Shown here: piece by piece, positions 1 through 53,931 of the stretch
Layout: each line of letters starts with the position of its first letter
Position numbering within the stretch: position 1 is the stretch's first letter
Assembly: GCA_022071945.1 (NCBI GenBank)
Contig: JAJVIN010000049.1
Coordinates: forward strand, 1 to 53,931
DNA from: Thermoanaerobaculia bacterium
Lineage (GTDB): Bacteria > Acidobacteriota > Thermoanaerobaculia > UBA5066
DNA length: 53,931 nucleotides
Direction of reading: 5' to 3'
Notes under the pieces: generated by a model
Seen by the model: the letters and a program-made list of their open reading frames with translations, nothing else
What the model was told of the DNA's origin: nothing
Database searches by the model: none
Made by a program: the position numbers and the translations under genes

Positions 1-450
1 TCAGTACGGAACATCGAAGTCGTCATCCGGGTCGCCGGGCGGTAGGGGATCTCGAGGGATGTTGGATTCCGCCCCGAAGGCTTCATTGAAGTCCACCTTC
101 AATCGCATCAGGGTGACGAGCTTCCCCATCTCCTCTTCGATCGCCAAGTCCACATCCTCCTCCTTCTCCGCGCCCAAGAGCATCCAAATCCGGGCCGTCT
201 CGCCGATGCTCTCGACGTCCCGAAGTCTTGCAGCCGCCAGGTCCCGAGCGTCCAGACTCCTGGCCACATCAAGGAGCCGGCGCCATGCCGCCTGCAGCGT
301 CTCGCGGTCTCGGGGGCGGTCAGGCGTGGCCATGACTTCGGCCGCAAACCGGAGGAGTTCCTGGAGCGTCGCTTCCTCGGCACCCTCCGGGTTCTGAATG
401 CGGCGAAAACTCAGCCCTTCGGGGACGTAACCGTCTGAGTCCACGGTCAC
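1..450 (-). CDS. Hypothetical protein, 149 aa, translationally coupled
   Basis: This is the last gene of the leftward run inside the window; its stop codon occupies positions 1-3. The GTG start at 450-448 overlaps the TGA of the preceding gene (GTGA) and is preceded by a GAGGA ribosome site. The longer open frame to 522 is therefore unlikely to be used. The protein is acidic, with predicted helices in the middle and a Pro/Asp-rich tail ending DPDDDFDVPY. I recognise no domain. Its coupling to a small ribbon-helix-helix-like gene suggests both belong to the element's late or accessory operon. Confidence 0.6.
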   Translation of the reverse strand: MTVDSDGYVPEGLSFRRIQNPEGAEEATLQELLRFAAEVMATPDRPRDRETLQAAWRRLLDVARSLDARDLAAARLRDVESIGETARIWMLLGAEKEEDVDLAIEEEMGKLVTLMRLKVDFNEAFGAESNIPRDPLPPGDPDDDFDVPY

Positions 451-725
451 CCCCGATCCTCGTCCCTGGTCTTGATGCGATGCTGGATCCGGAGCCGGTT
501 GACGATGGCCAAGCGGATCCATTCCCCGAGGGTCTCCCCCCGTTCATCCGCTGCTTGCCGGGCGGCCTCGAGCTTCTCGGATTCGATCCGGATCAGGAAC
601 GTTGAATCGTAGGTGCGGCCTGGAGGGCGGCCTCCCTTGTTCTTCTGCGGGGTTGGTTCCGTTGCCGGCGTCTCCAGGGCGGGGATGAGCGGAGGGGGCG
701 GGGTGTGCTTCGGGGTGCGGCTCAC
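447..725 (-). CDS. Small ribbon-helix-helix-like protein
   Basis: The 92-residue product has a Pro/Thr-rich N-terminal third and a C-terminal segment (STFLIRIESEKLEAARQAAD, then GETLGEWIRLAI) that reads like a beta strand plus two helices of the ribbon-helix-helix fold used by plasmid and phage DNA-binding proteins. I chose the GTG at 725 because AAGGA lies 10 bases upstream. The frame also runs to a TTG at 776, but that TTG lies inside a -35-like TTGACG. The gene ends by overlapping the next gene by four bases. A role in autoregulation or partition-like DNA binding is inference. Confidence 0.55.
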   Translation of the reverse strand: MSRTPKHTPPPPLIPALETPATEPTPQKNKGGRPPGRTYDSTFLIRIESEKLEAARQAADERGETLGEWIRLAIVNRLRIQHRIKTRDEDRG

Positions 726-747
726 CTTCTTCTGTTCCTTCGGAAAA

Positions 748-1033
748 AGGCTAGCCGCTCTATTCAAACCCGTCAAGCGGCGTTCCTGTATACCCAGAAA
801 CTGTCGGGACCAGAAACACTGTGCACGATGTATCGGTATGTCGAGAAACGCCGCTCATTCCGCGAACGAAAAGGACGTTGGCACGAATCATGATTTGACA
901 TAATTGATATTATCGGACGTGCACATCGATTTCCAGGCGTTTTCTACGTCTTTTTGGATATACCGATTCTTCATGGCTGAAGCATACCACCAAACCACGG
1001 CCGTTCACGGAGACCGCCAGTCTGTTCACGGAG
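748..1033. promoter_or_regulatory. AT-rich intergenic region with a possible leftward promoter and paired direct repeats
   Basis: This stretch between the sigma-like gene and the ribbon-helix-helix gene has lower GC than its surroundings. On the minus strand TTGACG at 776-771 and TAGCCT at 753-748 are separated by 17 bases and could drive the gene starting at 725. The decamer GTTCACGGAG occurs twice, at 1003-1012 and 1024-1033, 21 bases or two helical turns apart, overlapping the stop of the sigma-like gene. No coding signal is convincing between 777 and 1025. Confidence 0.35.
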
Positions 1034-1562
1034 GGCCGCCCCGCCTGTTCGCGCGTGTCTTCTGGACGAGCTGGCGGAGCCTGGCCAGGGCGGGGGCTTC
1101 CAGTTGGCTCACGCGAGTCCGGGTGAGCCCCATGGCGGCGGCAACCTCCCGTTGAGTCCTCTCCTGCCCGTCCTCGAGGCCGAAGCGGAGCACGAGAATC
1201 CGCCGTTGACGTTCCGGAAGGCGGGCTAGGAGTGCGGCGGCCTGCAGACCGAGAAGGCGGTCCGTCTCGCGGGGGTGGTGTGCCAGCTCGGGGCGCTCAC
1301 GCTCTTCGCCGTCCTCTCCCGGAATCGGAATCGTGAGGGGAACCTCTGTGCCTCTGCCACGCTGGCGGAGAGTCTCCGCAAGGCAAGCCCGCTCGATCAG
1401 GCGGCCGGCGAACGCAGGGAAGCGGCCTCGGGCGGGGTCGAATTCGCGTTCTGCCCGGGCGAGGGCGGCGAGGGCTTCCCCCGTAACAGCCTCTTCATCC
1501 GGCGCGTGATACCGGCGGGCGATGTGGAAGGCGAGCCCGAGATGATCCTCAGCGAGAGTCAT
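1026..1562 (-). CDS. Sigma-70-like RNA polymerase sigma factor of the element
   Basis: The 178-residue product has an N-terminal region resembling sigma region 2 (about residues 5-70, including EFDPARGRFPAFAGRLIERA) and a C-terminal region 4 helix-turn-helix (about residues 110-165: LPERQRRILVLRFGL, then TQREVAAAMGLTRTRVSQLE). No region 1.1 or 3 is evident, so it is shorter than housekeeping sigma factors and close to the ECF or phage-type size. It starts at 1562 and overlaps the upstream gene by 14 bases, so it is in the element's leftward operon. It could redirect host polymerase to element promoters; the target promoters cannot be identified from sequence alone. Confidence 0.8.
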   Translation of the reverse strand: MTLAEDHLGLAFHIARRYHAPDEEAVTGEALAALARAEREFDPARGRFPAFAGRLIERACLAETLRQRGRGTEVPLTIPIPGEDGEERERPELAHHPRETDRLLGLQAAALLARLPERQRRILVLRFGLEDGQERTQREVAAAMGLTRTRVSQLEAPALARLRQLVQKTRANRRGGPP

Positions 1563-1764
1563 TCAGCTTCGGCTCGCCCGTCGGTTCCTGTTCAGGCGCT
1601 CGAGGCCGGCGAGCGGCCGGGCCAGGCGCGGCCAGCCGGAGAATGGCCATCCCGGCCGCGAAGGCCCGAACGAGCGTTTCTTGGATCGGCAGGCCGTGCT
1701 CTTGCGCCCGGTCCCGGATCTCTTTCAGGGTTTGCCCGTCAACCTCGAGGGTGAGCTTCATCAT
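1549..1764 (-). CDS. Hypothetical small protein, possible ribbon-helix-helix
   Basis: The 71-residue product starts at the first of two adjacent ATG codons, at 1764, which overlaps the TGA of the upstream gene; GGAGGA lies just before. It begins MMKLTLEVDGQTLKEIRDRA and continues with a second helix (IQETLVRAFAAGMAIL), a short strand followed by two helices as in small DNA-binding proteins. The tail is rich in Pro, Ala and Glu. It overlaps the sigma-like gene by 14 bases, so the two are probably co-translated. An anti-sigma or regulatory partner role is conceivable but only by position. Confidence 0.5.
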   Translation of the reverse strand: MMKLTLEVDGQTLKEIRDRAQEHGLPIQETLVRAFAAGMAILRLAAPGPAARRPRAPEQEPTGEPKLNDSR

Positions 1765-2249
1765 TCCTCCGCCAACCGCTCGAGCGCTCGCCCGGCGGCT
1801 TCTGACGCACCCGGGAAGGGTGCGATCGCCCGGACGAGGGCCTCTTCGATACGTGCCCACTCCGGGCCTTCCAAGAACTCCCTGGCCGTCGCGGTTCGGT
1901 CCGTGTTTACCCTGTGAAGCAGCCCGACGAGATCGGCCAGGACCTTGATTGCGGCCAGCGCGGCCCGGAAGTCGCCACCCTTCTCTGCTTTCTCGCGGAG
2001 CCGGGCGGCATCGGACTCGAGGCTCCGAATCTTCTCCGCCAGCGATTCGGCCCGGGCGATGTCACGGGCTGCAGGGAGGACGGTGAGCCCCTTCGGGACG
2101 TGCGGCTTGTGGCGTTCGATGGCGGAGCGGGTGACGGTCCGGAAGCGGTTCGAAACGGACCGCGATGAGCCGCCGGTCCGAATCAGTTCCACGTCTATCT
2201 CATCTCGGTCCGGGCTTCTGCAGACGGTACACGGCCGGCCGGTTGCCAT
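1761..2249 (-). CDS. Phage/element-type protein with CxxC and helix-turn-helix-like N-terminus
   Basis: The 162-residue product begins with GRPCTVCRSPDRDEIDVELI and continues SSRSVSNRF then RSAIERHKPHV. This CxxC-DEID-HTH-RH pattern is common in small proteins of phages and integrated elements, where it looks like a DNA-binding head. The rest is helical, probably coiled coil (about residues 65-95), and ends with a Leu/Ala/Glu-rich helix. Start at 2249 has AAGGGACGG upstream. Similar proteins are sometimes annotated as small terminase-like, but nothing here proves packaging. Confidence 0.55.
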   Translation of the reverse strand: MATGRPCTVCRSPDRDEIDVELIRTGGSSRSVSNRFRTVTRSAIERHKPHVPKGLTVLPAARDIARAESLAEKIRSLESDAARLREKAEKGGDFRAALAAIKVLADLVGLLHRVNTDRTATAREFLEGPEWARIEEALVRAIAPFPGASEAAGRALERLAEE

Positions 2250-2311
2250 GTCGTCACCGTCCCTTCGTGGCGCCGGCCCGAAAGGTCTCCTTCGCGACGG
2301 TCGCCTTCATG

Positions 2312-2503
2312 TCAGTAGCCATCTATCGGGAGGGTGAACCTCCACCGCCTCGCCAATCTGGTCTGAGCCTCAGCGCTGCCGGCCTCGGCCGCGTTGGCTT
2401 CCGCTGTGGCCAGAGCGAGCGCGGCTTCCGCTTGTCGTACCTCGGTCTCGAGAGGGTGCGGAGGAGGGAGGGTGTTCGGGGCTTTGAAGGGGGTGGTGTC
2501 CAT
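2312..2503 (-). CDS. Small coiled-coil hypothetical protein
   Basis: The 63-residue product starts at the ATG at 2503, preceded by AAAGGA at a good distance; the longer frame to 2569 lacks such a site. The central region is an Ala/Glu-rich helix (VRQAEAALALATAEANAAEA) typical of a coiled coil. No known family is recognised. It stands alone between two gene groups, with about 60 bases on one side and 90 on the other. Confidence 0.45.
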   Translation of the reverse strand: MDTTPFKAPNTLPPPHPLETEVRQAEAALALATAEANAAEAGSAEAQTRLARRWRFTLPIDGY

Positions 2504-2596
2504 CTGAATCCTTTCTGTGTGTCGGGCAGAGCCCGGAGAGGGTGGCGATCTGTGCGCACGGGAGGCCATCCCGGCACAGGGCGGTGCAGTAACGGG

Positions 2597-2977
2597 TCAG
2601 TTGATCTCCCCGCCCGTCGCGGCGGAGATCACGCGGCCGGCCATGGTCAGCAAGGCCCCGGCGTATTCCCTGCCGTCTTCCGGGACCGGTTCGTCTCCCA
2701 AGCTGTTCACCAGGGAACCCAGTTCATCGAACTCGAGCCAGTTTTGGATGAAGGTCTCGGCGGAGGAGACAACGAGCGGCGTCAGCACGATGGCGAACGC
2801 GTTCCCGAGGCGGACTTCTTCCGTCAGGCCGGAGAATCTGTTGACGGCCGTGAGATATCGCAGGAGCCGTTCTTCCGCGAGGCCGCGATGGAAGGGGCAG
2901 AGCGTGCCACCCATCCGCGACCGGGGCGCACGGCACGGCCGGCTGGTATTCAGTGTGATGGCGGTACAGGTCTTCAT
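2597..2977 (-). CDS. Hypothetical protein with N-terminal Cys/His knuckle
   Basis: The 126-residue product opens with four spaced metal-type residues: Cys4, Cys15, Cys27 and His30 (CTAITLNTSRPC, then LCPFH). This is like the small CxxT..G.xC..CxxH motif proteins (DUF5763-like) seen in phages and islands. The rest is a helical domain without recognised motifs. The ATG follows directly after the stop of the upstream zinc-finger gene (TGAATG), which indicates translational coupling. Nucleic-acid binding is a reasonable guess. Confidence 0.5.
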   Translation of the reverse strand: MKTCTAITLNTSRPCRAPRSRMGGTLCPFHRGLAEERLLRYLTAVNRFSGLTEEVRLGNAFAIVLTPLVVSSAETFIQNWLEFDELGSLVNSLGDEPVPEDGREYAGALLTMAGRVISAATGGEIN

Positions 2978-3307
2978 TCAGCGCGCCTCCCCGTGGCGGA
3001 AGCACGCTCGGCAATGCGCATCCCCCCGGGCGGTCACGTGCCAGTCGGTTCGGCCACAGGTCGGGCACGGGGTCGACCGGAGCCGGGCCTCCGTCCGCTT
3101 CCGGCGTTCCTCTCGCCGGCGGGTGAGTTCCTCGAGGGGAACAACCTTCCGGGCGGCCCGGAAGCATGGGTCACAGAGAAGCTCGTTCGGGGTGACGGGT
3201 TGGCGGCAGTCGAGACAGACGGGAGCCGTGTCACCGGCCGCGACGTGGTGCCTCTCGGGCTCAAGGGCGGCCAGGGCGTTTAGGTAGGAGGAAGCGAACG
3301 GGCTCAT
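2978..3307 (-). CDS. Small zinc-ribbon-type protein with four CxxC pairs
   Basis: The 109-residue product contains CLDC, CDPC, CPTC and CRAC, enough for two zinc sites, separated by a basic helix (LTRRREERRKRTEARLR). The first pair set lies at about residues 31-50 and the second at about 80-105. The start ATG overlaps the TGA of the DUF3987 gene (ATGA at 3307-3304). The arrangement suggests a nucleic-acid-binding accessory to the replication genes directly upstream. Confidence 0.6.
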   Translation of the reverse strand: MSPFASSYLNALAALEPERHHVAAGDTAPVCLDCRQPVTPNELLCDPCFRAARKVVPLEELTRRREERRKRTEARLRSTPCPTCGRTDWHVTARGDAHCRACFRHGEAR

Positions 3308-4887
3308 GCGGCCTCTTGCTCTCTGGCTAGGATTGGGTGAAGGCGGATGACAGACTTCGGTCTTCCCCCGTTCTCGTCGCTACTCGTGAGGCGGACCCAA
3401 CCGAGGGCCTCGAGCCGCTGGAGTCCGGCCATCACAACGCCGCGACTGGCAAGGCCCTCCCACTCGTTCCGGTAGATTTCCCGGGGGCTCATGCCGTCGA
3501 AGATGTCGCCCCGCTTGATCCGCGTGGCGATGTCGTGAGCGGCGGTCGTGGCACGGGCCAGCTCGCAGGAGTAGACCTTCCGGGCGTGAGCCTCGAGGTA
3601 GTCACACCACGCGGCGGCCATCAGGGCGGAGCGGGCCGTGACCCCTCCTCCGGGATGCGTCCCAGAGACGCGGGCCATCGCGTCGAACACGAGGGCCAGC
3701 TTCGGCATGAGAGAGCGGTACTTGGCCAGGTGCTGAGTGAAGGCCGGTGTTTCGGCGGCCTCCGGGGCGCGGAGCCGGCCCTCAAGCCGGGTCAGCCACG
3801 GGGCGAAGATGTCCTGAGCGTCCGGGGCGAGGCGAAGGAAGGGAATCTCCCCTTCGAAGCCGGATTCACAACCGATGTCCTCCGGGGCGACTGAGTCAAG
3901 GGCCTCATAGACCGAGTAAGCGTTCTGGCGGGCCTCTCGATTCGGCCAGCGGTCGACGTACCGCCATTCACCGAACGAGTCGGGCCACACCAAGAGCTGG
4001 AAGCGCGGGAGGAGCCCGTCCGCCTGTCTCTGGTCTACCGTTCCCTTGACGTACGGTTCGAGCCGGGCCGGCTGGATCCCTCCGAGAATCGACAGGCAGA
4101 GGGCCTCAACGCGGACCTTCCCGCGCCCAATGCGGTCGACGTCGAACCCGCCGAGTCCGTTCCACCCCTCGAGGTAGAACGCCTGATCTTGAAGCCGGTC
4201 GTCTCGCTCGAGTCCCTTCAGGAAGCCGGTCAGCTCATCCCGAACGATCCCGATTCCGCGTGGGTTCTCGCTCAGGAGTTCGCCGATCTTCTCGATCGTG
4301 CCGTCACTCGTCGTGTAGCGGCGTTCCTTCGCGGGGGCGGAGCAAACCAGTTCGGCCAGCCGCTTCTGTTCCGTCTCGAGAGCCTCCCGGTTCCCCGCCT
4401 TCGCGGCCTTCTTCATGGCGTCCTTGATCGCGTCCCTCTGCGCGCTCTCGGCGGCCTGAGCGGCCATGTGTGCGGCCAGGGCGGCCTCATGTTCGCGCCG
4501 TGCCCGGCCGGCCAGGAAGCCCAGCGGGGCGGTAGCGGCGGCCAGGGCGGGGGTCTTCATCACTCCAGGCGGCCCGACGATGGCGCCCCATGAGTGAGCC
4601 GTCACCGTCCAGTCGTCTTGACGCTTCGGCCGGATCCCGAAGGACCTGCCGATGACGATTCCGAGAGCGACGAGGGCGGGAATGACAACGAACTCGAGAG
4701 GGATCTGGACGCGTTCTGCGATGTCACAAAGCCACGGACGGAGCGGGCCGGGAACGAGGGATTCGGGCAGGGCCGGGACGGGCTCACTCGACGGAGGAAG
4801 CGGAGCGGGCGGCCCGGCTGGCCACGCTGGCGGAGGGGGTGCGGCCTGCGTGCGCAAGCGGTCGAATTCCGGGAGGGCGTCAGCCAT
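3304..4887 (-). CDS. DUF3987-family ATPase, probable replicative helicase/primase partner
   Basis: The 527-residue product carries a Walker A motif GPPGVMKT (about residue 105) and a Walker B-like GIGIVRDEL (about residue 215), followed by the conserved DUF3987 core (ILGGIQPARL and GLLPRFQLLVWPD). DUF3987 proteins sit beside prim-pol proteins in phages, plasmids and satellites and act in replication initiation. I chose the ATG at 4887 because AAGGGA lies upstream; the first codons overlap the end of the primase gene by eight bases. The last bases overlap the zinc-ribbon gene. A Pro-rich linker (about residues 15-40) precedes the ATPase. Confidence 0.85.
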   Translation of the reverse strand: MADALPEFDRLRTQAAPPPPAWPAGPPAPLPPSSEPVPALPESLVPGPLRPWLCDIAERVQIPLEFVVIPALVALGIVIGRSFGIRPKRQDDWTVTAHSWGAIVGPPGVMKTPALAAATAPLGFLAGRARREHEAALAAHMAAQAAESAQRDAIKDAMKKAAKAGNREALETEQKRLAELVCSAPAKERRYTTSDGTIEKIGELLSENPRGIGIVRDELTGFLKGLERDDRLQDQAFYLEGWNGLGGFDVDRIGRGKVRVEALCLSILGGIQPARLEPYVKGTVDQRQADGLLPRFQLLVWPDSFGEWRYVDRWPNREARQNAYSVYEALDSVAPEDIGCESGFEGEIPFLRLAPDAQDIFAPWLTRLEGRLRAPEAAETPAFTQHLAKYRSLMPKLALVFDAMARVSGTHPGGGVTARSALMAAAWCDYLEAHARKVYSCELARATTAAHDIATRIKRGDIFDGMSPREIYRNEWEGLASRGVVMAGLQRLEALGWVRLTSSDENGGRPKSVIRLHPILAREQEAA

Positions 4888-5665
4888 TGCGCGTTTCCCT
4901 TCTCGCTGCCTCACGATTCGCGACCGAGCGGGCGATCGTGACCACGTCGGAATCGGGCAGAGGCGGCCGGCAACGGTCGCGGTTCCACAGCCGGAGCATC
5001 TCGAGGGTCACGTACGGGTCGACGTACCGCCGAAGGAAGTAGCCGGCCAGCCGGGTCAAGGTGGCGTTCCGGCCTCCCTCGTCGACGCCGGCGGCCACCA
5101 GGGCGGCGAACTGATCGGGCGGGGCGGCCGTCCTGGGAGACTGTGCGGCCGGGGACGTCACGAGAGCCAGGAGCCACTCGGGGGCCTCGCTGATCTCAGT
5201 TTCGAGAGGATGGAAGTCCACGTCCCAGGCGTAGACGCCGCGCTCCGCCCGGGAGGGGGCTACCACGATGTAGCCCTCGGCTGACCGGGTGTCGCATCCC
5301 GGCGCGAACCTCGCACGGTTGACGACACGACGGCCTTCTGTTGGGTTCAGGAAGAGGACGTGCGAACCGTGGCTCTGAGTGATCTGGCGAACTGTGCGGG
5401 GGAGCGGGCCGTGCTCCTTCTCGCGGTCACAGAGCCAGTCGGCGCCTTCGATCCCGTCGACGTCGAGAACCCAGAACTCCGAGCATCGAATCCCGATGTT
5501 CGAGGCCGGGTCCGCCCACATCTTGCGAATGAGCACAGGGTCCGTGGTGGCTTCGAGATGACCATTCGAGCCCGCTCGAGGGACCTTCCGCCCGGGGACG
5601 AGAGGGAAGACGGGCCATCCAAGCTTCTCGGCATAGGCCAGGGCGGCGGGGAGCATCTCGCTCAT
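4880..5665 (-). CDS. Bifunctional DNA primase/polymerase (prim-pol) protein
   Basis: The 261-residue product shows the prim-pol fold: ALAYAEKLGWPVFPL near the N-terminus, NIGIR, the metal-binding VLDVDG (about residue 70), SHGSHVLF and the EGYIVVAPS strand. The C-terminal part (GRNATLTRLAGYFLRR, then LWNRDRCRPPLPDSDV) matches the PriCT-1 helical domain. Such proteins make primers and extend them for replication of mobile elements. The start at 5665 overlaps the TGA of the previous gene, and the end overlaps the DUF3987 gene, so primase and ATPase are made together. Confidence 0.88.
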   Translation of the reverse strand: MSEMLPAALAYAEKLGWPVFPLVPGRKVPRAGSNGHLEATTDPVLIRKMWADPASNIGIRCSEFWVLDVDGIEGADWLCDREKEHGPLPRTVRQITQSHGSHVLFLNPTEGRRVVNRARFAPGCDTRSAEGYIVVAPSRAERGVYAWDVDFHPLETEISEAPEWLLALVTSPAAQSPRTAAPPDQFAALVAAGVDEGGRNATLTRLAGYFLRRYVDPYVTLEMLRLWNRDRCRPPLPDSDVVTIARSVANREAARRETRNG

Positions 5666-5949
5666 GCATCCCCCCACGCGCGGCGTTCGGGTTGCTCACT
5701 CGCTGCCGTTGCAGACGAGAGAAGGCTTCTCCAGTCCTCGAGTCCGCAGTGATCGGCGAGCCAGCGGGCCATGCCGATGAGGGTAGCCACGGCGGCGGCC
5801 TCGATCGCGGGTTCCACCGGCGGCCGTCGAAAAGGGATGATGCGGGCGGGGACGGAACACGGTAGACTCAGCGCGTCGGTTCCGCCCTTGTGTTCTGAGC
5901 CCTGCCGCAGTAGCCACTGTAGCGGGGCTCTTCGGTTTTCTGGCTTCAT
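5662..5949 (-). CDS. Hypothetical protein between AlpA-like regulator and primase
   Basis: The 95-residue product starts at the ATG at 5949, overlapping the TGA of the AlpA-like gene, and its stop overlaps the primase start. The longer open frame to 6351 runs through the AlpA-like gene and is not real. The protein has a basic N-terminal part, a hydrophobic helix (IEAAAVATLIGMARWLADHC) and a Ser/Ala/Glu tail. No family is recognised. Its fixed position inside the replication operon suggests a link to primase function or its timing. Confidence 0.5.
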   Translation of the reverse strand: MKPENRRAPLQWLLRQGSEHKGGTDALSLPCSVPARIIPFRRPPVEPAIEAAAVATLIGMARWLADHCGLEDWRSLLSSATAASEQPERRAWGDA

Positions 5950-6170
5950 GCTGCGGCTTCCGGCTTCGGGTATTCGGACGTGCTCTGGTAGCGGGGACGG
6001 GACTTGGCCCATTCCATGACTTCGGCCGGGACGTAGCGAATACGCCGGCCTAGTTTCAGAAATGGCGGCCCCCCGCCCCGCAGTCGCCAGATCCTCGGAG
6101 TTTGGTTTTTCACCCCCAGGGCTCTCGCCATCGTCTTTTCGTCCCATAGCTGAGGTTCGTTGCGGTTCAT
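5946..6170 (-). CDS. AlpA/MerR-type helix-turn-helix regulator or excisionase
   Basis: The 74-residue product has the layout of AlpA-like proteins: LWDEKTMARALGVKNQTPRI as the helix-turn-helix, WRLRGGGPPFLKLGRRIRY as the wing, and VPAEVMEWAKSR as the final helix. In P4-like satellites and islands such proteins switch on excision or the early operon. A near-perfect AAAGGAGG ribosome site precedes the ATG. It is the first gene of the primase run. A tandem CCCGCGAATT repeat 45-64 bases upstream is a plausible binding site. Confidence 0.8.
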   Translation of the reverse strand: MNRNEPQLWDEKTMARALGVKNQTPRIWRLRGGGPPFLKLGRRIRYVPAEVMEWAKSRPRYQSTSEYPKPEAAA

Positions 6171-6214
6171 TTCGGATCCTCCTTTGCTGACGAAGAGGCT
6201 CAGGGCACGTTTCT

Positions 6215-6234
6215 CCCGCGAATTCCCGCGAATT
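6215..6234. repeat. Tandem 10-bp direct repeat upstream of the AlpA-like gene
   Basis: CCCGCGAATT occurs twice head to tail at 6215-6224 and 6225-6234, just upstream of the AlpA-like gene and touching the stop of the next gene. The related 12-mer AATTCCCGCGAA occurs again at 7631-7642 within a coding region. One helical turn spacing fits an operator for a dimeric regulator; which protein binds is unknown. Confidence 0.4.
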
Positions 6235-6949
6235 AGGGGGAGTGGCGAACCCGATGGACGCGCCGGTGCCCCTGGCGTCGCTGAGAGCGGAACGCGGCCC
6301 TCTCACGGGCAGTGGTGTCTTCCTCTGTGTCGTCTCGGGTGATGTCGCCAAGCCATCGCTGAGTCTTTGAAGCCGGATAGAAGGTCAGGAGGTACTCCGC
6401 TGCAAGGCGTTCCGCCGCCCTCCGGCGGCGGTGTGAACCCTTCATGCGTCGAGCGCGTGCCGCCCTGGCTCCAAAGGAAATGCTGGTCCCTTCGGTGCCC
6501 TGCAATTCCAAAAGAGGCTGTATCTGAACTTCGAACGGCTCCAGGTTCACGAAGTGCATGGCCGGGGACTCGGAGACGATGGACGCGCCGCCGGTGCTGA
6601 TTTCACGCGTGAGCGCTTGCCATGCGTGGACCCAAGCAAGTCGTTCCGGGTCCGGTGATCTGCCCCGCTGATGGCGGCCGAATACGCCGTCACGCAGTCG
6701 CCACGTTGCGACTTCGATCTCCTCGAAATGGCTCAGCACATACACTCCGAGGACCTCGAGGGGCGCGCCGGTCAGTTCCATTCCCTTCAGGACGTCTCGC
6801 ATTTCGTTGACCAGGTCAATGATGTCGACGGCTGCCCGCTCGCCCCGGGAGAGGGATTCTCTCCATGCCTTGCGGGAAAGGTGGGAGCGAGACTCCGCGG
6901 CAAACACCTCGCGCTCGGATTCGGAGGGCGAGTCATCCGTTTCATCCAT
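6233..6949 (-). CDS. Hypothetical protein of the element, 238 aa
   Basis: The product starts at 6949 with an acidic head (MDETDDSPSESEREVFAAES), has a helical middle (DIIDLVNEMRDVLKGMELTG, then VYVLSHFEEIEVATWRLRDG) and a strongly basic Arg-rich tail from about residue 165 that could bind nucleic acid. No domain is recognised. About 150 bases without a gene separate it from the next gene to the right, so it may start its own transcript. That gap contains a 10-bp inverted repeat (6977-6986 and 7029-7038). Confidence 0.5.
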   Translation of the reverse strand: MDETDDSPSESEREVFAAESRSHLSRKAWRESLSRGERAAVDIIDLVNEMRDVLKGMELTGAPLEVLGVYVLSHFEEIEVATWRLRDGVFGRHQRGRSPDPERLAWVHAWQALTREISTGGASIVSESPAMHFVNLEPFEVQIQPLLELQGTEGTSISFGARAARARRMKGSHRRRRAAERLAAEYLLTFYPASKTQRWLGDITRDDTEEDTTARERAAFRSQRRQGHRRVHRVRHSP

Positions 6950-7106
6950 TCCGGTCCCCTCGTCTCCTGAGAGATACGCCCCGGGAAGCGGGAGACTCGC
7001 TTGTCAGCCGGTTCATGACGCCGGCCTATCCCGGGGCGTTCTGCGGTCATCCCGCTGGAAGATTTGCAGGCTTGATGTCGCGGTGGAATGCGAATCCCGG
7101 AGGGCC

Positions 7107-7517
7107 TCAGTTCCGGCTGGCCAGCCATTCAACTGGAACCCCCAGCGTCCGGGCCGCGTGTTCGATGAACGGACTCACATGAGGTTCCGGAAGGTTGCAA
7201 GCCCGGAGTGCGACCGCCGCCTGTTGCGCGCCCTCGGGGGCCTGGCGTAGATCCTCGAGCCCCCGAACGACGCGGTTCCAGAGGGACGGACTCAGCCCCG
7301 CGAGGGCGGGGTCATCGAAGACGATGTCCGCCTCGCCGTCTCCGGCCTCGCTGATCTCGGGCTCATGGTCGCCCTGGTCCTCGAGCAGCTCTCCCAGGGC
7401 GGCCAGCCGCGCGTCCGCCGCGGCGACCTGTTCGAAAGCGGCGTCCACGGCAGCTTCAGCCTCGAGGATTCGGGATTCGAGGATGGAGAGGGGAGCACCT
7501 GGCGGCTTGCGCTGCAT
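7107..7517 (-). CDS. Hypothetical coiled-coil protein, 136 aa
   Basis: The N-terminal third is an Ala/Glu/Leu-rich helix (SILESRILEAEAAVDAAFEQ onward to about residue 50) typical of a coiled coil. The rest contains SPSLWNRVVRGLEDLRQAPE and a mixed C-terminal half. The start at 7517 lies three bases after the stop of the preceding gene, so they share a transcript. No family is recognised. Comparable small helical proteins in islands are often regulators or partner subunits, but no role can be assigned. Confidence 0.45.
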   Translation of the reverse strand: MQRKPPGAPLSILESRILEAEAAVDAAFEQVAAADARLAALGELLEDQGDHEPEISEAGDGEADIVFDDPALAGLSPSLWNRVVRGLEDLRQAPEGAQQAAVALRACNLPEPHVSPFIEHAARTLGVPVEWLASRN

Positions 7518-7520
7518 GGC

Positions 7521-8123
7521 TCACGCCTCGAACGAGGGGTCCGGGAGAAAGAAGGTAATGCCGTGCGAACGGTGAGAGTCCCTCCCGAACGCGATCGCTG
7601 AAAGCCGTTGGCCGTAGTTAAGGCCCCCGTAATTCCCGCGAACCGGGTCCGGGGAAGGAATCGCCCGACCAAGTAGCTTCGATTCATCCGTCACCTGCCG
7701 AAGCCCGCCAACGAGGGCGGACGCCTCATGGAAGGCACGCGAGCAGCTCCGGAGGTAGTGAATGATCAGGGCCTCTTTGACGGTCAACGCCCGGAAGAGT
7801 GCCGAGTGCCTCTCGAGAAGAGCCATCCATTCGCTGCTCTCTGCAATCGAGCGCTTCCGCTCCTCCAGAGCCTTCGTTCGATGGCCGGCGGCCTGGATCT
7901 CGAGGGCGATGGCGGCCAGGTCTTCCGGGGAGGCTTCCCGGAGATCCTCGAGGAGTCCGGCCTCCAGGGCCTTCGCGTTCTCGATCGCGGCGTCAATGTC
8001 CTCGCCGGGCGGTAGAATCGGGGACGGAACAGCGCTCTTTTCGGGGGGTTGTTTCGGGCTCCGGGTCTCGGCTTTCTTGGCAGTTGGGCGAGACTTGGGG
8101 CCTTCCTTCTCGAGCTTGCTCAC
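7521..8123 (-). CDS. Hypothetical protein, 200 aa
   Basis: The product has a basic, Lys/Pro-rich head of about 35 residues, then an acidic helical region (about residues 40-120), and a C-terminal part with IHYLRSCSRAFHEASALVGG and a Gly/Arg-rich end. The start overlaps the TGA of the upstream gene by four bases. No family is recognised. It is in the same leftward run as the genes starting at 8329 and 7517. Confidence 0.45.
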   Translation of the reverse strand: MSKLEKEGPKSRPTAKKAETRSPKQPPEKSAVPSPILPPGEDIDAAIENAKALEAGLLEDLREASPEDLAAIALEIQAAGHRTKALEERKRSIAESSEWMALLERHSALFRALTVKEALIIHYLRSCSRAFHEASALVGGLRQVTDESKLLGRAIPSPDPVRGNYGGLNYGQRLSAIAFGRDSHRSHGITFFLPDPSFEA

Positions 8124-8329
8124 GCTGCAACCTTCCTGGCCGCAAGGATCTCGGCGCGGCGGAGTTCGCCCTCACCGCCGGCGGCGACGATGTCGCGGCG
8201 GAGCTGGGCAGCGGCCTCGAGATGCCGGCGGGCTTCCTCGGGCATCTGACCGGGGCGGCTGTTCTTCAGGATGTCGAACAGCTTCCGCCGCTCGCTGAAG
8301 AAGGTCTCGATCGTTTCGTTCAGTCTCAT
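8120..8329 (-). CDS. Small helical hypothetical protein, 69 aa
   Basis: The product is almost entirely helical (NETIETFFSERRKLFDILKN, then EEARRHLEAAAQLRRDIVAA). A good GGAGAGG ribosome site precedes the ATG at 8329. It overlaps the following gene by four bases. No family is recognised. Confidence 0.5.
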   Translation of the reverse strand: MRLNETIETFFSERRKLFDILKNSRPGQMPEEARRHLEAAAQLRRDIVAAGGEGELRRAEILAARKVAA

Positions 8330-8391
8330 GGGTACACCTCTCCACAGGGCGGCGGGTCGCGCCGCGGGTTGACCGGGGTGGGGTAGAGGGT

Positions 8392-8589
8392 CTAGGTAGC
8401 GCTAGTCTGAGAATCGGGCCTCTTGCTGGCGGCCCGGCGAGCCTCGAGAGCCTCTATGACGAGTCGCCGGACGGCGGCTCCAAGCGGCCTGTCTTCTTCT
8501 GACGCGACCGCGCGGACCTGTTCGAAGGTCTCCTCGTCAAGCTGGGTTCCGATCTGCCGGTTCCTTGGGTGCTCTTTTCGCGCGCTCAT
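8392..8589 (-). CDS. Ribbon-helix-helix transcription regulator
   Basis: The 65-residue product shows the CopG/Arc-like pattern: a basic strand region (NRQIGTQLDEETFEQVRAVA) followed by a turn and second helix (RPLGAAVRRLVIEALEARRA). A strong sigma-70-type promoter lies directly upstream (TTGACG, 17 bases, TATGTT), giving a leader of only about nine bases with no clear ribosome site. The -10 element is flanked by two CGTAA repeats ten bases apart, as expected for an autorepressor. It is divergent from another putative ribbon-helix-helix gene at 8651. Confidence 0.7.
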   Translation of the reverse strand: MSARKEHPRNRQIGTQLDEETFEQVRAVASEEDRPLGAAVRRLVIEALEARRAASKRPDSQTSAT

Positions 8590-8650
8590 AGGTTGTCATC
8601 CGTAAACATACGTAATCATAGGCTTCTCGTCAAGGCACAATCTTCAAAAG
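8590..8650. promoter_or_regulatory. Divergent promoter/operator between two ribbon-helix-helix genes
   Basis: On the minus strand TTGACG (8633-8628) and TATGTT (8610-8605) are 17 bases apart, a good sigma-70-type promoter for the leftward gene. The pentamer CGTAA occurs at 8601-8605 and 8611-8615, one helical turn apart and overlapping the -10 element. That spacing fits cooperative binding of ribbon-helix-helix dimers. The rightward gene starts at 8651 without a clear ribosome site. Transcript starts are inferred. Confidence 0.6.
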
Positions 8651-9187
8651 ATGGCGTACAAGAAGAAGGCGAAGCAAATCCTGGTCTCGATGACTGAGGC
8701 GATGTTCGAGAACGTGGCATCTCTCGCGGAGGAGTCGGGTCGCCGGCTTGGCGAGATGAGCCGTGTCCTCATTTCCGAAGCGTTGGAGATGAGAGCCGAA
8801 GCGACCAAGGCCGCTGCCCGAATCGCGAGCAGCAAAGGACCCAGGATCGACGTGGACCCTTCGCGTGCGCTCGAGGTCTGGGACCTCGCCCGGAAAGAGG
8901 GCATCACGGCCTCCGAAGCCGCTGGACGCCTTGCGGAGCAAGAGGGGATTCCCGTCATGGCTTCGATACGCGCAGACGGATCTCCCGACACATTCACCAC
9001 CCTTCCGAAACGTGATCCGTCGGCCAAAACGAGGTCGGAGGCGGAGAAGATCGCCCGCGGTGTTGTGATGGTGCAGGCGGCCGTAAACGGAACCGTCCTG
9101 TCGGACGAGGAGATTGAGGAGCGCATCCGCTCCATGGCCGAATCGCTCGAGCTGCTCGTCGCCAGCGGCCCCGCTCCCAGGCCCTGA
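8651..9187 (+). CDS. Ribbon-helix-helix-like regulator with C-terminal extension
   Basis: This is the only rightward gene in the element. The 178-residue product begins with a Lys-rich segment and AKQILVSMTEAMFENVASLA, followed by a second helix (RLGEMSRVLISEALEMRAEA), the ribbon-helix-helix layout. From about residue 65 to the end it has a helical region without a recognised family (ALEVWDLARKEGITASEAAG, then EEIEERIRSMAESLELL). Its divergence from a second small regulator around a compact operator is like the lysogeny switches of phages, but this is inference. Confidence 0.55.
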   Translation: MAYKKKAKQILVSMTEAMFENVASLAEESGRRLGEMSRVLISEALEMRAEATKAAARIASSKGPRIDVDPSRALEVWDLARKEGITASEAAGRLAEQEGIPVMASIRADGSPDTFTTLPKRDPSAKTRSEAEKIARGVVMVQAAVNGTVLSDEEIEERIRSMAESLELLVASGPAPRP

Positions 9188-9364
9188 CCGGCCCGCGACC
9201 CACGGGAACACTTCTCGCCACCTTGAGCGGCCCGCCAGGGGGGCGTTCAGTAATGCCGAACGTTCAGGAGATGAACGTTACCCAGTTTCGGCAGTTTCGA
9301 GGGGGGCGCCCCCCGTCCGGGTATTTCTGGATTTCCGGAGAAACCTCGAATTCCCTGCCCTGCG

Positions 9365-9884
9365 TCAGATGCGCCCGCTTGGCCTGTCGCTCCGCTCCTT
9401 GAAGTAAGCGGCCACTCTCGAGACGAAGACTCCGCCGATGACCCGGCCGAAGTAGGGTCCGAAGTGCTTCACGTCTCCCGTGAGGAGATGCGTACACCCG
9501 GCCGCCATGGCGGAACGCAGGATGGGAGCGTCCTTCTCCGGAAGCGTGATGTCCGGCGGAACCTCAACGAGAGGCTCCACCGGAATCACCCGGACTCCCT
9601 CCAGGAGCTTCACGAGGCGCTCCCGTTGTGAGTCCGTATCGAGGTTCCGCCGTGCTTCCTCCGCCGCATAGGAAGAGGTCACGAGTTCCACGCTCTCGAA
9701 GTCCCACAGACGGACGAGGCCAGCGTCCTCGCGGTAAGCCGGACTCCACGAGGACGAGCGTCCCTTCCTCGAGACCGAAGCGCTTCCGGACGTCAGCCGG
9801 GATGACCACGGTCCCGCGTTTCCCGATCTTCACGGCTTCTCCCACGGGTTCCTCCTCGTGTCTGACATTCAGAAACTCAGACAT
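9365..9884 (-). pseudogene. Gutted AbrB/PIN toxin-antitoxin locus
   Basis: From 9884 the minus strand encodes an AbrB/SpoVT-type antitoxin head (EAVKIGKRGTVVIPADVRKR, then FGLEEGTLVLVES). Near 9740 the match stops and a different frame takes up the middle and end of a PIN-domain toxin (SPAYREDAGLVRLWDFESVE, then PEKDAPILRSA and TGDVKHFG) until the stop at 9365. The antitoxin tail and the toxin start, including the first catalytic aspartate of the LDANVL motif, are missing. The simplest reading is one internal deletion that joined the two genes out of frame. The locus should be inactive. Confidence 0.75.
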
Positions 9885-9960
9885 TCCGTGAATAGTCTAC
9901 GCTCCGAAGGGGTGTACGGACGCCCCCGGCGCCGAGGAGTCTCTACCCGGTTCCTGGTTC

Positions 9961-10140
9961 GGAGGGGACTTTTGTCAGTTTTGTCAGTTCGTAGCCCCCT
10001 ACGTTTCCAGAAATTGAACCCGGAGTATTTACGCCGAAATGACGCTTCTGTCGGTTCTGTCAGTTCATACCCCTGCGTGTTTCTGGAAACGAGGGGGGCT
10101 TTTGTCAGTTTTGTCAGTTCGTAGGGGGGAGGGTTTCCCA
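9961..10140. repeat. Three imperfect direct repeats built from paired TGTCAGTT units beside the integrase
   Basis: Copies centred at about 9985, 10060 and 10115 share a core with two adjacent TTTGTCAGTT-like units followed by GTAG or ATAC, a C- or G-run and GTTTCC or GTTTCT. The first and third cores are identical over TTTTGTCAGTTTTGTCAGTT and the next five bases; the second has several substitutions. Spacing is 76 and 54 bases. The cluster lies in a 270-base non-coding gap between the broken toxin-antitoxin locus and the integrase stop. Arm-type recombinase sites or replication iterons are the likely roles. Confidence 0.6.
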
Positions 10141-10154
10141 GAATCGAGGGTGGC

Positions 10155-11282
10155 TCATCCGGCCTTCCTCCGGCCGGTCATGGAGACCACTTCCGCGAGC
10201 GCCTTCCTCCGCTCTGCATCCTGGACAGGGCTGTAGTGTTTGGCGGTGACCCCGATGTCATGGTGCCGGAGGACGGCGGAGGCGGTGTGAATCCCGGCGG
10301 CCTGAGCGATCAGTTTCCCGACAGTTCGCCGGATGTCATGGATCCTCACGTCCTCGAGGCGGGCGGCCTTCCGGATTCGTTCCCATGGCTTCTTCAGGTC
10401 GTACCGGGGGCCGTTCTCTCCGGGTATGACCCAGAGCCCCACACGCGGCAGCTCCCTGAGCCATGCGGCCGTCTCGGGCGCGAGGGGTACGACCTGGGGA
10501 GTTCCGGCCTTCGGGTCCGGGAGTCGCCAAGAGGGCTCCTTCTCGTCCAGGTCGAAATCTGCCCACTTCGCGGCAAGTACCTCTCCTGAGCGTGCTCCTG
10601 TCTCCAGGAGGAGCCGGAAGGCGGCCCTGACGTGGAGGTCAGGGTGAGCCTCGATCGCCGCTACAAGCCGCCCCAGCTCTTCAGGGCTGAGGGTCCTAGC
10701 GCGGGCCGGATTCTCCCGGGCCTTCTCGAACCCAGTGGCGGGGTTCGACGTGATGAACCGCCGCTTGATCGCCCGGCCGAAGGAAGCGGAAACGACCGTG
10801 AGCGCGCGGTTCCTCATCGCCGGGCGCTTCGAGTAGGTCTCCAGGAGGGCGGCCACATCGGAGGGGGTGACTTCGGCAAGCCCCTTCTTTCCGAACACGC
10901 CGGCGGCATCCGTCAGATACCGCTCTGGCTCTTCCGGCCGCTTGCGTGTGAGCCGAAACTCCTCGAGGTCCGTCTTCACCCACTCCGTGAAGGTTGGAAT
11001 CGTCTTCTTGGATTCGATGGCGCCGGCGGGGTCCTGCCCCAGCTCGTGAGCCGCGAGGATCTGGCGGGCCTTCTCGCGGGCCTGATCGACCGTGATGATT
11101 CCAAACCGCCCGACCCGGAGGAACCTCCTCCGGTCGCGGGATCCGAACCTCACGGAGAAGGTCTTCTTACCGGAGGGGAAGACGTCAACGAGGAAGCCCG
11201 GGAGTTCCGAGTCATACACACGAACCCCCGAGGGCTTCTCGGTCTTCAGGGTGTCGATGAGTCTCTTCGTGAGCTTCTTCAT
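10155..11282 (-). CDS. Tyrosine recombinase integrase
   Basis: The 375-residue product has the P4-type layout: an N-terminal DUF4102-like arm-binding domain (KLTKRLIDTLKTE, then LPGFLVDVFPSGKKTFSVRF), a central SAM-like core-binding domain (about residues 90-180) and a C-terminal catalytic domain. The catalytic residues appear in order: Arg in LLETGARSGEVL, the HDIRR box, LRHHD and the nucleophile Tyr in AKHYSPV. I chose the ATG at 11282; the open frame extends further upstream but family proteins start near MKKLT. It faces away from the adjacent truncated tRNA-Pro, its presumed target. Confidence 0.92.
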   Translation of the reverse strand: MKKLTKRLIDTLKTEKPSGVRVYDSELPGFLVDVFPSGKKTFSVRFGSRDRRRFLRVGRFGIITVDQAREKARQILAAHELGQDPAGAIESKKTIPTFTEWVKTDLEEFRLTRKRPEEPERYLTDAAGVFGKKGLAEVTPSDVAALLETYSKRPAMRNRALTVVSASFGRAIKRRFITSNPATGFEKARENPARARTLSPEELGRLVAAIEAHPDLHVRAAFRLLLETGARSGEVLAAKWADFDLDEKEPSWRLPDPKAGTPQVVPLAPETAAWLRELPRVGLWVIPGENGPRYDLKKPWERIRKAARLEDVRIHDIRRTVGKLIAQAAGIHTASAVLRHHDIGVTAKHYSPVQDAERRKALAEVVSMTGRRKAG

Positions 11283-11423
11283 GGGTCCAGTCGTTCCTCT
11301 TCCGTTCCACAAGAGTTTCAACCGGGCGTAACTCTCTGTCAACGTCAAAAAACAAAGCCCGCTATTCAAGCGGACTCCGTCAACGTCATGAAACGTGGAT
11401 TACTCTGAGTTTACGCCATGCCC

Positions 11424-11473
11424 ATTGCTTTGGGAGCAACAGGTCCCCGGTTCGAATCCGGGCGCCCCGACCA
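11424..11473 (+). tRNA. Truncated tRNA-Pro(UGG), 3' half only: element attachment site
   Basis: The anticodon arm (11424-11440, loop TTTGGGA with anticodon TGG), variable loop (11441-11445), T arm (CCCGG-TTCGAAT-CCGGG, 11446-11462), acceptor 3' strand CGCCCCG (11463-11469), discriminator A and encoded CCA (to 11473) are all present. The matching acceptor 5' strand and D arm are absent; upstream sequence does not pair. This is what remains at the far end of an element integrated inside a tRNA gene; the working copy should be at the left end, outside the window. Confidence 0.85.
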
Positions 11474-11704
11474 GCCTTTATAGCGGGTTTATCCGCATCT
11501 GCGCGTTTCAAGATGTCCTCCTTCTCGTTGGTTTTTCGTCAGCGGGAGGCCTTTCTTGGTCTCGTTCGCCCTTGGGGGGGCCGGCCCGGAAGTCTCGGTA
11601 GCGGCCGGCCCGCCTGACCTCGAAGAACGATGTCGAATTCCGCCAATCTCGTTCGTCGTCCCTGGGAGAGGCCAGAAAGGCCGGCTCGTAGAAGGAGGCA
11701 GACG

Positions 11705-12139
11705 ATGCGGGTCATGGTGTTCGCGAAGGCCAGTGAGGGCGTGGATATGAACGCGCCCCCCACGCCCGAGATGATCGAGGCGTTCCGTCAGATGGACCAG
11801 TTCACCGAGGAACTCGTCAAGGCCGGCGTCTTCGTGGCCGCCGCCGGTCTGAAGAACAGCGCCCAGGCCAAGCGCGTCGTGAGCGACGGGCCCCGGCGCA
11901 CGGTCATCGACGGGCCGTTCGCCGAGACCCGCGAGCTGGTCGCGGGTTTCTCGATCTGGGAAGTCAAGGACATGGACGAGGCGTTGGCCTGGGCGAAGCG
12001 GTGCCCCGAGCCCATGCCCGGTCCGAGCGAGGTCGAGATCCGGCCGTTCTACGAGGCGGCGGATCTGGCTGGGTTCGTGACGAAAGAGGACCTCTCGGCA
12101 CCCCGAGACTCGGAGCGAGGCAAGCTCGGCGTCGCCTGA
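11705..12139 (+). CDS. YciI-family (DGPF domain) protein
   Basis: The 144-residue product matches the YCII-related family: MRVMVFAKASEGVD at the start, a middle with FTEELVKAGVFVAAAGL, and the signature IDGPFAETRELVAGFSIWEV that gives the family its DGPF name. These ferredoxin-like-fold proteins are small dimers of uncertain biochemical role, often near sigma factors or stress genes. The ATG at 11705 has a perfect GAAGGAGG upstream, so the longer frame to 11630 is not used. It is the first gene right of the attachment site. Confidence 0.85.
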   Translation: MRVMVFAKASEGVDMNAPPTPEMIEAFRQMDQFTEELVKAGVFVAAAGLKNSAQAKRVVSDGPRRTVIDGPFAETRELVAGFSIWEVKDMDEALAWAKRCPEPMPGPSEVEIRPFYEAADLAGFVTKEDLSAPRDSERGKLGVA

Positions 12140-12222
12140 TACCTCGGCTGGCGCCAGGTTGTCCCCCTCGGGTCCGTGGAACAGAATGACGTGTGACCGC
12201 GGGCGACACGTACAGGGCGGTG

Positions 12223-12753
12223 ATGATGACCATGGATGAGAATCGGAGCGAACCCCTGCTCGAGGCCCTCCTGGATTCCTGGAATCGCCACAACTCCGTC
12301 CTGGTCAACCTCCTCCGGGCCATCCCGGAGGGCGGGCTCGAAGCGAGGGCGATGGAGGGGAGCCCGACAGTTGCCCAGATGCTCACCCACGTGCACCACG
12401 AGAGGATGGTGTCGGTGCACGAGAACGCGCCGGAGCATGCGGGTGAGCTCCCGGCGGCCGAGTGGGCGGCAGAAACCGATGCGTCCCGGATCGCGGAGAT
12501 GCTCGTCGAGAGCGGGCGGCGAGTCCGGGAGGCGGTGAAGGGGAGGGTCGAGGCCGAGAGAGACCTGGACCTCGACTTCTCGCACCCGGTGCAGCTCGTG
12601 CCGTTCCTGATCTTTCACGAGGGCTACCACCACGGGCAGATCAAGCTGGCCCTCAAGGCCGCCGGCCTTGCGATCACGGATGATGTCGCCGGCCCGATCA
12701 CGTGGGATGTCTGGCGGGCCCGGACAAGAATCGCCCCGAGAGGGGACGCATGA
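12223..12753 (+). CDS. DinB-family protein
   Basis: The 176-residue product has the four-helix DinB/YfiT pattern: NRHNSVLVNLLRAIPEGGLE, then SPTVAQMLTHVHHERM with the first metal-type histidine, and FLIFHEGYHHGQIKLALKAA with the second pair near the C-terminus. Family members bind a divalent metal through three histidines and include thiol-S-transferases; the substrate here is unknown. The start is uncertain: GTG at 12193, ATG at 12223 or ATG at 12232 are in frame. The next fragment begins at 12750 and overlaps it by four bases. Confidence 0.8.
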   Translation: MMTMDENRSEPLLEALLDSWNRHNSVLVNLLRAIPEGGLEARAMEGSPTVAQMLTHVHHERMVSVHENAPEHAGELPAAEWAAETDASRIAEMLVESGRRVREAVKGRVEAERDLDLDFSHPVQLVPFLIFHEGYHHGQIKLALKAAGLAITDDVAGPITWDVWRARTRIAPRGDA

Positions 12754-12918
12754 AGAAGCCCAGGACGGTGGACGACTACGTTGCGGCTTGTCCGGCCAAC
12801 GCACGGGAGATCCTCGAGCGGATCCGGGAGGTCGTGCGAGCCGCCGCCCCCGAGGCGGAAGAGACGATCAGTTACGGGGTGCCGACGTTCAAGCTCGAGG
12901 GGGTGCTCGTGCACATCC
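12750..12918 (+). pseudogene. DUF1801-family gene, 5' fragment
   Basis: From the ATG at 12750, coupled to the DinB stop by ATGA, the frame encodes a clear DUF1801 head (RTVDDYVAACPANAREILER, then APEAEETISYGVPTFKLEG). At about residue 57 (LVHIP) the similarity ends abruptly. The frame continues to 13088 but through sequence that is antisense to another gene fragment. The family's normal length is about 120-140 residues, so about half the gene has been lost. Confidence 0.7.
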
Positions 12919-13168
12919 CGACGGCCAGACCCAATCCCAGGTCGAGGACGCTGATCTTTTTCATCAGGGCGAAGCCGAGAAGGAGCCCGAGCGGGAGCCA
13001 CAGCCTGCTGTCGCCCGACTTCACCAGCTGCGCGACGACGAGCGCGGCGAGGGTCCAGAAGACGGCATCGAACGGGTTCATCGAGTAGGTCCCGAAGAGG
13101 CCAAGGAACTGGGGTGCGGTCGCGATCGACATCGCGGCGAGAAGCCGCGCGAATTCCCCGCCGCCCAT
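12919..13168 (-). pseudogene. Glycosyltransferase-39/ArnT-like membrane protein, internal fragment
   Basis: The minus strand encodes GGGEFARLLAAMSIATAPQF, LGLFGTYSMNPFDAVFWTLA and LWLPLGLLLGFALMKKISV, the middle of a PMT/ArnT family glycosyltransferase with its typical SMN and FWTL segments. Family proteins are about 500 residues; only about 83 remain. There is no start region and no C-terminal domain. It abuts the DUF1801 fragment directly at about 12919. Confidence 0.6.
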
Positions 13169-13218
13169 CGCACTCGTTCCGGTGGACCGCCTCCCTGTGC
13201 ACAATAGACCGACACGGA

Positions 13219-13425
13219 ATGATCCATCTCGCATTCCTGGGCCACGCACTCGGAAGCGTCGTCATGTGCTGGGGCGCCGGGATTCTGGTCTTGGCCCTGT
13301 GGTTGCCTTCCGCCCTGGCTTCCCTGGCGTTCAATGCGGGCCTTCAGAAGCTCACCGGCCAGCCGCGCATGGTCCGAGGGGTGGTTCGATGGGATGCAAA
13401 AGGCGGCCGGCAGACTCGAGGGTTA
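13219..13425 (+). pseudogene. Truncated, frameshifted copy of the membrane gene at 24966
   Basis: Sequence from 13219 encodes MIHLAFLGHALGSVVMCWGA and on through SLAFNAGLQKLTGQPR, matching the intact protein at 24966-25511 (LGNALGTVVMYWGAG, SLAFNAGLQKITGQPR). A run of about 30 bases around 13318-13348 is identical in both. A two-base loss after the GQPR codons shifts the frame, after which WFDGMQKAAGRLE is readable in another frame. Similarity ends at about 13425, so two thirds of the gene are gone. About 300 bases after it hold no gene I can recognise. Confidence 0.7.
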
Positions 13426-13721
13426 CGCCAGCGGCGATGTTCCTGGAGCTGGGTGCGATTCCGCTCCCGGCGAAGGAATGGAAGGGGTGCCGCGCGAGGT
13501 CCACCATCGCTTCAGCCTGGTGGGCGCCGCCTGCGATACACAGGCGTCCCGGCCATGGACTTCAGAGGACCTACACCGGACCGAAGGGGTTCGCGGAACT
13601 CCTCGACATCCGTCTCGGTCCCCTGTCGCTCTCTCCAGCGGGGATGTCGTCTGCCGCTTTCGATGCTGAAGCCGGCCCGGCTGTGGGAGAGTCAGCAGCC
13701 GGAGAAAGGGGGGCTCCTGCC

Positions 13722-14111
13722 GTGACCCTGGCCTTGCAGGCGATCCGGCGCGACTTTCGGGCCGGCCTGAGGTGGACGATCCTCGGAGCGGTCAGCGGAG
13801 TAGTCGCGACACCGGTCTTGGTCGCTTTGACGACGCTCGTCTTCCGCTTTCCAGTCCCGTTCGGGGGCTACGTCAGCGGGCCCGGCAGCGTCGGTCCCGC
13901 TGTGGCAGCGGGAGTGCTGTTCTACGGGGTCTACTTCGGGGGGCTGGCCGTACAGGCGGCGCTGGGGGCAGTCGCGGGTTTCGCGGGCGCCCGCTTCGGA
14001 AAGCCCGATGAGAAACGGATGCGCCGGCTTTGCATCCTCGCGGCTGTCCTCACCGCCGAGTGCGGCATCTTCGTCCTGGCAGTTCTGGACTGGATCATCG
14101 GTCCCTGGTGA
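13722..14111 (+). CDS. Small integral membrane protein
   Basis: The 129-residue product has a basic N-terminus (RRDFRAG), then about four hydrophobic segments: WTILGAVSGVVATPVLVALT, VGPAVAAGVLFYGVYFGGLA, VQAALGAVAGFAGA and LAAVLTAECGIFVLAVLDWI. I chose the GTG at 13722 because GGAGAAAGGGGGG lies upstream; an in-frame ATG at 13644 is the alternative. No family is recognised. From 14112 to 14348 I see no gene. Confidence 0.5.
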   Translation: MTLALQAIRRDFRAGLRWTILGAVSGVVATPVLVALTTLVFRFPVPFGGYVSGPGSVGPAVAAGVLFYGVYFGGLAVQAALGAVAGFAGARFGKPDEKRMRRLCILAAVLTAECGIFVLAVLDWIIGPW

Positions 14112-14348
14112 ACCGCTTCGCGCGGCGCTGGCCGGCTGGAGCGGCTGGCTCTGCACAGACACCGGAAAGGGCGCGTCGCAGACCCTGCCATGTCGTCGCG
14201 GCAACCCCGCGCTCACGTGGAAGCGCTCTGGACGGCGACGGTCCCCCTGCTCATTCGCTCGCGAAAGGGCCTGGCGAGCCGGACCTCGCCAGGAGACGGG
14301 GCCGGAGAGCTACCCGGCGCGCCAGGCGCTTTCGAAGCCGGTCAGGAG

Positions 14349-14753
14349 CTAATCCGGAGTGCGACCGGGGAAGGCGTTGGCTTCATGCGCGATGGCCACG
14401 ACTATCCTCCAGAGGGACGCCTCTGCACGGACGATGTAGGTGAAACCGAACCGGCCACATTCGGCTTGGTTCGAGTCGTACCGGACGAAGACTCCGGAGA
14501 GTTCCGCGAGGGTCGCCGCGAGAGGTCGAACGGCGAGGCTGGAGATCTCCGTGCGAGCGTAACCCTGCGACCGGGCATGCTCCAGGAGATGGTCGACCAG
14601 GACGAGCGCGGTTGGCCTGTCGCTTGCGATCCACACGCCGTCGGGGCGAATGAAGGTGCAGGGGAGGAGGTAGTGTTCTGCCACCTCCTCGGTCCGTCGG
14701 GCCTCGAAGGCGCGAACGTACGCCTCGAGCATCTCCTTCGGCGTCGCGGTCAT
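14349..14753 (-). CDS. NTF2-like (SnoaL/DUF4440-type) protein
   Basis: The 134-residue product fits the cone-shaped NTF2-like fold: PKEMLEAYVRAFEARRTEEV followed by AEHYLLPCTFIRPDGV, a helix (VDHLLEHARSQGYARTEI), then strands ending FTYIVRAEASLWRIVVAIAH. This fold is used for diverse isomerases, dehydratases and binding proteins, and the specific role cannot be read from sequence. It is followed on the same strand by nothing close, and preceded by a glyoxalase-family gene 150 bases away. Confidence 0.65.
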   Translation of the reverse strand: MTATPKEMLEAYVRAFEARRTEEVAEHYLLPCTFIRPDGVWIASDRPTALVLVDHLLEHARSQGYARTEISSLAVRPLAATLAELSGVFVRYDSNQAECGRFGFTYIVRAEASLWRIVVAIAHEANAFPGRTPD

Positions 14754-14903
14754 TCGGTGAGTCCTGGCGAGGGTCTCGCGTCGAGCATCAAGGACCGGCC
14801 TCCGGGAATGGTGAGAAAGGGCGAGGGGACGTGCGGGGCGGGGAGAGCCGCATCAGGCCGAGGAGATCTCGGCCGTGACGCCGCAGCGACGAACAGCTCC
14901 ACT

Positions 14904-15290
14904 TCACGCCTCCTTGTGCAGGGAAGGTGGCTGCCAGAGTTCGACTCTGTTGCCCTCGGGATCGGTCACCCATCCGAACGCGCCGAGCTCGGACACCTCG
15001 GTCTTTTCGTCGACCTGGCACCCCTCGGCCCGCATCGCCGCCAGGACGGCGCCCAGGTCGGCGACCCGATAGTTGATCATGAAGGGTCTCGAGTGGTAAT
15101 CCGAGCTCTCGGGGGCGATCGACCAGACCGTACTGCCGCCTTCCCTGCCCCGAGGGTCGTGGCTCCATTGGAACACGGCGCCGCCCCACGGTTGAATGTC
15201 GATCTCCAGGTGTCGCGCGTACCACCCCCGAAGCGCCTCGGGGTCGCGGGCCTTGAAGAAAATCCCGCCGATACCGGTAACTCTGGCCAT
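14904..15290 (-). CDS. Glyoxalase/VOC-family protein
   Basis: The 128-residue product has the paired beta-alpha-beta-beta-beta modules of vicinal oxygen chelate proteins: VTGIGGIFFKARDPEALRGW then YARHLEI, and in the second half INYRVADLGAVLAAMRAEGC followed by the typical end VTDPEGNRVELWQPP. The final Glu (VELW) is the usual metal ligand. The ATG at 15290 follows a strong GAGGAGG site. VOC proteins include glyoxalases and resistance proteins; the substrate is unknown. Confidence 0.85.
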   Translation of the reverse strand: MARVTGIGGIFFKARDPEALRGWYARHLEIDIQPWGGAVFQWSHDPRGREGGSTVWSIAPESSDYHSRPFMINYRVADLGAVLAAMRAEGCQVDEKTEVSELGAFGWVTDPEGNRVELWQPPSLHKEA

Positions 15291-15365
15291 TTGATTCCTC
15301 CTCTGTTTTTCGTTCGGGAGCCGGGTCATCTCTTCGGCAGGCTCCTCGTGCCGATTCTCGAAAAG

Positions 15366-15974
15366 CTACCTGCCCGTCACCGGCTTCAGGGTGAAGCCTT
15401 CCTTGCGAACGCGACCGTCTCTCGACCTGATGTCCAGGACCCCTTTGAGGCTGCCATCCGGTTGCCGCCGATAGGACAGCCCTTCGAACCACACCGCGTC
15501 GGGATCGGTTCGAATGAGGCGGAAACTCACGGTGTCGTCTCGTTCCTCCCAGCCCTTCATGTCGGGATGGAAGTGCTTCAGCCGGAGCGAGACGCCGCCA
15601 TCCGCCTCCACTGCGGTCAGGAGCTCGTAGAAGACCACTTCGTCGCGTCGGAGGAGCCGAAACACCCCAACCATGGCGCCACCTGCGGGCGGCAGCCAGA
15701 CCAGCTCAGCGGCTCCGCCGAGGAACTCTCCTCGCCAGTGACCGATGAGCAGGCCAACGTCGGTGAGCGTCGCCCGGGGCCGAATCTCGGAGAGGTCGGG
15801 TCCGGCGTCGCCAAGGGTCCTGCGACCCTGGGCAAGGACCGGGCATGCGAAGGCGAGAAGTCCGGCGAGCAGGAGCGCATGCCCTCGGCTGCTGACGGCC
15901 ACTCGTCGCCTTCCGTCTCCGGCCCGTCGAGTTCCTGATGTCGACTCGCCCGAAGAGAGAATCTGGCTCCTCAT
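15366..15974 (-). CDS. Secreted DUF6265-like protein
   Basis: The 202-residue product has a long basic leader and a signal peptide core (ALLLAGLLAFACPVLAQ, about residues 33-49). The mature part shows LIGHWRGEFLGGAAELVWLP with PAGGAMVGVFRLL, then VSLRLKHFHPDMKGWEERDD and VWFEGLSYR, the lipocalin-like pattern of DUF6265 proteins, whose function is unknown. The start codon overlaps the TGA of the next gene upstream by four bases, so the two are co-expressed and both exported. Confidence 0.7.
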   Translation of the reverse strand: MRSQILSSGESTSGTRRAGDGRRRVAVSSRGHALLLAGLLAFACPVLAQGRRTLGDAGPDLSEIRPRATLTDVGLLIGHWRGEFLGGAAELVWLPPAGGAMVGVFRLLRRDEVVFYELLTAVEADGGVSLRLKHFHPDMKGWEERDDTVSFRLIRTDPDAVWFEGLSYRRQPDGSLKGVLDIRSRDGRVRKEGFTLKPVTGR

Positions 15975-16819
15975 GGCTTCTCCGCTGGCATGGGCTCTGA
16001 TGGAGCTGTATGGCCGGCCGGCTGCGCCGGAAGTGTGTCGGGGAGCCTCTCGATGGCCGCCAGCAGAATATCGCGCACGTAGTGCCAGTCGGGAGCCATC
16101 GCGAGAGCTCCTTCAGCGTAGGCGCGCGCCACCGCCTTGTCCGGTCTCGTGTAGGTATGGAAGTTCGCGAGATTCATCAGGATCTCCGGCGCTCCCCAAG
16201 ACGGCACCCATGGGGCCCGTTGGGCGGCCGAAAGGGCCTCCTCGCGCGCCCCGGCGAGCCCCCGCTTCCAGGTCGCGATCGCGACGCTCGGGTCTCCACC
16301 GGCTGGCCGGTACGCCTGCTGCATCCCGACGAGCCAGAGGCTCCTCGGGTTCGACCCGGCGTTCCGCATGAGCGTGCTCATGACGTCTGCCCCTTCCCGC
16401 AGGACGCCGGCCTTACGCTCTTCCGGGATGGCACCCGGAACCCAGAGGCGACCCATCAGGCAGCCCAGGAGCGCGCCGCGCGCGTCCTCGAATCCCTCGT
16501 CCAGCGCGAGAGCAGCCCTGGCGTGGGTGGCGCACTGTTCGAAGTCATCGGCGAGGTCGGCCGGCTTCGGCGCCTCGTTGAGGCCGTTGAAACCCCTCCG
16601 CCAGTATGCGAAGGCGATCCAATACCGCCGGTACTTCTCGTGCGGACCCGCCGGGGCCCGTTCTAGGTCATGGGCGAGCGACAGAAGCCGTGCACGATCG
16701 CCACGGTAGTCGTTCCGGAGGATGGCGGCCGCGGAATCCGCCAGCATTGAGCCGGGGGGGGCGGCGTTGGAGAGCCGGGCTGCGGTGAGAACGGCGATGA
16801 GAAGCGCCAGCTGTTTCAT
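15971..16819 (-). CDS. Secreted TPR-like hypothetical protein
   Basis: The 282-residue product has a short signal peptide (MKQLALLIAVLTAARLSNA). The mature part is helical, with repeat-like segments such as FEQCATHARAALALDEGFED and KAVARAYAEGALAMAPDWHY that resemble tetratricopeptide units used for protein contacts. No enzyme motif is seen. It is probably the first gene of a two-gene leftward operon with the DUF6265-like gene. The region upstream (16820-16987) separates it from the divergent histidine kinase gene and should hold both promoters. Confidence 0.6.
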   Translation of the reverse strand: MKQLALLIAVLTAARLSNAAPPGSMLADSAAAILRNDYRGDRARLLSLAHDLERAPAGPHEKYRRYWIAFAYWRRGFNGLNEAPKPADLADDFEQCATHARAALALDEGFEDARGALLGCLMGRLWVPGAIPEERKAGVLREGADVMSTLMRNAGSNPRSLWLVGMQQAYRPAGGDPSVAIATWKRGLAGAREEALSAAQRAPWVPSWGAPEILMNLANFHTYTRPDKAVARAYAEGALAMAPDWHYVRDILLAAIERLPDTLPAQPAGHTAPSEPMPAEKP

Positions 16820-16987
16820 CGATTCGGGACCCCCTGTTCGCGCCCGCTGGTACGCCAGCGGATCCCTCCGGGTTCGCGTGTCAGGGCGAGGATTCCGTCT
16901 CGGACTCCGTCAACGGGCCCAACAGCCCCCCGAACGGCGCCTGCGCGGTCTTGAGGCCCGAGGCGGTCGCGAGGGAGACTCACCCCC

Positions 16988-18115
16988 GTGGAGATCGCGC
17001 GAGCGGCGGCCCCCGATGAGGACTCGGCGTCCGCCGGTTCGGCGGCAGCGACGCTGGGCTGGGGCGCGGCCTACCTCCTCTACTTTCTCGCCTTCGCGGT
17101 CTCGTTCGGGCTCGCCCGGCAACTGGAGCCGCTGGCGGCGGCTCTCCTCGGGCTCGTGAACACGGCTCCGGATGCCGTGGCCGCACCGTTCGTGCTTCGT
17201 GCAGCCACGCAAATACCAGCCGACCGGGTACGGGTAAGCGTGCGCCTCGCCGCCCTCTGCGTGGCGTTCGTTTCGTGGTGCCTCGCGGGCACTCTGGGCG
17301 CTTTCTGGGTGTGGAAGTCGGTCTCGCACGGGGGGTGGCCGATCCCGTCCGACGTGCTCAACGTCGTGTGGAGGTGCCTCTTCTCGATGCTCGTCTTCGG
17401 TGCGCTCGCCGGCATCGGTCGCGCCAGACACCACGCGCTGCGCGCCGAGGAGGAGGCTGCACGCGCTCACCGGGCGGAGAGGTTGCGGCTGGAAGCGCGA
17501 CTAGCGATCCTGCGGGCTCAGCTCAATCCCCACTTCATCCTCAACGTGCTCCACTCGCTCGCCGGCCTCGCGAGGCGCGACCCGGCAACGACCTCCGCGT
17601 CCCTCGAACGGCTCGGCACGACCCTCCGGTACGCGCTGCGGGTTCAGAGCGGACGGTGCGACCGTGTGTCCCTTCGCGACGAGCTCGAGTTCACGAACGA
17701 ATACCTCGAGCTCGAGAGGTTGCGCCTGGGAGAACGCCTGCTGGTCCATGTGAACGTGGAGGAGGCCGCGTTGACCAGAGTCGTGCCGCCTTTCGTTCTT
17801 CAGCCGCTGGTGGAGAACGCCATTGTCCATGCGATCTCCCGGCGGGCTGCGGGAGGCACGGTGGCGATCACGATCGCCACCGCGGGGGAAGCCGTGCTCG
17901 TGACCGTCGACGACGACGGGAGCCCCGAAGGTGCTCCGCCCGCACCGGGCCGCGAGGGCTCCGGGCTGGGCCTCGGGTTGCTGAGAGACCGGGTCGAGGC
18001 ACACTACGAGGGGAGGGGTGTGCTCCGCATCGGGCCGTCGCCGCTCGGGGGGACCCGCGCGACGCTTCGGCTCGAAGGAGAGCCGGCCGGCGGAGACGAG
18101 GGAGAAGCCGAATGA
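16988..18115 (+). CDS. LytS/YpdA-type sensor histidine kinase
   Basis: The 375-residue product begins at GTG 16988. It has about four membrane segments (residues 25-150), a short coiled region (LRAEEEAARAHRAERLRLEA), and a His_kinase domain with the phosphoacceptor in AQLNPHFILNVLHSLAGLA. The ATP-binding part shows the N box (FVLQPLVENAIVHAI), DDDGSP and GSGLGLGLLRDRVEAHY. No extracellular sensing domain is present, so it probably senses within the membrane. The stop overlaps the start of the response regulator gene, giving one operon. Confidence 0.9.
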   Translation: MEIARAAAPDEDSASAGSAAATLGWGAAYLLYFLAFAVSFGLARQLEPLAAALLGLVNTAPDAVAAPFVLRAATQIPADRVRVSVRLAALCVAFVSWCLAGTLGAFWVWKSVSHGGWPIPSDVLNVVWRCLFSMLVFGALAGIGRARHHALRAEEEAARAHRAERLRLEARLAILRAQLNPHFILNVLHSLAGLARRDPATTSASLERLGTTLRYALRVQSGRCDRVSLRDELEFTNEYLELERLRLGERLLVHVNVEEAALTRVVPPFVLQPLVENAIVHAISRRAAGGTVAITIATAGEAVLVTVDDDGSPEGAPPAPGREGSGLGLGLLRDRVEAHYEGRGVLRIGPSPLGGTRATLRLEGEPAGGDEGEAE

Positions 18116-18864
18116 GCCAGGAACTGTGCTGCGCCGTTGCCGAAGACGAGCCCGAGGCTCGAAGCAACCTCGCCGAGTACCTCGAGCGGCTCGACGCCGT
18201 GAGTATCGTGGGGGTCGCCGGTGATGGCGAGGCCGCCGTCCGTCTGGTGGACGAGACTCGGCCCGACCTCCTCTTCCTCGACGTCTGCCTCCCCGAGATG
18301 GACGGGTTCGAGGTGCTGCGCCGCATCCGGCACCGGCCGGAGGTTGTATTCACGACGGCATTCGACGACTACGCCGTGTCCGCCTTCGAAATGGGCGCCC
18401 TCGATTACCTCGTCAAGCCTTTCGGTCCAACGCGGCTGGAGGCCGCCGTCGAGCGTGTGCGGTCCCGCCTCTCCGCCCGCCCGGGCGAGCCCGGAGCGCC
18501 GGGACCCGTCGAGCGGGCGCTGACGGTCACCCGGAACCCGGTTCGGCGCCTATTCGCGAGGCAGGGCGGGCGGATCGTCCCGATCGAAGCGGACGATATC
18601 CTCCGGATCAGCGCGAGCGGCGAGTACTCCGAGATCGTGACCGAGAGGTCCTCGTTCCTTGTCGCCTCCAGCCTCGCGCAACTCGCTGGTTCCCTCGATC
18701 CGGCCGACTTCGAGCGGGTTCACCGGGCCCACATCGTGAACTTCCGGGCCGTGCGGCACCTGCGGCCCGCCGGCGACCGCCGGCTCCAGATCACGCTCAA
18801 GGACGGGTCGACGCTTGTCGCGAGCCGCGCCGCCTCGGTGAGGCTGAGGCAGCGAATCGCCTAG
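18112..18864 (+). CDS. LytTR-family response regulator
   Basis: The 250-residue product has a receiver domain (AVAEDEPEARSNLAEYL, phosphoacceptor Asp in DLLFLDVCLPEMDGFEVL, TTAFDDYAVSAFE and LVKPF) and a C-terminal LytTR DNA-binding domain (DILRISASGEYSEIVTERSS, then FERVHRAHIVNFRAVRHLRP). LytTR regulators often control cell-surface or export genes. It starts at the ATGA overlap with the kinase gene. The porin operon that follows is convergent, so its own target operon is not obvious from position. Confidence 0.92.
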   Translation: MSQELCCAVAEDEPEARSNLAEYLERLDAVSIVGVAGDGEAAVRLVDETRPDLLFLDVCLPEMDGFEVLRRIRHRPEVVFTTAFDDYAVSAFEMGALDYLVKPFGPTRLEAAVERVRSRLSARPGEPGAPGPVERALTVTRNPVRRLFARQGGRIVPIEADDILRISASGEYSEIVTERSSFLVASSLAQLAGSLDPADFERVHRAHIVNFRAVRHLRPAGDRRLQITLKDGSTLVASRAASVRLRQRIA

Positions 18865-18940
18865 CGGTGGCACGGCGGTAGCGCGATCGCAGCCGGTGTC
18901 CAGCAAGTGAACGTCGCCTGATGTCCCCCTTCTCCTGAAC

Positions 18941-20413
18941 TTACTTGACGAGGTCGTACTTCACGACGAAGTTAAGGCGGCTCGCGTCGCCCCTGGCGCC
19001 GCCCTGATTCTCGCGCCGGCCGTAGAGGTACTCGAGCCCCAGCCGGAACGCCTTCGTTGGCTGGAAGATCAGATTCAGGCTTGCGTAGAGGGTCGTCCGG
19101 ATCGCGGACGCCGCAAGCGACGCGACCGGGTCGACCTTGATGTACCCGTAACTCGCGGTCGATCGCCACATGCCGGACCAGTTGTGGGTGTATCCCAAAA
19201 CCGGCCCGAAGACCGGGATGGCCTCCAGATTCCCCGAGGCATCGAGGCCCGCGTCCAGGTTCTGCCCGCCGAGATCGTTGAGGTAGCGGGCCACGCCTTC
19301 CCCGTACAGGAGCTGGAACGAGAGCTTGTCTCGATCCAGGATCTCGGCCGAGCCAGAGAGATTGAGGCCCCACCCGAAGACCGAGCGGTCGCCGCCGGCG
19401 GGAGACTCGATCCCGATACTCCGGCCAAGGGCCGAGAGCTGCACATGGAGCCCCTTCTTCTCGAAGCGGTACCCCACGACGTAGTCGGGCATGCGCTGCA
19501 GGGTCTTCGTGTCCGCGGGCAAGCCCGCGGCCTTGACGTCGACCTCCGAGCCGGGCTGTTCGAGGCTGAAGAAGACGGACTGACGCCTTTCCCCCTGGCG
19601 CGAGAGAGGCTGCGTGTAGCGAAGCTGCGGCTGCCTCTTGTTGGCGAGCGCGTTGGTGACCTCGTAGTCGACCGTGTCGGGCCAGGAGTCGATGTTCATG
19701 AACGCGGAGAACGTCTGGCCCACGAGGATGTTCCAGGCCTGCCCGTAGTAGTGCCTCACGCGGAAGCTCATCCCGGGTGACGAGCTGTCCCCGAAGAAGT
19801 CGTTCTCGTAGTAGATGCGGAGCCGGTCGCTCGTTGCGAGAGGCCGGCGAAACTCCAGGCTCATCCGCGTCGCCTTGGCATGAAGTGCGAACCGGCTCGA
19901 CTCGCTGGACGCCGGATCGGTCTCGACCGGGATGCTCGCCGGCACGAACCAGTTCGGGTTGCCAGCGTTTCCGAAGTCCCGGATGGCGTCGACTCGCGCG
20001 TACCCGCCGAGCTTGATCATCGACTGGGTTCCCGGGATCGCGATGAATCCGGCCAGGGCCGGGTCGAGAGGGACGTTGTCGGGCCTGGGAGCCGCGGACT
20101 GCTGATCCCCGACGGTGTTCGCATCCCGGATGAGACTGTCGGCCGGGAGCGCTGGCGCCTTGGGGGCGGGCTCGGGAGCGCTCGTGCTCGATCCCGCTCG
20201 CTCCTTTTCGAGCAGCAGGATCCGGTCCTTGAGCTCCATCACCGTCCTCTCGAGCTTCTCGACGGTTTCACGCAGCTTCTCGACCTCGAGGTTCTCGACC
20301 TCGAGGTTCTCGACCTTGCCCGCGTTCTGCGCCGCGACGGGACATGGGAGGAGGAGTCCACAGAAGATCAGTCCCGTGACGAGGACCGTGACCGGCACCG
20401 GTCTGTCTCTCAC
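18941..20413 (-). CDS. DcaP-like outer-membrane porin
   Basis: The 490-residue product begins at a GTG that overlaps the stop of the transporter gene. It has a signal peptide (VTVLVTGLIFCGLLLPCPVA) and a coiled coil with a repeated NLEVENLEV unit (about residues 33-75). The beta-barrel region opens with IKLGGYARVDAIRDFGNAGN, the DcaP porin signature, and ends in a terminal strand LNFVVKYDLVK. DcaP-type porins are trimers that pass dicarboxylates and related anions through the outer membrane. It is the last gene of the aspA operon, which fits that role. Confidence 0.85.
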   Translation of the reverse strand: MRDRPVPVTVLVTGLIFCGLLLPCPVAAQNAGKVENLEVENLEVEKLRETVEKLERTVMELKDRILLLEKERAGSSTSAPEPAPKAPALPADSLIRDANTVGDQQSAAPRPDNVPLDPALAGFIAIPGTQSMIKLGGYARVDAIRDFGNAGNPNWFVPASIPVETDPASSESSRFALHAKATRMSLEFRRPLATSDRLRIYYENDFFGDSSSPGMSFRVRHYYGQAWNILVGQTFSAFMNIDSWPDTVDYEVTNALANKRQPQLRYTQPLSRQGERRQSVFFSLEQPGSEVDVKAAGLPADTKTLQRMPDYVVGYRFEKKGLHVQLSALGRSIGIESPAGGDRSVFGWGLNLSGSAEILDRDKLSFQLLYGEGVARYLNDLGGQNLDAGLDASGNLEAIPVFGPVLGYTHNWSGMWRSTASYGYIKVDPVASLAASAIRTTLYASLNLIFQPTKAFRLGLEYLYGRRENQGGARGDASRLNFVVKYDLVK

Positions 20414-21825
20414 CGGGTCACCCACATGAGCCACGGTGTGCCGATCACGAGGTGGAGGATGAACAGAAAGGCCGTGATGATCGCGCCGAGCCTGTAGAGC
20501 TCCCCCTGCGTCAGATAGCCGCTCCCGGCGAACATGATGTTCGCACTCGAGCCCTGGGGTGTGATCGCCGAGAAGTAGTTGGTCGCGAAGAGAAGAGAGA
20601 AGGCGAGGATGCCGGCCGGGACGCCGAGCTTGACGCCGACATCGAGGAAGACTCCGAAGAGCGCGAGCATCTGCGCCGTCTGGCTGACGAAGAGGTAGTG
20701 CATCAGGATGTAGGCGACGAGGAGCACAGCGAAGGCGCCCAACCACGGCAGACCACCCAGGGCGCCAGCCAGACGTTCCCCGAGGTACCCCATGAACCCG
20801 AGCTCGTTCAGCTGCGCGCTGAGACTGAAGAGGACCGCGAACCAGATGAACGTGGCGAGAACCTCGCCTTCCTGAGCGATGTCCTTCATCGTCAGGACGT
20901 TGGTCGCGAGGAAGACGCCGAGTCCCGTGAAGGCGATCGCCGTCGAGTCGAGCTTGAGCGTGCCCGACATCGCCCACAAGATGACCATGGCCAGGAAGGT
21001 GACCGCGACGATCTTCTCCTCCGTGCTCAGGCTCCCCATCTTCCGGAGCGCGGCCCGGGCCTCGGATGGCGCGTCCGGCGTCTTCGTGACCTCCGGCGGA
21101 AAGATCTTGTAGATGAACACGGGGAGAGTCGCCAGTGCCAAAAGCGACGGAACCGAGGACGCGACGAGCCACGAGACGAAGTCGATCTTCAGCCCGAAGT
21201 TCCTGGCGATCTCGGCCCCGACCGGGTTGGCCGCCATCGCGGTCAGCCAGAGCCCGGACGAGACCGTGAGACTCGCCATCCCGCAGAACATCAGAAAGGC
21301 GCCCATCCTCTTCCGCGTGGCCTCGTCCGGGTTCGACCCGCCAGCCTTCGCGAGGGAGAAGGCGATCGGGTACAGGACGCCGCCCCGCGCGGTGTTGCTC
21401 GGGAACGCCGGGGCGATGACGGCATCGACCAGGAAGAGGCTGTACCCGAGCCCGAGTGTCGAGCGGCCGAAGACAGTGACGACGAGATAGCCGAGGCGTT
21501 CACCCAGGCCGCACTTCACCACCGCCCGGGCCACGAGAAACGCGATGACGATCAGGAGGATCGTGCCGTTGGCGAACCCGGCATAGGCCTTTGCCGGCGA
21601 GAGGGTCCCGCTCAGGATCACCGCGCCCGCGGCAAAGACCGACGCGGTGAAGATCGGCAGGGCTCCCGCCACGACGGCGAAGATCGAGCCGACGAAGATG
21701 GCGAAGAGGTGCCACGTCTGCACGGTCAGGCCTGCCGGAACGGGCCAGAACCAGATGCCGGCAACGAGCGCGAGAGTGGCGGCCCGGGCACCCAGACGCC
21801 GCAGGTCCATCGGTGGCCTTGTCAC
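20410..21825 (-). CDS. DASS-family (SLC13/DiT1/CitT-type) dicarboxylate transporter
   Basis: The 471-residue product has 11-13 hydrophobic segments and both signature loops: FPSNTARGGVLYPIAFSLAK in the first half and NYFSAITPQGSSANIMFAGS in the second. These match exchangers of the DiT1/TtdT/CitT branch that swap 2-oxoglutarate, malate, succinate, tartrate or citrate. Start at the GTG 21825 overlaps the previous stop (GTGA); an ATG at 21810 is the alternative. With aspartase upstream, aspartate or fumarate/succinate exchange is a sensible substrate guess. Confidence 0.88.
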   Translation of the reverse strand: MTRPPMDLRRLGARAATLALVAGIWFWPVPAGLTVQTWHLFAIFVGSIFAVVAGALPIFTASVFAAGAVILSGTLSPAKAYAGFANGTILLIVIAFLVARAVVKCGLGERLGYLVVTVFGRSTLGLGYSLFLVDAVIAPAFPSNTARGGVLYPIAFSLAKAGGSNPDEATRKRMGAFLMFCGMASLTVSSGLWLTAMAANPVGAEIARNFGLKIDFVSWLVASSVPSLLALATLPVFIYKIFPPEVTKTPDAPSEARAALRKMGSLSTEEKIVAVTFLAMVILWAMSGTLKLDSTAIAFTGLGVFLATNVLTMKDIAQEGEVLATFIWFAVLFSLSAQLNELGFMGYLGERLAGALGGLPWLGAFAVLLVAYILMHYLFVSQTAQMLALFGVFLDVGVKLGVPAGILAFSLLFATNYFSAITPQGSSANIMFAGSGYLTQGELYRLGAIITAFLFILHLVIGTPWLMWVTR

Positions 21826-22385
21826 GGCCTCACCTCTGCCGGGGTTCCGGAGGGCGTGCGGCGGTAGCGGCCCTTCAGGTCCACGGCCCGGCCCTGGAAC
21901 ATCCCCTCGGCATCGAGGACGACGAACTGCCACTGGAACGAGAGCTCGCCCTCGACTCCCTCGTAGCGTCCCGAGCCCCCTGTGATGGAACCCATGAAGC
22001 GCTGGCCTGTCGCGACGGAGCGGCCCTTGACGTCGAGGAAGATCTGGTCGTTCCTGTCGTCGGTGAGCACCATCTTGGCGATGCTCGTCCCGGCGCCGTC
22101 GTCAAAGCCGAGAGCCTCGGCACGGAAGCCCTTGCTCAGCCCCTCTCCCGAAGTCACGACGAGAGCGCCAGAGACATGAACGGAAGAAACTTCGCGCGAT
22201 CCCATCTTCAGGACTTGGCGCTGGCCGCTGGCGGACCAGTTGGCCGTGAAGGGGATCCACCCCTCGCCACTAGGTCCTCCGGCGCCGGCCGCCGGGAGCC
22301 CCATGAGAAGGAACGCAGCGGAAAGAGGAACGGCGAGGCCGAGAAGGCCGTGCCGGAGTTTCCACAGTGCCCGGGGAAGACGCAT
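21822..22385 (-). CDS. Secreted protein, possible allene-oxide-cyclase-like barrel
   Basis: The 187-residue product has a signal peptide (LLGLAVPLSAAFLLMGLPAA) and a beta-rich mature part (WIPFTANWSASGQRQVLKMG, TDDRNDQIFLDVKG, FMGSITGGSGRYEGVEGELS, FQWQFVVLDAEG). The GSGRYEGVEGELSF segment resembles the barrel closing strand of AOC/dirigent-like small barrels. The function is unknown. It lies 30 bases after aspA and overlaps the transporter gene, so it is a member of the operon. Confidence 0.55.
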   Translation of the reverse strand: MRLPRALWKLRHGLLGLAVPLSAAFLLMGLPAAGAGGPSGEGWIPFTANWSASGQRQVLKMGSREVSSVHVSGALVVTSGEGLSKGFRAEALGFDDGAGTSIAKMVLTDDRNDQIFLDVKGRSVATGQRFMGSITGGSGRYEGVEGELSFQWQFVVLDAEGMFQGRAVDLKGRYRRTPSGTPAEVRP

Positions 22386-22415
22386 GGGAGTCCTCCGTTG
22401 TCTTGGGTTGGGGGA

Positions 22416-23858
22416 CTAGCTCGACCGCGCGCCAGCCGTAGTTGGCGCGCCAGCCGTGGTTGGCGCGCCGGTCATGGCGACGGGATCGAGAACCCGGCCG
22501 AGCTCTTCCTCGGAGAGGATTCCCTTTTCCCGGATGAGGGCCAGGATGCCCTTCCCGGTTTTCATCGCCTCGGTGGCGAGCTCGGTGGCACGGTCGTAGC
22601 CGATGACGGGATTGAGAGCGGTGACGGTACCGATCGAGTAGTCGACATAGTGGCGCATGACGTCGATGTTCGCGGTGATCCCCTCGACGCAGTGGACCCG
22701 GAGCGTGTGGGCGGCGTTCATGAACATCGTCTGCGCCTCGAAGATGCAGGCCGCGATCACGGGCTCGAAGACGTTCAACTGGAGCTGGCCGCCCTCGGCC
22801 GCCAGCGAGACCGTCAGGTCGCTGCCGATCACCCGGAAGCAGACCATGTTGACGACCTCCGGGATGACGGGGTTCACCTTCCCCGGCATGATCGAGGACC
22901 CGGGCTGCTTGGCCGGGAGATTGATCTCGCGAAGGCCACACCTCGGTCCCGACGAGAGGAGCCTCAGGTCGTTGCAGACCTTCGAGAGCTTGATGGCGAG
23001 GCTCTTCATGCAGGAGGAGTACAGGACGAAGGCCTGGGTGTCCTGCGTCGCCTCGATCAGGTTCGGCGCCAGCCGGATGGGAAGCCCCGTGATCGCGGCG
23101 AGGTGCTTCGTGCAGAGCTCCGCGTAGCCCGCTGGAGCATTGAGCCCGGTCCCGATCGCCGTGGCGCCCATGTTCGTTTCACACAGAACGGTCTGGATGC
23201 GCTCGAGCGCCAGGACCTCGCCGGCAAGGGTCTCGGCGAATGCCGTGAACTCCTGGCCGAGAGTCATCGGAACGGCGTCCTGCAGCTGCGTCCGGCCCAT
23301 CTTCAGGATCGAGCCGAACTCCTTGCCCTTGGCGCGAAAGGCCTCTATCAGCTCGTTCATGGCGGCCACGAGCCGGATGTTCCCGAGGGCCATCCCGACG
23401 TGGAGCGAGGTCGGGTACGCGTCGTTGGTCGACTGTGAACAGTTGACGTGGTCGTGCGGGCTGCAGTACTTGTACTCGCCCTTCGCGTGTCCCATCAGCT
23501 CGAGCGCCCTGTTGGCGATCACTTCGTTCGCGTTCATGTTCGTCGAGGTTCCGGCCCCGCCCTGGAAGACATCGAGCCGGAATTCGTCGTGGAGCCTTCC
23601 GTCTATGACCTCCTGGCACGCCCCCTCCATGCCGGTCAGGATCTCCCTGGAGAACTGACCGCAGTCGAAGTTCGCCCGGGCCGCGGCGAGCTTCACCATG
23701 GCAAGGGCACGGATCAGATCGGGATAGAGCCGCAGTTCGACTCCGGAGATATGGAAATTCTCCAGGGCACGGGCCGTCTGAACACCGTAGTAGGCGTTTT
23801 CGGGTACGTCCTTCTCTCCGAGGAGGTCGTGTTCGATTCTCGTCTTGATCTCGGACAT
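22416..23858 (-). CDS. aspA: Aspartate ammonia-lyase (aspartase)
   Basis: The 480-residue product converts L-aspartate to fumarate and ammonia. It shows the superfamily signatures in order: RIEHDLLGEKDVPENAYYGV, the VFQGGAGTSTNMNANEVIAN block, CSPHDHVNCSQSTNDAYPTS and the flexible catalytic loop GSSIMPGKVNPVIPEVVNMV. The PEVVNMVCFRVIG continuation is typical for aspartase rather than fumarase. A good AAAGGAG precedes the ATG. It heads a four-gene operon with a secreted protein, a dicarboxylate exchanger and a porin. The C-terminus carries an unusual repeated APTTAG tail encoded by a short tandem repeat. Confidence 0.92.
   Translation of the reverse strand: MSEIKTRIEHDLLGEKDVPENAYYGVQTARALENFHISGVELRLYPDLIRALAMVKLAAARANFDCGQFSREILTGMEGACQEVIDGRLHDEFRLDVFQGGAGTSTNMNANEVIANRALELMGHAKGEYKYCSPHDHVNCSQSTNDAYPTSLHVGMALGNIRLVAAMNELIEAFRAKGKEFGSILKMGRTQLQDAVPMTLGQEFTAFAETLAGEVLALERIQTVLCETNMGATAIGTGLNAPAGYAELCTKHLAAITGLPIRLAPNLIEATQDTQAFVLYSSCMKSLAIKLSKVCNDLRLLSSGPRCGLREINLPAKQPGSSIMPGKVNPVIPEVVNMVCFRVIGSDLTVSLAAEGGQLQLNVFEPVIAACIFEAQTMFMNAAHTLRVHCVEGITANIDVMRHYVDYSIGTVTALNPVIGYDRATELATEAMKTGKGILALIREKGILSEEELGRVLDPVAMTGAPTTAGAPTTAGARSS
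22422..22477. repeat. Short tandem repeat (about 18 bp x 3) in the aspA 3' end
   Basis: The unit TTGGCGCGCCAGCCGTGG occurs with small changes at 22442-22459 and 22460-22477, and in diverged form at 22422-22441. It encodes the APTTAG repeats at the aspartase C-terminus. The unit length is a multiple of three, so copy number could change without breaking the frame. Confidence 0.6.
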
Positions 23859-24123
23859 TTCTGGCTCCTTTCGCCGGGGCGGCGAGCGGATGCGGCTGGC
23901 GCCGCTCCAGAAAGATCATAGGCGTGGCATCGGCCGCGAATCCGCAGAAGCGGGCCGTTGTGCGCGCCCTATCTGCCGCTTTCTGATTCGCCGAAGTCTT
24001 TTGCCGCGCGCGGCATCAGGGCAGAAGGCTGGGAGGCACGATTCCACCCGTTTCCCCGGGGCGAGTCTCGATCGTCCAGAACCTCGCGCCCCGGGTGGAG
24101 AGCCTGTCACGGTTGCCGGGGGG

Positions 24124-24717
24124 CTAGTTGCTCCGCCCCTCCGGATACCGGACGAAAATTCCATCGGAGTAGACGATGTCGTCCGCGTAGTTGGTCGTCG
24201 CCCCCTCGGGGTAGCTCCAGGGGTCCTTCGTTTCGACGACCCGGTCGGATCCCGAGCAGACGATCCGGTAGCTCTGCGGACCCGCCCCCTCGACCTTCCT
24301 TGTGAAGTAGCTGTACGGTATTCCCCAGCCATCGCGACGCGGACACGTCTGGAGGTACTTCGGCTCGAGAATCCGAGCCAGCTCGTCCATCGACCCGGCG
24401 GCCGGATACGCGTTCCTGTCGACAAAGTACGCCTCACATGCGGTCGCCACGCTTCGCAGGTCCGCCATCGCCTGCTGGCTGCGTCCGCGCTGGATGGCTT
24501 CCAGGAGGTTCGGAATCATGAAGGCGAGCGCCGGGATCCAGAGGAGTAGCGGGAGACCGGCCTTCCTTCTCCACACGGGCGCGAGGGTGCTTTTTGCCGC
24601 CGGGTTGATGAGACCGCGTATCCATCGGATCGTTCCCCAGATGAAGAGGACGCCCGTGTAGACGATGACGGTCACGATGACGGCCAGGATGCCAAAGCCG
24701 ATGAAGAGGCTGGACAT
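24124..24717 (-). CDS. GspG-like pseudopilin-domain protein with non-standard N-terminus
   Basis: The 197-residue product has two hydrophobic segments (about residues 3-30 and 52-70) and then IPNLLEAIQRGRSQQAMADL with RSVATACEAYFVDRNAYPAA, the helix and following part of a type II secretion major pseudopilin, plus a beta part with CPRRDGWGIPYSYF. The prepilin cleavage motif GFTLIE is absent; the aligned stretch reads KAGLPLLLWIPAL. So it is probably a membrane-anchored relative and not processed by prepilin peptidase. It stands alone: 23859-24123 and 24718-24965 hold nothing clear. Confidence 0.65.
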   Translation of the reverse strand: MSSLFIGFGILAVIVTVIVYTGVLFIWGTIRWIRGLINPAAKSTLAPVWRRKAGLPLLLWIPALAFMIPNLLEAIQRGRSQQAMADLRSVATACEAYFVDRNAYPAAGSMDELARILEPKYLQTCPRRDGWGIPYSYFTRKVEGAGPQSYRIVCSGSDRVVETKDPWSYPEGATTNYADDIVYSDGIFVRYPEGRSN

Positions 24718-24965
24718 GGTCTTCCACCTCGACTGCCAACTGCAGCTCTCTATCGTCTCTCGGATTCGGGCGATCCGCCACGAGCGAGCCGCAACGGTTC
24801 CTCACCCGCGACTCCGGTCCGCCCTTTCCCCGCTCTGGCGGGGCGAGGATTGAAGGGAGACACTGGCGGAACGCTTGGCTCACCCGCTGCCTGCCCTCGC
24901 GGGGTTCGGGGAACGCCCCCCACCACGATTCGGTCGTGCACACGCCGCCAGTAGACTCGGCCGCG

Positions 24966-25511
24966 ATGATGCATCTGGAGCTGCTGGGCAACGCCCTCGG
25001 GACCGTCGTGATGTACTGGGGCGCCGGGATGGTGCTCTTTTGCCTGTGGCTCCTCTCTGCCCTTCTTTCCCTGGCGTTCAATGCGGGCCTTCAGAAGATC
25101 ACGGGCCAGCCGCGCGACTGGTCCGACGGGTGGTTCGACGGGATGCAGAAGGCCGCTCAGAGACTCGAGTTCCGCTGGATCGGCTGGCTGCCGGGGCTTC
25201 TCATCCAGGTCTGGTACGCCGGGTACGCGGCTGATCTCGTCCACGCCGAATCCCCGCGGGGCATCTCCGCGCTCCTCCACGTCACGGCCGCTGCGGGGAT
25301 CGCGATTTCCGGGACGGTCTTCGGACTGATCCACGCCTACTTCGACTCGAGAAAGGGCAGGGCCCGCCTCGCGATTCCCGCAGCCGTCTGTCTCGTGTCG
25401 GCAGGGGGCTACGTCGTGCTCCTTCACGAGCCCGCGCTCGCGGCACGCCTGGCGAGCGGCTGGAGAACGCTCCTCGGCCCCCTGCTCGGGGCGATGATCG
25501 ACTCCCTCTGA
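24966..25511 (+). CDS. Integral membrane protein with a truncated paralogue at 13219
   Basis: The 181-residue product (from the ATG at 24966; an ATG at 24969 and an upstream in-frame codon are alternatives) has four hydrophobic segments: LGTVVMYWGAGMVLFCLWLL, WIGWLPGLLIQVWYAGYAA, VTAAAGIAISGTVFGLIHA and LAIPAAVCLVSAGGYVVLL. Between the first two lies a conserved hydrophilic loop (NAGLQKITGQPRDWSDGWFD). I recognise no family. The degraded copy near 13219 shows the gene was duplicated and one copy lost. Confidence 0.6.
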   Translation: MMHLELLGNALGTVVMYWGAGMVLFCLWLLSALLSLAFNAGLQKITGQPRDWSDGWFDGMQKAAQRLEFRWIGWLPGLLIQVWYAGYAADLVHAESPRGISALLHVTAAAGIAISGTVFGLIHAYFDSRKGRARLAIPAAVCLVSAGGYVVLLHEPALAARLASGWRTLLGPLLGAMIDSL

Positions 25512-25573
25512 CAGAGGCATGCCGGGCAAATGGGGGAGCCGTTCCGCCCGCCGCCCGCGTTACCCGAGGACGG

Positions 25574-26734
25574 TTATGCCGCCAGCTTCAGCTCTCTCTG
25601 AAGGTCCTTGCTCTGGCTGGGCTTCCAGATGAACTGGTCGACCCAGTAGTGGTGCATCGAGAAGCCGAGGAACATAGAGGCGAGCAGATCGCTCCAGTGG
25701 ATGGTGCCAAAAAGCGGCATCGTGCCCGTTGCCAGCAGCGGAGTGCAGCCCGGGAAGAGGTCGAGCCCGCACCCCAGGAACCTGAAGAACGCGGCGGACG
25801 CGATCGCGGCCAGGGCATAGGTGACAAAGTTCCTCGAGACCTTCGCCGCCAGGCCGAACCTCTCGGGATCGACTCCCGGCGCGTGGTACCGGTTGCGATT
25901 GTGGAACCAGACGATCGCGTGGTACTGCAGGTCGTGGAAGATGGTCACGAATGCCGCGAAGCCCAAGAGAGGCGCCGTCAGCGTGGCGTCCCACAGGCAG
26001 ATGACGGCATAGAGAGGGATCACCGAGAGCAGGAAGAGGAGTTTCGGCCCGTTGAGGGGCTCTCCCTTCCTCCACTTCGCCACCTGCCTGACGACATACG
26101 TCGCGACGAGGGCCGCGAAGAGGACTTCGAGGGCCGTGACGATCATCATCTCGGGTCCCGGAGTGGGACCGAGACCGAACTGCGGCCGGGCATCCGGGTG
26201 CCGCAGGATGAAGGCTCCAAACGGCAAGAGCAATCCGCCGTAGAGCATCGCCGAATCGAGCTTGAAGTCGATCGGGTTCGTGTCGTTGTTCTTCCGCTCG
26301 TAGAGCCGAAGAAAGCCGTAGTGCTGCCTGACGACGTGCCAGTAGGCCCACAGGTTGAAGAGCAGGACAAAAGTCGTCCAGGGTGTCTTCCAGTGGCCGA
26401 CACCGGCATTCATCAGGAGCCAGCAGACGCCGATGACGGCGGGCCCGACGAGAAACCAGAGGAGGCTCCAGAGGAGGAGCGAGCGCCGGTTCCTCATCTC
26501 CTCGCGATCCATGTACGTGCGGCTGATCGTGCCGAAGAAGTGAGGGCTGTCGAGGAGGACGACCCAGACGAACCAGACGGCGATCATGTCGACGCCGAAA
26601 CCGGCGTGCAGGGCCAGGAGAGCGTAGGCGGCAAGCGAGCCGAGGATGAACCAGGGGATGTCAACCTTGGGGCTGACGATCCATCGCATCGAGAAGCGGG
26701 GTTGAGCCGGGGGGACGAGGGCGTCCGTCGTCAT
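25574..26734 (-). CDS. Multi-pass membrane protein rich in conserved-looking histidines
   Basis: The 386-residue product (ATG at 26734; the frame extends to 26791) has about nine membrane segments. Histidines sit near segment ends: DSPHFFGTISRTY, AYWHVVRQHYGFLRLYERK, TIFHDLQYHAIVWFHNRNRY and MHHYWVDQFIWK near the C-terminus. Such clustered His in membrane proteins suggests bound iron or haem, as in membrane di-iron oxygenases, but the spacing matches no motif that I can name. It is divergent from the crotonase gene, with about 100 bases between. Confidence 0.55.
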   Translation of the reverse strand: MTTDALVPPAQPRFSMRWIVSPKVDIPWFILGSLAAYALLALHAGFGVDMIAVWFVWVVLLDSPHFFGTISRTYMDREEMRNRRSLLLWSLLWFLVGPAVIGVCWLLMNAGVGHWKTPWTTFVLLFNLWAYWHVVRQHYGFLRLYERKNNDTNPIDFKLDSAMLYGGLLLPFGAFILRHPDARPQFGLGPTPGPEMMIVTALEVLFAALVATYVVRQVAKWRKGEPLNGPKLLFLLSVIPLYAVICLWDATLTAPLLGFAAFVTIFHDLQYHAIVWFHNRNRYHAPGVDPERFGLAAKVSRNFVTYALAAIASAAFFRFLGCGLDLFPGCTPLLATGTMPLFGTIHWSDLLASMFLGFSMHHYWVDQFIWKPSQSKDLQRELKLAA

Positions 26735-26833
26735 GGGTGCGCTTTTTGCCACAAGTCCCGGAGAATCGCAAAGGCCTTGCGCCGCGATCACGCCAGGTGA
26801 GATGCCTTCCCGGCGAGAGGACAGGAGGAAGAC

Positions 26834-27622
26834 GTGACGAAAAAGCTCCTCGTTTCGGACAGGGGACCCATAACGGTTGTGACTCTCAATCGCCCGGAGG
26901 TCAGGAACTGCGTCGATGGCGAGACGGCCGTCGCCCTGGCGGAATCCATCGAGGCCTTCCGCGGCGACGAGCGAAAGCGAGTGCTCGTCATCACCGGGGC
27001 CGGTGACCTGGCCTTCTGTTCGGGCGCCGACCTGAAGAACCCGCTCTCGCTTCTCTCACACCCCTACATCGACACAGCCTCGCCAATGGGCTTCTCGCGC
27101 CTCGATCCTCGAAAACCCACGATCGCCGCGATCAACGGCGCCTGCTTCGCCGGCGGTTTCGAGCTCGCGGCCTGGTGCGACTTCAGGATCTCTTCCGAGA
27201 ACGCCGAGTTCGGCTGTCTGAGCAGGCGCTGGGGAGTCCCTTACACCGACGGTGGGACTCAGCGCTTCGCCCGGATCATGGGGCTCGGAAACGCCCTCTA
27301 CCTCCTCGAGACGGGTGCCCGGATCGGCGTCAAACGCGCCTACGAGATGGGGTTCGTCCAGGAGATCGTGCCCGAGGGCCAGGCTCTCGAACGGGCAATG
27401 GAGCTCGCCACCCAGATCGCCTCCTACCCGAACTTCCCCGGCATCGTCGCCGAACGCGGCGCCGTCCTTTCAACCTTCGGTCTGTCCCTCGACGAGGGCC
27501 TCGCGCTCGAGGCGGACACCGTGAGGCCGACTCTCGCAAGCGAGGAGCTGCGCTCCGGCCTGATGCGATTCGCCCAGGGCGCCCGCGACGAATCGCCGCG
27601 CCCGCCTACCAGATCGTCTTGA
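26834..27622 (+). CDS. Crotonase/enoyl-CoA hydratase-family protein
   Basis: The 262-residue product (GTG start with AGGAGGAAG upstream) has the crotonase fold: VVTLNRPEVRNCVDGETAVA, the oxyanion-hole segment FCSGADLK, and NGACFAGGFELAAWCDFRIS with the first catalytic-type Glu. Where true enoyl-CoA hydratases have the second Glu (before GxIPGAGGTQR) this protein has a serine (FGCLSRRWGVPYTDGGTQR). This SRRWGVP-type branch is common in genomes but its reaction is not established. The last 17 bases overlap the broken antitoxin/toxin remnant on the other strand. Confidence 0.82.
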   Translation: MTKKLLVSDRGPITVVTLNRPEVRNCVDGETAVALAESIEAFRGDERKRVLVITGAGDLAFCSGADLKNPLSLLSHPYIDTASPMGFSRLDPRKPTIAAINGACFAGGFELAAWCDFRISSENAEFGCLSRRWGVPYTDGGTQRFARIMGLGNALYLLETGARIGVKRAYEMGFVQEIVPEGQALERAMELATQIASYPNFPGIVAERGAVLSTFGLSLDEGLALEADTVRPTLASEELRSGLMRFAQGARDESPRPPTRSS

Positions 27623-27766
27623 CCGACCGGCTCTGCCGGATCCGCTCATCGTGGGTCGCGACCGGCATCCGGCGAGCCACCGCGGTCGCCGCGATGAGGC
27701 GGTCCGGACTTGGTCCATCCGCCTCGGGCAGTTCGCCTTGAACTCGGCGGCACCGACCGTCTTCAT
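27606..27766 (-). pseudogene. Gutted Phd/PIN toxin-antitoxin locus
   Basis: The ATG at 27766 starts a Phd/YefM-type antitoxin head (MKTVGAAEFKANC) that stops matching after about 15-17 residues. In a different frame the sequence then encodes the end of a PIN-domain toxin (DRLIAATAVARRMPVATHDE, then RIRQSRSVKTIW and a stop at 27608-27606). About 60 antitoxin residues and about 90 toxin residues are missing. One internal deletion joining the two genes explains it. The remnant lies at the tail of the crotonase gene. Confidence 0.7.
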
Positions 27767-27847
27767 GGTCTCCTTGTGGGAGTCATGGTCCTATGAGGAT
27801 GACCATCGGCACCCTCAGCCCCCGGCCGGTCCCCCGAGATTCGAGAG

Positions 27848-28447
27848 CTACTTCGCCGCCGGGTGGCCCGCCAGGGCGTGACCGAACCGGACGAGGGATT
27901 CCGCGGAGCCGCCAAGCCGCAGCTCGACGCAACCGCCTTGGACCCGAACGTCCTTGACCACGGCCCTCACGGCGGAGAGGAGCCTGGTCTTCGCCTCGAG
28001 GCGGTAGACCGGATAGGCCTCCAGGACCTCCTTGACGACCGCCGACACCGCCTCGCGCATGGGAATGAGGACGAGATCCGGCAATCCCTCGACCGAGAGG
28101 CGTTCGATCTTCGTCTGCCGCAGGAAGAGCTCCCCGGCGGAGTCCTCCCACTGGATGGCGGCGGAGACGTCGACCTTCTGGCTGAGTGTTCCCACCGCGG
28201 GAAGACCGGTGAGGGTCAGGCTGACCCGCAATCCGAGGCGATCGCCCCTTTCCGAGGAATCCAGGTGGACCGCCGTCACCTCGAGCTCGCTCGCCCACTT
28301 CAACGGTTTCTTCAACGGGAGCTTCACCGCCAGGGCCCGCTCGATGACGCGGGGAGCGATCCGGACGGGGAAACCGGCGAGCAAGAGGATGGTCACGCCA
28401 CACACGAGGAGAAGGATGACGAGGAGGGTCAAGAGCAGGATTCCCAT
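27848..28447 (-). CDS. Membrane-anchored DUF1439/YceB-like lipid-binding-type protein
   Basis: The 199-residue product (ATG at 28447 with GGGAGGA upstream) starts with one long hydrophobic segment (GILLLTLLVILLLVCGVTIL) acting as signal anchor. The mature part has IERALAVKLPLKKPLKWASE, long alternating strands (LGLRVSLTLTGLPAVGTLSQ, KVDVSAAIQWEDSAGELFLR) and PVYRLEAKTRLLSAVRAVVK, the pattern of DUF1439 proteins, whose fold resembles lipid-binding SMP/TULIP-like barrels. No lipobox is visible. A large protein gene diverges 270 bases away. Confidence 0.65.
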   Translation of the reverse strand: MGILLLTLLVILLLVCGVTILLLAGFPVRIAPRVIERALAVKLPLKKPLKWASELEVTAVHLDSSERGDRLGLRVSLTLTGLPAVGTLSQKVDVSAAIQWEDSAGELFLRQTKIERLSVEGLPDLVLIPMREAVSAVVKEVLEAYPVYRLEAKTRLLSAVRAVVKDVRVQGGCVELRLGGSAESLVRFGHALAGHPAAK

Positions 28448-28719
28448 CGAAGGTCCTCCCATCGAGCGCCCTCGAGTACGAAGCCTCGTGGCTCTGGGCG
28501 GCCACGGGGCCGGCCGTTTCCAGGCGCCCGGGAATGAGCCTAGCGCTGATTCGGGGACCCGGAGCCCGATTCCGTCAGGGATTGCGTGAGGAAACTGGCG
28601 TCTTTCCATCCCGGCCCTCTGCCCGGCTCATCATTGCGCCGATTCAGAAGCGCCAATCCGAGAGGAGCGGGCCGCCGGCTCGCTCCTGTTCGGGTACAGT
28701 TCGTCACGGAAAGAGACTC

Positions 28720-31700
28720 ATGCCCGGCTCCGTGACGATCCATCTCCCTGGAGACGAGGTGGCGGTCCACCCCAGTCCGCCTTCAGGCCTTGGGGACCTG
28801 GTTGCGGCCTTGCGGCTTGCCGTGCATCTCGCGGAGACCGGTAAGGGTCCGCCGCGGTCGCTTCTCGGCCTCATCGAGCTCCCGGGGAAACCGGTTCCTG
28901 CGGCCGATCAGGGCAGGACGCTCTCCCGGCTCTCGGAAGACGTGACACGCTCCCTTTCCGTGGCCTCGACCGAGACGGAAGACTGGGTCGTCTTCTTGAC
29001 CTTCATCCTCGGCGCCTCCCGGCGGATCGTGGGGCGGGCCCTCTCGGAGCTCACCCAGCTGCACCGGGAGCGTGACGAGCTCGGAGAAGCGAGCCCACGC
29101 CTTCTGGCCCTGGACATCGCCCTGCGGGGGCGCCGCCGCCTGATCGTGGCGAAGGGACTGTTGCTGCTCGAAGCCCTGGCCTCTCTCGCGGCGGCCCTCG
29201 AAGAGCAGGCCTCGTGCCTCGATTCCTCCAGAGAGCTCGCCCGCCGCCTTCCCGATTTGATCGGCGAGTGCCAGCGCGTCCTCGACCTGGAGCGGCGGCT
29301 CCTTTCGGAGGAAGCCTCCGCGACCCCCTATCTCACTGCGGCGCCGGTCCTGACCTCTCTTGCCGACAAGCTCGAGGCCTTCCGGCTCGCGTGCGACAAG
29401 GTACACGGCGAGGCCGGCCGAGTCGCCGAGCAGCTGGCGAGGGTCGGAGCTCCTTCCGAACCAACCTCTGACCCCGCGTGGCTTCAGCCCGCGGTGGAAA
29501 CAACCGTCCGCTTCGACGGGAGTGTCGAGGAGCTCGATGCCAGGATCGCCGCGATCAGGCAGTCGATGTCCTTCGACGAGGTCGAGCCCTTCGTCGACCT
29601 CTCGGTTCCCGACGCCCCGATAACCGAAACCGCCGGTCATTTCACGCACCTCTTCGCGTTGGGTCTCGCCCGGATTGCCGCCGGTTCTCCCCTCGAGCGA
29701 GCCCGCCGGCTCGACCGGCCCGCCGTCTGGCGGGAGATCCTCGCCTTCCTTCCGCCGGGTCCCCTGGCCGAGGAGATTCGCGAGGCCGTCCATCGGTGGG
29801 TAAACGAGGCCGTCGAGGGCGCGCGAGAGGCTTCGACGCTCGAGGCGTGGGTGAAGGTGCGCGAGTTCGCCGAGCCCGGGACCCCGCTCGCGGAGGAAGC
29901 GGCGGAGCGGTGCGACCTTCTTTCGGCGCTGGCGGCCTCTCGGCCAGCGGCCCTCCAGGCGTATCTCGCTCGCCACCCCGATGGACCTGGCGCCGCGGCG
30001 GCCCGCACGCGGCAAGAGGAGATCGCATGGGTTCCGGATTGGGCGAGCGAGTCGGGCGGGAAGGACGCCGGGTACTGGGTTGAGCTCGACCTGTTTGGCG
30101 AACGGGTCCGGTTCCGGCTTCTGGCGGCGGGCACTTACCTCGTTCACCCGGCATGGCTGGTCCGGGACGCAGAGATCGAGAGCCGTCCCATGGAGGTGAC
30201 ACTGACTCGCCCCGCGTGGGTGGCGGAGAGGCCCGTCTCGAGAAGGGTCTGGGAGGGTGTGGGGGGCGGTGAGACCGGACCCGAAGGGGAGGACCGGTCC
30301 GTCCTGGCGCCTGTCTCCAGGAATGATGTGGAGGACTGGCTGGTCCGCCTCCGCGAGCGGCGACCGGACCTGGCCCTGCGAATGCCCTCCCAGGTGGAGT
30401 GGGAAGCGGCCCTCTGCCTGGGGCTTTTCGAGAGCGTTCCTCCTTCAGGAGAGTGGTGCCAAGACGGTGCGTTTGCCGGCGGGGAGCCAGTCAGGACCGA
30501 TCCGCTCGGTGATGCGGACGCTCCGGTCCTGCGTCAAAAGGCTCTGGCTCCGGACGCTGCTGGGCCTGCGCGACTGGCTCCGGCAAACGCGCGCCTCGAG
30601 GGGACCGGGTTCCGTCTCGTCGCCGATGCCACCGGCGCTCACGATCAACGGGATGCTCTCGAGGATTTCGTGCGGCCTCCGAGGGGTGCGGTCTACCTGG
30701 GCGACCTTTCGCCCTTGAGCGCCAAGGAGCCGCCGGGTCTGAAGCGGGCCCCGGGGGATGCCTGGGGAGCCCTGTCCGTCCTGGTGGGAGGCCGCCGGAC
30801 GAGTGCGTTCGTTCCGCTCCATGCCCCATCGACGGTCGCCTGGGCCATCCCTCCCGGGACGCGGAGGTTCACGGCAGTCGGGGCGGGCGCTCCCGCCCAA
30901 GGCGCTCTCCACAGAAGCTGGAGCTATCGGATCGACATCGACGGCAGACCCGTCGCCTCGACGCCTCCTCTTTACGAGAGCCGGGGAGGTCTTCCGATCG
31001 ACGTCCCCATACCCGAGAACGCGCGCGAGATGACCGTCAGCGTCGATCCGCTCGGGGACGCGGACCACGACCAGGCCGTTCTCGCCTGGCCCTACTTCCA
31101 CCGCGACCGTGTGGGGGTCCTGTCCGTGATCCCCGACTCCGCCATCTTCCTCGGAGCTCTGACCCCGAAAAGCGCCAGGGTGGGCTGGGGCGAGTACGGA
31201 GTGAACAACCTCCCGGATCCTCACCACGCGGTTCGATTGGGAGGGATCCGGGTAGAGGAATTCCTCTGGATGCACGCGCCGGCGGAGGTCTCGTGGTCGA
31301 TCCCTCCCGGAGCGCGGAGGTTCACGGCGATCGGGACGCGAGTCGACCTCGACTTCACCGCGCACGGGACCTGGCGTTTCGTCGTCCTGATCGACGGCAA
31401 GGAGGTCCATGCCACCGACCCGCTCGCGGCGAGTCCCGAGGGACTGCCGATCGATGTCTGGCTCCCTCGCTCCGCCGAAGAGCTGACGATCCGCGTCGAC
31501 GACATGGGCGACGCGAAGTGTGACTGGTCGGTTCTGGCCTTCGCGTGCTTCCGGACGGCGGAGACCGAGTTCCGTCCGGGGGAGGCTGTTTTGCGGAGCT
31601 TCGAGGGGCGCTTTGTTTCTCTGCGCGCCGAGGGAGCTGGCCGCCTCGTTGCCGCCGATGCGGCTCCCGGTCCTCCCGCGCGCTTCGAGCTTCTCGAGAC

Positions 31701-32697
31701 CGGACCGGCCCGTATTGCGCTCCGCGCGGCGAGCGGGAGGTGGGTCCGGCGGGCAGAGGACGGGACCAGGGTGTGTGTCGATTCCCTCGTGCCGGGCCCG
31801 GAATCGGAGTTCGCCCTCGGCCACGCAGGGGCAGGCTGCTACTCCTTCCGGGGCAGCGGTACGGAAACCTTCCTCTCACTCCCGCTCGCGGGCGAGCCAG
31901 AGTTCGTCCCGAGGCCGGCTCACGGGGACGCCCCAGCGGCATTCGAGCTTCTGGGAAGACACTGTTACGCGGGCTCGGCGAGCGATCCTCCCATTCCCGC
32001 CTCTCACTCGGTTGTTCGCTTCGCCCTTCCCGTCGAACGAACGGCCTTTTCAGAAGACGGTGAGGACCTGGTGGCGGCCTCGGGAACCTCGCGCCTGCGT
32101 CTGAAAGGTGGGGCCTGGGTGGAGCGGGAGGGGCACCGCGCCATCCACTTCGACGGCGTTTCCACTCACGCCATCGTGGAGCCGCCCCCCTGCCTGAGCG
32201 CGGATCTCACGATCCGGATGACGTTTCGCCTTTCGGCAGCTCCACGCCAGGGCTGGGTTTCGTTCTTCCTGTGCCAGTCAGATGCCGATCGGATCAACGT
32301 CCGGCTCTGCCTGGCGAACGGCCGCCTCGAATGGGTGGCGCCGGGAGGGCCGGCGCTCGTGTCGCGCGCCGAGATCACGCCCTGGGTCCGGCACACCGTT
32401 GTCCTCGCCGTGGAGGGGCCCCTCCATCGGCTCTATCTCGACGGGCAGCTTCAGGGGGGCGCCGCGCGGAAGCTCGACGAGACGATCCGCCTGCCTCTGT
32501 TCGTGGGGCGGCGCTTTGCCGGGGAGGGCTGGTCCTATCTCGCCGGAGAGATCTCGGAGCTCTCGATCCTGGGACCGCCCGGGGCGCAGGAGGGCGGGAG
32601 TCTCGATCCCAGACCGGGAACCCGTCCTCAGGGGAGCGGCCCGGTCTCGAGGGGGAGCTCGGGCCTCGCCCCCCATTCCCAGAGCGAGCCATCGTAG
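28720..32697 (+). CDS. Large multidomain protein: helical region, FGE-like, 2x NPCBM-like, beta-trefoil-like, LamG-like
   Basis: The 1,325-residue product starts at ATG 28720 (GAAAGAGA upstream) and has no signal peptide. Residues 1-440 are mostly helical and unknown. Residues about 463-636 look like a formylglycine-generating-enzyme domain (VRFRLLAAGTYLV, PVSRRVWEG, LRMPSQVEWEAALCLG, GEWCQDG, GTGFRLV) but without the catalytic Cys pair, so probably a binding version. Two NPCBM-like repeats follow at about 656-795 and 807-945 (FVPLHAPSTVAWAIPPGTRR; FLWMHAPAEVSWSIPPGARR). About 957-1079 resembles a fascin/AbfB beta-trefoil, and 1098-1286 a LamG domain (AIHFDGVSTHAIVEPP, HRLYLDGQ). Its end overlaps the next gene by 70 bases. 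Confidence 0.75.
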   Translation: MPGSVTIHLPGDEVAVHPSPPSGLGDLVAALRLAVHLAETGKGPPRSLLGLIELPGKPVPAADQGRTLSRLSEDVTRSLSVASTETEDWVVFLTFILGASRRIVGRALSELTQLHRERDELGEASPRLLALDIALRGRRRLIVAKGLLLLEALASLAAALEEQASCLDSSRELARRLPDLIGECQRVLDLERRLLSEEASATPYLTAAPVLTSLADKLEAFRLACDKVHGEAGRVAEQLARVGAPSEPTSDPAWLQPAVETTVRFDGSVEELDARIAAIRQSMSFDEVEPFVDLSVPDAPITETAGHFTHLFALGLARIAAGSPLERARRLDRPAVWREILAFLPPGPLAEEIREAVHRWVNEAVEGAREASTLEAWVKVREFAEPGTPLAEEAAERCDLLSALAASRPAALQAYLARHPDGPGAAAARTRQEEIAWVPDWASESGGKDAGYWVELDLFGERVRFRLLAAGTYLVHPAWLVRDAEIESRPMEVTLTRPAWVAERPVSRRVWEGVGGGETGPEGEDRSVLAPVSRNDVEDWLVRLRERRPDLALRMPSQVEWEAALCLGLFESVPPSGEWCQDGAFAGGEPVRTDPLGDADAPVLRQKALAPDAAGPARLAPANARLEGTGFRLVADATGAHDQRDALEDFVRPPRGAVYLGDLSPLSAKEPPGLKRAPGDAWGALSVLVGGRRTSAFVPLHAPSTVAWAIPPGTRRFTAVGAGAPAQGALHRSWSYRIDIDGRPVASTPPLYESRGGLPIDVPIPENAREMTVSVDPLGDADHDQAVLAWPYFHRDRVGVLSVIPDSAIFLGALTPKSARVGWGEYGVNNLPDPHHAVRLGGIRVEEFLWMHAPAEVSWSIPPGARRFTAIGTRVDLDFTAHGTWRFVVLIDGKEVHATDPLAASPEGLPIDVWLPRSAEELTIRVDDMGDAKCDWSVLAFACFRTAETEFRPGEAVLRSFEGRFVSLRAEGAGRLVAADAAPGPPARFELLETGPARIALRAASGRWVRRAEDGTRVCVDSLVPGPESEFALGHAGAGCYSFRGSGTETFLSLPLAGEPEFVPRPAHGDAPAAFELLGRHCYAGSASDPPIPASHSVVRFALPVERTAFSEDGEDLVAASGTSRLRLKGGAWVEREGHRAIHFDGVSTHAIVEPPPCLSADLTIRMTFRLSAAPRQGWVSFFLCQSDADRINVRLCLANGRLEWVAPGGPALVSRAEITPWVRHTVVLAVEGPLHRLYLDGQLQGGAARKLDETIRLPLFVGRRFAGEGWSYLAGEISELSILGPPGAQEGGSLDPRPGTRPQGSGPVSRGSSGLAPHSQSEPS

Positions 32698-34172
32698 TTG
32701 GCCGCAATGATGCCGAGCCGGGCCTCGAGGAGCACCGCGAGGAGCGCCGATCGAACGCCCCCGGTGCAGTACGTGATGGGAGGCGCGCCCGAGGAAAGAG
32801 GTCCGGCCAGACGATTGAGTTCCCCGGCCGAAACGTACCGGCCGCTGGCGTCATACAGCGAGGCCGCCGGGACGAGCCGGGCGCCCGGGATCCTGCCGCC
32901 CCGCTTCTGGCCGCGGAGCCTCTTCCCCTCGAACTCCTCCCTCGTGCGCGCATCCAGGAGGGCGCGCCTGCCCTCCGCCAGAAGGGAGCGCAGCTCGTCC
33001 AGGCGCACGCGCCGCCCTCCCTGAGGGACCGGTTCGAAATCGCCTGGCTCGATGTCACTGGCCGGGCCTCGCTCGACCTCCGCGCCGGGGAGGCTCTTCC
33101 AGGAGGGGTACCCTCCATCGAGAAGGGAGACGTCCCGGGCACCGAGCGCGAGGAGCATCCAGGCGATCCGCCCCTCCTCGCCCCACCCTTCAGGGTCTCC
33201 CATGACGACGATGGAACGCCCGTTCGAGACCCCGATTTGACACAGCCTCGCGGTGAGCCTGGCATCTGGTTCAGCCAGGAGACCCCAGCGGGACGGGTTT
33301 CCAAAGAAGTAGGTCCCGGCGTTGGGGCGGACCGCCGTGAAGTCCTTCCAGTCGATGTTGCGGGCGCCGGGAATGTGGCCAGCCTCGAAGTCTCGCCGCG
33401 GCCTCGAATCGAGGACGAGCGGAGGCGCCCCCGAGCCCAGCTTGTCGCGCAGCCAGGCCGCCTCGACGATGCGGGCGCGTCCTCTGGGCGAAGCGGCGGA
33501 TGGGGTGGCCCCCGGACTTCCCCCCTGCAAGAGGAGGGAGCGCAGAGCGGCCACGATCTCTCTCGGCCCGCGCGTTCGAGCCGCCTCGCGCGCCGCGGCG
33601 GGCAGGGTCTCTCCAAACGAGTCGAGCTCCGTGTAGATGAGGGTCGAACTCCCCTCGGTCTTGCCTGGCGAAACTGCGAATCCCCCCCTCACCCTAGCAA
33701 CGCGAACCACACCCTGCTTCTTCGGCGGCACGCTTTCCGCCGAGGCTTCCCAAAAGACTGTCCCTCCGCCTTGACCGTCACGGACCACCGCCGGGAAGAA
33801 GGCATAGTCGCGGTCGGACAAGGGCCAGGGGGTGTCGAAGACGACGTGAATGGAAAGCGGGTGAGAGGGCAAGACCGAGAGGGACCGGATTCTCTTGATG
33901 AAGCGCGGCCATCCCTCGACGTCCTCGAGGATCGCGAGGACCTGGCGGGCAGCCGCGTGCATCGATGCGGATGTCCTGAGAACCACCCTGCCGTCTGCGA
34001 ACCGGGCCACTCGCGTTTCGTCTCCCCCGGAAGTCGCGAGCGGCTCGAAGAGGCTGTCCGGGAGGAGACACGGGTGATCGATTGGGAACGCCCGCTCGGG
34101 CAGAGGAGGAAGAGCGGCGAGTGCCGCCGCCTGCAGCAGCGCAAGGCCCGCGGCGAGGAACAGGATGTACAA
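32628..34172 (-). CDS. Secreted START domain - double rhodanese fusion protein
   Basis: The 514-residue product has a signal sequence (LYILFLAAGLALLQAAALAA), a START lipid-transfer domain at about residues 40-230 (VEGWPRFIKRIRSLSVL, DTPWPLSDRDYAFFPAVV, LIYTELDSFG) and two rhodanese domains. The first (VLDSRPRRDFEAGHIPGARN) has no Cys in its loop (VVMGDPEGWGEEGR). The second has an intact-looking loop YCTGGVRS. A periplasmic sulfurtransferase tied to lipid or hydrophobic ligand binding is inferred. The start is likely TTG at 34172; no ATG is in frame near the signal sequence. It converges with and overlaps the preceding large gene. Confidence 0.8.
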   Translation of the reverse strand: MYILFLAAGLALLQAAALAALPPLPERAFPIDHPCLLPDSLFEPLATSGGDETRVARFADGRVVLRTSASMHAAARQVLAILEDVEGWPRFIKRIRSLSVLPSHPLSIHVVFDTPWPLSDRDYAFFPAVVRDGQGGGTVFWEASAESVPPKKQGVVRVARVRGGFAVSPGKTEGSSTLIYTELDSFGETLPAAAREAARTRGPREIVAALRSLLLQGGSPGATPSAASPRGRARIVEAAWLRDKLGSGAPPLVLDSRPRRDFEAGHIPGARNIDWKDFTAVRPNAGTYFFGNPSRWGLLAEPDARLTARLCQIGVSNGRSIVVMGDPEGWGEEGRIAWMLLALGARDVSLLDGGYPSWKSLPGAEVERGPASDIEPGDFEPVPQGGRRVRLDELRSLLAEGRRALLDARTREEFEGKRLRGQKRGGRIPGARLVPAASLYDASGRYVSAGELNRLAGPLSSGAPPITYCTGGVRSALLAVLLEARLGIIAANYDGSLWEWGARPELPLETGPLP

Positions 34173-34430
34173 GGACAGACATTCTCTCTCGGGTCTTGCG
34201 CAAAGCCCAAAGGCTTGCCCGCTCGACGGTCCAGAGTCTGCCAGTGACCTCTTCGTCCAGGGGCGCTGCTGAAACGTGTCGCCGACGCTTCCGCGCCGCT
34301 CGCCGCGTTTCTTCCCGGAGAGGATTCGTCGGTGTTCGACTCGCTGACGGAACAGACGGAAACTCAAGAGCTGGCGTTGTCCACCGAGTCCCAGTGGGCT
34401 CCGATAAACTCGCGGCCGGAGGCTCCGCAC

Positions 34431-35489
34431 ATGACTCGAACCCTCGCGGATATAGGCGGGCCGCGGAGCGGGCGGCATCTCGGGTCCGGTCTCGCGCAGG
34501 CCGGACGACGGGCCGGCGCCGCGCTCGCGGTGATTCTCCTTCTCGGCGGCACGGGCAGGGGTAAAGCCGAAGAGAAGGACCCCATCCTGGCGGACTTCGA
34601 GCGCTTCGACCGCGACAAGAGCGGCTACCTGTCGAAGGCCGAAATGGCGGCCTGCGCCTGCGCCTCCTTCGATGCGAACGGCGACCAGATCCTGATGCCG
34701 GCCGAGTACGCGCAGGGGCGCCGCGCGGCGACGGTGACGCCGTCGCCCCAGCCGCCGCCGGCGGCCCCCCTCAAGCGGACGAAGGCCGAGTTCGAACGGT
34801 TCGACGCGGATGCGAGCGGCTACCTCTCGCGGGCCGAGGCGCGCGCCTGCGGATGCGAGTCGCTCGACGCCAACGGCGATCAGATCATCATGCCCGCCGA
34901 ATTCATCGCGGAGACCCGCAGGCCGGATGCGGGGCCGGCCGCGAGCCCGCCGGCCGGCCGTGCGGCCACGCGCCCCTCCGGCGCCTCCGTCTCCGTGGCC
35001 GCGGGAGACCGCGTCCAGGCCGGTTGCTACGGCAATATGAAGACCGGCGTGGTCGATCGCGTGGAGGGGGATCGGGCCTGGGTGCGCTTCGCCGACGAGC
35101 CGAACTGCGATGGATACCGCGAGCTCGCCTCTCTGAAACCTGCCGCCCCGGCGAGGGGAGTCTCCGGAGATCCGGCTGGATCCGGTGGGGCCCCTCCCTC
35201 CGGGACCTACGTCTGCCAGAAGATCTCGGGCAGCTCGCTCATAGGTCTCGGGAACCTCGAGATCCGGGGCACGACCTATTCCGGGATCGGTGGAGGGGGC
35301 TTCGCCCCGTTCACGGTGAGCGGAACGGGCGAGCTCGGCTGGACCAGGGGCATTCGCGGGCTCCCGGACGGCTGGACGGTCACCTCGTCGCGCTTTGCGG
35401 GGCTCGACTACCTTGGGCGGCCGCTGATCAAGATCGGCTATCGGACCAGCCGTGGATCTTCCGACCTGATCGATTGCGTGCGCGAGTAG
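34431..35489 (+). CDS. Secreted protein with four EF-hand calcium loops
   Basis: The 352-residue product has a long basic leader and a hydrophobic core (AGAALAVILLLGG) like a signal peptide. Two EF-hand pairs follow: DRDKSGYLSKAEM with DANGDQILMPAEY, and DADASGYLSRAEA with DANGDQIIMPAEF, each with the Asp-x-Asp-x-Ser/Asp calcium pattern. The second half has no recognised domain but contains a Cys-bearing region (VQAGCYGNMKTGVVDRVEGD) that looks like a small beta barrel, and a Gly-rich end. The two pairs are near copies, pointing to internal duplication. Confidence 0.8.
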   Translation: MTRTLADIGGPRSGRHLGSGLAQAGRRAGAALAVILLLGGTGRGKAEEKDPILADFERFDRDKSGYLSKAEMAACACASFDANGDQILMPAEYAQGRRAATVTPSPQPPPAAPLKRTKAEFERFDADASGYLSRAEARACGCESLDANGDQIIMPAEFIAETRRPDAGPAASPPAGRAATRPSGASVSVAAGDRVQAGCYGNMKTGVVDRVEGDRAWVRFADEPNCDGYRELASLKPAAPARGVSGDPAGSGGAPPSGTYVCQKISGSSLIGLGNLEIRGTTYSGIGGGGFAPFTVSGTGELGWTRGIRGLPDGWTVTSSRFAGLDYLGRPLIKIGYRTSRGSSDLIDCVRE

Positions 35490-35702
35490 GCTACTAGCGG
35501 AGCGGATCGCCTCTTCCCCGCCTCGTCGCGCGCGGTCGAAAGCCCATGCCGCAGCCATGGCCTTGCCCCTTCGCCGCCCGAGGGGTGTTGCGTGGCCTGT
35601 TTCGACCGTCGACCCTCGCGGCCGCGCCGGGGACCTTTCCCTCGTTCCGGGAACTTCTTTCCCGGAGGGCCGGTCTCATCTCGGGAAAGGATGGAGATCG
35701 TG

Positions 35703-37415
35703 ATGAGAACGACAGTCGCTCACTGCCCCTCGAGAACACCGTTTGGAGCGCGGGTCCTCGCTCTCCTGGTTCTCCCTTCGGCGGTGCTCCTTTCTTCCTG
35801 CATCGGCCGGTCCGCCGAACAGAGGGGGCCGGTCCCCGGTGAGGCGCGCCGCTCGATGCCGGCCGAAACGAAGCCGATGTATCAGACAGGGTATTCCGTT
35901 GCGGCGCCGGCTCAGGCCGGGGCCGTCTCCGGCATGGCGGAGGTGCGGGACGAACATCCCGGCCTCAGAGTCCAGAAGCAGGAGGGCAACACGGAGGAAT
36001 ACGACCGGATCCACGAGAACCCCTTCCTCGCCGTCCTGAAGAACCCGCTCTCCACGTTTTCCATCGACGTCGACACGGCCTCGTACGCCAATGTGAGGCG
36101 CTACCTGAAACAGGGGTCTCGCCCCCCCGCCGATGCGGTCCGCATCGAGGAGCTCGTCAACTACTTCACCTACTCCTATCCGCAGCCAGAAGCGGGACAG
36201 CCGTTCTCGCTGACGACGGAGCTGTCGGCGTGTCCGTGGAACCCGGACCACCATCTCCTTCTCGTGGGCCTGCAGGGAAAAGAACTGCCGGTTGCCTCTC
36301 TGCCGCCCATGAACCTCGTCTTTCTCATCGATTCGTCCGGATCGATGCAGAGCCCCGACAAGCTCCCTCTCCTGAAAGAGGCCTTCAAGCTGCTGGTCCG
36401 CCAGATGCGCCGCGAGGACTCGATTGCCATCGTGGCCTACGCAGGGTCCGCGGGTCTCATCCTCCCTCCGACATCGGGGATCGAGAAGGAGACGATCACC
36501 GAGGCCCTCGAGAGCCTCTCGGCAGGGGGCAGCACGGCGGGTGGCGAGGGGATACGGCTCGCCTACAAGGTCGCCCGGGAGGCGTTCCGGTCCGGGGGGA
36601 ACAACCGCGTCATCCTGGCCACCGACGGGGACTTCAACGTGGGTGTCTCCTCCACGGCCGAGCTGGAGCGCCTGATCGAGGAGAAGCGCGAGGAGAGGAT
36701 CTTCCTCAGCGTCCTCGGGTTTGGAACCGGGAACTACAAGGACTCCAAGATGGAGAAGCTCGCCGACAAGGGGAACGGGAACTACGCCTACGTGGATTCG
36801 ATCAAGGAAGCCGAGAAGGTCTTGGTCACGCAGATGGGGGGCACGCTCTTGACGATCGCCAAGGACGTGAAGATCCAGATCGAGTTCAATCCCGCCCGTG
36901 TCGCAGAGTACCGGTTGATCGGCTACGAGAACCGGGCCCTGAGGGCCGAGGACTTCGAGAACGACAAGAAGGACGCGGGAGAGCTCGGAGCCGGCCACTC
37001 GGTGACGGCCCTCTATGAGCTCGTTCCCGCCCGCGAGGGTTCCTCCACGGAATCCTCGACTCGCTACCAGACGACGAAGGTGGATCCCGCTGCCGCCAGG
37101 AGTTCCGAGATCGCTGTGATCAAGCTCCGGTACAAGGACCCAGAGGGCGAGACGAGCCGCCTCCTCGAGGAGACCGTGGGATCCACGGTCACCCCGCCCG
37201 AGGCCACCTCCGACAACTTCCGCTTCGCCTCGGCCGTCGTCGAGTGGGGCCTCTTCCTGAGGAAGTCGGAGTTCAAGGGGCGGGCGTCTCTCGAGAACGT
37301 CGAAGCCCGCGCAAGGGGAGCCGCCGGCAAGGACAGCGAGGGTTACCGGGGAGAGTTCCTCGAGCTGGTGGGCACGACGCGCAATCTCGAGAGACGGCTG
37401 AAGGAAACGACCTGA
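35703..37415 (+). CDS. YfbK-type von Willebrand factor A lipoprotein
   Basis: The 570-residue product starts at ATG 35703 (GGAG at the right distance). It has a lipobox (VLLSSC), a YfbK-type N-terminal region (ENPFLAVLKNPLSTFSIDVD, then TASYANVRRYLKQG and IEELVNYFTYSYPQP), a vWA domain with intact MIDAS (FLIDSSGSM, LATDGDFN) and a C-terminal DUF3520 region (FRFASAVVEWGLFLRKSEFK). Such proteins are membrane-anchored metal-dependent adhesion or scaffold proteins, often near sigma factors; the ligand is unknown. It is a single-gene unit. Confidence 0.9.
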   Translation: MRTTVAHCPSRTPFGARVLALLVLPSAVLLSSCIGRSAEQRGPVPGEARRSMPAETKPMYQTGYSVAAPAQAGAVSGMAEVRDEHPGLRVQKQEGNTEEYDRIHENPFLAVLKNPLSTFSIDVDTASYANVRRYLKQGSRPPADAVRIEELVNYFTYSYPQPEAGQPFSLTTELSACPWNPDHHLLLVGLQGKELPVASLPPMNLVFLIDSSGSMQSPDKLPLLKEAFKLLVRQMRREDSIAIVAYAGSAGLILPPTSGIEKETITEALESLSAGGSTAGGEGIRLAYKVAREAFRSGGNNRVILATDGDFNVGVSSTAELERLIEEKREERIFLSVLGFGTGNYKDSKMEKLADKGNGNYAYVDSIKEAEKVLVTQMGGTLLTIAKDVKIQIEFNPARVAEYRLIGYENRALRAEDFENDKKDAGELGAGHSVTALYELVPAREGSSTESSTRYQTTKVDPAAARSSEIAVIKLRYKDPEGETSRLLEETVGSTVTPPEATSDNFRFASAVVEWGLFLRKSEFKGRASLENVEARARGAAGKDSEGYRGEFLELVGTTRNLERRLKETT

Positions 37416-37631
37416 CCGTTCTCCTGCGGTCGAACTGGGCAACCCAACGGCAACCGGTCATTCTGTCTCGGGCTGTCTCCGGCCCTCCTCCCTTGCCCGA
37501 CAGGGACGCCCTTCGCTCCTCCCGAAGAACCTGCCACCCGGGCCTTACGTAGGAGAGCAGGTCCGCGGCGTCGCTGCTGAACCGGTCCCCGGGCCGCCGG
37601 GTTCGGCGGGCCCGGGCACGGAGGGAAGGGA

Positions 37632-38441
37632 ATGCTGATCGAGACGCCGTCCATCGACATCGATGCGTATCTCGCGCGAATAGGGTTTTCCGGCAGCCGG
37701 GACGCCTGCCTCGAGGTTCTCGAGGGGCTGCACGAGTGCCACGCGGGAACCGTCCCTTTCGAGAACCTCGACGTTCGCCTCGGGCGTCCGATCCTTCTCG
37801 ACCTGGCGTCGCTAGAGTCCAAGCTCGTGGGGGCCAGGCGTGGAGGCTACTGCTTCGAACAGAACACATTGTTCGCAGCCGTGCTGTCTGCACTCGGGTT
37901 CGAGGTCGCCACGCTCGAGGCTCGCGTCAGGCCGCCGGGTGCGGCTTCCGTCTTGCCTCGCACGCACATGGTGCTGGGTGTGCGAGTTGGCGAGAAGGCC
38001 TTCCTCGCCGACGTCGGATTCGGAGGTGACGGTCCGCTGTGGCCCGTCCCCATGGACGGGACCGTCTCGTCCCAGCCGGGCGCGGATCTCCGGGTGGTGG
38101 AGGAAGGAACGTGGCGGGTTCTTCAGTCCGGAAAGGGTGGGACGTGGACAGATCTCTACGCATTCAGCGGCGAGCCGGTCTTTCCCGTGGACTACGAGGT
38201 CGCGAATCACTTCACGTCCACTCACCCGAGGTCGACATTCGTGAGGAGCCTCACGGTCCAGCTTTCGACTCGCGAGGCCCGCTACATCCTGAGAGGACGT
38301 TCCTACACCGTGAAGCGCGAGGGTGCCGGGGAGTGCAGGGAGCTTTCGATGGAGGAGATCCCCAACCTGCTCCGGGAGAGGTTCGGCTTGGATCTTCCGG
38401 ACGCGGATCTCCTGCGCGCCGCTGGTGAAGCGCCCAGCTGA
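37632..38441 (+). CDS. Arylamine N-acetyltransferase
   Basis: The 269-residue product transfers an acetyl group from acetyl-CoA to arylamines or hydrazines. The Cys-His-Asp triad is readable: Cys in RRGGYCFEQN, His in PRTHMVLGV and Asp in FLADVGFGG. HAGTVPFENLDVRLGRPILL near the start is a second family mark. Length is normal for bacterial NATs (about 270-280). GAGGGAAGGGA precedes the ATG. It ends 25 bases from the convergent glnD-like gene. Confidence 0.92.
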   Translation: MLIETPSIDIDAYLARIGFSGSRDACLEVLEGLHECHAGTVPFENLDVRLGRPILLDLASLESKLVGARRGGYCFEQNTLFAAVLSALGFEVATLEARVRPPGAASVLPRTHMVLGVRVGEKAFLADVGFGGDGPLWPVPMDGTVSSQPGADLRVVEEGTWRVLQSGKGGTWTDLYAFSGEPVFPVDYEVANHFTSTHPRSTFVRSLTVQLSTREARYILRGRSYTVKREGAGECRELSMEEIPNLLRERFGLDLPDADLLRAAGEAPS

Positions 38442-38466
38442 GAACTTTCCTCTCCCGGCGGCTCCT

Positions 38467-41190
38467 TCAACGGCCAGCCCTGCGCTTCCGCGGGTTTGGC
38501 TCCGGCTTCGGAGCGAGCGCATCGAGGAGAGCGCGCTCGACATCGGGCAGCCGTTCGGGTGTGAGCTTGCCGCCGGCCTCCGTGACATAGAAGACGTCGA
38601 GAGCCTGCGCCCCGTCGGTGGCGATTTTCGCGAAGGTGATGTTGAGGCCGAGGCGCGCGAGGGTGCCGGCGATGCCGAAGGCGAGCCCGGGACGGTCCGC
38701 GGCCCGGACATCGATGACGGTGGCGGCCGTCGATGTCTCGTTGTCGAAGCGGACCGAGGGGGGACGGGAAGCTCGCCCCATGAGGCGTCTGCCCTCCCGC
38801 GAAGCCGAGGCGGACCAGCTCGCCATGAGTTCATCCACCGAGCGCTTCCCGGCAACGACCTCACCGAGATCACGGGCAATCTTCTCCCTTCTCTCGAGAC
38901 TGACCGGTCCGTGCCCCGGGTTCTCGGAGAGCGTGAAGGTGTCGAGGACCACTCCATCCTCGCGGACGAAGAGGTCCACGGCGAGGATGTCGATTCCGTT
39001 CGCGGTCAGAGTCCCCGCGACCTTGGCGAAAAGACCGGGGTGGTCGCCGGCGGTGAGGGCCATCTCCGTGCCCCGCCCGCCCTCGAGATCGTGCCATTCG
39101 ACGGCGGCGGGCGCCTCCAAACGACGGGACGCGAGCCGGAAGTGGCGCACCATCCGGTCCGTGCCATTCGCGCGCAGATAGCGCTCCGTCAGCATCGAGA
39201 AGTGCCTCTCGATGGCGGCCGGCGGGAACTCGTCCCGCAGAGCCTCCACGGCGCCGGCTCGCGCGCGGTCGCTCGCCCCTTCCTCCGTGGCACTCCCCGT
39301 CAAGTGGGCGCGGGCGCGACGGTAGAGATCGAGGAGGAGGGCCCCCTTCCACTCGCTGAACGCTCCCGGAGCGATTGCGCACATGTCCGCGTAGGAAAGG
39401 AGCAGCAGCATGTCGAGGCGTTCGAGGCTACCGGCGCGGGCCGCGAACGAGGCGATCAACGACGGCTCCGAAAGGTCCCGGCGCTGAGAGGTTCGAGACA
39501 TGTCCAGGTGCCGCCTCACGAGGAAGTGGATGTCCCCGGCGGTCTTCTCCTCGATTCCCAGACGGCTCGTGATCTGCCTGGCGAGCCGTGCCCCCTCCTC
39601 GGCGTGCCCCACCCCGCGAACCTTCCCGATGACGTGAAGGAGGGTCCCGAGGTAGAGAGGCCTCACGTCCGGGATGTCGTCGAGGACTCGGCCGAAGGGA
39701 AGCGCGGCCCTTGCCTCGCCGGCTGCCAGGGCGTCGAGGGCCTCGACGGCGCGCAGGGCGTGTTCGTCCACGGTGTAGCGGTGGACATCGTCGTGCTCGA
39801 CGAGGAAGGTGACGCACTCCCACTCCGGAAGGAGCCGCCCCAGATACCCCGTCTCGTGCATGGCTCTCACGGCCGGCCCCACTCGGCCCCGCCGATCGAA
39901 GAGCTTGAGGAAGGCCGCGCCCGTCGGCGGAGATTCCCGGACTTTCTGCCCGACGAGATGAAGCCTCGCCTGGATCATGTGGTGCAGATCGTCGGAGAGG
40001 GGGACCTTCTCGGCCTGCGAGATGGCGAAGGCGTCGAGCAGGTGCCGCGCGCCCCCGGAGGTCTCGGGAAGGGAGCGGAACAGCTGCCCCTCCCGGATCT
40101 CGAACCCCCCGTCGATCGGGCGCCGGCGAGTGGGTGAGGGGTTCGCGCGGCCGAAACTCTCGAGGTGGCGCAGCAAGAACCCCCGGCGAAGCTCACTCAA
40201 CTCGGAGGCACGCCGGTAGTAATCCCGCATGAAGACCTCGGAGGCGAGACGGCCCCCCCTGGCCCCGTATCCGAGATTCGCCGCGACCTCTTCCTGCAGG
40301 TCCAGGGAAAGCCGGTCGTTCTTTCGCCCCGAGAGGAAATGGAGCTCGTTGCGAACGCGGGAGAGAAAGTCGAGAGAGAGCCGGGCGGCGTGGTGCTCGC
40401 TCGCCGAGAGAGAGCCCTCCGAGTGCAGCGCGGCCAGTCCCCGGCTTCCGAAACGCGCATGCCCCACCCACAGGATCGCGTGCAGGTCCCTGAGGCCGCC
40501 CACCCCTTCTTTCACGTCGGGCTCCTGGATCGCCACGGCGCCGCCGCATCTCGCGTGCCGCTCGGCGATCTCGGTGCGGATCCGCTCCAGGAACTCCTCC
40601 GTCTGCCGCCGGTCCCACAGGAGTCTCGCGTCGATGTCCTTCTGCACGGCGTCGAAGAGGTCCCGCTTGCCCATGAGAAACCGGGCCTCGGTCAGAGCCG
40701 TCCGGAAGCGGAAGTCTTCCCGCACCCTCCTCAGGCACTCGCGCAGCGAAACCTGGTTCTGGACGGAAGCCAGGCCCGTCTTGGCGAGAAGCCCCGTGGC
40801 GCGCTCCACGATCGGGCCCAGCAGATCCGCGCCCCCGCCCTCGTGAATGAAGGTCAACCCCACGGAGGAAAACGGGGCGAGCTCGTTTCGGCCATACCCG
40901 CCGGTGGCGACGATCGCGACCCTGTCCCGATCGGTTCCCGTCTCCGAAGAGGCGAGCCCGCAGAGACGCTTGACGACCAGGTCGATTTGAAGAGTCCGCT
41001 CCGAGCAGGTCTGCAAGCCTCCCAAACCGGCCCGATGACGCTTCCGAAGGTGCAGGGTCTCGGTCTCGAGGTGACGTCTCACGGCCTCCACGTGAACGGG
41101 CATCCCCGACTCGGAAAGAGGCTCCGCTCTGTCGAGGCCTCGCTTCCGGCCGTTTCCCAGAAACCGCAGCTGCGTGATGTTGTCTCTCAT
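38467..41190 (-). CDS. glnD: GlnD homologue with degenerate uridylyltransferase and HD active sites
   Basis: The 907-residue product has full GlnD architecture: nucleotidyltransferase head (IVATGGYGRNELAPF), GlnD middle region (QEPDVKEGVGGLRDLHAILW), HD region (DVHRYTVDEHALRAVEAL) and two C-terminal ACT domains (GDHPGLFAKVAGTLTANGID; ADRPGLAFGIAGTLARLGLN). GlnD normally adds and removes UMP on PII. Here the SDxD metal pair is SSVG, the HD-type HDIGK is HVIGK, and the later GDH is VGH. So neither activity is expected, while the ACT domains look intact. The start is uncertain: ATG 41190 or 41103. The missing acids are single or few base changes with the frame kept open. Confidence 0.88.
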   Translation of the reverse strand: MRDNITQLRFLGNGRKRGLDRAEPLSESGMPVHVEAVRRHLETETLHLRKRHRAGLGGLQTCSERTLQIDLVVKRLCGLASSETGTDRDRVAIVATGGYGRNELAPFSSVGLTFIHEGGGADLLGPIVERATGLLAKTGLASVQNQVSLRECLRRVREDFRFRTALTEARFLMGKRDLFDAVQKDIDARLLWDRRQTEEFLERIRTEIAERHARCGGAVAIQEPDVKEGVGGLRDLHAILWVGHARFGSRGLAALHSEGSLSASEHHAARLSLDFLSRVRNELHFLSGRKNDRLSLDLQEEVAANLGYGARGGRLASEVFMRDYYRRASELSELRRGFLLRHLESFGRANPSPTRRRPIDGGFEIREGQLFRSLPETSGGARHLLDAFAISQAEKVPLSDDLHHMIQARLHLVGQKVRESPPTGAAFLKLFDRRGRVGPAVRAMHETGYLGRLLPEWECVTFLVEHDDVHRYTVDEHALRAVEALDALAAGEARAALPFGRVLDDIPDVRPLYLGTLLHVIGKVRGVGHAEEGARLARQITSRLGIEEKTAGDIHFLVRRHLDMSRTSQRRDLSEPSLIASFAARAGSLERLDMLLLLSYADMCAIAPGAFSEWKGALLLDLYRRARAHLTGSATEEGASDRARAGAVEALRDEFPPAAIERHFSMLTERYLRANGTDRMVRHFRLASRRLEAPAAVEWHDLEGGRGTEMALTAGDHPGLFAKVAGTLTANGIDILAVDLFVREDGVVLDTFTLSENPGHGPVSLERREKIARDLGEVVAGKRSVDELMASWSASASREGRRLMGRASRPPSVRFDNETSTAATVIDVRAADRPGLAFGIAGTLARLGLNITFAKIATDGAQALDVFYVTEAGGKLTPERLPDVERALLDALAPKPEPNPRKRRAGR

Positions 41191-41796
41191 TTCGACCGCC
41201 AGAAAGGACCGAATCCCACGGAGAAGAGTGCCCGGCACCCAGCTGTCCAGCGGGGAGAGGGCAACACCTCGCCCTGATCGAAGCACCTTTCGTGCCCTGG
41301 CCCCCTTCCCCGGCCGGATCCCCTCAAGTTGTTGTTCAGGAGGGTATTGTCTGGCATGACGGGGCGGCAAGAGAGGGAGCATCCCTTACATTAATGTTTG
41401 ACAAATACAAGAAGTCGACAAGTATGTCCCATGGAGGATGAGTCGGGCATCCTCGGGGCCGGGGGACGACCCCTCAGGCGCTCACGCGCCGCTTCCCCTT
41501 CGTCAGGGGAGGCTTGGGGTTCCGATGTCGTTCGCCAAGGGAGGAAGCCCCGTTGTCGGTGCCTGCGGCCCTACCGGTGGACAACCCCTCGCGCGAAGGA
41601 GTTCGGGCAGAATTCGCTCGGACTTCGCCGCAAAAATGTCGGAAAGTCGTCTCTGGACTTCTGACTTGTCGGATTTGAGGGGCGCGGTTGACGTTCATGG
41701 CGGGGACCCGGCCTTTTCCGCATAGTAGAGTCCTCCCCCGAATTCGTCCCCGGGCCGGGACCCCTTGGCCGGGCACCCGGCGTCTTTGCGCCGAGA
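41191..41796. other. Intergenic region without a convincing gene
   Basis: About 600 bases separate the glnD-like gene from the divergent nucleosidase-family gene. An AT-rich patch at about 41385-41425 contains TTGACA at 41398-41403 and could hold promoters in either direction, but no -10 is convincing. Short open frames here have no support from codon use or similarity that I can see. Confidence 0.4.
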
Positions 41797-42639
41797 ATGC
41801 AGAATCCGAGTCCGTCGCGCCCCGTGGCCCTCGTTGTCCCGATGGAGGAGGAATTCCTCCCGTACCGTGACTGTCTCTCGGGTCTCGTTCGCCTCCGCGG
41901 CGACCACGGTCCGTGGGAGTTCTTCGAGGGCCGGGCGGGCCCGGCGAGGGTCATCGCCGTTCTGTCGGACTGCGGTCCCGTGAACGCCGCGGCCGCGCTG
42001 GAGCGCCTCGTCACAGAGTTTGGACCCGGCCTCGTTCTGACCGGTGGTTCGGCGGGGGCTCACGATCCCGGGCTCCTGCCGGGCGACGTCGTCATCGGCG
42101 CGCGGTACCGGATCCTGTTCCCGGTCGGGCAACAGCTATCGCGGCAGGCCCGGGGCCGTCACTTGAAGGGATTCCGGTTCCGCCGGGACGGAAAGCGGGT
42201 CCACTCGGACTCGTTCGAGTCCCTGCCCGATCTCGTCCGGGCGGCGGCCGTCATCGCGGAGACCGAGCTGGGAGAATCGGGTGCCTGGAAGGGACCTGGC
42301 TGGCCGCCGGAGGTCCCGTTGAGAGCAGGGAGGGTCTCGGTGGGACTGATCGGATCCTCTGACTCGTGGACGACGAGCGAGGACGAGCTCCGCGAGCTCC
42401 ACGGCTACTACGGGTCTCTCTGCGAGGACATGGAGAGCGCCTACATCGCGCAGCTCTCCGCTCTCCACGGTCTCCCGTTCCTCTCCGTCCGGACGATCAG
42501 CGACAACGAGGCGGCGTGTCCGCTCGCGGCGTCTTCTGCCAACCAGGTGATCGCCCTGGCCGGGGAGAGGAGCGCCCGGATCCTCGCCCGGGTGGCGGCG
42601 GAGTGGGGCAGACGAGCCACCCCGGAAAGCGCGGAATGA
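41797..42639 (+). CDS. Nucleoside phosphorylase-superfamily protein (MTA/SAH nucleosidase-like)
   Basis: The 280-residue product fits the PNP/UDP phosphorylase superfamily: VALVVPMEEEFLPYRDCLSG at the start, VIAVLSDCGPVNAAAALERL with TGGSAGAHDPGLLPGDVVIG in the middle, and CEDMESAYIAQLSALHGLPF with LSVRTISDNE near the end. The EDMES and ISDN marks match 5'-methylthioadenosine/S-adenosylhomocysteine nucleosidase (MxxE and D acid). It is longer than MTAN (about 230), with an insertion around residues 105-190. Substrate is not certain. Confidence 0.8.
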   Translation: MQNPSPSRPVALVVPMEEEFLPYRDCLSGLVRLRGDHGPWEFFEGRAGPARVIAVLSDCGPVNAAAALERLVTEFGPGLVLTGGSAGAHDPGLLPGDVVIGARYRILFPVGQQLSRQARGRHLKGFRFRRDGKRVHSDSFESLPDLVRAAAVIAETELGESGAWKGPGWPPEVPLRAGRVSVGLIGSSDSWTTSEDELRELHGYYGSLCEDMESAYIAQLSALHGLPFLSVRTISDNEAACPLAASSANQVIALAGERSARILARVAAEWGRRATPESAE

Positions 42640-42664
42640 CCGGGCTCCGAAGAGGAGGCCGGCG

Positions 42665-44164
42665 TCAGGGCTGGTAGGGTTCTCCCGCCTTCAGCGCGAC
42701 GTCGAGATCCTTGTCCATGCCGTAGATGTCCTCGTAAAAGGCAATCGTGTCATCGGGCAGGACGATGACGGTCGTGTAGAAAAGGAGGACCGGGATGGGG
42801 GTCTGGAGGTCGACGCGGACGGGCTTGGATCCGTTCATGGCCGCCTTGATCTTCTCGGCCGTCCACTCGGGCTGATCCGCGAGCGCCCAGAGGGCCAGGG
42901 CAGCGGGGTCCTCGACCCGAACGCAGCCGTGACTGAAGTCCCTCCTCGGCTTGGCGAAGAGTGCCTGGGCCGGTGTCCCGTGAAGGTAGACCGAGTGGCT
43001 GTTGGGGAACATGAACTTCGCGAGACCGAGCGAGTTCTTCGGACCTGGCTTCTGACGGATCCGCAGCGAACCCGCGAGCACCTTCTGGACGTTCTCCGCC
43101 GAGGCCGGGAGCGCCGGTGCATCGTCATTCATGCCGGCCACGATTTCCATGTTGTGCTTCTGGATGTACTTCCCATCGCGCTTGATCCCCGGGACGATCT
43201 CCTTCTTGATGATGCTGTACGGCGGATACCAGTAGGGCCGGAAGACGATGAAGCGCATGTCGCCGGAGAAGACGGGGGTCTCCGTCCTCATCGCCTTGCC
43301 AACGACGATGTTCATGCCGAGAGCGGCCTTGCCGTCCTTCGTCCCGGCGTCGAACCCGGCCAGCCGGAAGGCCGGGATGTTGGCGACGATGGCCTTGCGG
43401 TCGCGCACGTCCGGAAACCAGCGGATCCTCTCCAGGGCGAGCTCGACCATCCGGATTCTCTCGGCCAGGGCCGGGAGCACCTTCTTCTGAGTGACGTCCT
43501 TGAGCGGGGGCATGGCGCCGCCCTTCAGGGCCGCCTGCAAGGCCGCGAGCGCCCCTTTGAGCTTCCTGTACTGAAGGAACTCGGGTTCCGCCTCGGAAAC
43601 GATCTGCCGGATGCGGTCCTTCTCGATCCCTCCCCGCACCAGCGAGGCCAGCTCGTACTTCTTCTGCTCGATGCTGTAGCCGAGCCCGAGGTTTTTCGGA
43701 TTGATCCGGCCAATGTGGACGTCGGAGATGTGGCGCATGAGGAGAAGAGTGAGGGCCGCATCGAGAAAGGCCACGTCCTGAGGAGGTGTTGCGGGTCCGA
43801 GGTTCTTCAGGGATTGCTCGAGGTAGGTGACGTCGTAGTCCTCGGGCGGAAGACCACGAGTCGCCGACACGTTGAGAACCGAGAGGACGTCCCCTGCCTG
43901 CTTCCTGGCTCCCGACACCTCGATCCACGCGGGTTGGTAAGCCGTTTCGCCGTAGAAGCGCTCCAGTTCGTCCCGGTAGTGGGGAAACTCCGGCCACTTC
44001 AGCTTCGGATGGTGGGCCTTCTTGACGATCTCCGCGATCGCGGTGGCGATGGGTCCCTCTGGCCCCTTCGCGGCCGCCGCGCCGAGACCGGGAGTCGGGG
44101 ACTGCGCGAACAGGGAAGCCGGGACGCAAAGGACGAGGAGGGCGAGTGTGTGGAAGACTCTCAT
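42665..44164 (-). CDS. L,D-transpeptidase (YcbB/LdtD type)
   Basis: The 499-residue product has a signal peptide (FHTLALLVLCVPASLFAQ), an N-terminal scaffold region typical of YcbB (YQPAWIEVSGARKQAG, PEDYDVTYLEQSL, LALERIRWFPD) and a YkuD catalytic domain with HGTPAQALF and the active-site box DFSHGCVRVEDP. These periplasmic enzymes make 3-3 cross-links in peptidoglycan. The length is a bit shorter than E. coli YcbB (615). It is divergent from a MepK-like gene across about 100 bases, the same pair as ycbB-ycbK in E. coli. Confidence 0.9.
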   Translation of the reverse strand: MRVFHTLALLVLCVPASLFAQSPTPGLGAAAAKGPEGPIATAIAEIVKKAHHPKLKWPEFPHYRDELERFYGETAYQPAWIEVSGARKQAGDVLSVLNVSATRGLPPEDYDVTYLEQSLKNLGPATPPQDVAFLDAALTLLLMRHISDVHIGRINPKNLGLGYSIEQKKYELASLVRGGIEKDRIRQIVSEAEPEFLQYRKLKGALAALQAALKGGAMPPLKDVTQKKVLPALAERIRMVELALERIRWFPDVRDRKAIVANIPAFRLAGFDAGTKDGKAALGMNIVVGKAMRTETPVFSGDMRFIVFRPYWYPPYSIIKKEIVPGIKRDGKYIQKHNMEIVAGMNDDAPALPASAENVQKVLAGSLRIRQKPGPKNSLGLAKFMFPNSHSVYLHGTPAQALFAKPRRDFSHGCVRVEDPAALALWALADQPEWTAEKIKAAMNGSKPVRVDLQTPIPVLLFYTTVIVLPDDTIAFYEDIYGMDKDLDVALKAGEPYQP

Positions 44165-44266
44165 GGGGTTCCCGGCAGTTTACCGGCCGGGAGGCCTTTG
44201 CTACTCTCCCGCCGCCCCGGGCCGTACCGGAACGGGAGTTTTTCACGTGGAGCCCGGCGCTTGCCC

Positions 44267-44815
44267 ATGACACACGAATCCCTGGTGCCAGCACGGCGAG
44301 ATTTCCTCAGGAAGAGCCTCGGCTTCGCCGCTCTCCTGGTCCTGCCGCGCCCGCTCCTCGCTCTGACCGAGCCGGCCCGGACGCTCGGATTCGTCAACAC
44401 CCACACCCGCGAGGAGCTCGACGTGACCTACTGGGATGGGTCCGGGTATGCCCCCTCGGCCCTCGAACGGATCAACCACATCCTCAGGGACCACAGGAGC
44501 GGCGAGGCTCGCCAGATCGAGGTCCGTCTCCTCGATCTCCTGCACTCGCTGCGGGCGTCCCTCGGCACCCGGGAGGCCTTCCACGTGATTTCCGGATACC
44601 GGTCTCCCGCGACGAACGCGATGCTTCACGAGCGGGGACGCGGGGTGGCCCAGAAAAGTCTCCACTTGCAGGGGCGGGCCATCGACATCCGGGTGCCAGG
44701 TGTGAAGCTCGAGGACCTCAGGCAGGCCGCGCTGGAGCTGGGCCAGGGGGGAGTCGGTTTTTACAGGGCGTCGGACTTCATCCACGTCGACACGGGCCGC
44801 GTGAGGCGCTGGTAG
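44267..44815 (+). CDS. YcbK/MepK-like (DUF882) peptidoglycan endopeptidase
   Basis: The 182-residue product starts with a twin-arginine signal (ARRDFLRKSLGFAALLVLP) and has the DUF882/M15-type core: LSLNTHT-like VNTHTREELDVTYWDGSG, FHVISGYRSPATNAML, the zinc-type SLHLQGRAIDIRVPG (His and Asp) and FIHVDTGRVRRW (final His). E. coli MepK cuts 3-3 cross-links made by L,D-transpeptidases; the divergent L,D-transpeptidase next door fits the same job. Length and Tat signal are typical for the family. Confidence 0.88.
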   Translation: MTHESLVPARRDFLRKSLGFAALLVLPRPLLALTEPARTLGFVNTHTREELDVTYWDGSGYAPSALERINHILRDHRSGEARQIEVRLLDLLHSLRASLGTREAFHVISGYRSPATNAMLHERGRGVAQKSLHLQGRAIDIRVPGVKLEDLRQAALELGQGGVGFYRASDFIHVDTGRVRRW

Positions 44816-44894
44816 CCCTCCGGCGGTGCCTTCCCGACGTCCGGGCGCCCAGCGCGCCGGGAGAGCGAAGGGCGCCCTGCTAACCTCTCCCCGC

Positions 44895-45920
44895 ATGGCG
44901 AGAAAGAAGAAGAGGCCGCGTCTCGTCAGGCGTCTGACGGCGTGGCTCGAGGATGCCGGCGATCCCGAGCCTTTGATGCCGGCCCTCATCGAGGGGGGCC
45001 GAGTCTTCATGCAGGGGACCTTCGGCCTCTGCGCCCTTTTCATCGCGCATCACCTCAGAACCGAGTCGACGGGCGCGTTCGAGTCCGGCCCGTTCTCGAT
45101 CGGCGTCGCGGTGATCGGCGTCGCCTTTCTCTTGCCCGTCTTGCCAGAGGCCATCGCTCTCGCCCGGCTCTTCGTCTTCAGGCTCCTTCGCCTGGGTCAG
45201 AGAAGCCGATCGCCCGAGTCGCCGTGGACCTGGGACCAGCCGTGGGACGAGAGGGGGGCCCGCAGCTTGCTGCTGGGGCGGTCCGGCGAGATTTCCGGGG
45301 TGCTGGCCTTCATCATGGCTGGCCTCGCCCCGTTGCATCTCATGGCGTTCTCGGGTTCCGAGAAGGCCCCTCTGCCGTTTCTCGTGATCCTCGCGCTCCT
45401 TGACGTGCCCGTCCTTTTCGGATGGGGTCTCGTCGCGTACCGGGTCCTGCGGGCCCTCAAGTTCGGAAGCTCGCGTCTCGCCTTCTCGGGGTTCCCCTTC
45501 TTTCTGGGTGAGACCCTGGAGGTCTCTCTACTCGACATCGACCGGTTCAAGAAGGCCCGCGATCTGGACGTGACCCTCAGGTGCCGCGAGCAGTACCTCG
45601 AACAGAGGGGATCGGGGAAATCGACGCTCGGGTTCCGGACGGTCTGGAAGGAGACTCAGCGGTTCGGCCCCGAGGATCTGCGTTTCGGGATCGGCGAAGA
45701 AGCGCGCCTGGCGGCTCTTTCCAGAAAGGCCGACGAGCTCTCGAGGCTCCCTATCCGGTTCTCCCTTCCGGCGAGCGATCTCTCGTCCCGCCTCACGCAG
45801 GCCGGGGACTACCGGTTCTGGGACCTCGTCGTGACGGCCCGGCTGGAAGGACTCGACTACAGGGCTTCCTTCGGCCTGCCGGTTTACCGGCGGCCCGAAG
45901 GGAACGGGCCCGACGCCTGA
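44895..45920 (+). CDS. Hypothetical membrane protein, 341 aa
   Basis: The product has a Lys/Arg-rich head (MARKKKRPRLVRRLTAWLED), then membrane segments near residues 42-56, 63-95, 140-155 and 163-185 (VFMQGTFGLCALFIAHH, IGVAVIGVAFLLPVLPEAIA, VLAFIMAGLAPLHLMAF, FLVILALLDVPVLFGWGLVA). The C-terminal half is soluble and beta-rich with no recognised domain (FFLGETLEVSLLDIDRFKKA, then YRFWDLVVTARLEG). It ends 26 bases from the next convergent gene, another membrane protein of unknown function. Confidence 0.55.
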   Translation: MARKKKRPRLVRRLTAWLEDAGDPEPLMPALIEGGRVFMQGTFGLCALFIAHHLRTESTGAFESGPFSIGVAVIGVAFLLPVLPEAIALARLFVFRLLRLGQRSRSPESPWTWDQPWDERGARSLLLGRSGEISGVLAFIMAGLAPLHLMAFSGSEKAPLPFLVILALLDVPVLFGWGLVAYRVLRALKFGSSRLAFSGFPFFLGETLEVSLLDIDRFKKARDLDVTLRCREQYLEQRGSGKSTLGFRTVWKETQRFGPEDLRFGIGEEARLAALSRKADELSRLPIRFSLPASDLSSRLTQAGDYRFWDLVVTARLEGLDYRASFGLPVYRRPEGNGPDA

Positions 45921-45945
45921 AGGGCTTCGGACAGAAACTGACTCG

Positions 45946-47259
45946 TCAGGGCTTCGGGTCGTCCGGGAGCGGGGGAATCCCGGCCCACTCGTTGAGGTAG
46001 TAGACGGCAACCCGCAGGACGTCGCCGCGCATGACGATGCTGTCCTTCCGGATCCGGGCGAGGGCGGTGATCTGCTTCAGCTCGGGGACGAAATCCGCGC
46101 CGCATCTCGCGCGCAGGGGGTGGGCCGCCGCCATGAAGGCCGAGAAGCGCACGGAGACGTCTGCGAAACCCTCGTAGCCCGGATCGTCCTCCGGACGCGT
46201 CGCGTTGACGCGCTGGATGCGGCGAATGAGGTCCTGGCCGAACTCCGTCACCGGGGGCACGAGCGCCGGCGAAGGTTCCTCGATGTGCACCACCATCCGG
46301 AGAGCGTCGGAGACTTCCTCCGTGGTGCCGGACTTCAGGATCTCCGAGAATTCCTGGAGAAATGTTTCGCGTTCGGTGATGGCACGAACGGCCACGGCCA
46401 GTCGGTCGCCCCTCACCCCGTAGCGGGTGTGCGGGAGCCACTCCGTGATCGGCGCTGTCGGGTCGATCGACTCGAAGGCAGCTTGCTCTTCCGACTCCTT
46501 CCGGGCCGCTTCCTCTTCCGGGGTCGGTCCTGCCGGCGGAGGAGAAACGGGCAGAACGCGGTAACGCATGTAGATCCGGTCGCTCTCGGCCGGTCTCGGC
46601 TTGTCCGACTCCCAGGCCGACTCGATCCACCCGCTCCACTCGAGGTCCTCCTGTCCCGGCCTTGGGCGCAGCGCGAGCCGGAAGAGGAGATCGGTCTCCT
46701 TTCCCAGGGTGACGCGGAGGAATTTGTTGGACGAGCTGGTGGAAAGAGGGACGGAAACGGAGAGCACTCGCGTCCCATCTGGCGAAGGCTGCGATGAGAA
46801 CTCCGGGCGGCTCGACGGCTGGTATCTTCCTCCCGGGACGTAGACGGCGGCGGTGGCGTTCTGGAGGGATTCGGGTGGGGGAACGGTGAAGGAGGCCGGG
46901 AACTTCACTTCCACCGAGAGCTCGAGGTCCTTCCCGCCCATCTTGGGGGGCAGGTCGGCGGCGAGCCAGGCGAGAACGCCCGCGACGAGGGCAATGGCAA
47001 GAGCGGTCCCCATGGAGGCGAGCGAGGCCTTTCCGAACCACGGTCCTGTCGTCGAGACGAAGAACCTTGAGGTCACGACTCCCAGGATGAAGCCCGCGAC
47101 GAGGCCGAAGAGTGCGGTGAAGACGACGAAGTAGCCCGAGCCTCCCTCGAAGCTCGAGATCCGGTACCAGCGAACGCAGAGGCTCGCGATGAAGCCGGCG
47201 CACAGACAGCCGGTGACCGCGGTGAGAACGCCGATGACGAAAGAGAGGAGCCAGCTCAT
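45946..47259 (-). CDS. Hypothetical membrane protein with long soluble part, 437 aa
   Basis: The product has three or four N-terminal membrane segments (SWLLSFVIGVLTAVTGCLCA, FVVFTALFGLVAGFILGVVT, ALAIALVAGVLAWLAADL) followed by about 330 residues of soluble sequence. That part has a beta-rich region (VEVKFPASFTVPPP to ESAWESDKPRP) and a helical end containing ITEWLPHTRYGVRGDRLAVA. No family is recognised. The ATG at 47259 is preferred over 47277 because the hydrophobic segment starts at once, but there is no clear ribosome site for either. Confidence 0.5.
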   Translation of the reverse strand: MSWLLSFVIGVLTAVTGCLCAGFIASLCVRWYRISSFEGGSGYFVVFTALFGLVAGFILGVVTSRFFVSTTGPWFGKASLASMGTALAIALVAGVLAWLAADLPPKMGGKDLELSVEVKFPASFTVPPPESLQNATAAVYVPGGRYQPSSRPEFSSQPSPDGTRVLSVSVPLSTSSSNKFLRVTLGKETDLLFRLALRPRPGQEDLEWSGWIESAWESDKPRPAESDRIYMRYRVLPVSPPPAGPTPEEEAARKESEEQAAFESIDPTAPITEWLPHTRYGVRGDRLAVAVRAITERETFLQEFSEILKSGTTEEVSDALRMVVHIEEPSPALVPPVTEFGQDLIRRIQRVNATRPEDDPGYEGFADVSVRFSAFMAAAHPLRARCGADFVPELKQITALARIRKDSIVMRGDVLRVAVYYLNEWAGIPPLPDDPKP

Positions 47260-47416
47260 CGAGGAAGGGTGGAGCATAGGCGAGACACGCCGCGATCGGC
47301 AACGGCCAAGTCACAACGCCCGTCCGCTTGCCGCGGGTCCACAAGAAGTCTGTACGGCGGACGGCGGAAAGAGAGCCGGCGAGCCTCGGCGACCGGCGCT
47401 GTATGCTCCTTCGTTC

Positions 47417-48610
47417 GTGAGCGACGAGCGCCCGGCATTCACCGCCCCAGCGGAACTCGCCCCCCAGGATGTCGTCCTGAGGTTTCTGGAGAGCACCGGA
47501 CGGCCCTCCGAGACTCGCCTCTACCTCAGCCTCTTTCGCGCCCGCCCGCGTGAGCAGTTCGCCGCCATCGCCATCGACGCCAACGTCATGGCGGACGCCG
47601 CGGACGCCGTCGTTCAGGATCTGCGGTTCCTTTCCGCCCTCGACCTCTTCCCGACCGTCGTTCTCGGGATCTTCCAGCCCGGTGACGCCGCCGCCCACGC
47701 GCGCGTCCTGCGGCGCCACCTCGAGGCCGAGGGGGTCAATGTCGAGGAGCTGTCCGCCGCGACCCCGCTCCTCCCGGTGCGAGTGACGGCGGCCGTCGCG
47801 GCCGGGGCCGTCCCGATCGTCGTCTTCGAGGCGGGTGGCGGCGGGGACGCCCGGGACCGGCTCGAGAGCCTCGGAACGCTCCTGAAGGAACTCCAGGCTC
47901 GCAAGCTCCTCTTCCTTCACCGTCCCGGTGGTCTCCGCCAGGGAGGGGCGCTGGTCCCGATCGTCAACCTGACGACGGACGTGCCGGCCCTCCTTTCCAG
48001 CCGCGAGGTTTCCAGAAAAGAAGCCCTGATCCTCGAGGAATCCCGCCGGCTCTGTGAGGCCATGGCACCGATCCCGTTCACCGTCGCGGTCACCTCTCCG
48101 CTGAACCTCCTGCGCGAGCTCTTCACCGTGAAGGGGGCGGGCACGCTCCTCAGAAGAGGCGCGCGGATCGTGAGGCACGAGGGCTGGGACGGCATCGACT
48201 TGGCGCAGGTCCGGGAGCTGCTCTCTTCGAGTTTCGGGCGCGCTCCCTCCCCGGCGTTCTTCGAACGGACGCCCGGCCGCGTCTATCTCGAGGAGGCCTA
48301 TCGAGGCTGCGCGATCCTGATGGACTCCCCGCGCGGGGCCTACCTGACGAAGTTCGCCGTCTCGGCGGAAGCCCAGGGCGAGGGAATCGCGCGGGACCTC
48401 TGGGATGCCTTCATCGCGGACACCCCGGTGGTCTTCTGGCGTGCCCGTCGGACGAACCCGATCAGCGACTGGTACGCCAAGCTCTGCGACGGCCTGGTCC
48501 GCCTGCCGGACTGGACGGTCTACTGGAAGGGGATCGCCACGAAGCAGATCCCCGACGCGATCGAGTGGGCGCTTTCCCAGCCCATCGACATCCCGCGCGA
48601 CGAGGAGTGA
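47417..48610 (+). CDS. NAGS-type protein: amino-acid-kinase-like domain fused to GNAT (DUF619)
   Basis: The 397-residue product (GTG start) has an amino-acid-kinase-like N-terminal part (FAAIAIDANVMADAADAVVQ to LPIVNLTTD-type segments such as ALVPIVNLTTDVPALLS) and a C-terminal acetyltransferase of the NAGS type: YLTKFAVSAEAQGEGIARDL, then VVFWRARRTNPISDWYAKLC and WTVYWKG. Such proteins make N-acetylglutamate for arginine synthesis, with the kinase fold acting as arginine sensor. The kinase part lacks an evident Lys/Gly nucleotide loop, so acetylglutamate kinase activity is unlikely. No other arginine gene is adjacent. Confidence 0.75.
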   Translation: MSDERPAFTAPAELAPQDVVLRFLESTGRPSETRLYLSLFRARPREQFAAIAIDANVMADAADAVVQDLRFLSALDLFPTVVLGIFQPGDAAAHARVLRRHLEAEGVNVEELSAATPLLPVRVTAAVAAGAVPIVVFEAGGGGDARDRLESLGTLLKELQARKLLFLHRPGGLRQGGALVPIVNLTTDVPALLSSREVSRKEALILEESRRLCEAMAPIPFTVAVTSPLNLLRELFTVKGAGTLLRRGARIVRHEGWDGIDLAQVRELLSSSFGRAPSPAFFERTPGRVYLEEAYRGCAILMDSPRGAYLTKFAVSAEAQGEGIARDLWDAFIADTPVVFWRARRTNPISDWYAKLCDGLVRLPDWTVYWKGIATKQIPDAIEWALSQPIDIPRDEE

Positions 48611-48652
48611 GGGGGAGGCCCCTCCGAGGGAGTCCCGTCCGCGAGGGCTCGG

Positions 48653-51600
48653 CTACTTCAGGCGGTTCAGTCCCTTTCGAGCCGTCTCTTCCTTTGGATC
48701 CAGTTCCAGGGCTCGCAACCAGTCCTGACGGGCTCCGCTTTTGTCGCCCAGCTTTTCCCGCGCCACCCCGCGCGAGGCGTGGGCCCACGCTTTCCAATCG
48801 ACGGGTGACTCGAGCCCGAGGCCCTTGTCGAGATCGGCGGCCGCCCCGCTCCAGTCGCCTCGCCGCATCCTCAGGGTCGCGCGATACCCCCACGCCCTCA
48901 TGTAGTTCGGGTCGAGCTCCAGTCCCTTCGTGTAGTCGGAAAGCGCTCCGCCATGATCTCCGGCCCGTTCCCTCGTGAGCCCCCTGCCAACCCAGGCCGT
49001 CGCGTTCCCCGGCTCCAGGCGGATTGACTCGTCGAAGTCCGCGATCGCGCCCCGAAAGTCTCCCGCTTCCCGCTTCGACATCCCGCGCCGCCTGAGGGCC
49101 TCCGCCGAACTGGGGTCGGTTCGAAGCGCCTGGTCGAGAATCCGAATGGCCTGGGCATAGTCCTTCCTGTCGTGGAGATCGACGGCCTGTTTCACGAGTG
49201 GGTTGATCCCGCCCCCTGCCTCGCCGCTGATGGCACCCGAAGCCGTCAGGAACTCGAGCGTCGAGAGACGCTGAGAGAGAGATTCCGGAACGCGATCGAC
49301 TCCGGAGGCCGGCGGAGCCTTTGCGGCAAACTCGTAGAGCCGGTCGCCACGCACGAGGGCTATCTGCCACCAAACCACCGGGGTCCCCTTGTCCGTCACG
49401 GGCTTGCCGGAGGCGGAGGCGGCCTCTCCCGCGATTCGGAGCTCGATCGGCCGGGTTCCCCCCCCGGCCGAAGACCACCGCGACAGGAGTCCCGCCAGAT
49501 CACTGGCCTTGCCTCGTGACCGCTTCGGATACAAGCGCCAGCCGTCTCCCTTCTCCAGCTGGTCGTGGCCCTCCCTGTCACTCGACCCTGCCTGCCTCCA
49601 TCCGTCGGCGAGCCGCAATCTATAGTCACCCAGGGGGTGCCGGTACCAGGACGCAGAACCCGCGGTGGCGGGGGGCTCTGTTTCTTCGCCACCCCCGCTC
49701 TCCCCACCCAGCTCGCCCGGAGCGGGCGGTTCCTCGTTCAGTGCCTTGTCCAGCGGGGGCGGAGGTGGAATCTGACTCTCGATGGAGCCTGACCCTCCCA
49801 CGGGGCCGGGCCCCGAGGCGGACCCGGCGACAGCGGTCCCCGCGACGGGGGTCTTCGTCCCTCGCGCCTTTCCCGATTCGAACTCGTAGCGAGCCCACGA
49901 GAAGCCGCGGATGCCGTAGTTGCAGAGCGCGGTGAAGCCGATGACCAGGTATCTTCCGCCTCCCTCGCCGGACGCCGTCAGGACCAGGGGCGGTCCCTCC
50001 GAGGTTCCCGCCGAGTCGGGGGTTCCGAGCATGTTGATTTCTATCCTGTCTTGCAGGCTCGGCCCAAAACCGCCCGTCTCGAAAGCCTGCTTGTCGAAGG
50101 GAGAGGGCCGGTATCCCGCGACGAGGAACCCGCATCTCGTCAGCATGGGGTTATCCGAAGTGAAGGTGTTCTCCTGCTTCAGGCGCAGCTCGAGTGTCGA
50201 GCCTGCCTCGATGTCTCTCGGGAACGCCCACGTGTAGCGCAGCCTGTGGTTCCAGGGCCACTCCTCGCCGCGCCCGGAGCGCGACGACCAGAAATCGATC
50301 TTGGCTTCGCCGTCTGAGACGGCGCAGGTCCACTTGCGGTCCATGAGCTTCTCGGAGGGCTTCGGGACCCACGTGAAGGTCTCGGCCAGGACCCACCGGG
50401 AACGGCTCGACAAGGGCTCAGCCGCGGCAGCGGAAACTGTGTCTCGCGAGGCCGGAGAACCGGTCCCCGAAGACCGGCCAGGGGCGGGCAGCTTGATCGA
50501 GAAAAGGCCGTCCGTGTCGAGATAGAGCGCGCCCTTTCTGCTGCCGCCCGGCAAGGGGTCGTCTCGATAGCGCACGCGCACGGGAAGCGTTGCCTCCCGC
50601 GCGCCGGGGGAATCGAGCGGTTTGCTCCGCGAGACGCCCACCACGACGGGCGGCGGCCCTGATGCCGCGGGTCCCGTGCCCGATGGGGCAAGGTTGACGA
50701 CGAACTGTCTGTAGGAGCTGCCGGGACGCGGATCCGATGCGGGAATGGGCTTTCCGCCCACCGAGACGCTGATACGCGCGGAAGGATCATCGGTCTCCAG
50801 CGTGATGAAGGCCTTGCCGCGGGTCACGGGAGGGTGCGCCTGCAGCCGAGCCTCGGAGAACGTGAGACCAAAGGATGCGGAAAAGACTCCGCCCTTCTCA
50901 TCAGGTCCTCGCTGATTCACGGCCTCGATGATGACGGGCATGGACGCGTCGGATGGCCACATGACCCACTTTGGAACCCTGATGCCCTGCCCGGCGAGCT
51001 TCGTCCCCGCGGGCGCCTTGAAGTCGCCGCTCATGTAGAAACCGACGGCCTCCTCGGGGGTGGGAAAGCGGGTCGCCGTTGGCTGGTCGAACTCTTCCCG
51101 GGCTGGGGAGGGAATGCGAGGGATCCTGTTGCCGCCCCTGGACCACGCCGCTTGCCATGCCGCCCGAGCCTTGGCCCAGACGAAGTTCTCGGTCTCCCAG
51201 TTCACAACTAGTTTTTGGCGTTTCAGGCCGTCCAGGAGTTCGGCCGCGGCGACCGCCTCCTTCTCGTATTGCAGAAGGCTGCGCATCCACGACGTGGTCC
51301 GCTCGGCGACGAGTTCGATGTGGACGTGCTCCTGGGCTTCCCTTCGGTCCTTGCTCATCGAAAGCTGGGAGACTCTGCCAAAGTCCTCCACACGGACGGA
51401 GAGGGGCCGCCGGTTGATCAGGACGTGCAGGGACTCGTGCCAGCACGTGGAGTCGGAAGCCCCGGTAATCGAAATATTGGCGCGCGGAAACTCGATGGCG
51501 GAACCGTCGTCCCATGTGGTGGCCACGTCGACGCCGTCGCCGAAGAGAATCACGCAGGTTCCCTTCCCGGCGGGAGGAGCGAAGGTACTCCGGTACTCGC

Positions 51601-51871
51601 CGCCTGGCGGGCTCGCGGGGGGGCCGGCATTCACGAGAGAGGACCGGCCGAGGGCCGAGAGCCGGATCGCCTCGTGATACGCCCTCACGTTGTCGAAAAA
51701 CCATCGCTGGAGCCGGGTCTGGTTCGGAAGGGCGCGCTGTCCGGCTTCCGGGAGGGTTGCCAGCCTCTTCAACTCGGCCAGATCGACGGGGGGACCGGAG
51801 GAAATCTGCCCGGCGAGCCTGGGAGCGGCTGAGATCGAGAGAAGGGCGGCGGCCAGGAGTCGGAGATGCAT
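48653..51871 (-). CDS. Large secreted protein with HExxH motif and C-terminal TPRs
   Basis: The 1,072-residue product has a signal peptide (LRLLAAALLSISAAPRLAG). Around residue 145 it has TCWHESLHVLINRR, a HExxH-type zinc motif, followed about 40 residues later by HVHIELVAERTTS, which could give the third ligand. The middle (about 300-700) is beta-rich and unknown, with Pro/Gly/Ser linkers near 700-760. The last 170 residues contain at least three TPRs (YAQAIRILDQALRTDPSSAE, FRGAIADFDESIRLEPGNA, HGGALSDYTKGLELDPNYM). A periplasmic metalloprotease with a docking tail is possible but not proven. Confidence 0.7.
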   Translation of the reverse strand: MHLRLLAAALLSISAAPRLAGQISSGPPVDLAELKRLATLPEAGQRALPNQTRLQRWFFDNVRAYHEAIRLSALGRSSLVNAGPPASPPGGEYRSTFAPPAGKGTCVILFGDGVDVATTWDDGSAIEFPRANISITGASDSTCWHESLHVLINRRPLSVRVEDFGRVSQLSMSKDRREAQEHVHIELVAERTTSWMRSLLQYEKEAVAAAELLDGLKRQKLVVNWETENFVWAKARAAWQAAWSRGGNRIPRIPSPAREEFDQPTATRFPTPEEAVGFYMSGDFKAPAGTKLAGQGIRVPKWVMWPSDASMPVIIEAVNQRGPDEKGGVFSASFGLTFSEARLQAHPPVTRGKAFITLETDDPSARISVSVGGKPIPASDPRPGSSYRQFVVNLAPSGTGPAASGPPPVVVGVSRSKPLDSPGAREATLPVRVRYRDDPLPGGSRKGALYLDTDGLFSIKLPAPGRSSGTGSPASRDTVSAAAAEPLSSRSRWVLAETFTWVPKPSEKLMDRKWTCAVSDGEAKIDFWSSRSGRGEEWPWNHRLRYTWAFPRDIEAGSTLELRLKQENTFTSDNPMLTRCGFLVAGYRPSPFDKQAFETGGFGPSLQDRIEINMLGTPDSAGTSEGPPLVLTASGEGGGRYLVIGFTALCNYGIRGFSWARYEFESGKARGTKTPVAGTAVAGSASGPGPVGGSGSIESQIPPPPPLDKALNEEPPAPGELGGESGGGEETEPPATAGSASWYRHPLGDYRLRLADGWRQAGSSDREGHDQLEKGDGWRLYPKRSRGKASDLAGLLSRWSSAGGGTRPIELRIAGEAASASGKPVTDKGTPVVWWQIALVRGDRLYEFAAKAPPASGVDRVPESLSQRLSTLEFLTASGAISGEAGGGINPLVKQAVDLHDRKDYAQAIRILDQALRTDPSSAEALRRRGMSKREAGDFRGAIADFDESIRLEPGNATAWVGRGLTRERAGDHGGALSDYTKGLELDPNYMRAWGYRATLRMRRGDWSGAAADLDKGLGLESPVDWKAWAHASRGVAREKLGDKSGARQDWLRALELDPKEETARKGLNRLK

Positions 51872-52425
51872 GGGCTTCCTCCCAACGAGAAACCAAGCCT
51901 AAGCCAGGAGGTATACGCCCGTCTTCAAGGGCGCGCACGGGAAATCCGTCACGCGCAAGTCCCGTCCCCGAGGCGGCGAGGGCCGGGCGGACGGCTCCTG
52001 CCTGCTCGGCCGATTTCACCTTTCATCGATTCCGTTCCCAGAATCTTCCAAGGAGTTCCCAAGGAATCCCCGAGAACCCGGCAGTAACTTGTCAGGGACT
52101 CCGGGAAGTCAATCGACGGCAGAGCGGTGAGGAGCGGGAAGGGGGCCGAGTGAGAAGAACGAGAAGCCGGGAACGGCCGAAGGTGGCGGAAGACAAGGGG
52201 CTCGAGAGAGTCTCCCACCCTGGCCGAAGGGCCGGGCCGGCAGATCGGGCGCCTTCGAGCCGGAAGATCAGGAATCGAGAAGACGATCCTGTTCCCCACC
52301 AGGACGGCCACTCCGTGGAGGGAGGCTTCAGGCCTGGCCGGAGGCACTCCCGGGGACAGGCCGGCGCCCGAGCATGTAGGATTGTTGAAAACCTGCCCTC
52401 GGCCGGGGTTCTCGGGAGACTCTGG
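51872..52425. other. Intergenic region without a convincing gene
   Basis: About 550 bases lie between two divergently read genes. I see no supported coding frame; the open frame that crosses it on the plus strand is the upstream extension of the regulator gene in this GC-rich sequence. The promoters of both neighbours should be here but no clear -35/-10 pair stands out. Confidence 0.4.
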
Positions 52426-53142
52426 ATGCGTCTTCGGTTCGGCGACTTCGTTCTCGATTTCGAGAGGCGGCAGCTCCTTCGCGGAGCCCAGCCGGTGGAG
52501 ATGTCGCCGAAGGCCTTCCAGCTTCTGAGCCTCCTCGTGAAGCAGCGTCCGCGTGCCCTCGGCAAGGACGAGATTCTCGAATCACTGTGGCCAGGAACGT
52601 TCGTGAGCGAGGGGAACCTCGCCTCGCTCGTCAACGAGATCCGGCACGCCCTCGGAGAGAAGGGCAGGGACTCGGGGTCGATCCGTACCGTGCACGGGTT
52701 CGGTTATGCGTTCGAGCGGGAGGCAATGGCGGAACTAGAGGAAGTCCGGGTCCGGCCTGTCGCGCCGCGCCACCGGCTCGTTTGGGGGCAGAAGGTCATC
52801 CTGCTTTCGGAAGGCGAGAACCTCATGGGACGCAGCTCCGACCTCCCGGTGTGGATCGGCCACCCCTCCGTCTCGCGAGAGCACGCGAGAATCGTCGTGG
52901 CGGGCGACCGGGCGGAACTGGAAGACCTCGGGAGCAAGAACGGCACGTGGGTGGGGCCGGCGAGGCTCACCGGGCGGCACCTTCTCTCGAATGGAGAGCA
53001 GGTCCGGGTTGGCCGGGTCCTGGTCACCTACTTCAATTCCCTCGGCGAACGGCATGAAGACACCCAGACCGATTCAGGGAGCGCCTCCGGGAAGGTCCGG
53101 GGGTGGCGAGAAGAGGGAGAGGCCGCCAAGCGGCCAAACTGA
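52426..53142 (+). CDS. Winged-helix (OmpR-type) DNA-binding and FHA domain regulator
   Basis: The 238-residue product has an OmpR/PhoB-type winged helix at about residues 5-100 (FGDFVLDFERRQLLRGAQPV, PKAFQLLSLLVKQRPRALGK, DEILESLWPGTFVSEGNLAS, RTVHGFGYAFE) without a receiver domain, joined to an FHA domain at about 120-210 (NLMGRSSDLPVWIGHPSVSR, then EHARIVV and DLGSKNGTWV). FHA domains bind phosphothreonine, so a Ser/Thr kinase input is likely. The combination is typical of Acidobacteriota and a few related phyla. GGGAG precedes the ATG. Confidence 0.9.
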   Translation: MRLRFGDFVLDFERRQLLRGAQPVEMSPKAFQLLSLLVKQRPRALGKDEILESLWPGTFVSEGNLASLVNEIRHALGEKGRDSGSIRTVHGFGYAFEREAMAELEEVRVRPVAPRHRLVWGQKVILLSEGENLMGRSSDLPVWIGHPSVSREHARIVVAGDRAELEDLGSKNGTWVGPARLTGRHLLSNGEQVRVGRVLVTYFNSLGERHEDTQTDSGSASGKVRGWREEGEAAKRPN

Positions 53143-53241
53143 GACGACACCTCTCGGAACAACCTGACAGGTTTCCGGTTCAACGGACGACTTGATATCG
53201 TCGCGGCACTCTTTTTCGGGGAAAGCTGGGGGGAACACGGC

Positions 53242-53862
53242 ATGGCATTCGCGGTGCGGCGAGGGGAGTTCCTCGCGCTTGTTCTTCTGTTGGGTTCGAC
53301 ATGCGCCTTCGCCCAGACGACGGGCGAACTGACCGGCCGTGTCATGGATTCGACGAACGTCCCGATCGCGGGCGCCCTTGTCGAGGTCAAGTCGCCCGCG
53401 TTGATCCGTCCGCGTCAGACGGGAACGGACAAGGAGGGGCGCTACCGGTTCCAACTCCTCCCGCCTGGGACCTACGAGGTGATGGCGCGGATGACGGGCT
53501 TTGTCGACGCGATCCGGACGGACATCCGGATCCCCCTGGGCGAGACGATCACGGTCCCGATGACTCTGACCGTCACGGCGACGGCCAGCGTCGAGGTGGA
53601 TACGACCCCGCCCTTACTCGACGTGGAGAACGCCAAGGCCGGGATCACGGTGAACCAGAAGGTCCTGAGCAATCTTCCCCTCGGGCGCAACTACGCCTCG
53701 GCGGCTGTTCTCGTCCCTGGGACGGGCACCGACAGCCTCGGGTCGACCTTCTACGGCGCGTCGAGTCTGGAAAACTCCTATCAGACCGACGGTATCAACA
53801 CGACCCTTGACCGCTCGTCAGAAATGACCCGGGTCTGCTTGGGAGGAATGGTCCAGGGGTGA
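53242..53862 (+). CDS. TonB-dependent receptor, N-terminal part, disrupted
   Basis: The frame encodes a signal peptide (LALVLLLGSTCAFAQ), a carboxypeptidase-regulatory-like domain (GELTGRVMDSTNVPIAGALV, GRYRFQLLPPGTYEVMARMT) and the start of a TonB plug (LSNLPLGRNYASAAVLVPGT, then SSLENSYQTDGINTT). After the DGINTT motif at about residue 190 the similarity stops and the frame ends at 53862 after 206 residues, whereas such receptors run to about 1,000. A GGGGGGAA site lies before the ATG. Either an insertion or a rearrangement cuts the gene at about 53810, or the remaining part lies beyond the window in another frame. Confidence 0.75.
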   Translation: MAFAVRRGEFLALVLLLGSTCAFAQTTGELTGRVMDSTNVPIAGALVEVKSPALIRPRQTGTDKEGRYRFQLLPPGTYEVMARMTGFVDAIRTDIRIPLGETITVPMTLTVTATASVEVDTTPPLLDVENAKAGITVNQKVLSNLPLGRNYASAAVLVPGTGTDSLGSTFYGASSLENSYQTDGINTTLDRSSEMTRVCLGGMVQG

Positions 53863-53931
53863 CCGGGCTGAGCTGAGCCCGCGGGTGGGTGACGCTCGGC
53901 GGATGGGGTGGTCGAGCGAACCAGAGCGTCA

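Follow-up and report, generated by a model that had tools for sequence, protein, structure and literature searches.

A 1,325-residue protein of a Thermoanaerobaculia bacterium with an FGE-like, NPCBM, beta-trefoil and LamG chain: a possible intracellular recognition protein

The gene and its surroundings

The stretch of DNA analysed here, referred to below as the window, is 53,931 nucleotides long and comes from a Thermoanaerobaculia bacterium. Positions 28720-32697 of the forward strand form one open frame of 1,325 codons, with the coordinates given in the initial annotation, and the gene is present as a single copy in the 6.17 Mb genome. A Shine-Dalgarno-like sequence, GGAAAGAG, lies at 28708-28715, directly 5' of the ATG at 28720. 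The same frame stays open further upstream as far as an ATG at 28534, which would permit an extension of 62 codons. In this extension the G+C content of the three codon positions was flat (0.65/0.63/0.61) compared with approximately 0.72/0.52/0.81 in the gene, and the gene-like pattern started only at 28720. No hydrophobic stretch was found in the extension, and sequence-based searches revealed neither a signal peptide from either of the two starts nor a clear membrane segment in the 1,325-residue protein. The initial annotation had described a protein lacking a signal peptide but allowed for a missed upstream start that might carry one. Such a start can be ruled out because of the flat G+C profile, the lack of a hydrophobic stretch upstream and the Shine-Dalgarno-like sequence at 28720. 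The protein is apparently cytosolic, i.e. not exported.

The gene stands alone between a divergent DUF1439 gene upstream and a convergent rhodanese-START-like gene downstream. None of the four window neighbours tested matched a PADLOC defence model, and PADLOC and NCBIfam searches with the 1,325-residue protein also gave no match. Approximately 17 kb away, positions 1-11400 of the window resemble an integrated element with a tyrosine integrase gene (10155-11369, minus strand) as well as DUF3987 and Prim-Pol/PriCT-1 primase genes (3304-5677, minus strand).

Table 1. Features of the gene and its product; G172 denotes the relative found in a genome of another class
Feature	Residues	Position	Strand	Basis or remark
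Whole gene	1,325 aa	28720..32697	+	Shine-Dalgarno-like GGAAAGAG; coding codon-position bias from residue 1
N-terminal head	1-320	28720..29679	+	no Pfam match; low-confidence helical bundle
Helical-hairpin repeat linker	321-443	29680..30048	+	pLDDT mostly 75-93 from residue 350; kept in G172
Degenerate FGE-like domain (C-type-lectin fold)	446-640	30055..30639	+	collinear alignment with intact FGEs; Pfam E=0.15
NPCBM domain 1	651-795	30670..31104	+	Pfam; alignment with G172
NPCBM domain 2	810-943	31147..31548	+	PF08305, E=4.9e-18
Fascin-type beta-trefoil	~948-1085	31561..31974	+	PF06268, E=3e-5; G172 5.6e-4
LamG/concanavalin-like domain	~1147-1283	32158..32568	+	PF13385, E=7e-6; G172 8.9e-20
Gly/Ser/Pro-rich tail	1290-1325	32587..32694	+	missing in the G172 relative

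The chain of binding modules

The protein consists of a helical head and helical repeats followed by a degenerate FGE-like domain, two NPCBM domains, a fascin-type beta-trefoil and a LamG domain (Table 1). The order of the last five modules had been proposed before and was borne out, for the two NPCBM domains, the trefoil and LamG by Pfam profiles and for the FGE-like domain mainly by alignment. The two NPCBM stretches matched PF08305 with E=4.9e-18. What had been called simply a trefoil is indeed present and can now be specified as fascin-type, since this segment scanned alone scored above the Pfam cutoff of PF06268. The LamG segment, likewise scanned alone, reached 26.7 bits with Laminin_G_3, slightly below the cutoff of 27.6. 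Neither the glycosidase domain nor the signal peptide of secreted NPCBM glycoside hydrolases was detected in the protein by Pfam and a sequence scan.

The FGE-like segment, scanned alone, remained under the cutoff of PF03781 and was recognised by alignment, being collinear with intact FGEs as far as the GFRL end. Compared with FGE/SUMF1-like enzymes it is a remnant: approximately 35-40 core residues are missing between EWEAALCL and GLFES (the latter corresponding to WGLYDM of intact FGEs), the RGGSW motif is replaced by RQKAL, and the catalytic cysteine pair is missing. The lack of the cysteines had already been noticed, that of the core block had not. Third-position G+C and codon-position bias drop at residues 561-620. 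A hidden frameshift was considered as the cause of the trimming, but the other two frames carry no FGE motif; the trimmed domain therefore reflects a real loss.

DGR diversification is common with FGS. An FGE-like fold serves as a binding scaffold both in DGR variable proteins and here; however, the FGE of the former is C-terminal, whereas that of the window protein is internal and its DNA was not repeated beyond chance in its own genome (an assembly approximately 96% complete). The two reverse transcriptases of this genome, encoded on other contigs (L078 2638-4023 and L079 2180-3826, both minus strand), are retron-like with the motif YADDLTFS. As there was neither a template repeat nor a reverse transcriptase of DGR type, diversification of the FGE-like domain by this route was rejected.

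Two genomes of the class encode proteins of approximately 950 residues with an intact-looking C-terminal FGE (L030 3285-8652 and L031 9638-12484), and further FGE matches adjoin both. These proteins are reminiscent of the FGS members of VMAP ternary conflict systems.

A relative in another class and the rarity of the chain

A weak match of the head led to G172:C345, in a genome belonging to another class of the same phylum. Its minus strand encodes the same succession of repeats, FGE, NPCBM, NPCBM, trefoil and LamG, with Pfam E-values of 1.9e-33 for FGE, 4.7e-18 for the two NPCBM domains, 5.6e-4 for Fascin and 8.9e-20 for LamG. It is 46% identical to the window protein across the paired NPCBM domains and 34% identical across residues 321-971. 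The initial annotation had suggested a search for the same architecture as a check. Because the whole chain recurs in a distant genome, this comparison indicates that the unit shared by the two genomes is real and old and not a chance fusion. The G172 relative keeps the canonical, intact-looking FGE core, so the trimmed domain of the window protein is a derived state.

Upstream of the repeats the relationship is less obvious. BLAST of the head against the upstream pieces of the G172 locus gave no match, and the pieces likewise contain neither a signal peptide nor a clear membrane segment. There was, however, a weak collinear similarity with an alignment z of 3.1-3.8 against shuffles; the score was reached by 1-4 of 500 shuffled sequences, or by 9-18 of 500 when local composition was kept. 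The most hydrophobic 19-mer of the window head is located at residues 141-160, and that of the G172 head, LVRFLRIVCMGAIVLLRSI, lies at the corresponding place. Order, position, alignment score and the hydrophobic helix at the matching place suggest that the two heads share a common descent.

One in-frame TGA and three frame changes break the G172 copy (L040 9281-13430, minus strand) into five reading-frame pieces; they may be real decay or an assembly error. It might be argued that the gene, which would encode an old multi-lectin protein, is being lost because constraint on it has been relaxed in the two genomes. The breaks in G172 between intact flanking genes would agree with this, as would the trimmed FGE and the lowered codon-position bias of the window copy. 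We consider such a fate quite unlikely, since the window frame is intact across 1,325 codons with an otherwise normal codon bias and the paired NPCBM domains are well conserved.

With a paired-NPCBM profile the chain was found in at least 2 of the 396 genomes that sample the phylum and at least 1 of 148 genomes of the class; these counts are lower bounds, as scoring was confined to the few best candidates of each genome. The other profile matches that were followed up turned out to be unrelated NPCBM proteins, for example exported or glycosyltransferase-like ones. Two pattern scans, which reach few distant relatives, detected no close relatives in genome contigs, and a search of plasmids gave none either. 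The rarity claimed for the chain is therefore upheld by the profile search, and its patchy presence together with the decay in G172 fits an accessory gene.

The own genome contains two other NPCBM matches, one at the C-terminus of a multi-spanning, probably glycosyltransferase-like membrane protein (L054 5972-9078, minus strand) and one in an adjoining small, lipoprotein-like gene. They are compatible with a scaffold in the cytosol that serves the cell's own metabolism of polysaccharides or glycoconjugates, in which the modules would hold a glycan and the head would oligomerise with no role in defence. NPCBM has 'carbohydrate-binding module' in its name, and both LamG and the beta-trefoil are common among lectin folds. 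This explanation nevertheless appears unlikely in view of the very patchy distribution and of the fact that no glycan-metabolism gene adjoins the gene in the window or in G172.

The N-terminal head, its stalk and a possible recognition role

The N-terminal 440 residues had been described as a helical head without a recognised family. For residues 1-320 this holds: a Pfam scan assigned them to no family, and they are a candidate for a new domain family. The last ~120 residues, in contrast, are helical-hairpin repeats. Structure prediction gave these repeats a pLDDT of mostly 75-93 from residue 350. In single-sequence models of the head, long helices were packed into a bundle with low confidence (mean pLDDT 51 and 61); a short N-terminal part is followed by long helices at approximately 60-243. 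Apart from G172, the head was not convincingly found in any other architecture among the 396 sampled genomes of the phylum, matches with E ~0.005 being single weak stretches.

The initial annotation had further proposed that the head is the active part of an effector. No catalytic motif was recognisable in residues 1-320, and Pfam detected no effector, NTPase or adaptor domain in them. With neither a family nor a catalytic motif, with a bundle modelled at low confidence and with part of the region being a repeat linker, an active head and the label 'effector' are without support; 'sensor or adaptor' suits the protein better. One might still imagine a self-contained sensor-effector whose hydrophobic helix, matching in place in both heads, belongs to a membrane-active domain that is freed on lectin binding. 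Several alpha-pore-forming bundles were indeed among the first Foldseek matches, but they were non-significant (E 0.1 or more, TM ~0.15-0.25; best E 0.12 in the comparison with ClyA-like alpha-helical bundles) and otherwise only generic four-helix bundles were found. Since the head model is of low confidence and any long helical bundle attracts alpha-pore-formers, this possibility is highly improbable.

The repeats of residues 321-443 resemble those behind Ser/Thr kinases in related genomes of the phylum (L036, L037, L039), which thus possess a related stalk. Large Ser/Thr kinase-FGE proteins are encoded in the own genome (L074 2268-6215 and L075 95-3103, both minus strand) and in G172 (L077 2348-5221, minus strand); they end in an apparent alpha/beta-hydrolase-like region, and one has two N-terminal kinase-like repeats. 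They share the FGE with the window protein, in which it is degenerate. Unlike both groups, the window protein has no kinase and has NPCBM, trefoil and LamG domains in addition. It could accordingly be a kinase-less cousin acting as receptor or adaptor in a Ser/Thr kinase network and read by a kinase in trans. The stalk, whose best matches are the kinase-fused repeats, and the kinase-FGE fusions of both genomes point in this direction, as does the kinase gene placed divergently beside the G172 copy. That kinase is of a common type, though, its position is not conserved, and no kinase occurs among the window neighbours examined, which makes a role in such a network distinctly improbable.

Comparison of the two loci revealed no conserved partner. 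The neighbours, whose conservation had been suggested as a check, are ordinary genes that differ between the genomes; in G172 they encode a CoA-transferase-like subunit and the kinase already mentioned. No effector, EAD/Death-like adaptor or STAND or other NTPase was fused to the protein according to Pfam or found among the window neighbours scanned.

NPCBM and FGS have been proposed as intracellular lectin-fold sensors of invaders (Kaur, Iyer, Burroughs, Aravind 2021, PMC8195603). In the sections of that paper considered here they occur in interchangeable contexts, fused or linked to kinases, TIR, effectors, Death-like adaptors or NTPases. The window protein resembles these conflict proteins in its NPCBM and FGS/FGE-like modules, its N-terminal helical regions and the lack of an export signal. 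It differs in that the NPCBM and FGS systems, separate in those sections, are united here in one chain together with a trefoil and LamG, and in that no effector, EAD or NTPase to which such sensors are linked was recognised. Although it has the NPCBM domain and, judged by its sequence alone, the cytosolic location of these sensors, we do not class it among them because the association with an effector, adaptor or NTPase that defines them was looked for and not found.

The reading that we favour, tentatively and as somewhat less than probable, is that of a cytosolic recognition protein working like the proposed NPCBM/FGS sensors. The recognition role of the initial annotation may thus stand, as it fits the role proposed for these modules in cells, while its effector part does not. 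The five beta-rich lectin-fold modules (trimmed FGE, two NPCBMs, beta-trefoil and LamG) would form a large binding face, held by the helical-hairpin stalk behind the helical N-terminal domain, which probably self-associates or docks a partner. The ligand of the C-terminal modules would be a foreign or glycosylated macromolecule, and its binding would be signalled onwards by the head. As neither an effector, NTPase or adaptor nor a conserved partner turned up, a defence role is something that we infer, like the type of ligand and the signalling by the head. It is doubtful whether the protein represents a new class of intracellular immune receptor that acts standalone through multiple lectin modules, uniting the hitherto separate NPCBM and FGS sensor types with beta-trefoil and LamG, and whose N-terminal domain is a new one for signalling or effector action.

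A literature search returned no paper joining NPCBM with FGE-sulfatase and one joining NPCBM with fascin, a Verrucomicrobia ecology survey. In one chain with NPCBM, FGS and two further lectin folds these modules are joined directly and physically. A single protein carrying both NPCBM and FGS allows the proposal that they share a function in invader sensing, which was based on their replacing each other in similar gene contexts, to be tested.

Follow-up and report, generated by a model that had tools for sequence, protein, structure and literature searches.

Can a GlnD protein that has lost the catalytic acids of both its sites still be kept by selection? The question is raised by a gene in the window analysed here, a stretch of 53,931 nucleotides that forms one entire contig (C40) of the source genome (G000), a MAG of 6.17 Mb in 69 contigs which is 96.2% complete. 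The earlier note on this DNA described a full-length GlnD homologue with an open frame of 907 codons, the GlnD domain order including two ACT domains, and both catalytic sites broken. Our analysis confirmed this description. The protein scored 588 bits against the NCBIfam GlnD equivalog TIGR01693 (cut-off 519), with a match over its full length, and Pfam matches were obtained for GlnD_UR_UTase, HD and two ACT domains, giving the order NT, UR_UTase, HD, ACT, ACT. The frame on the minus strand (38467-41190) contains no stops. Its start codon is uncertain, with in-frame ATGs at 41382, 41190 and 41103.

The protein is a GlnD also by descent. In the tree it groups with the GlnDs of G001 and L151, and it is 55-58% identical to intact acidobacterial orthologues. 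G001, a MAG labelled 'uncultured Acidobacteria bacterium', is the nearest named relative with a GlnD orthologue. L151 (CALAOT010000060.1) is a contig labelled as an Opitutaceae MAG. Its GlnD is 69% identical to that of G001 and is accompanied by a Tyr51 PII and AmtB; the contig is probably acidobacterial and either misbinned or mislabelled. Both were found by a profile search of genome contigs with the pair alignment; a search with the window protein alone gave no match. The plasmid collection contained only distant GlnDs of about 32% identity, and Rfam gave no match in the window. A second, intact glnD, whose presence the earlier note had proposed to check, was not found in G000 at its completeness of 96.2%. 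The features discussed below are collected in Table 1.

Table 1. Positions of the window GlnD, its domains and altered sites, its flanking genes, and the loci of the ACT-bearing GlnE.
Feature	Positions	Strand	Remarks
glnD homologue	38467..41190	-	907 codons; both catalytic sites broken; sole GlnD of the genome
Nucleotidyltransferase (UTase) core, residues 92-165	40696..40917	-	11/27 conserved positions lost; GGYGR, ELAPFS kept
SDxD metal pair, now S109-V-G111	40858..40866	-	
UTase site, second part	40750..40785	-	LWDxGLxVGHSxR in relatives, here LAKTGLASVQNQV
GlnD_UR_UTase helical domain (PF08335)	40156..40593	-	27/27 invariant columns kept, E223 included
HD (uridylyl-removing) domain	39295..39801	-	fold conserved
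HD signature Asp, now Val520	39631..39633	-	H477, H519, D602 kept
ACT domain 1	38821..39075	-	4/18 conserved positions lost
ACT domain 2	38506..38730	-	0/23 conserved positions lost
Flanking gene, arylamine N-acetyltransferase family (PF00797)	37632..38441	+	
Flanking gene, nucleoside phosphorylase family (PF01048)	41797..42639	+	
ACT-bearing GlnE	L157:10059-13829 (G000:C1, about 332058-335828); also L159, L158		

We compared both sites with 89 other GlnDs, which came from a phylum search of 396 genomes, G001, the L151 contig and five loci labelled Proteobacteria. The nucleotidyltransferase signature of the window protein reads GGYGRNELAPFSSVGLTF. Where an active uridylyltransferase should carry the two aspartates of SDxD, it has S109 (codon TCC, 40864-40866) and G111 (codon GGG, 40858-40860). 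Both positions are aspartate in all 88 of the other GlnDs that have no gap there, and in G001 and L151 both codons are GAC. The earlier note had recognised the loss of this metal pair, but it placed the motif about 10 bases off. It had also raised the possibility that the catalytic acids are supplied by neighbouring positions. This was rejected by the alignment: there is no substitute acid at 109-111, and the next one, E117, lies beyond the predicted strand 110-116. Further losses in the same core are W136A, D137K, V142S, G143V, H144Q, S145N and R147V. The nearly invariant E223, positioned after the core, is retained; comparison with GlnE suggests that it may be the third catalytic acid.

The motif of the HD domain is LLHVIGKVRGVGH, in which valine (codon GTC, 39631-39633) replaces Asp520. 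The signature reads HVIGKVRG, compared to HDIGKGRD in G001 and HDFGKGRG in L151. Since position 520 is aspartate in 88 of the 89 other GlnDs, the reported change of HDIGK to HVIGK is a true departure from the family. An active uridylyl-removing enzyme should have the His/Asp pair at this place, of which the window protein keeps only H519. H470, H477, K523, H529 and D602 are retained as well. The reading of VGH as GDH with a lost catalytic acid had to be rejected, since the nearest intact relatives also have no acid there (GRH in G001, GGH in L151), which makes the position uninformative. The other exception at position 520 is the GlnD at L120 (G364:C692), which is the converse of the window case. 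Its SDxD is intact, its HD motif is degenerate (LLYQV, with Q and L at the Asp positions), and a Tyr51 PII lies beside it.

No substrate of GlnD other than PII is known (PMC4285133). In 11 genomes of the intact clade (G001, G449, G407, G235, G358, G481, G393, G227, G156, G451 and G217), the gene for a Tyr51 PII (T-loop RGxEY) adjoins glnD or lies up to about 2 kb away. It is directly downstream of glnD on the L151 contig, and outside the clade G364 and G267 also carry Tyr51 PII genes beside glnD. G235 has two GlnDs, on contigs C33 and C22 (L070 and L090), and a Tyr51 PII of a different subtype lies next to each of them. The glnD cluster of G001, as named from reading the translations, consists of an NtrC-like activator, AmtB, PII, porin, GlnD, antiporter, Tyr51 PII, a second AmtB and GlnA, with GlnE nearby. 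Unlike these intact loci, the window has no PII or Amt gene around glnD, and the flanking genes are unrelated. Since the contig spans the site, the loss of the glnD-PII adjacency in G000 is certain.

We found no Tyr51 PII among the four PII-like genes of G000, a result that carries the risk of the 4% missing from this 96.2% complete genome. The AmtB-linked PII has the T-loop YRGTTVKM, in which Tyr46 is kept and position 51 is valine, and this form is common to G001, G003, G005 and G451. G000 has one AmtB, compared to two in G001. A PII-like gene without Tyr51 lies at L038:6680-7069 (G000:C54), where, judging by the translations of its neighbours, it immediately follows a gene resembling a large RND metal-efflux pump and precedes one resembling a metal P-type ATPase.

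The GlnE of G000 (P0003) is a full-length protein of 1256 amino acids with both nucleotidyltransferase halves. The motif is SDIDL in the first half and SDIEL in the second, where it resembles that of G001. Between the halves lies a GlnD-like ACT region, which matches the GlnD model in its C-terminal part (506-788) as well as ACT-like Pfam models. The region is also present in the GlnE of G001 and G003 (about 51% identity), and our literature search returned no description of a GlnE with an ACT region between its catalytic halves. GlnA retains the tyrosine site DIYSLTPEE. Adenylylation of glutamine synthetase is probably still present in G000, run by the ACT-bearing GlnE without PII-UMP, and GlnD would be freed from catalysis by such an arrangement.

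Is the rest of the protein then decaying too? With the Tyr51 PII gone, the window GlnD could be a relic without a substrate, whose catalytic sites decayed first and whose remainder is to follow. The known function of GlnD requires the PII substrate (PMC4285133), and only 2 of the 148 near relatives (family and class) have a GlnD at all. G003, from the same family, has an ACT-bearing GlnE but lacks GlnD, and none of its three PIIs that were read carries Tyr51. Since most relatives live without GlnD, its complete loss is common and easily tolerated, and the window GlnD could be an intermediate. We consider this account unlikely, though deserving of serious weight, and the distribution of the changes speaks against it. 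When a column is counted as conserved if at most one of the other 12 clade members deviates, the window GlnD has lost 11 of 27 in the nucleotidyltransferase core, compared to 0-3 of 26-28 in the 12 intact members. Outside the core it has lost 21 of 179 (12%) on a terminal branch of 0.53, which is the level of intact enzymes on long branches (L064 13%, branch 0.57; L067 15%, 0.55; L070 10%, 0.46). The loss is 1/39 in UR_UTase and 7/53 in HD. The former, together with the untouched second ACT domain, is unlike a uniform relaxation. The invariant columns changed in the region of the first ACT domain are L710M and D784S. Among strictly invariant columns, 10 of 22 are lost in the core and 11 of 113 outside it (Fisher p = 2e-4, with the core bounds taken from the fold but set when the loss of the motif was already apparent).

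Substitution rates gave the same picture. Between G000 and G001, dN is 0.29 for GlnD outside the core, 0.29 for GlnE and 0.55 for the GlnD core. The dN/dS check proposed in the earlier note could be carried through in this part, placing GlnD outside the core at the level of GlnE; since dS is saturated, omega (branch dN/dS) was discarded and we relied on dN and conserved-site loss instead. We also simulated neutral evolution, with substitutions only and starting from an intact relative. About 0.25 changes per site were needed to alter 41% of the core codons, which produced about 8 stops. None of 200 runs was free of stops at 0.25 changes per site, and 2.5% were at 0.10. Since neutral erosion of the core would leave so many stops and the actual frame has none, it was probably under selection after the release of the core. 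The AlphaFold2 model, whose input alignment included intact homologues, is confident nearly throughout (mean pLDDT 89.5, core blocks 85-96). Both ACT domains are folded in it, and the model is structurally similar to both halves of E. coli GlnE as well as to tRNA nucleotidyltransferases. The stops, frameshifts and uniform loss of conserved sites that mark a pseudogene are not seen here: the frame is open and the losses are concentrated in the core. The loss of catalytic residues with purifying selection on the remainder is the pattern of a pseudoenzyme, seen in a single genome. As far as sequence conservation in one MAG can tell, the evidence favours retention over a relic.

Some catalysis might have survived, either in an HD site working with H477, H519 and D602 or in a nucleotidyltransferase core that uses other acids. 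K523 and the remaining HD ligands are retained, the HD domain is not relaxed overall and E223 is conserved, all of which would fit this. However, the missing HD aspartate is almost invariant in the family, positions 109-111 contain no acid, and no PII that could be uridylylated was found in G000, which makes residual activity improbable. Even less credit can be given to the idea that the AmtB-linked PII without Tyr51 is bound by the changed enzyme and modified at another residue. Tyr46 of its T-loop would offer a site, but relatives without GlnD (G003, G005) have the same V51 PII, and the nucleotidyltransferase site has no metal pair. A sequencing, assembly or binning artefact, for which the origin from a single MAG could speak, is scarcely believable, since the codons of D109, D111 and G524 each lie two bases away from at least one intact relative and so do not resemble single-base errors, ten invariant core residues have changed in an unbroken frame, the codon-position GC is like that of neighbouring genes, and the gene is embedded in a contig of 54 kb.

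We favour, with somewhat more confidence than doubt and on the basis of one MAG, the reading that the window GlnD is a pseudoenzyme, kept most likely as a non-enzymatic, glutamine-responsive scaffold. Since the ACT, HD and UR_UTase parts, through which GlnD perceives glutamine and relays the signal, were kept while those for UMP transfer were lost, a glutamine-responsive binding protein would be the most economical explanation. The interpretation in the earlier note is borne out in part. That the GlnD is enzymatically dead and maintained for another role is supported by the lack of a second glnD, by constraint at the level of intact enzymes outside the core, and by the open frame. Its proposal of a PII-binding sensor is less clear, since the Tyr51 PII is absent and G000 has only PIIs without this tyrosine.

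The ancestor would have had the ordinary pair that the relatives retain, GlnD beside a Tyr51 PII. Comparison with the relatives shows that in this lineage the Tyr51 PII and its AmtB were lost, the metal acids of the uridylyltransferase and the HD aspartate were replaced and the uridylyltransferase core eroded, probably in this order. Conservation indicates that selection went on acting on the helical UR_UTase domain, on the HD fold and on both ACT domains. Conservation of the ACT domains suggests that the window GlnD may still sense glutamine: its binding would cause a conformational change and thereby alter the binding of a partner, for which the AmtB-linked PII without Tyr51 and GlnE are candidates. 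We propose only tentatively the more specific possibility of a stand-alone glutamine-responsive regulator that works via protein binding, without nucleotidylation or a Tyr51 PII, perhaps on the ACT-bearing GlnE.

The window GlnD is a variant of a known family and not a new kind of system. It shares the complete domain order with GlnD (TIGR01693) and differs by its replaced catalytic acids, its eroded core and the lack of a detected Tyr51 PII. The non-enzymatic role has a precedent in S. meliloti, where GlnD has PII-independent effects on growth, symbiosis and transcription (PMC3596328). The GlnD-sm2 protein of this species also lacks uridylyltransferase activity. However, it was made in the laboratory by deleting the N-terminal domain, and the GlnD of S. 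meliloti is normally active, whereas the change in the window is natural and the domain fold is kept. In plant ACR (ACT domain repeat) proteins, such as ACR11, which works on glutamate synthase through direct interaction, GlnD-type ACT domains function with no enzyme domain attached (PMC3173338, PMC4944146). These proteins consist of ACT domains alone, whereas the window GlnD retains the NT, UR_UTase and HD folds. Campylobacter jejuni, whose genome lacks the usual partner PII, has a protein of unknown function with a GlnD-like domain (PMC12795558); there GlnE is absent, whereas G000 has it. In our literature search, conducted mostly outside subscription journals, no natural GlnD pseudoenzyme was described, and work on pseudogenes with PII and on PII-independent glutamine sensors contained no such case.

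To our knowledge, GlnD has been regarded as a sensor whose sole output is the modification of PII, and a PII-independent role has so far been suggested mainly by S. meliloti mutants. A natural GlnD without both activities and without its substrate, yet conserved elsewhere, would split sensing from catalysis and make the suspected non-enzymatic role directly testable. With the catalytic acids and the Tyr51 PII lost together, it would also provide a clean natural example of how a signalling pathway is dismantled. If the tentative reading of a stand-alone regulator is true, glutamine sensing in this lineage would have moved from covalent PII signalling to protein contacts driven by the ACT domains.
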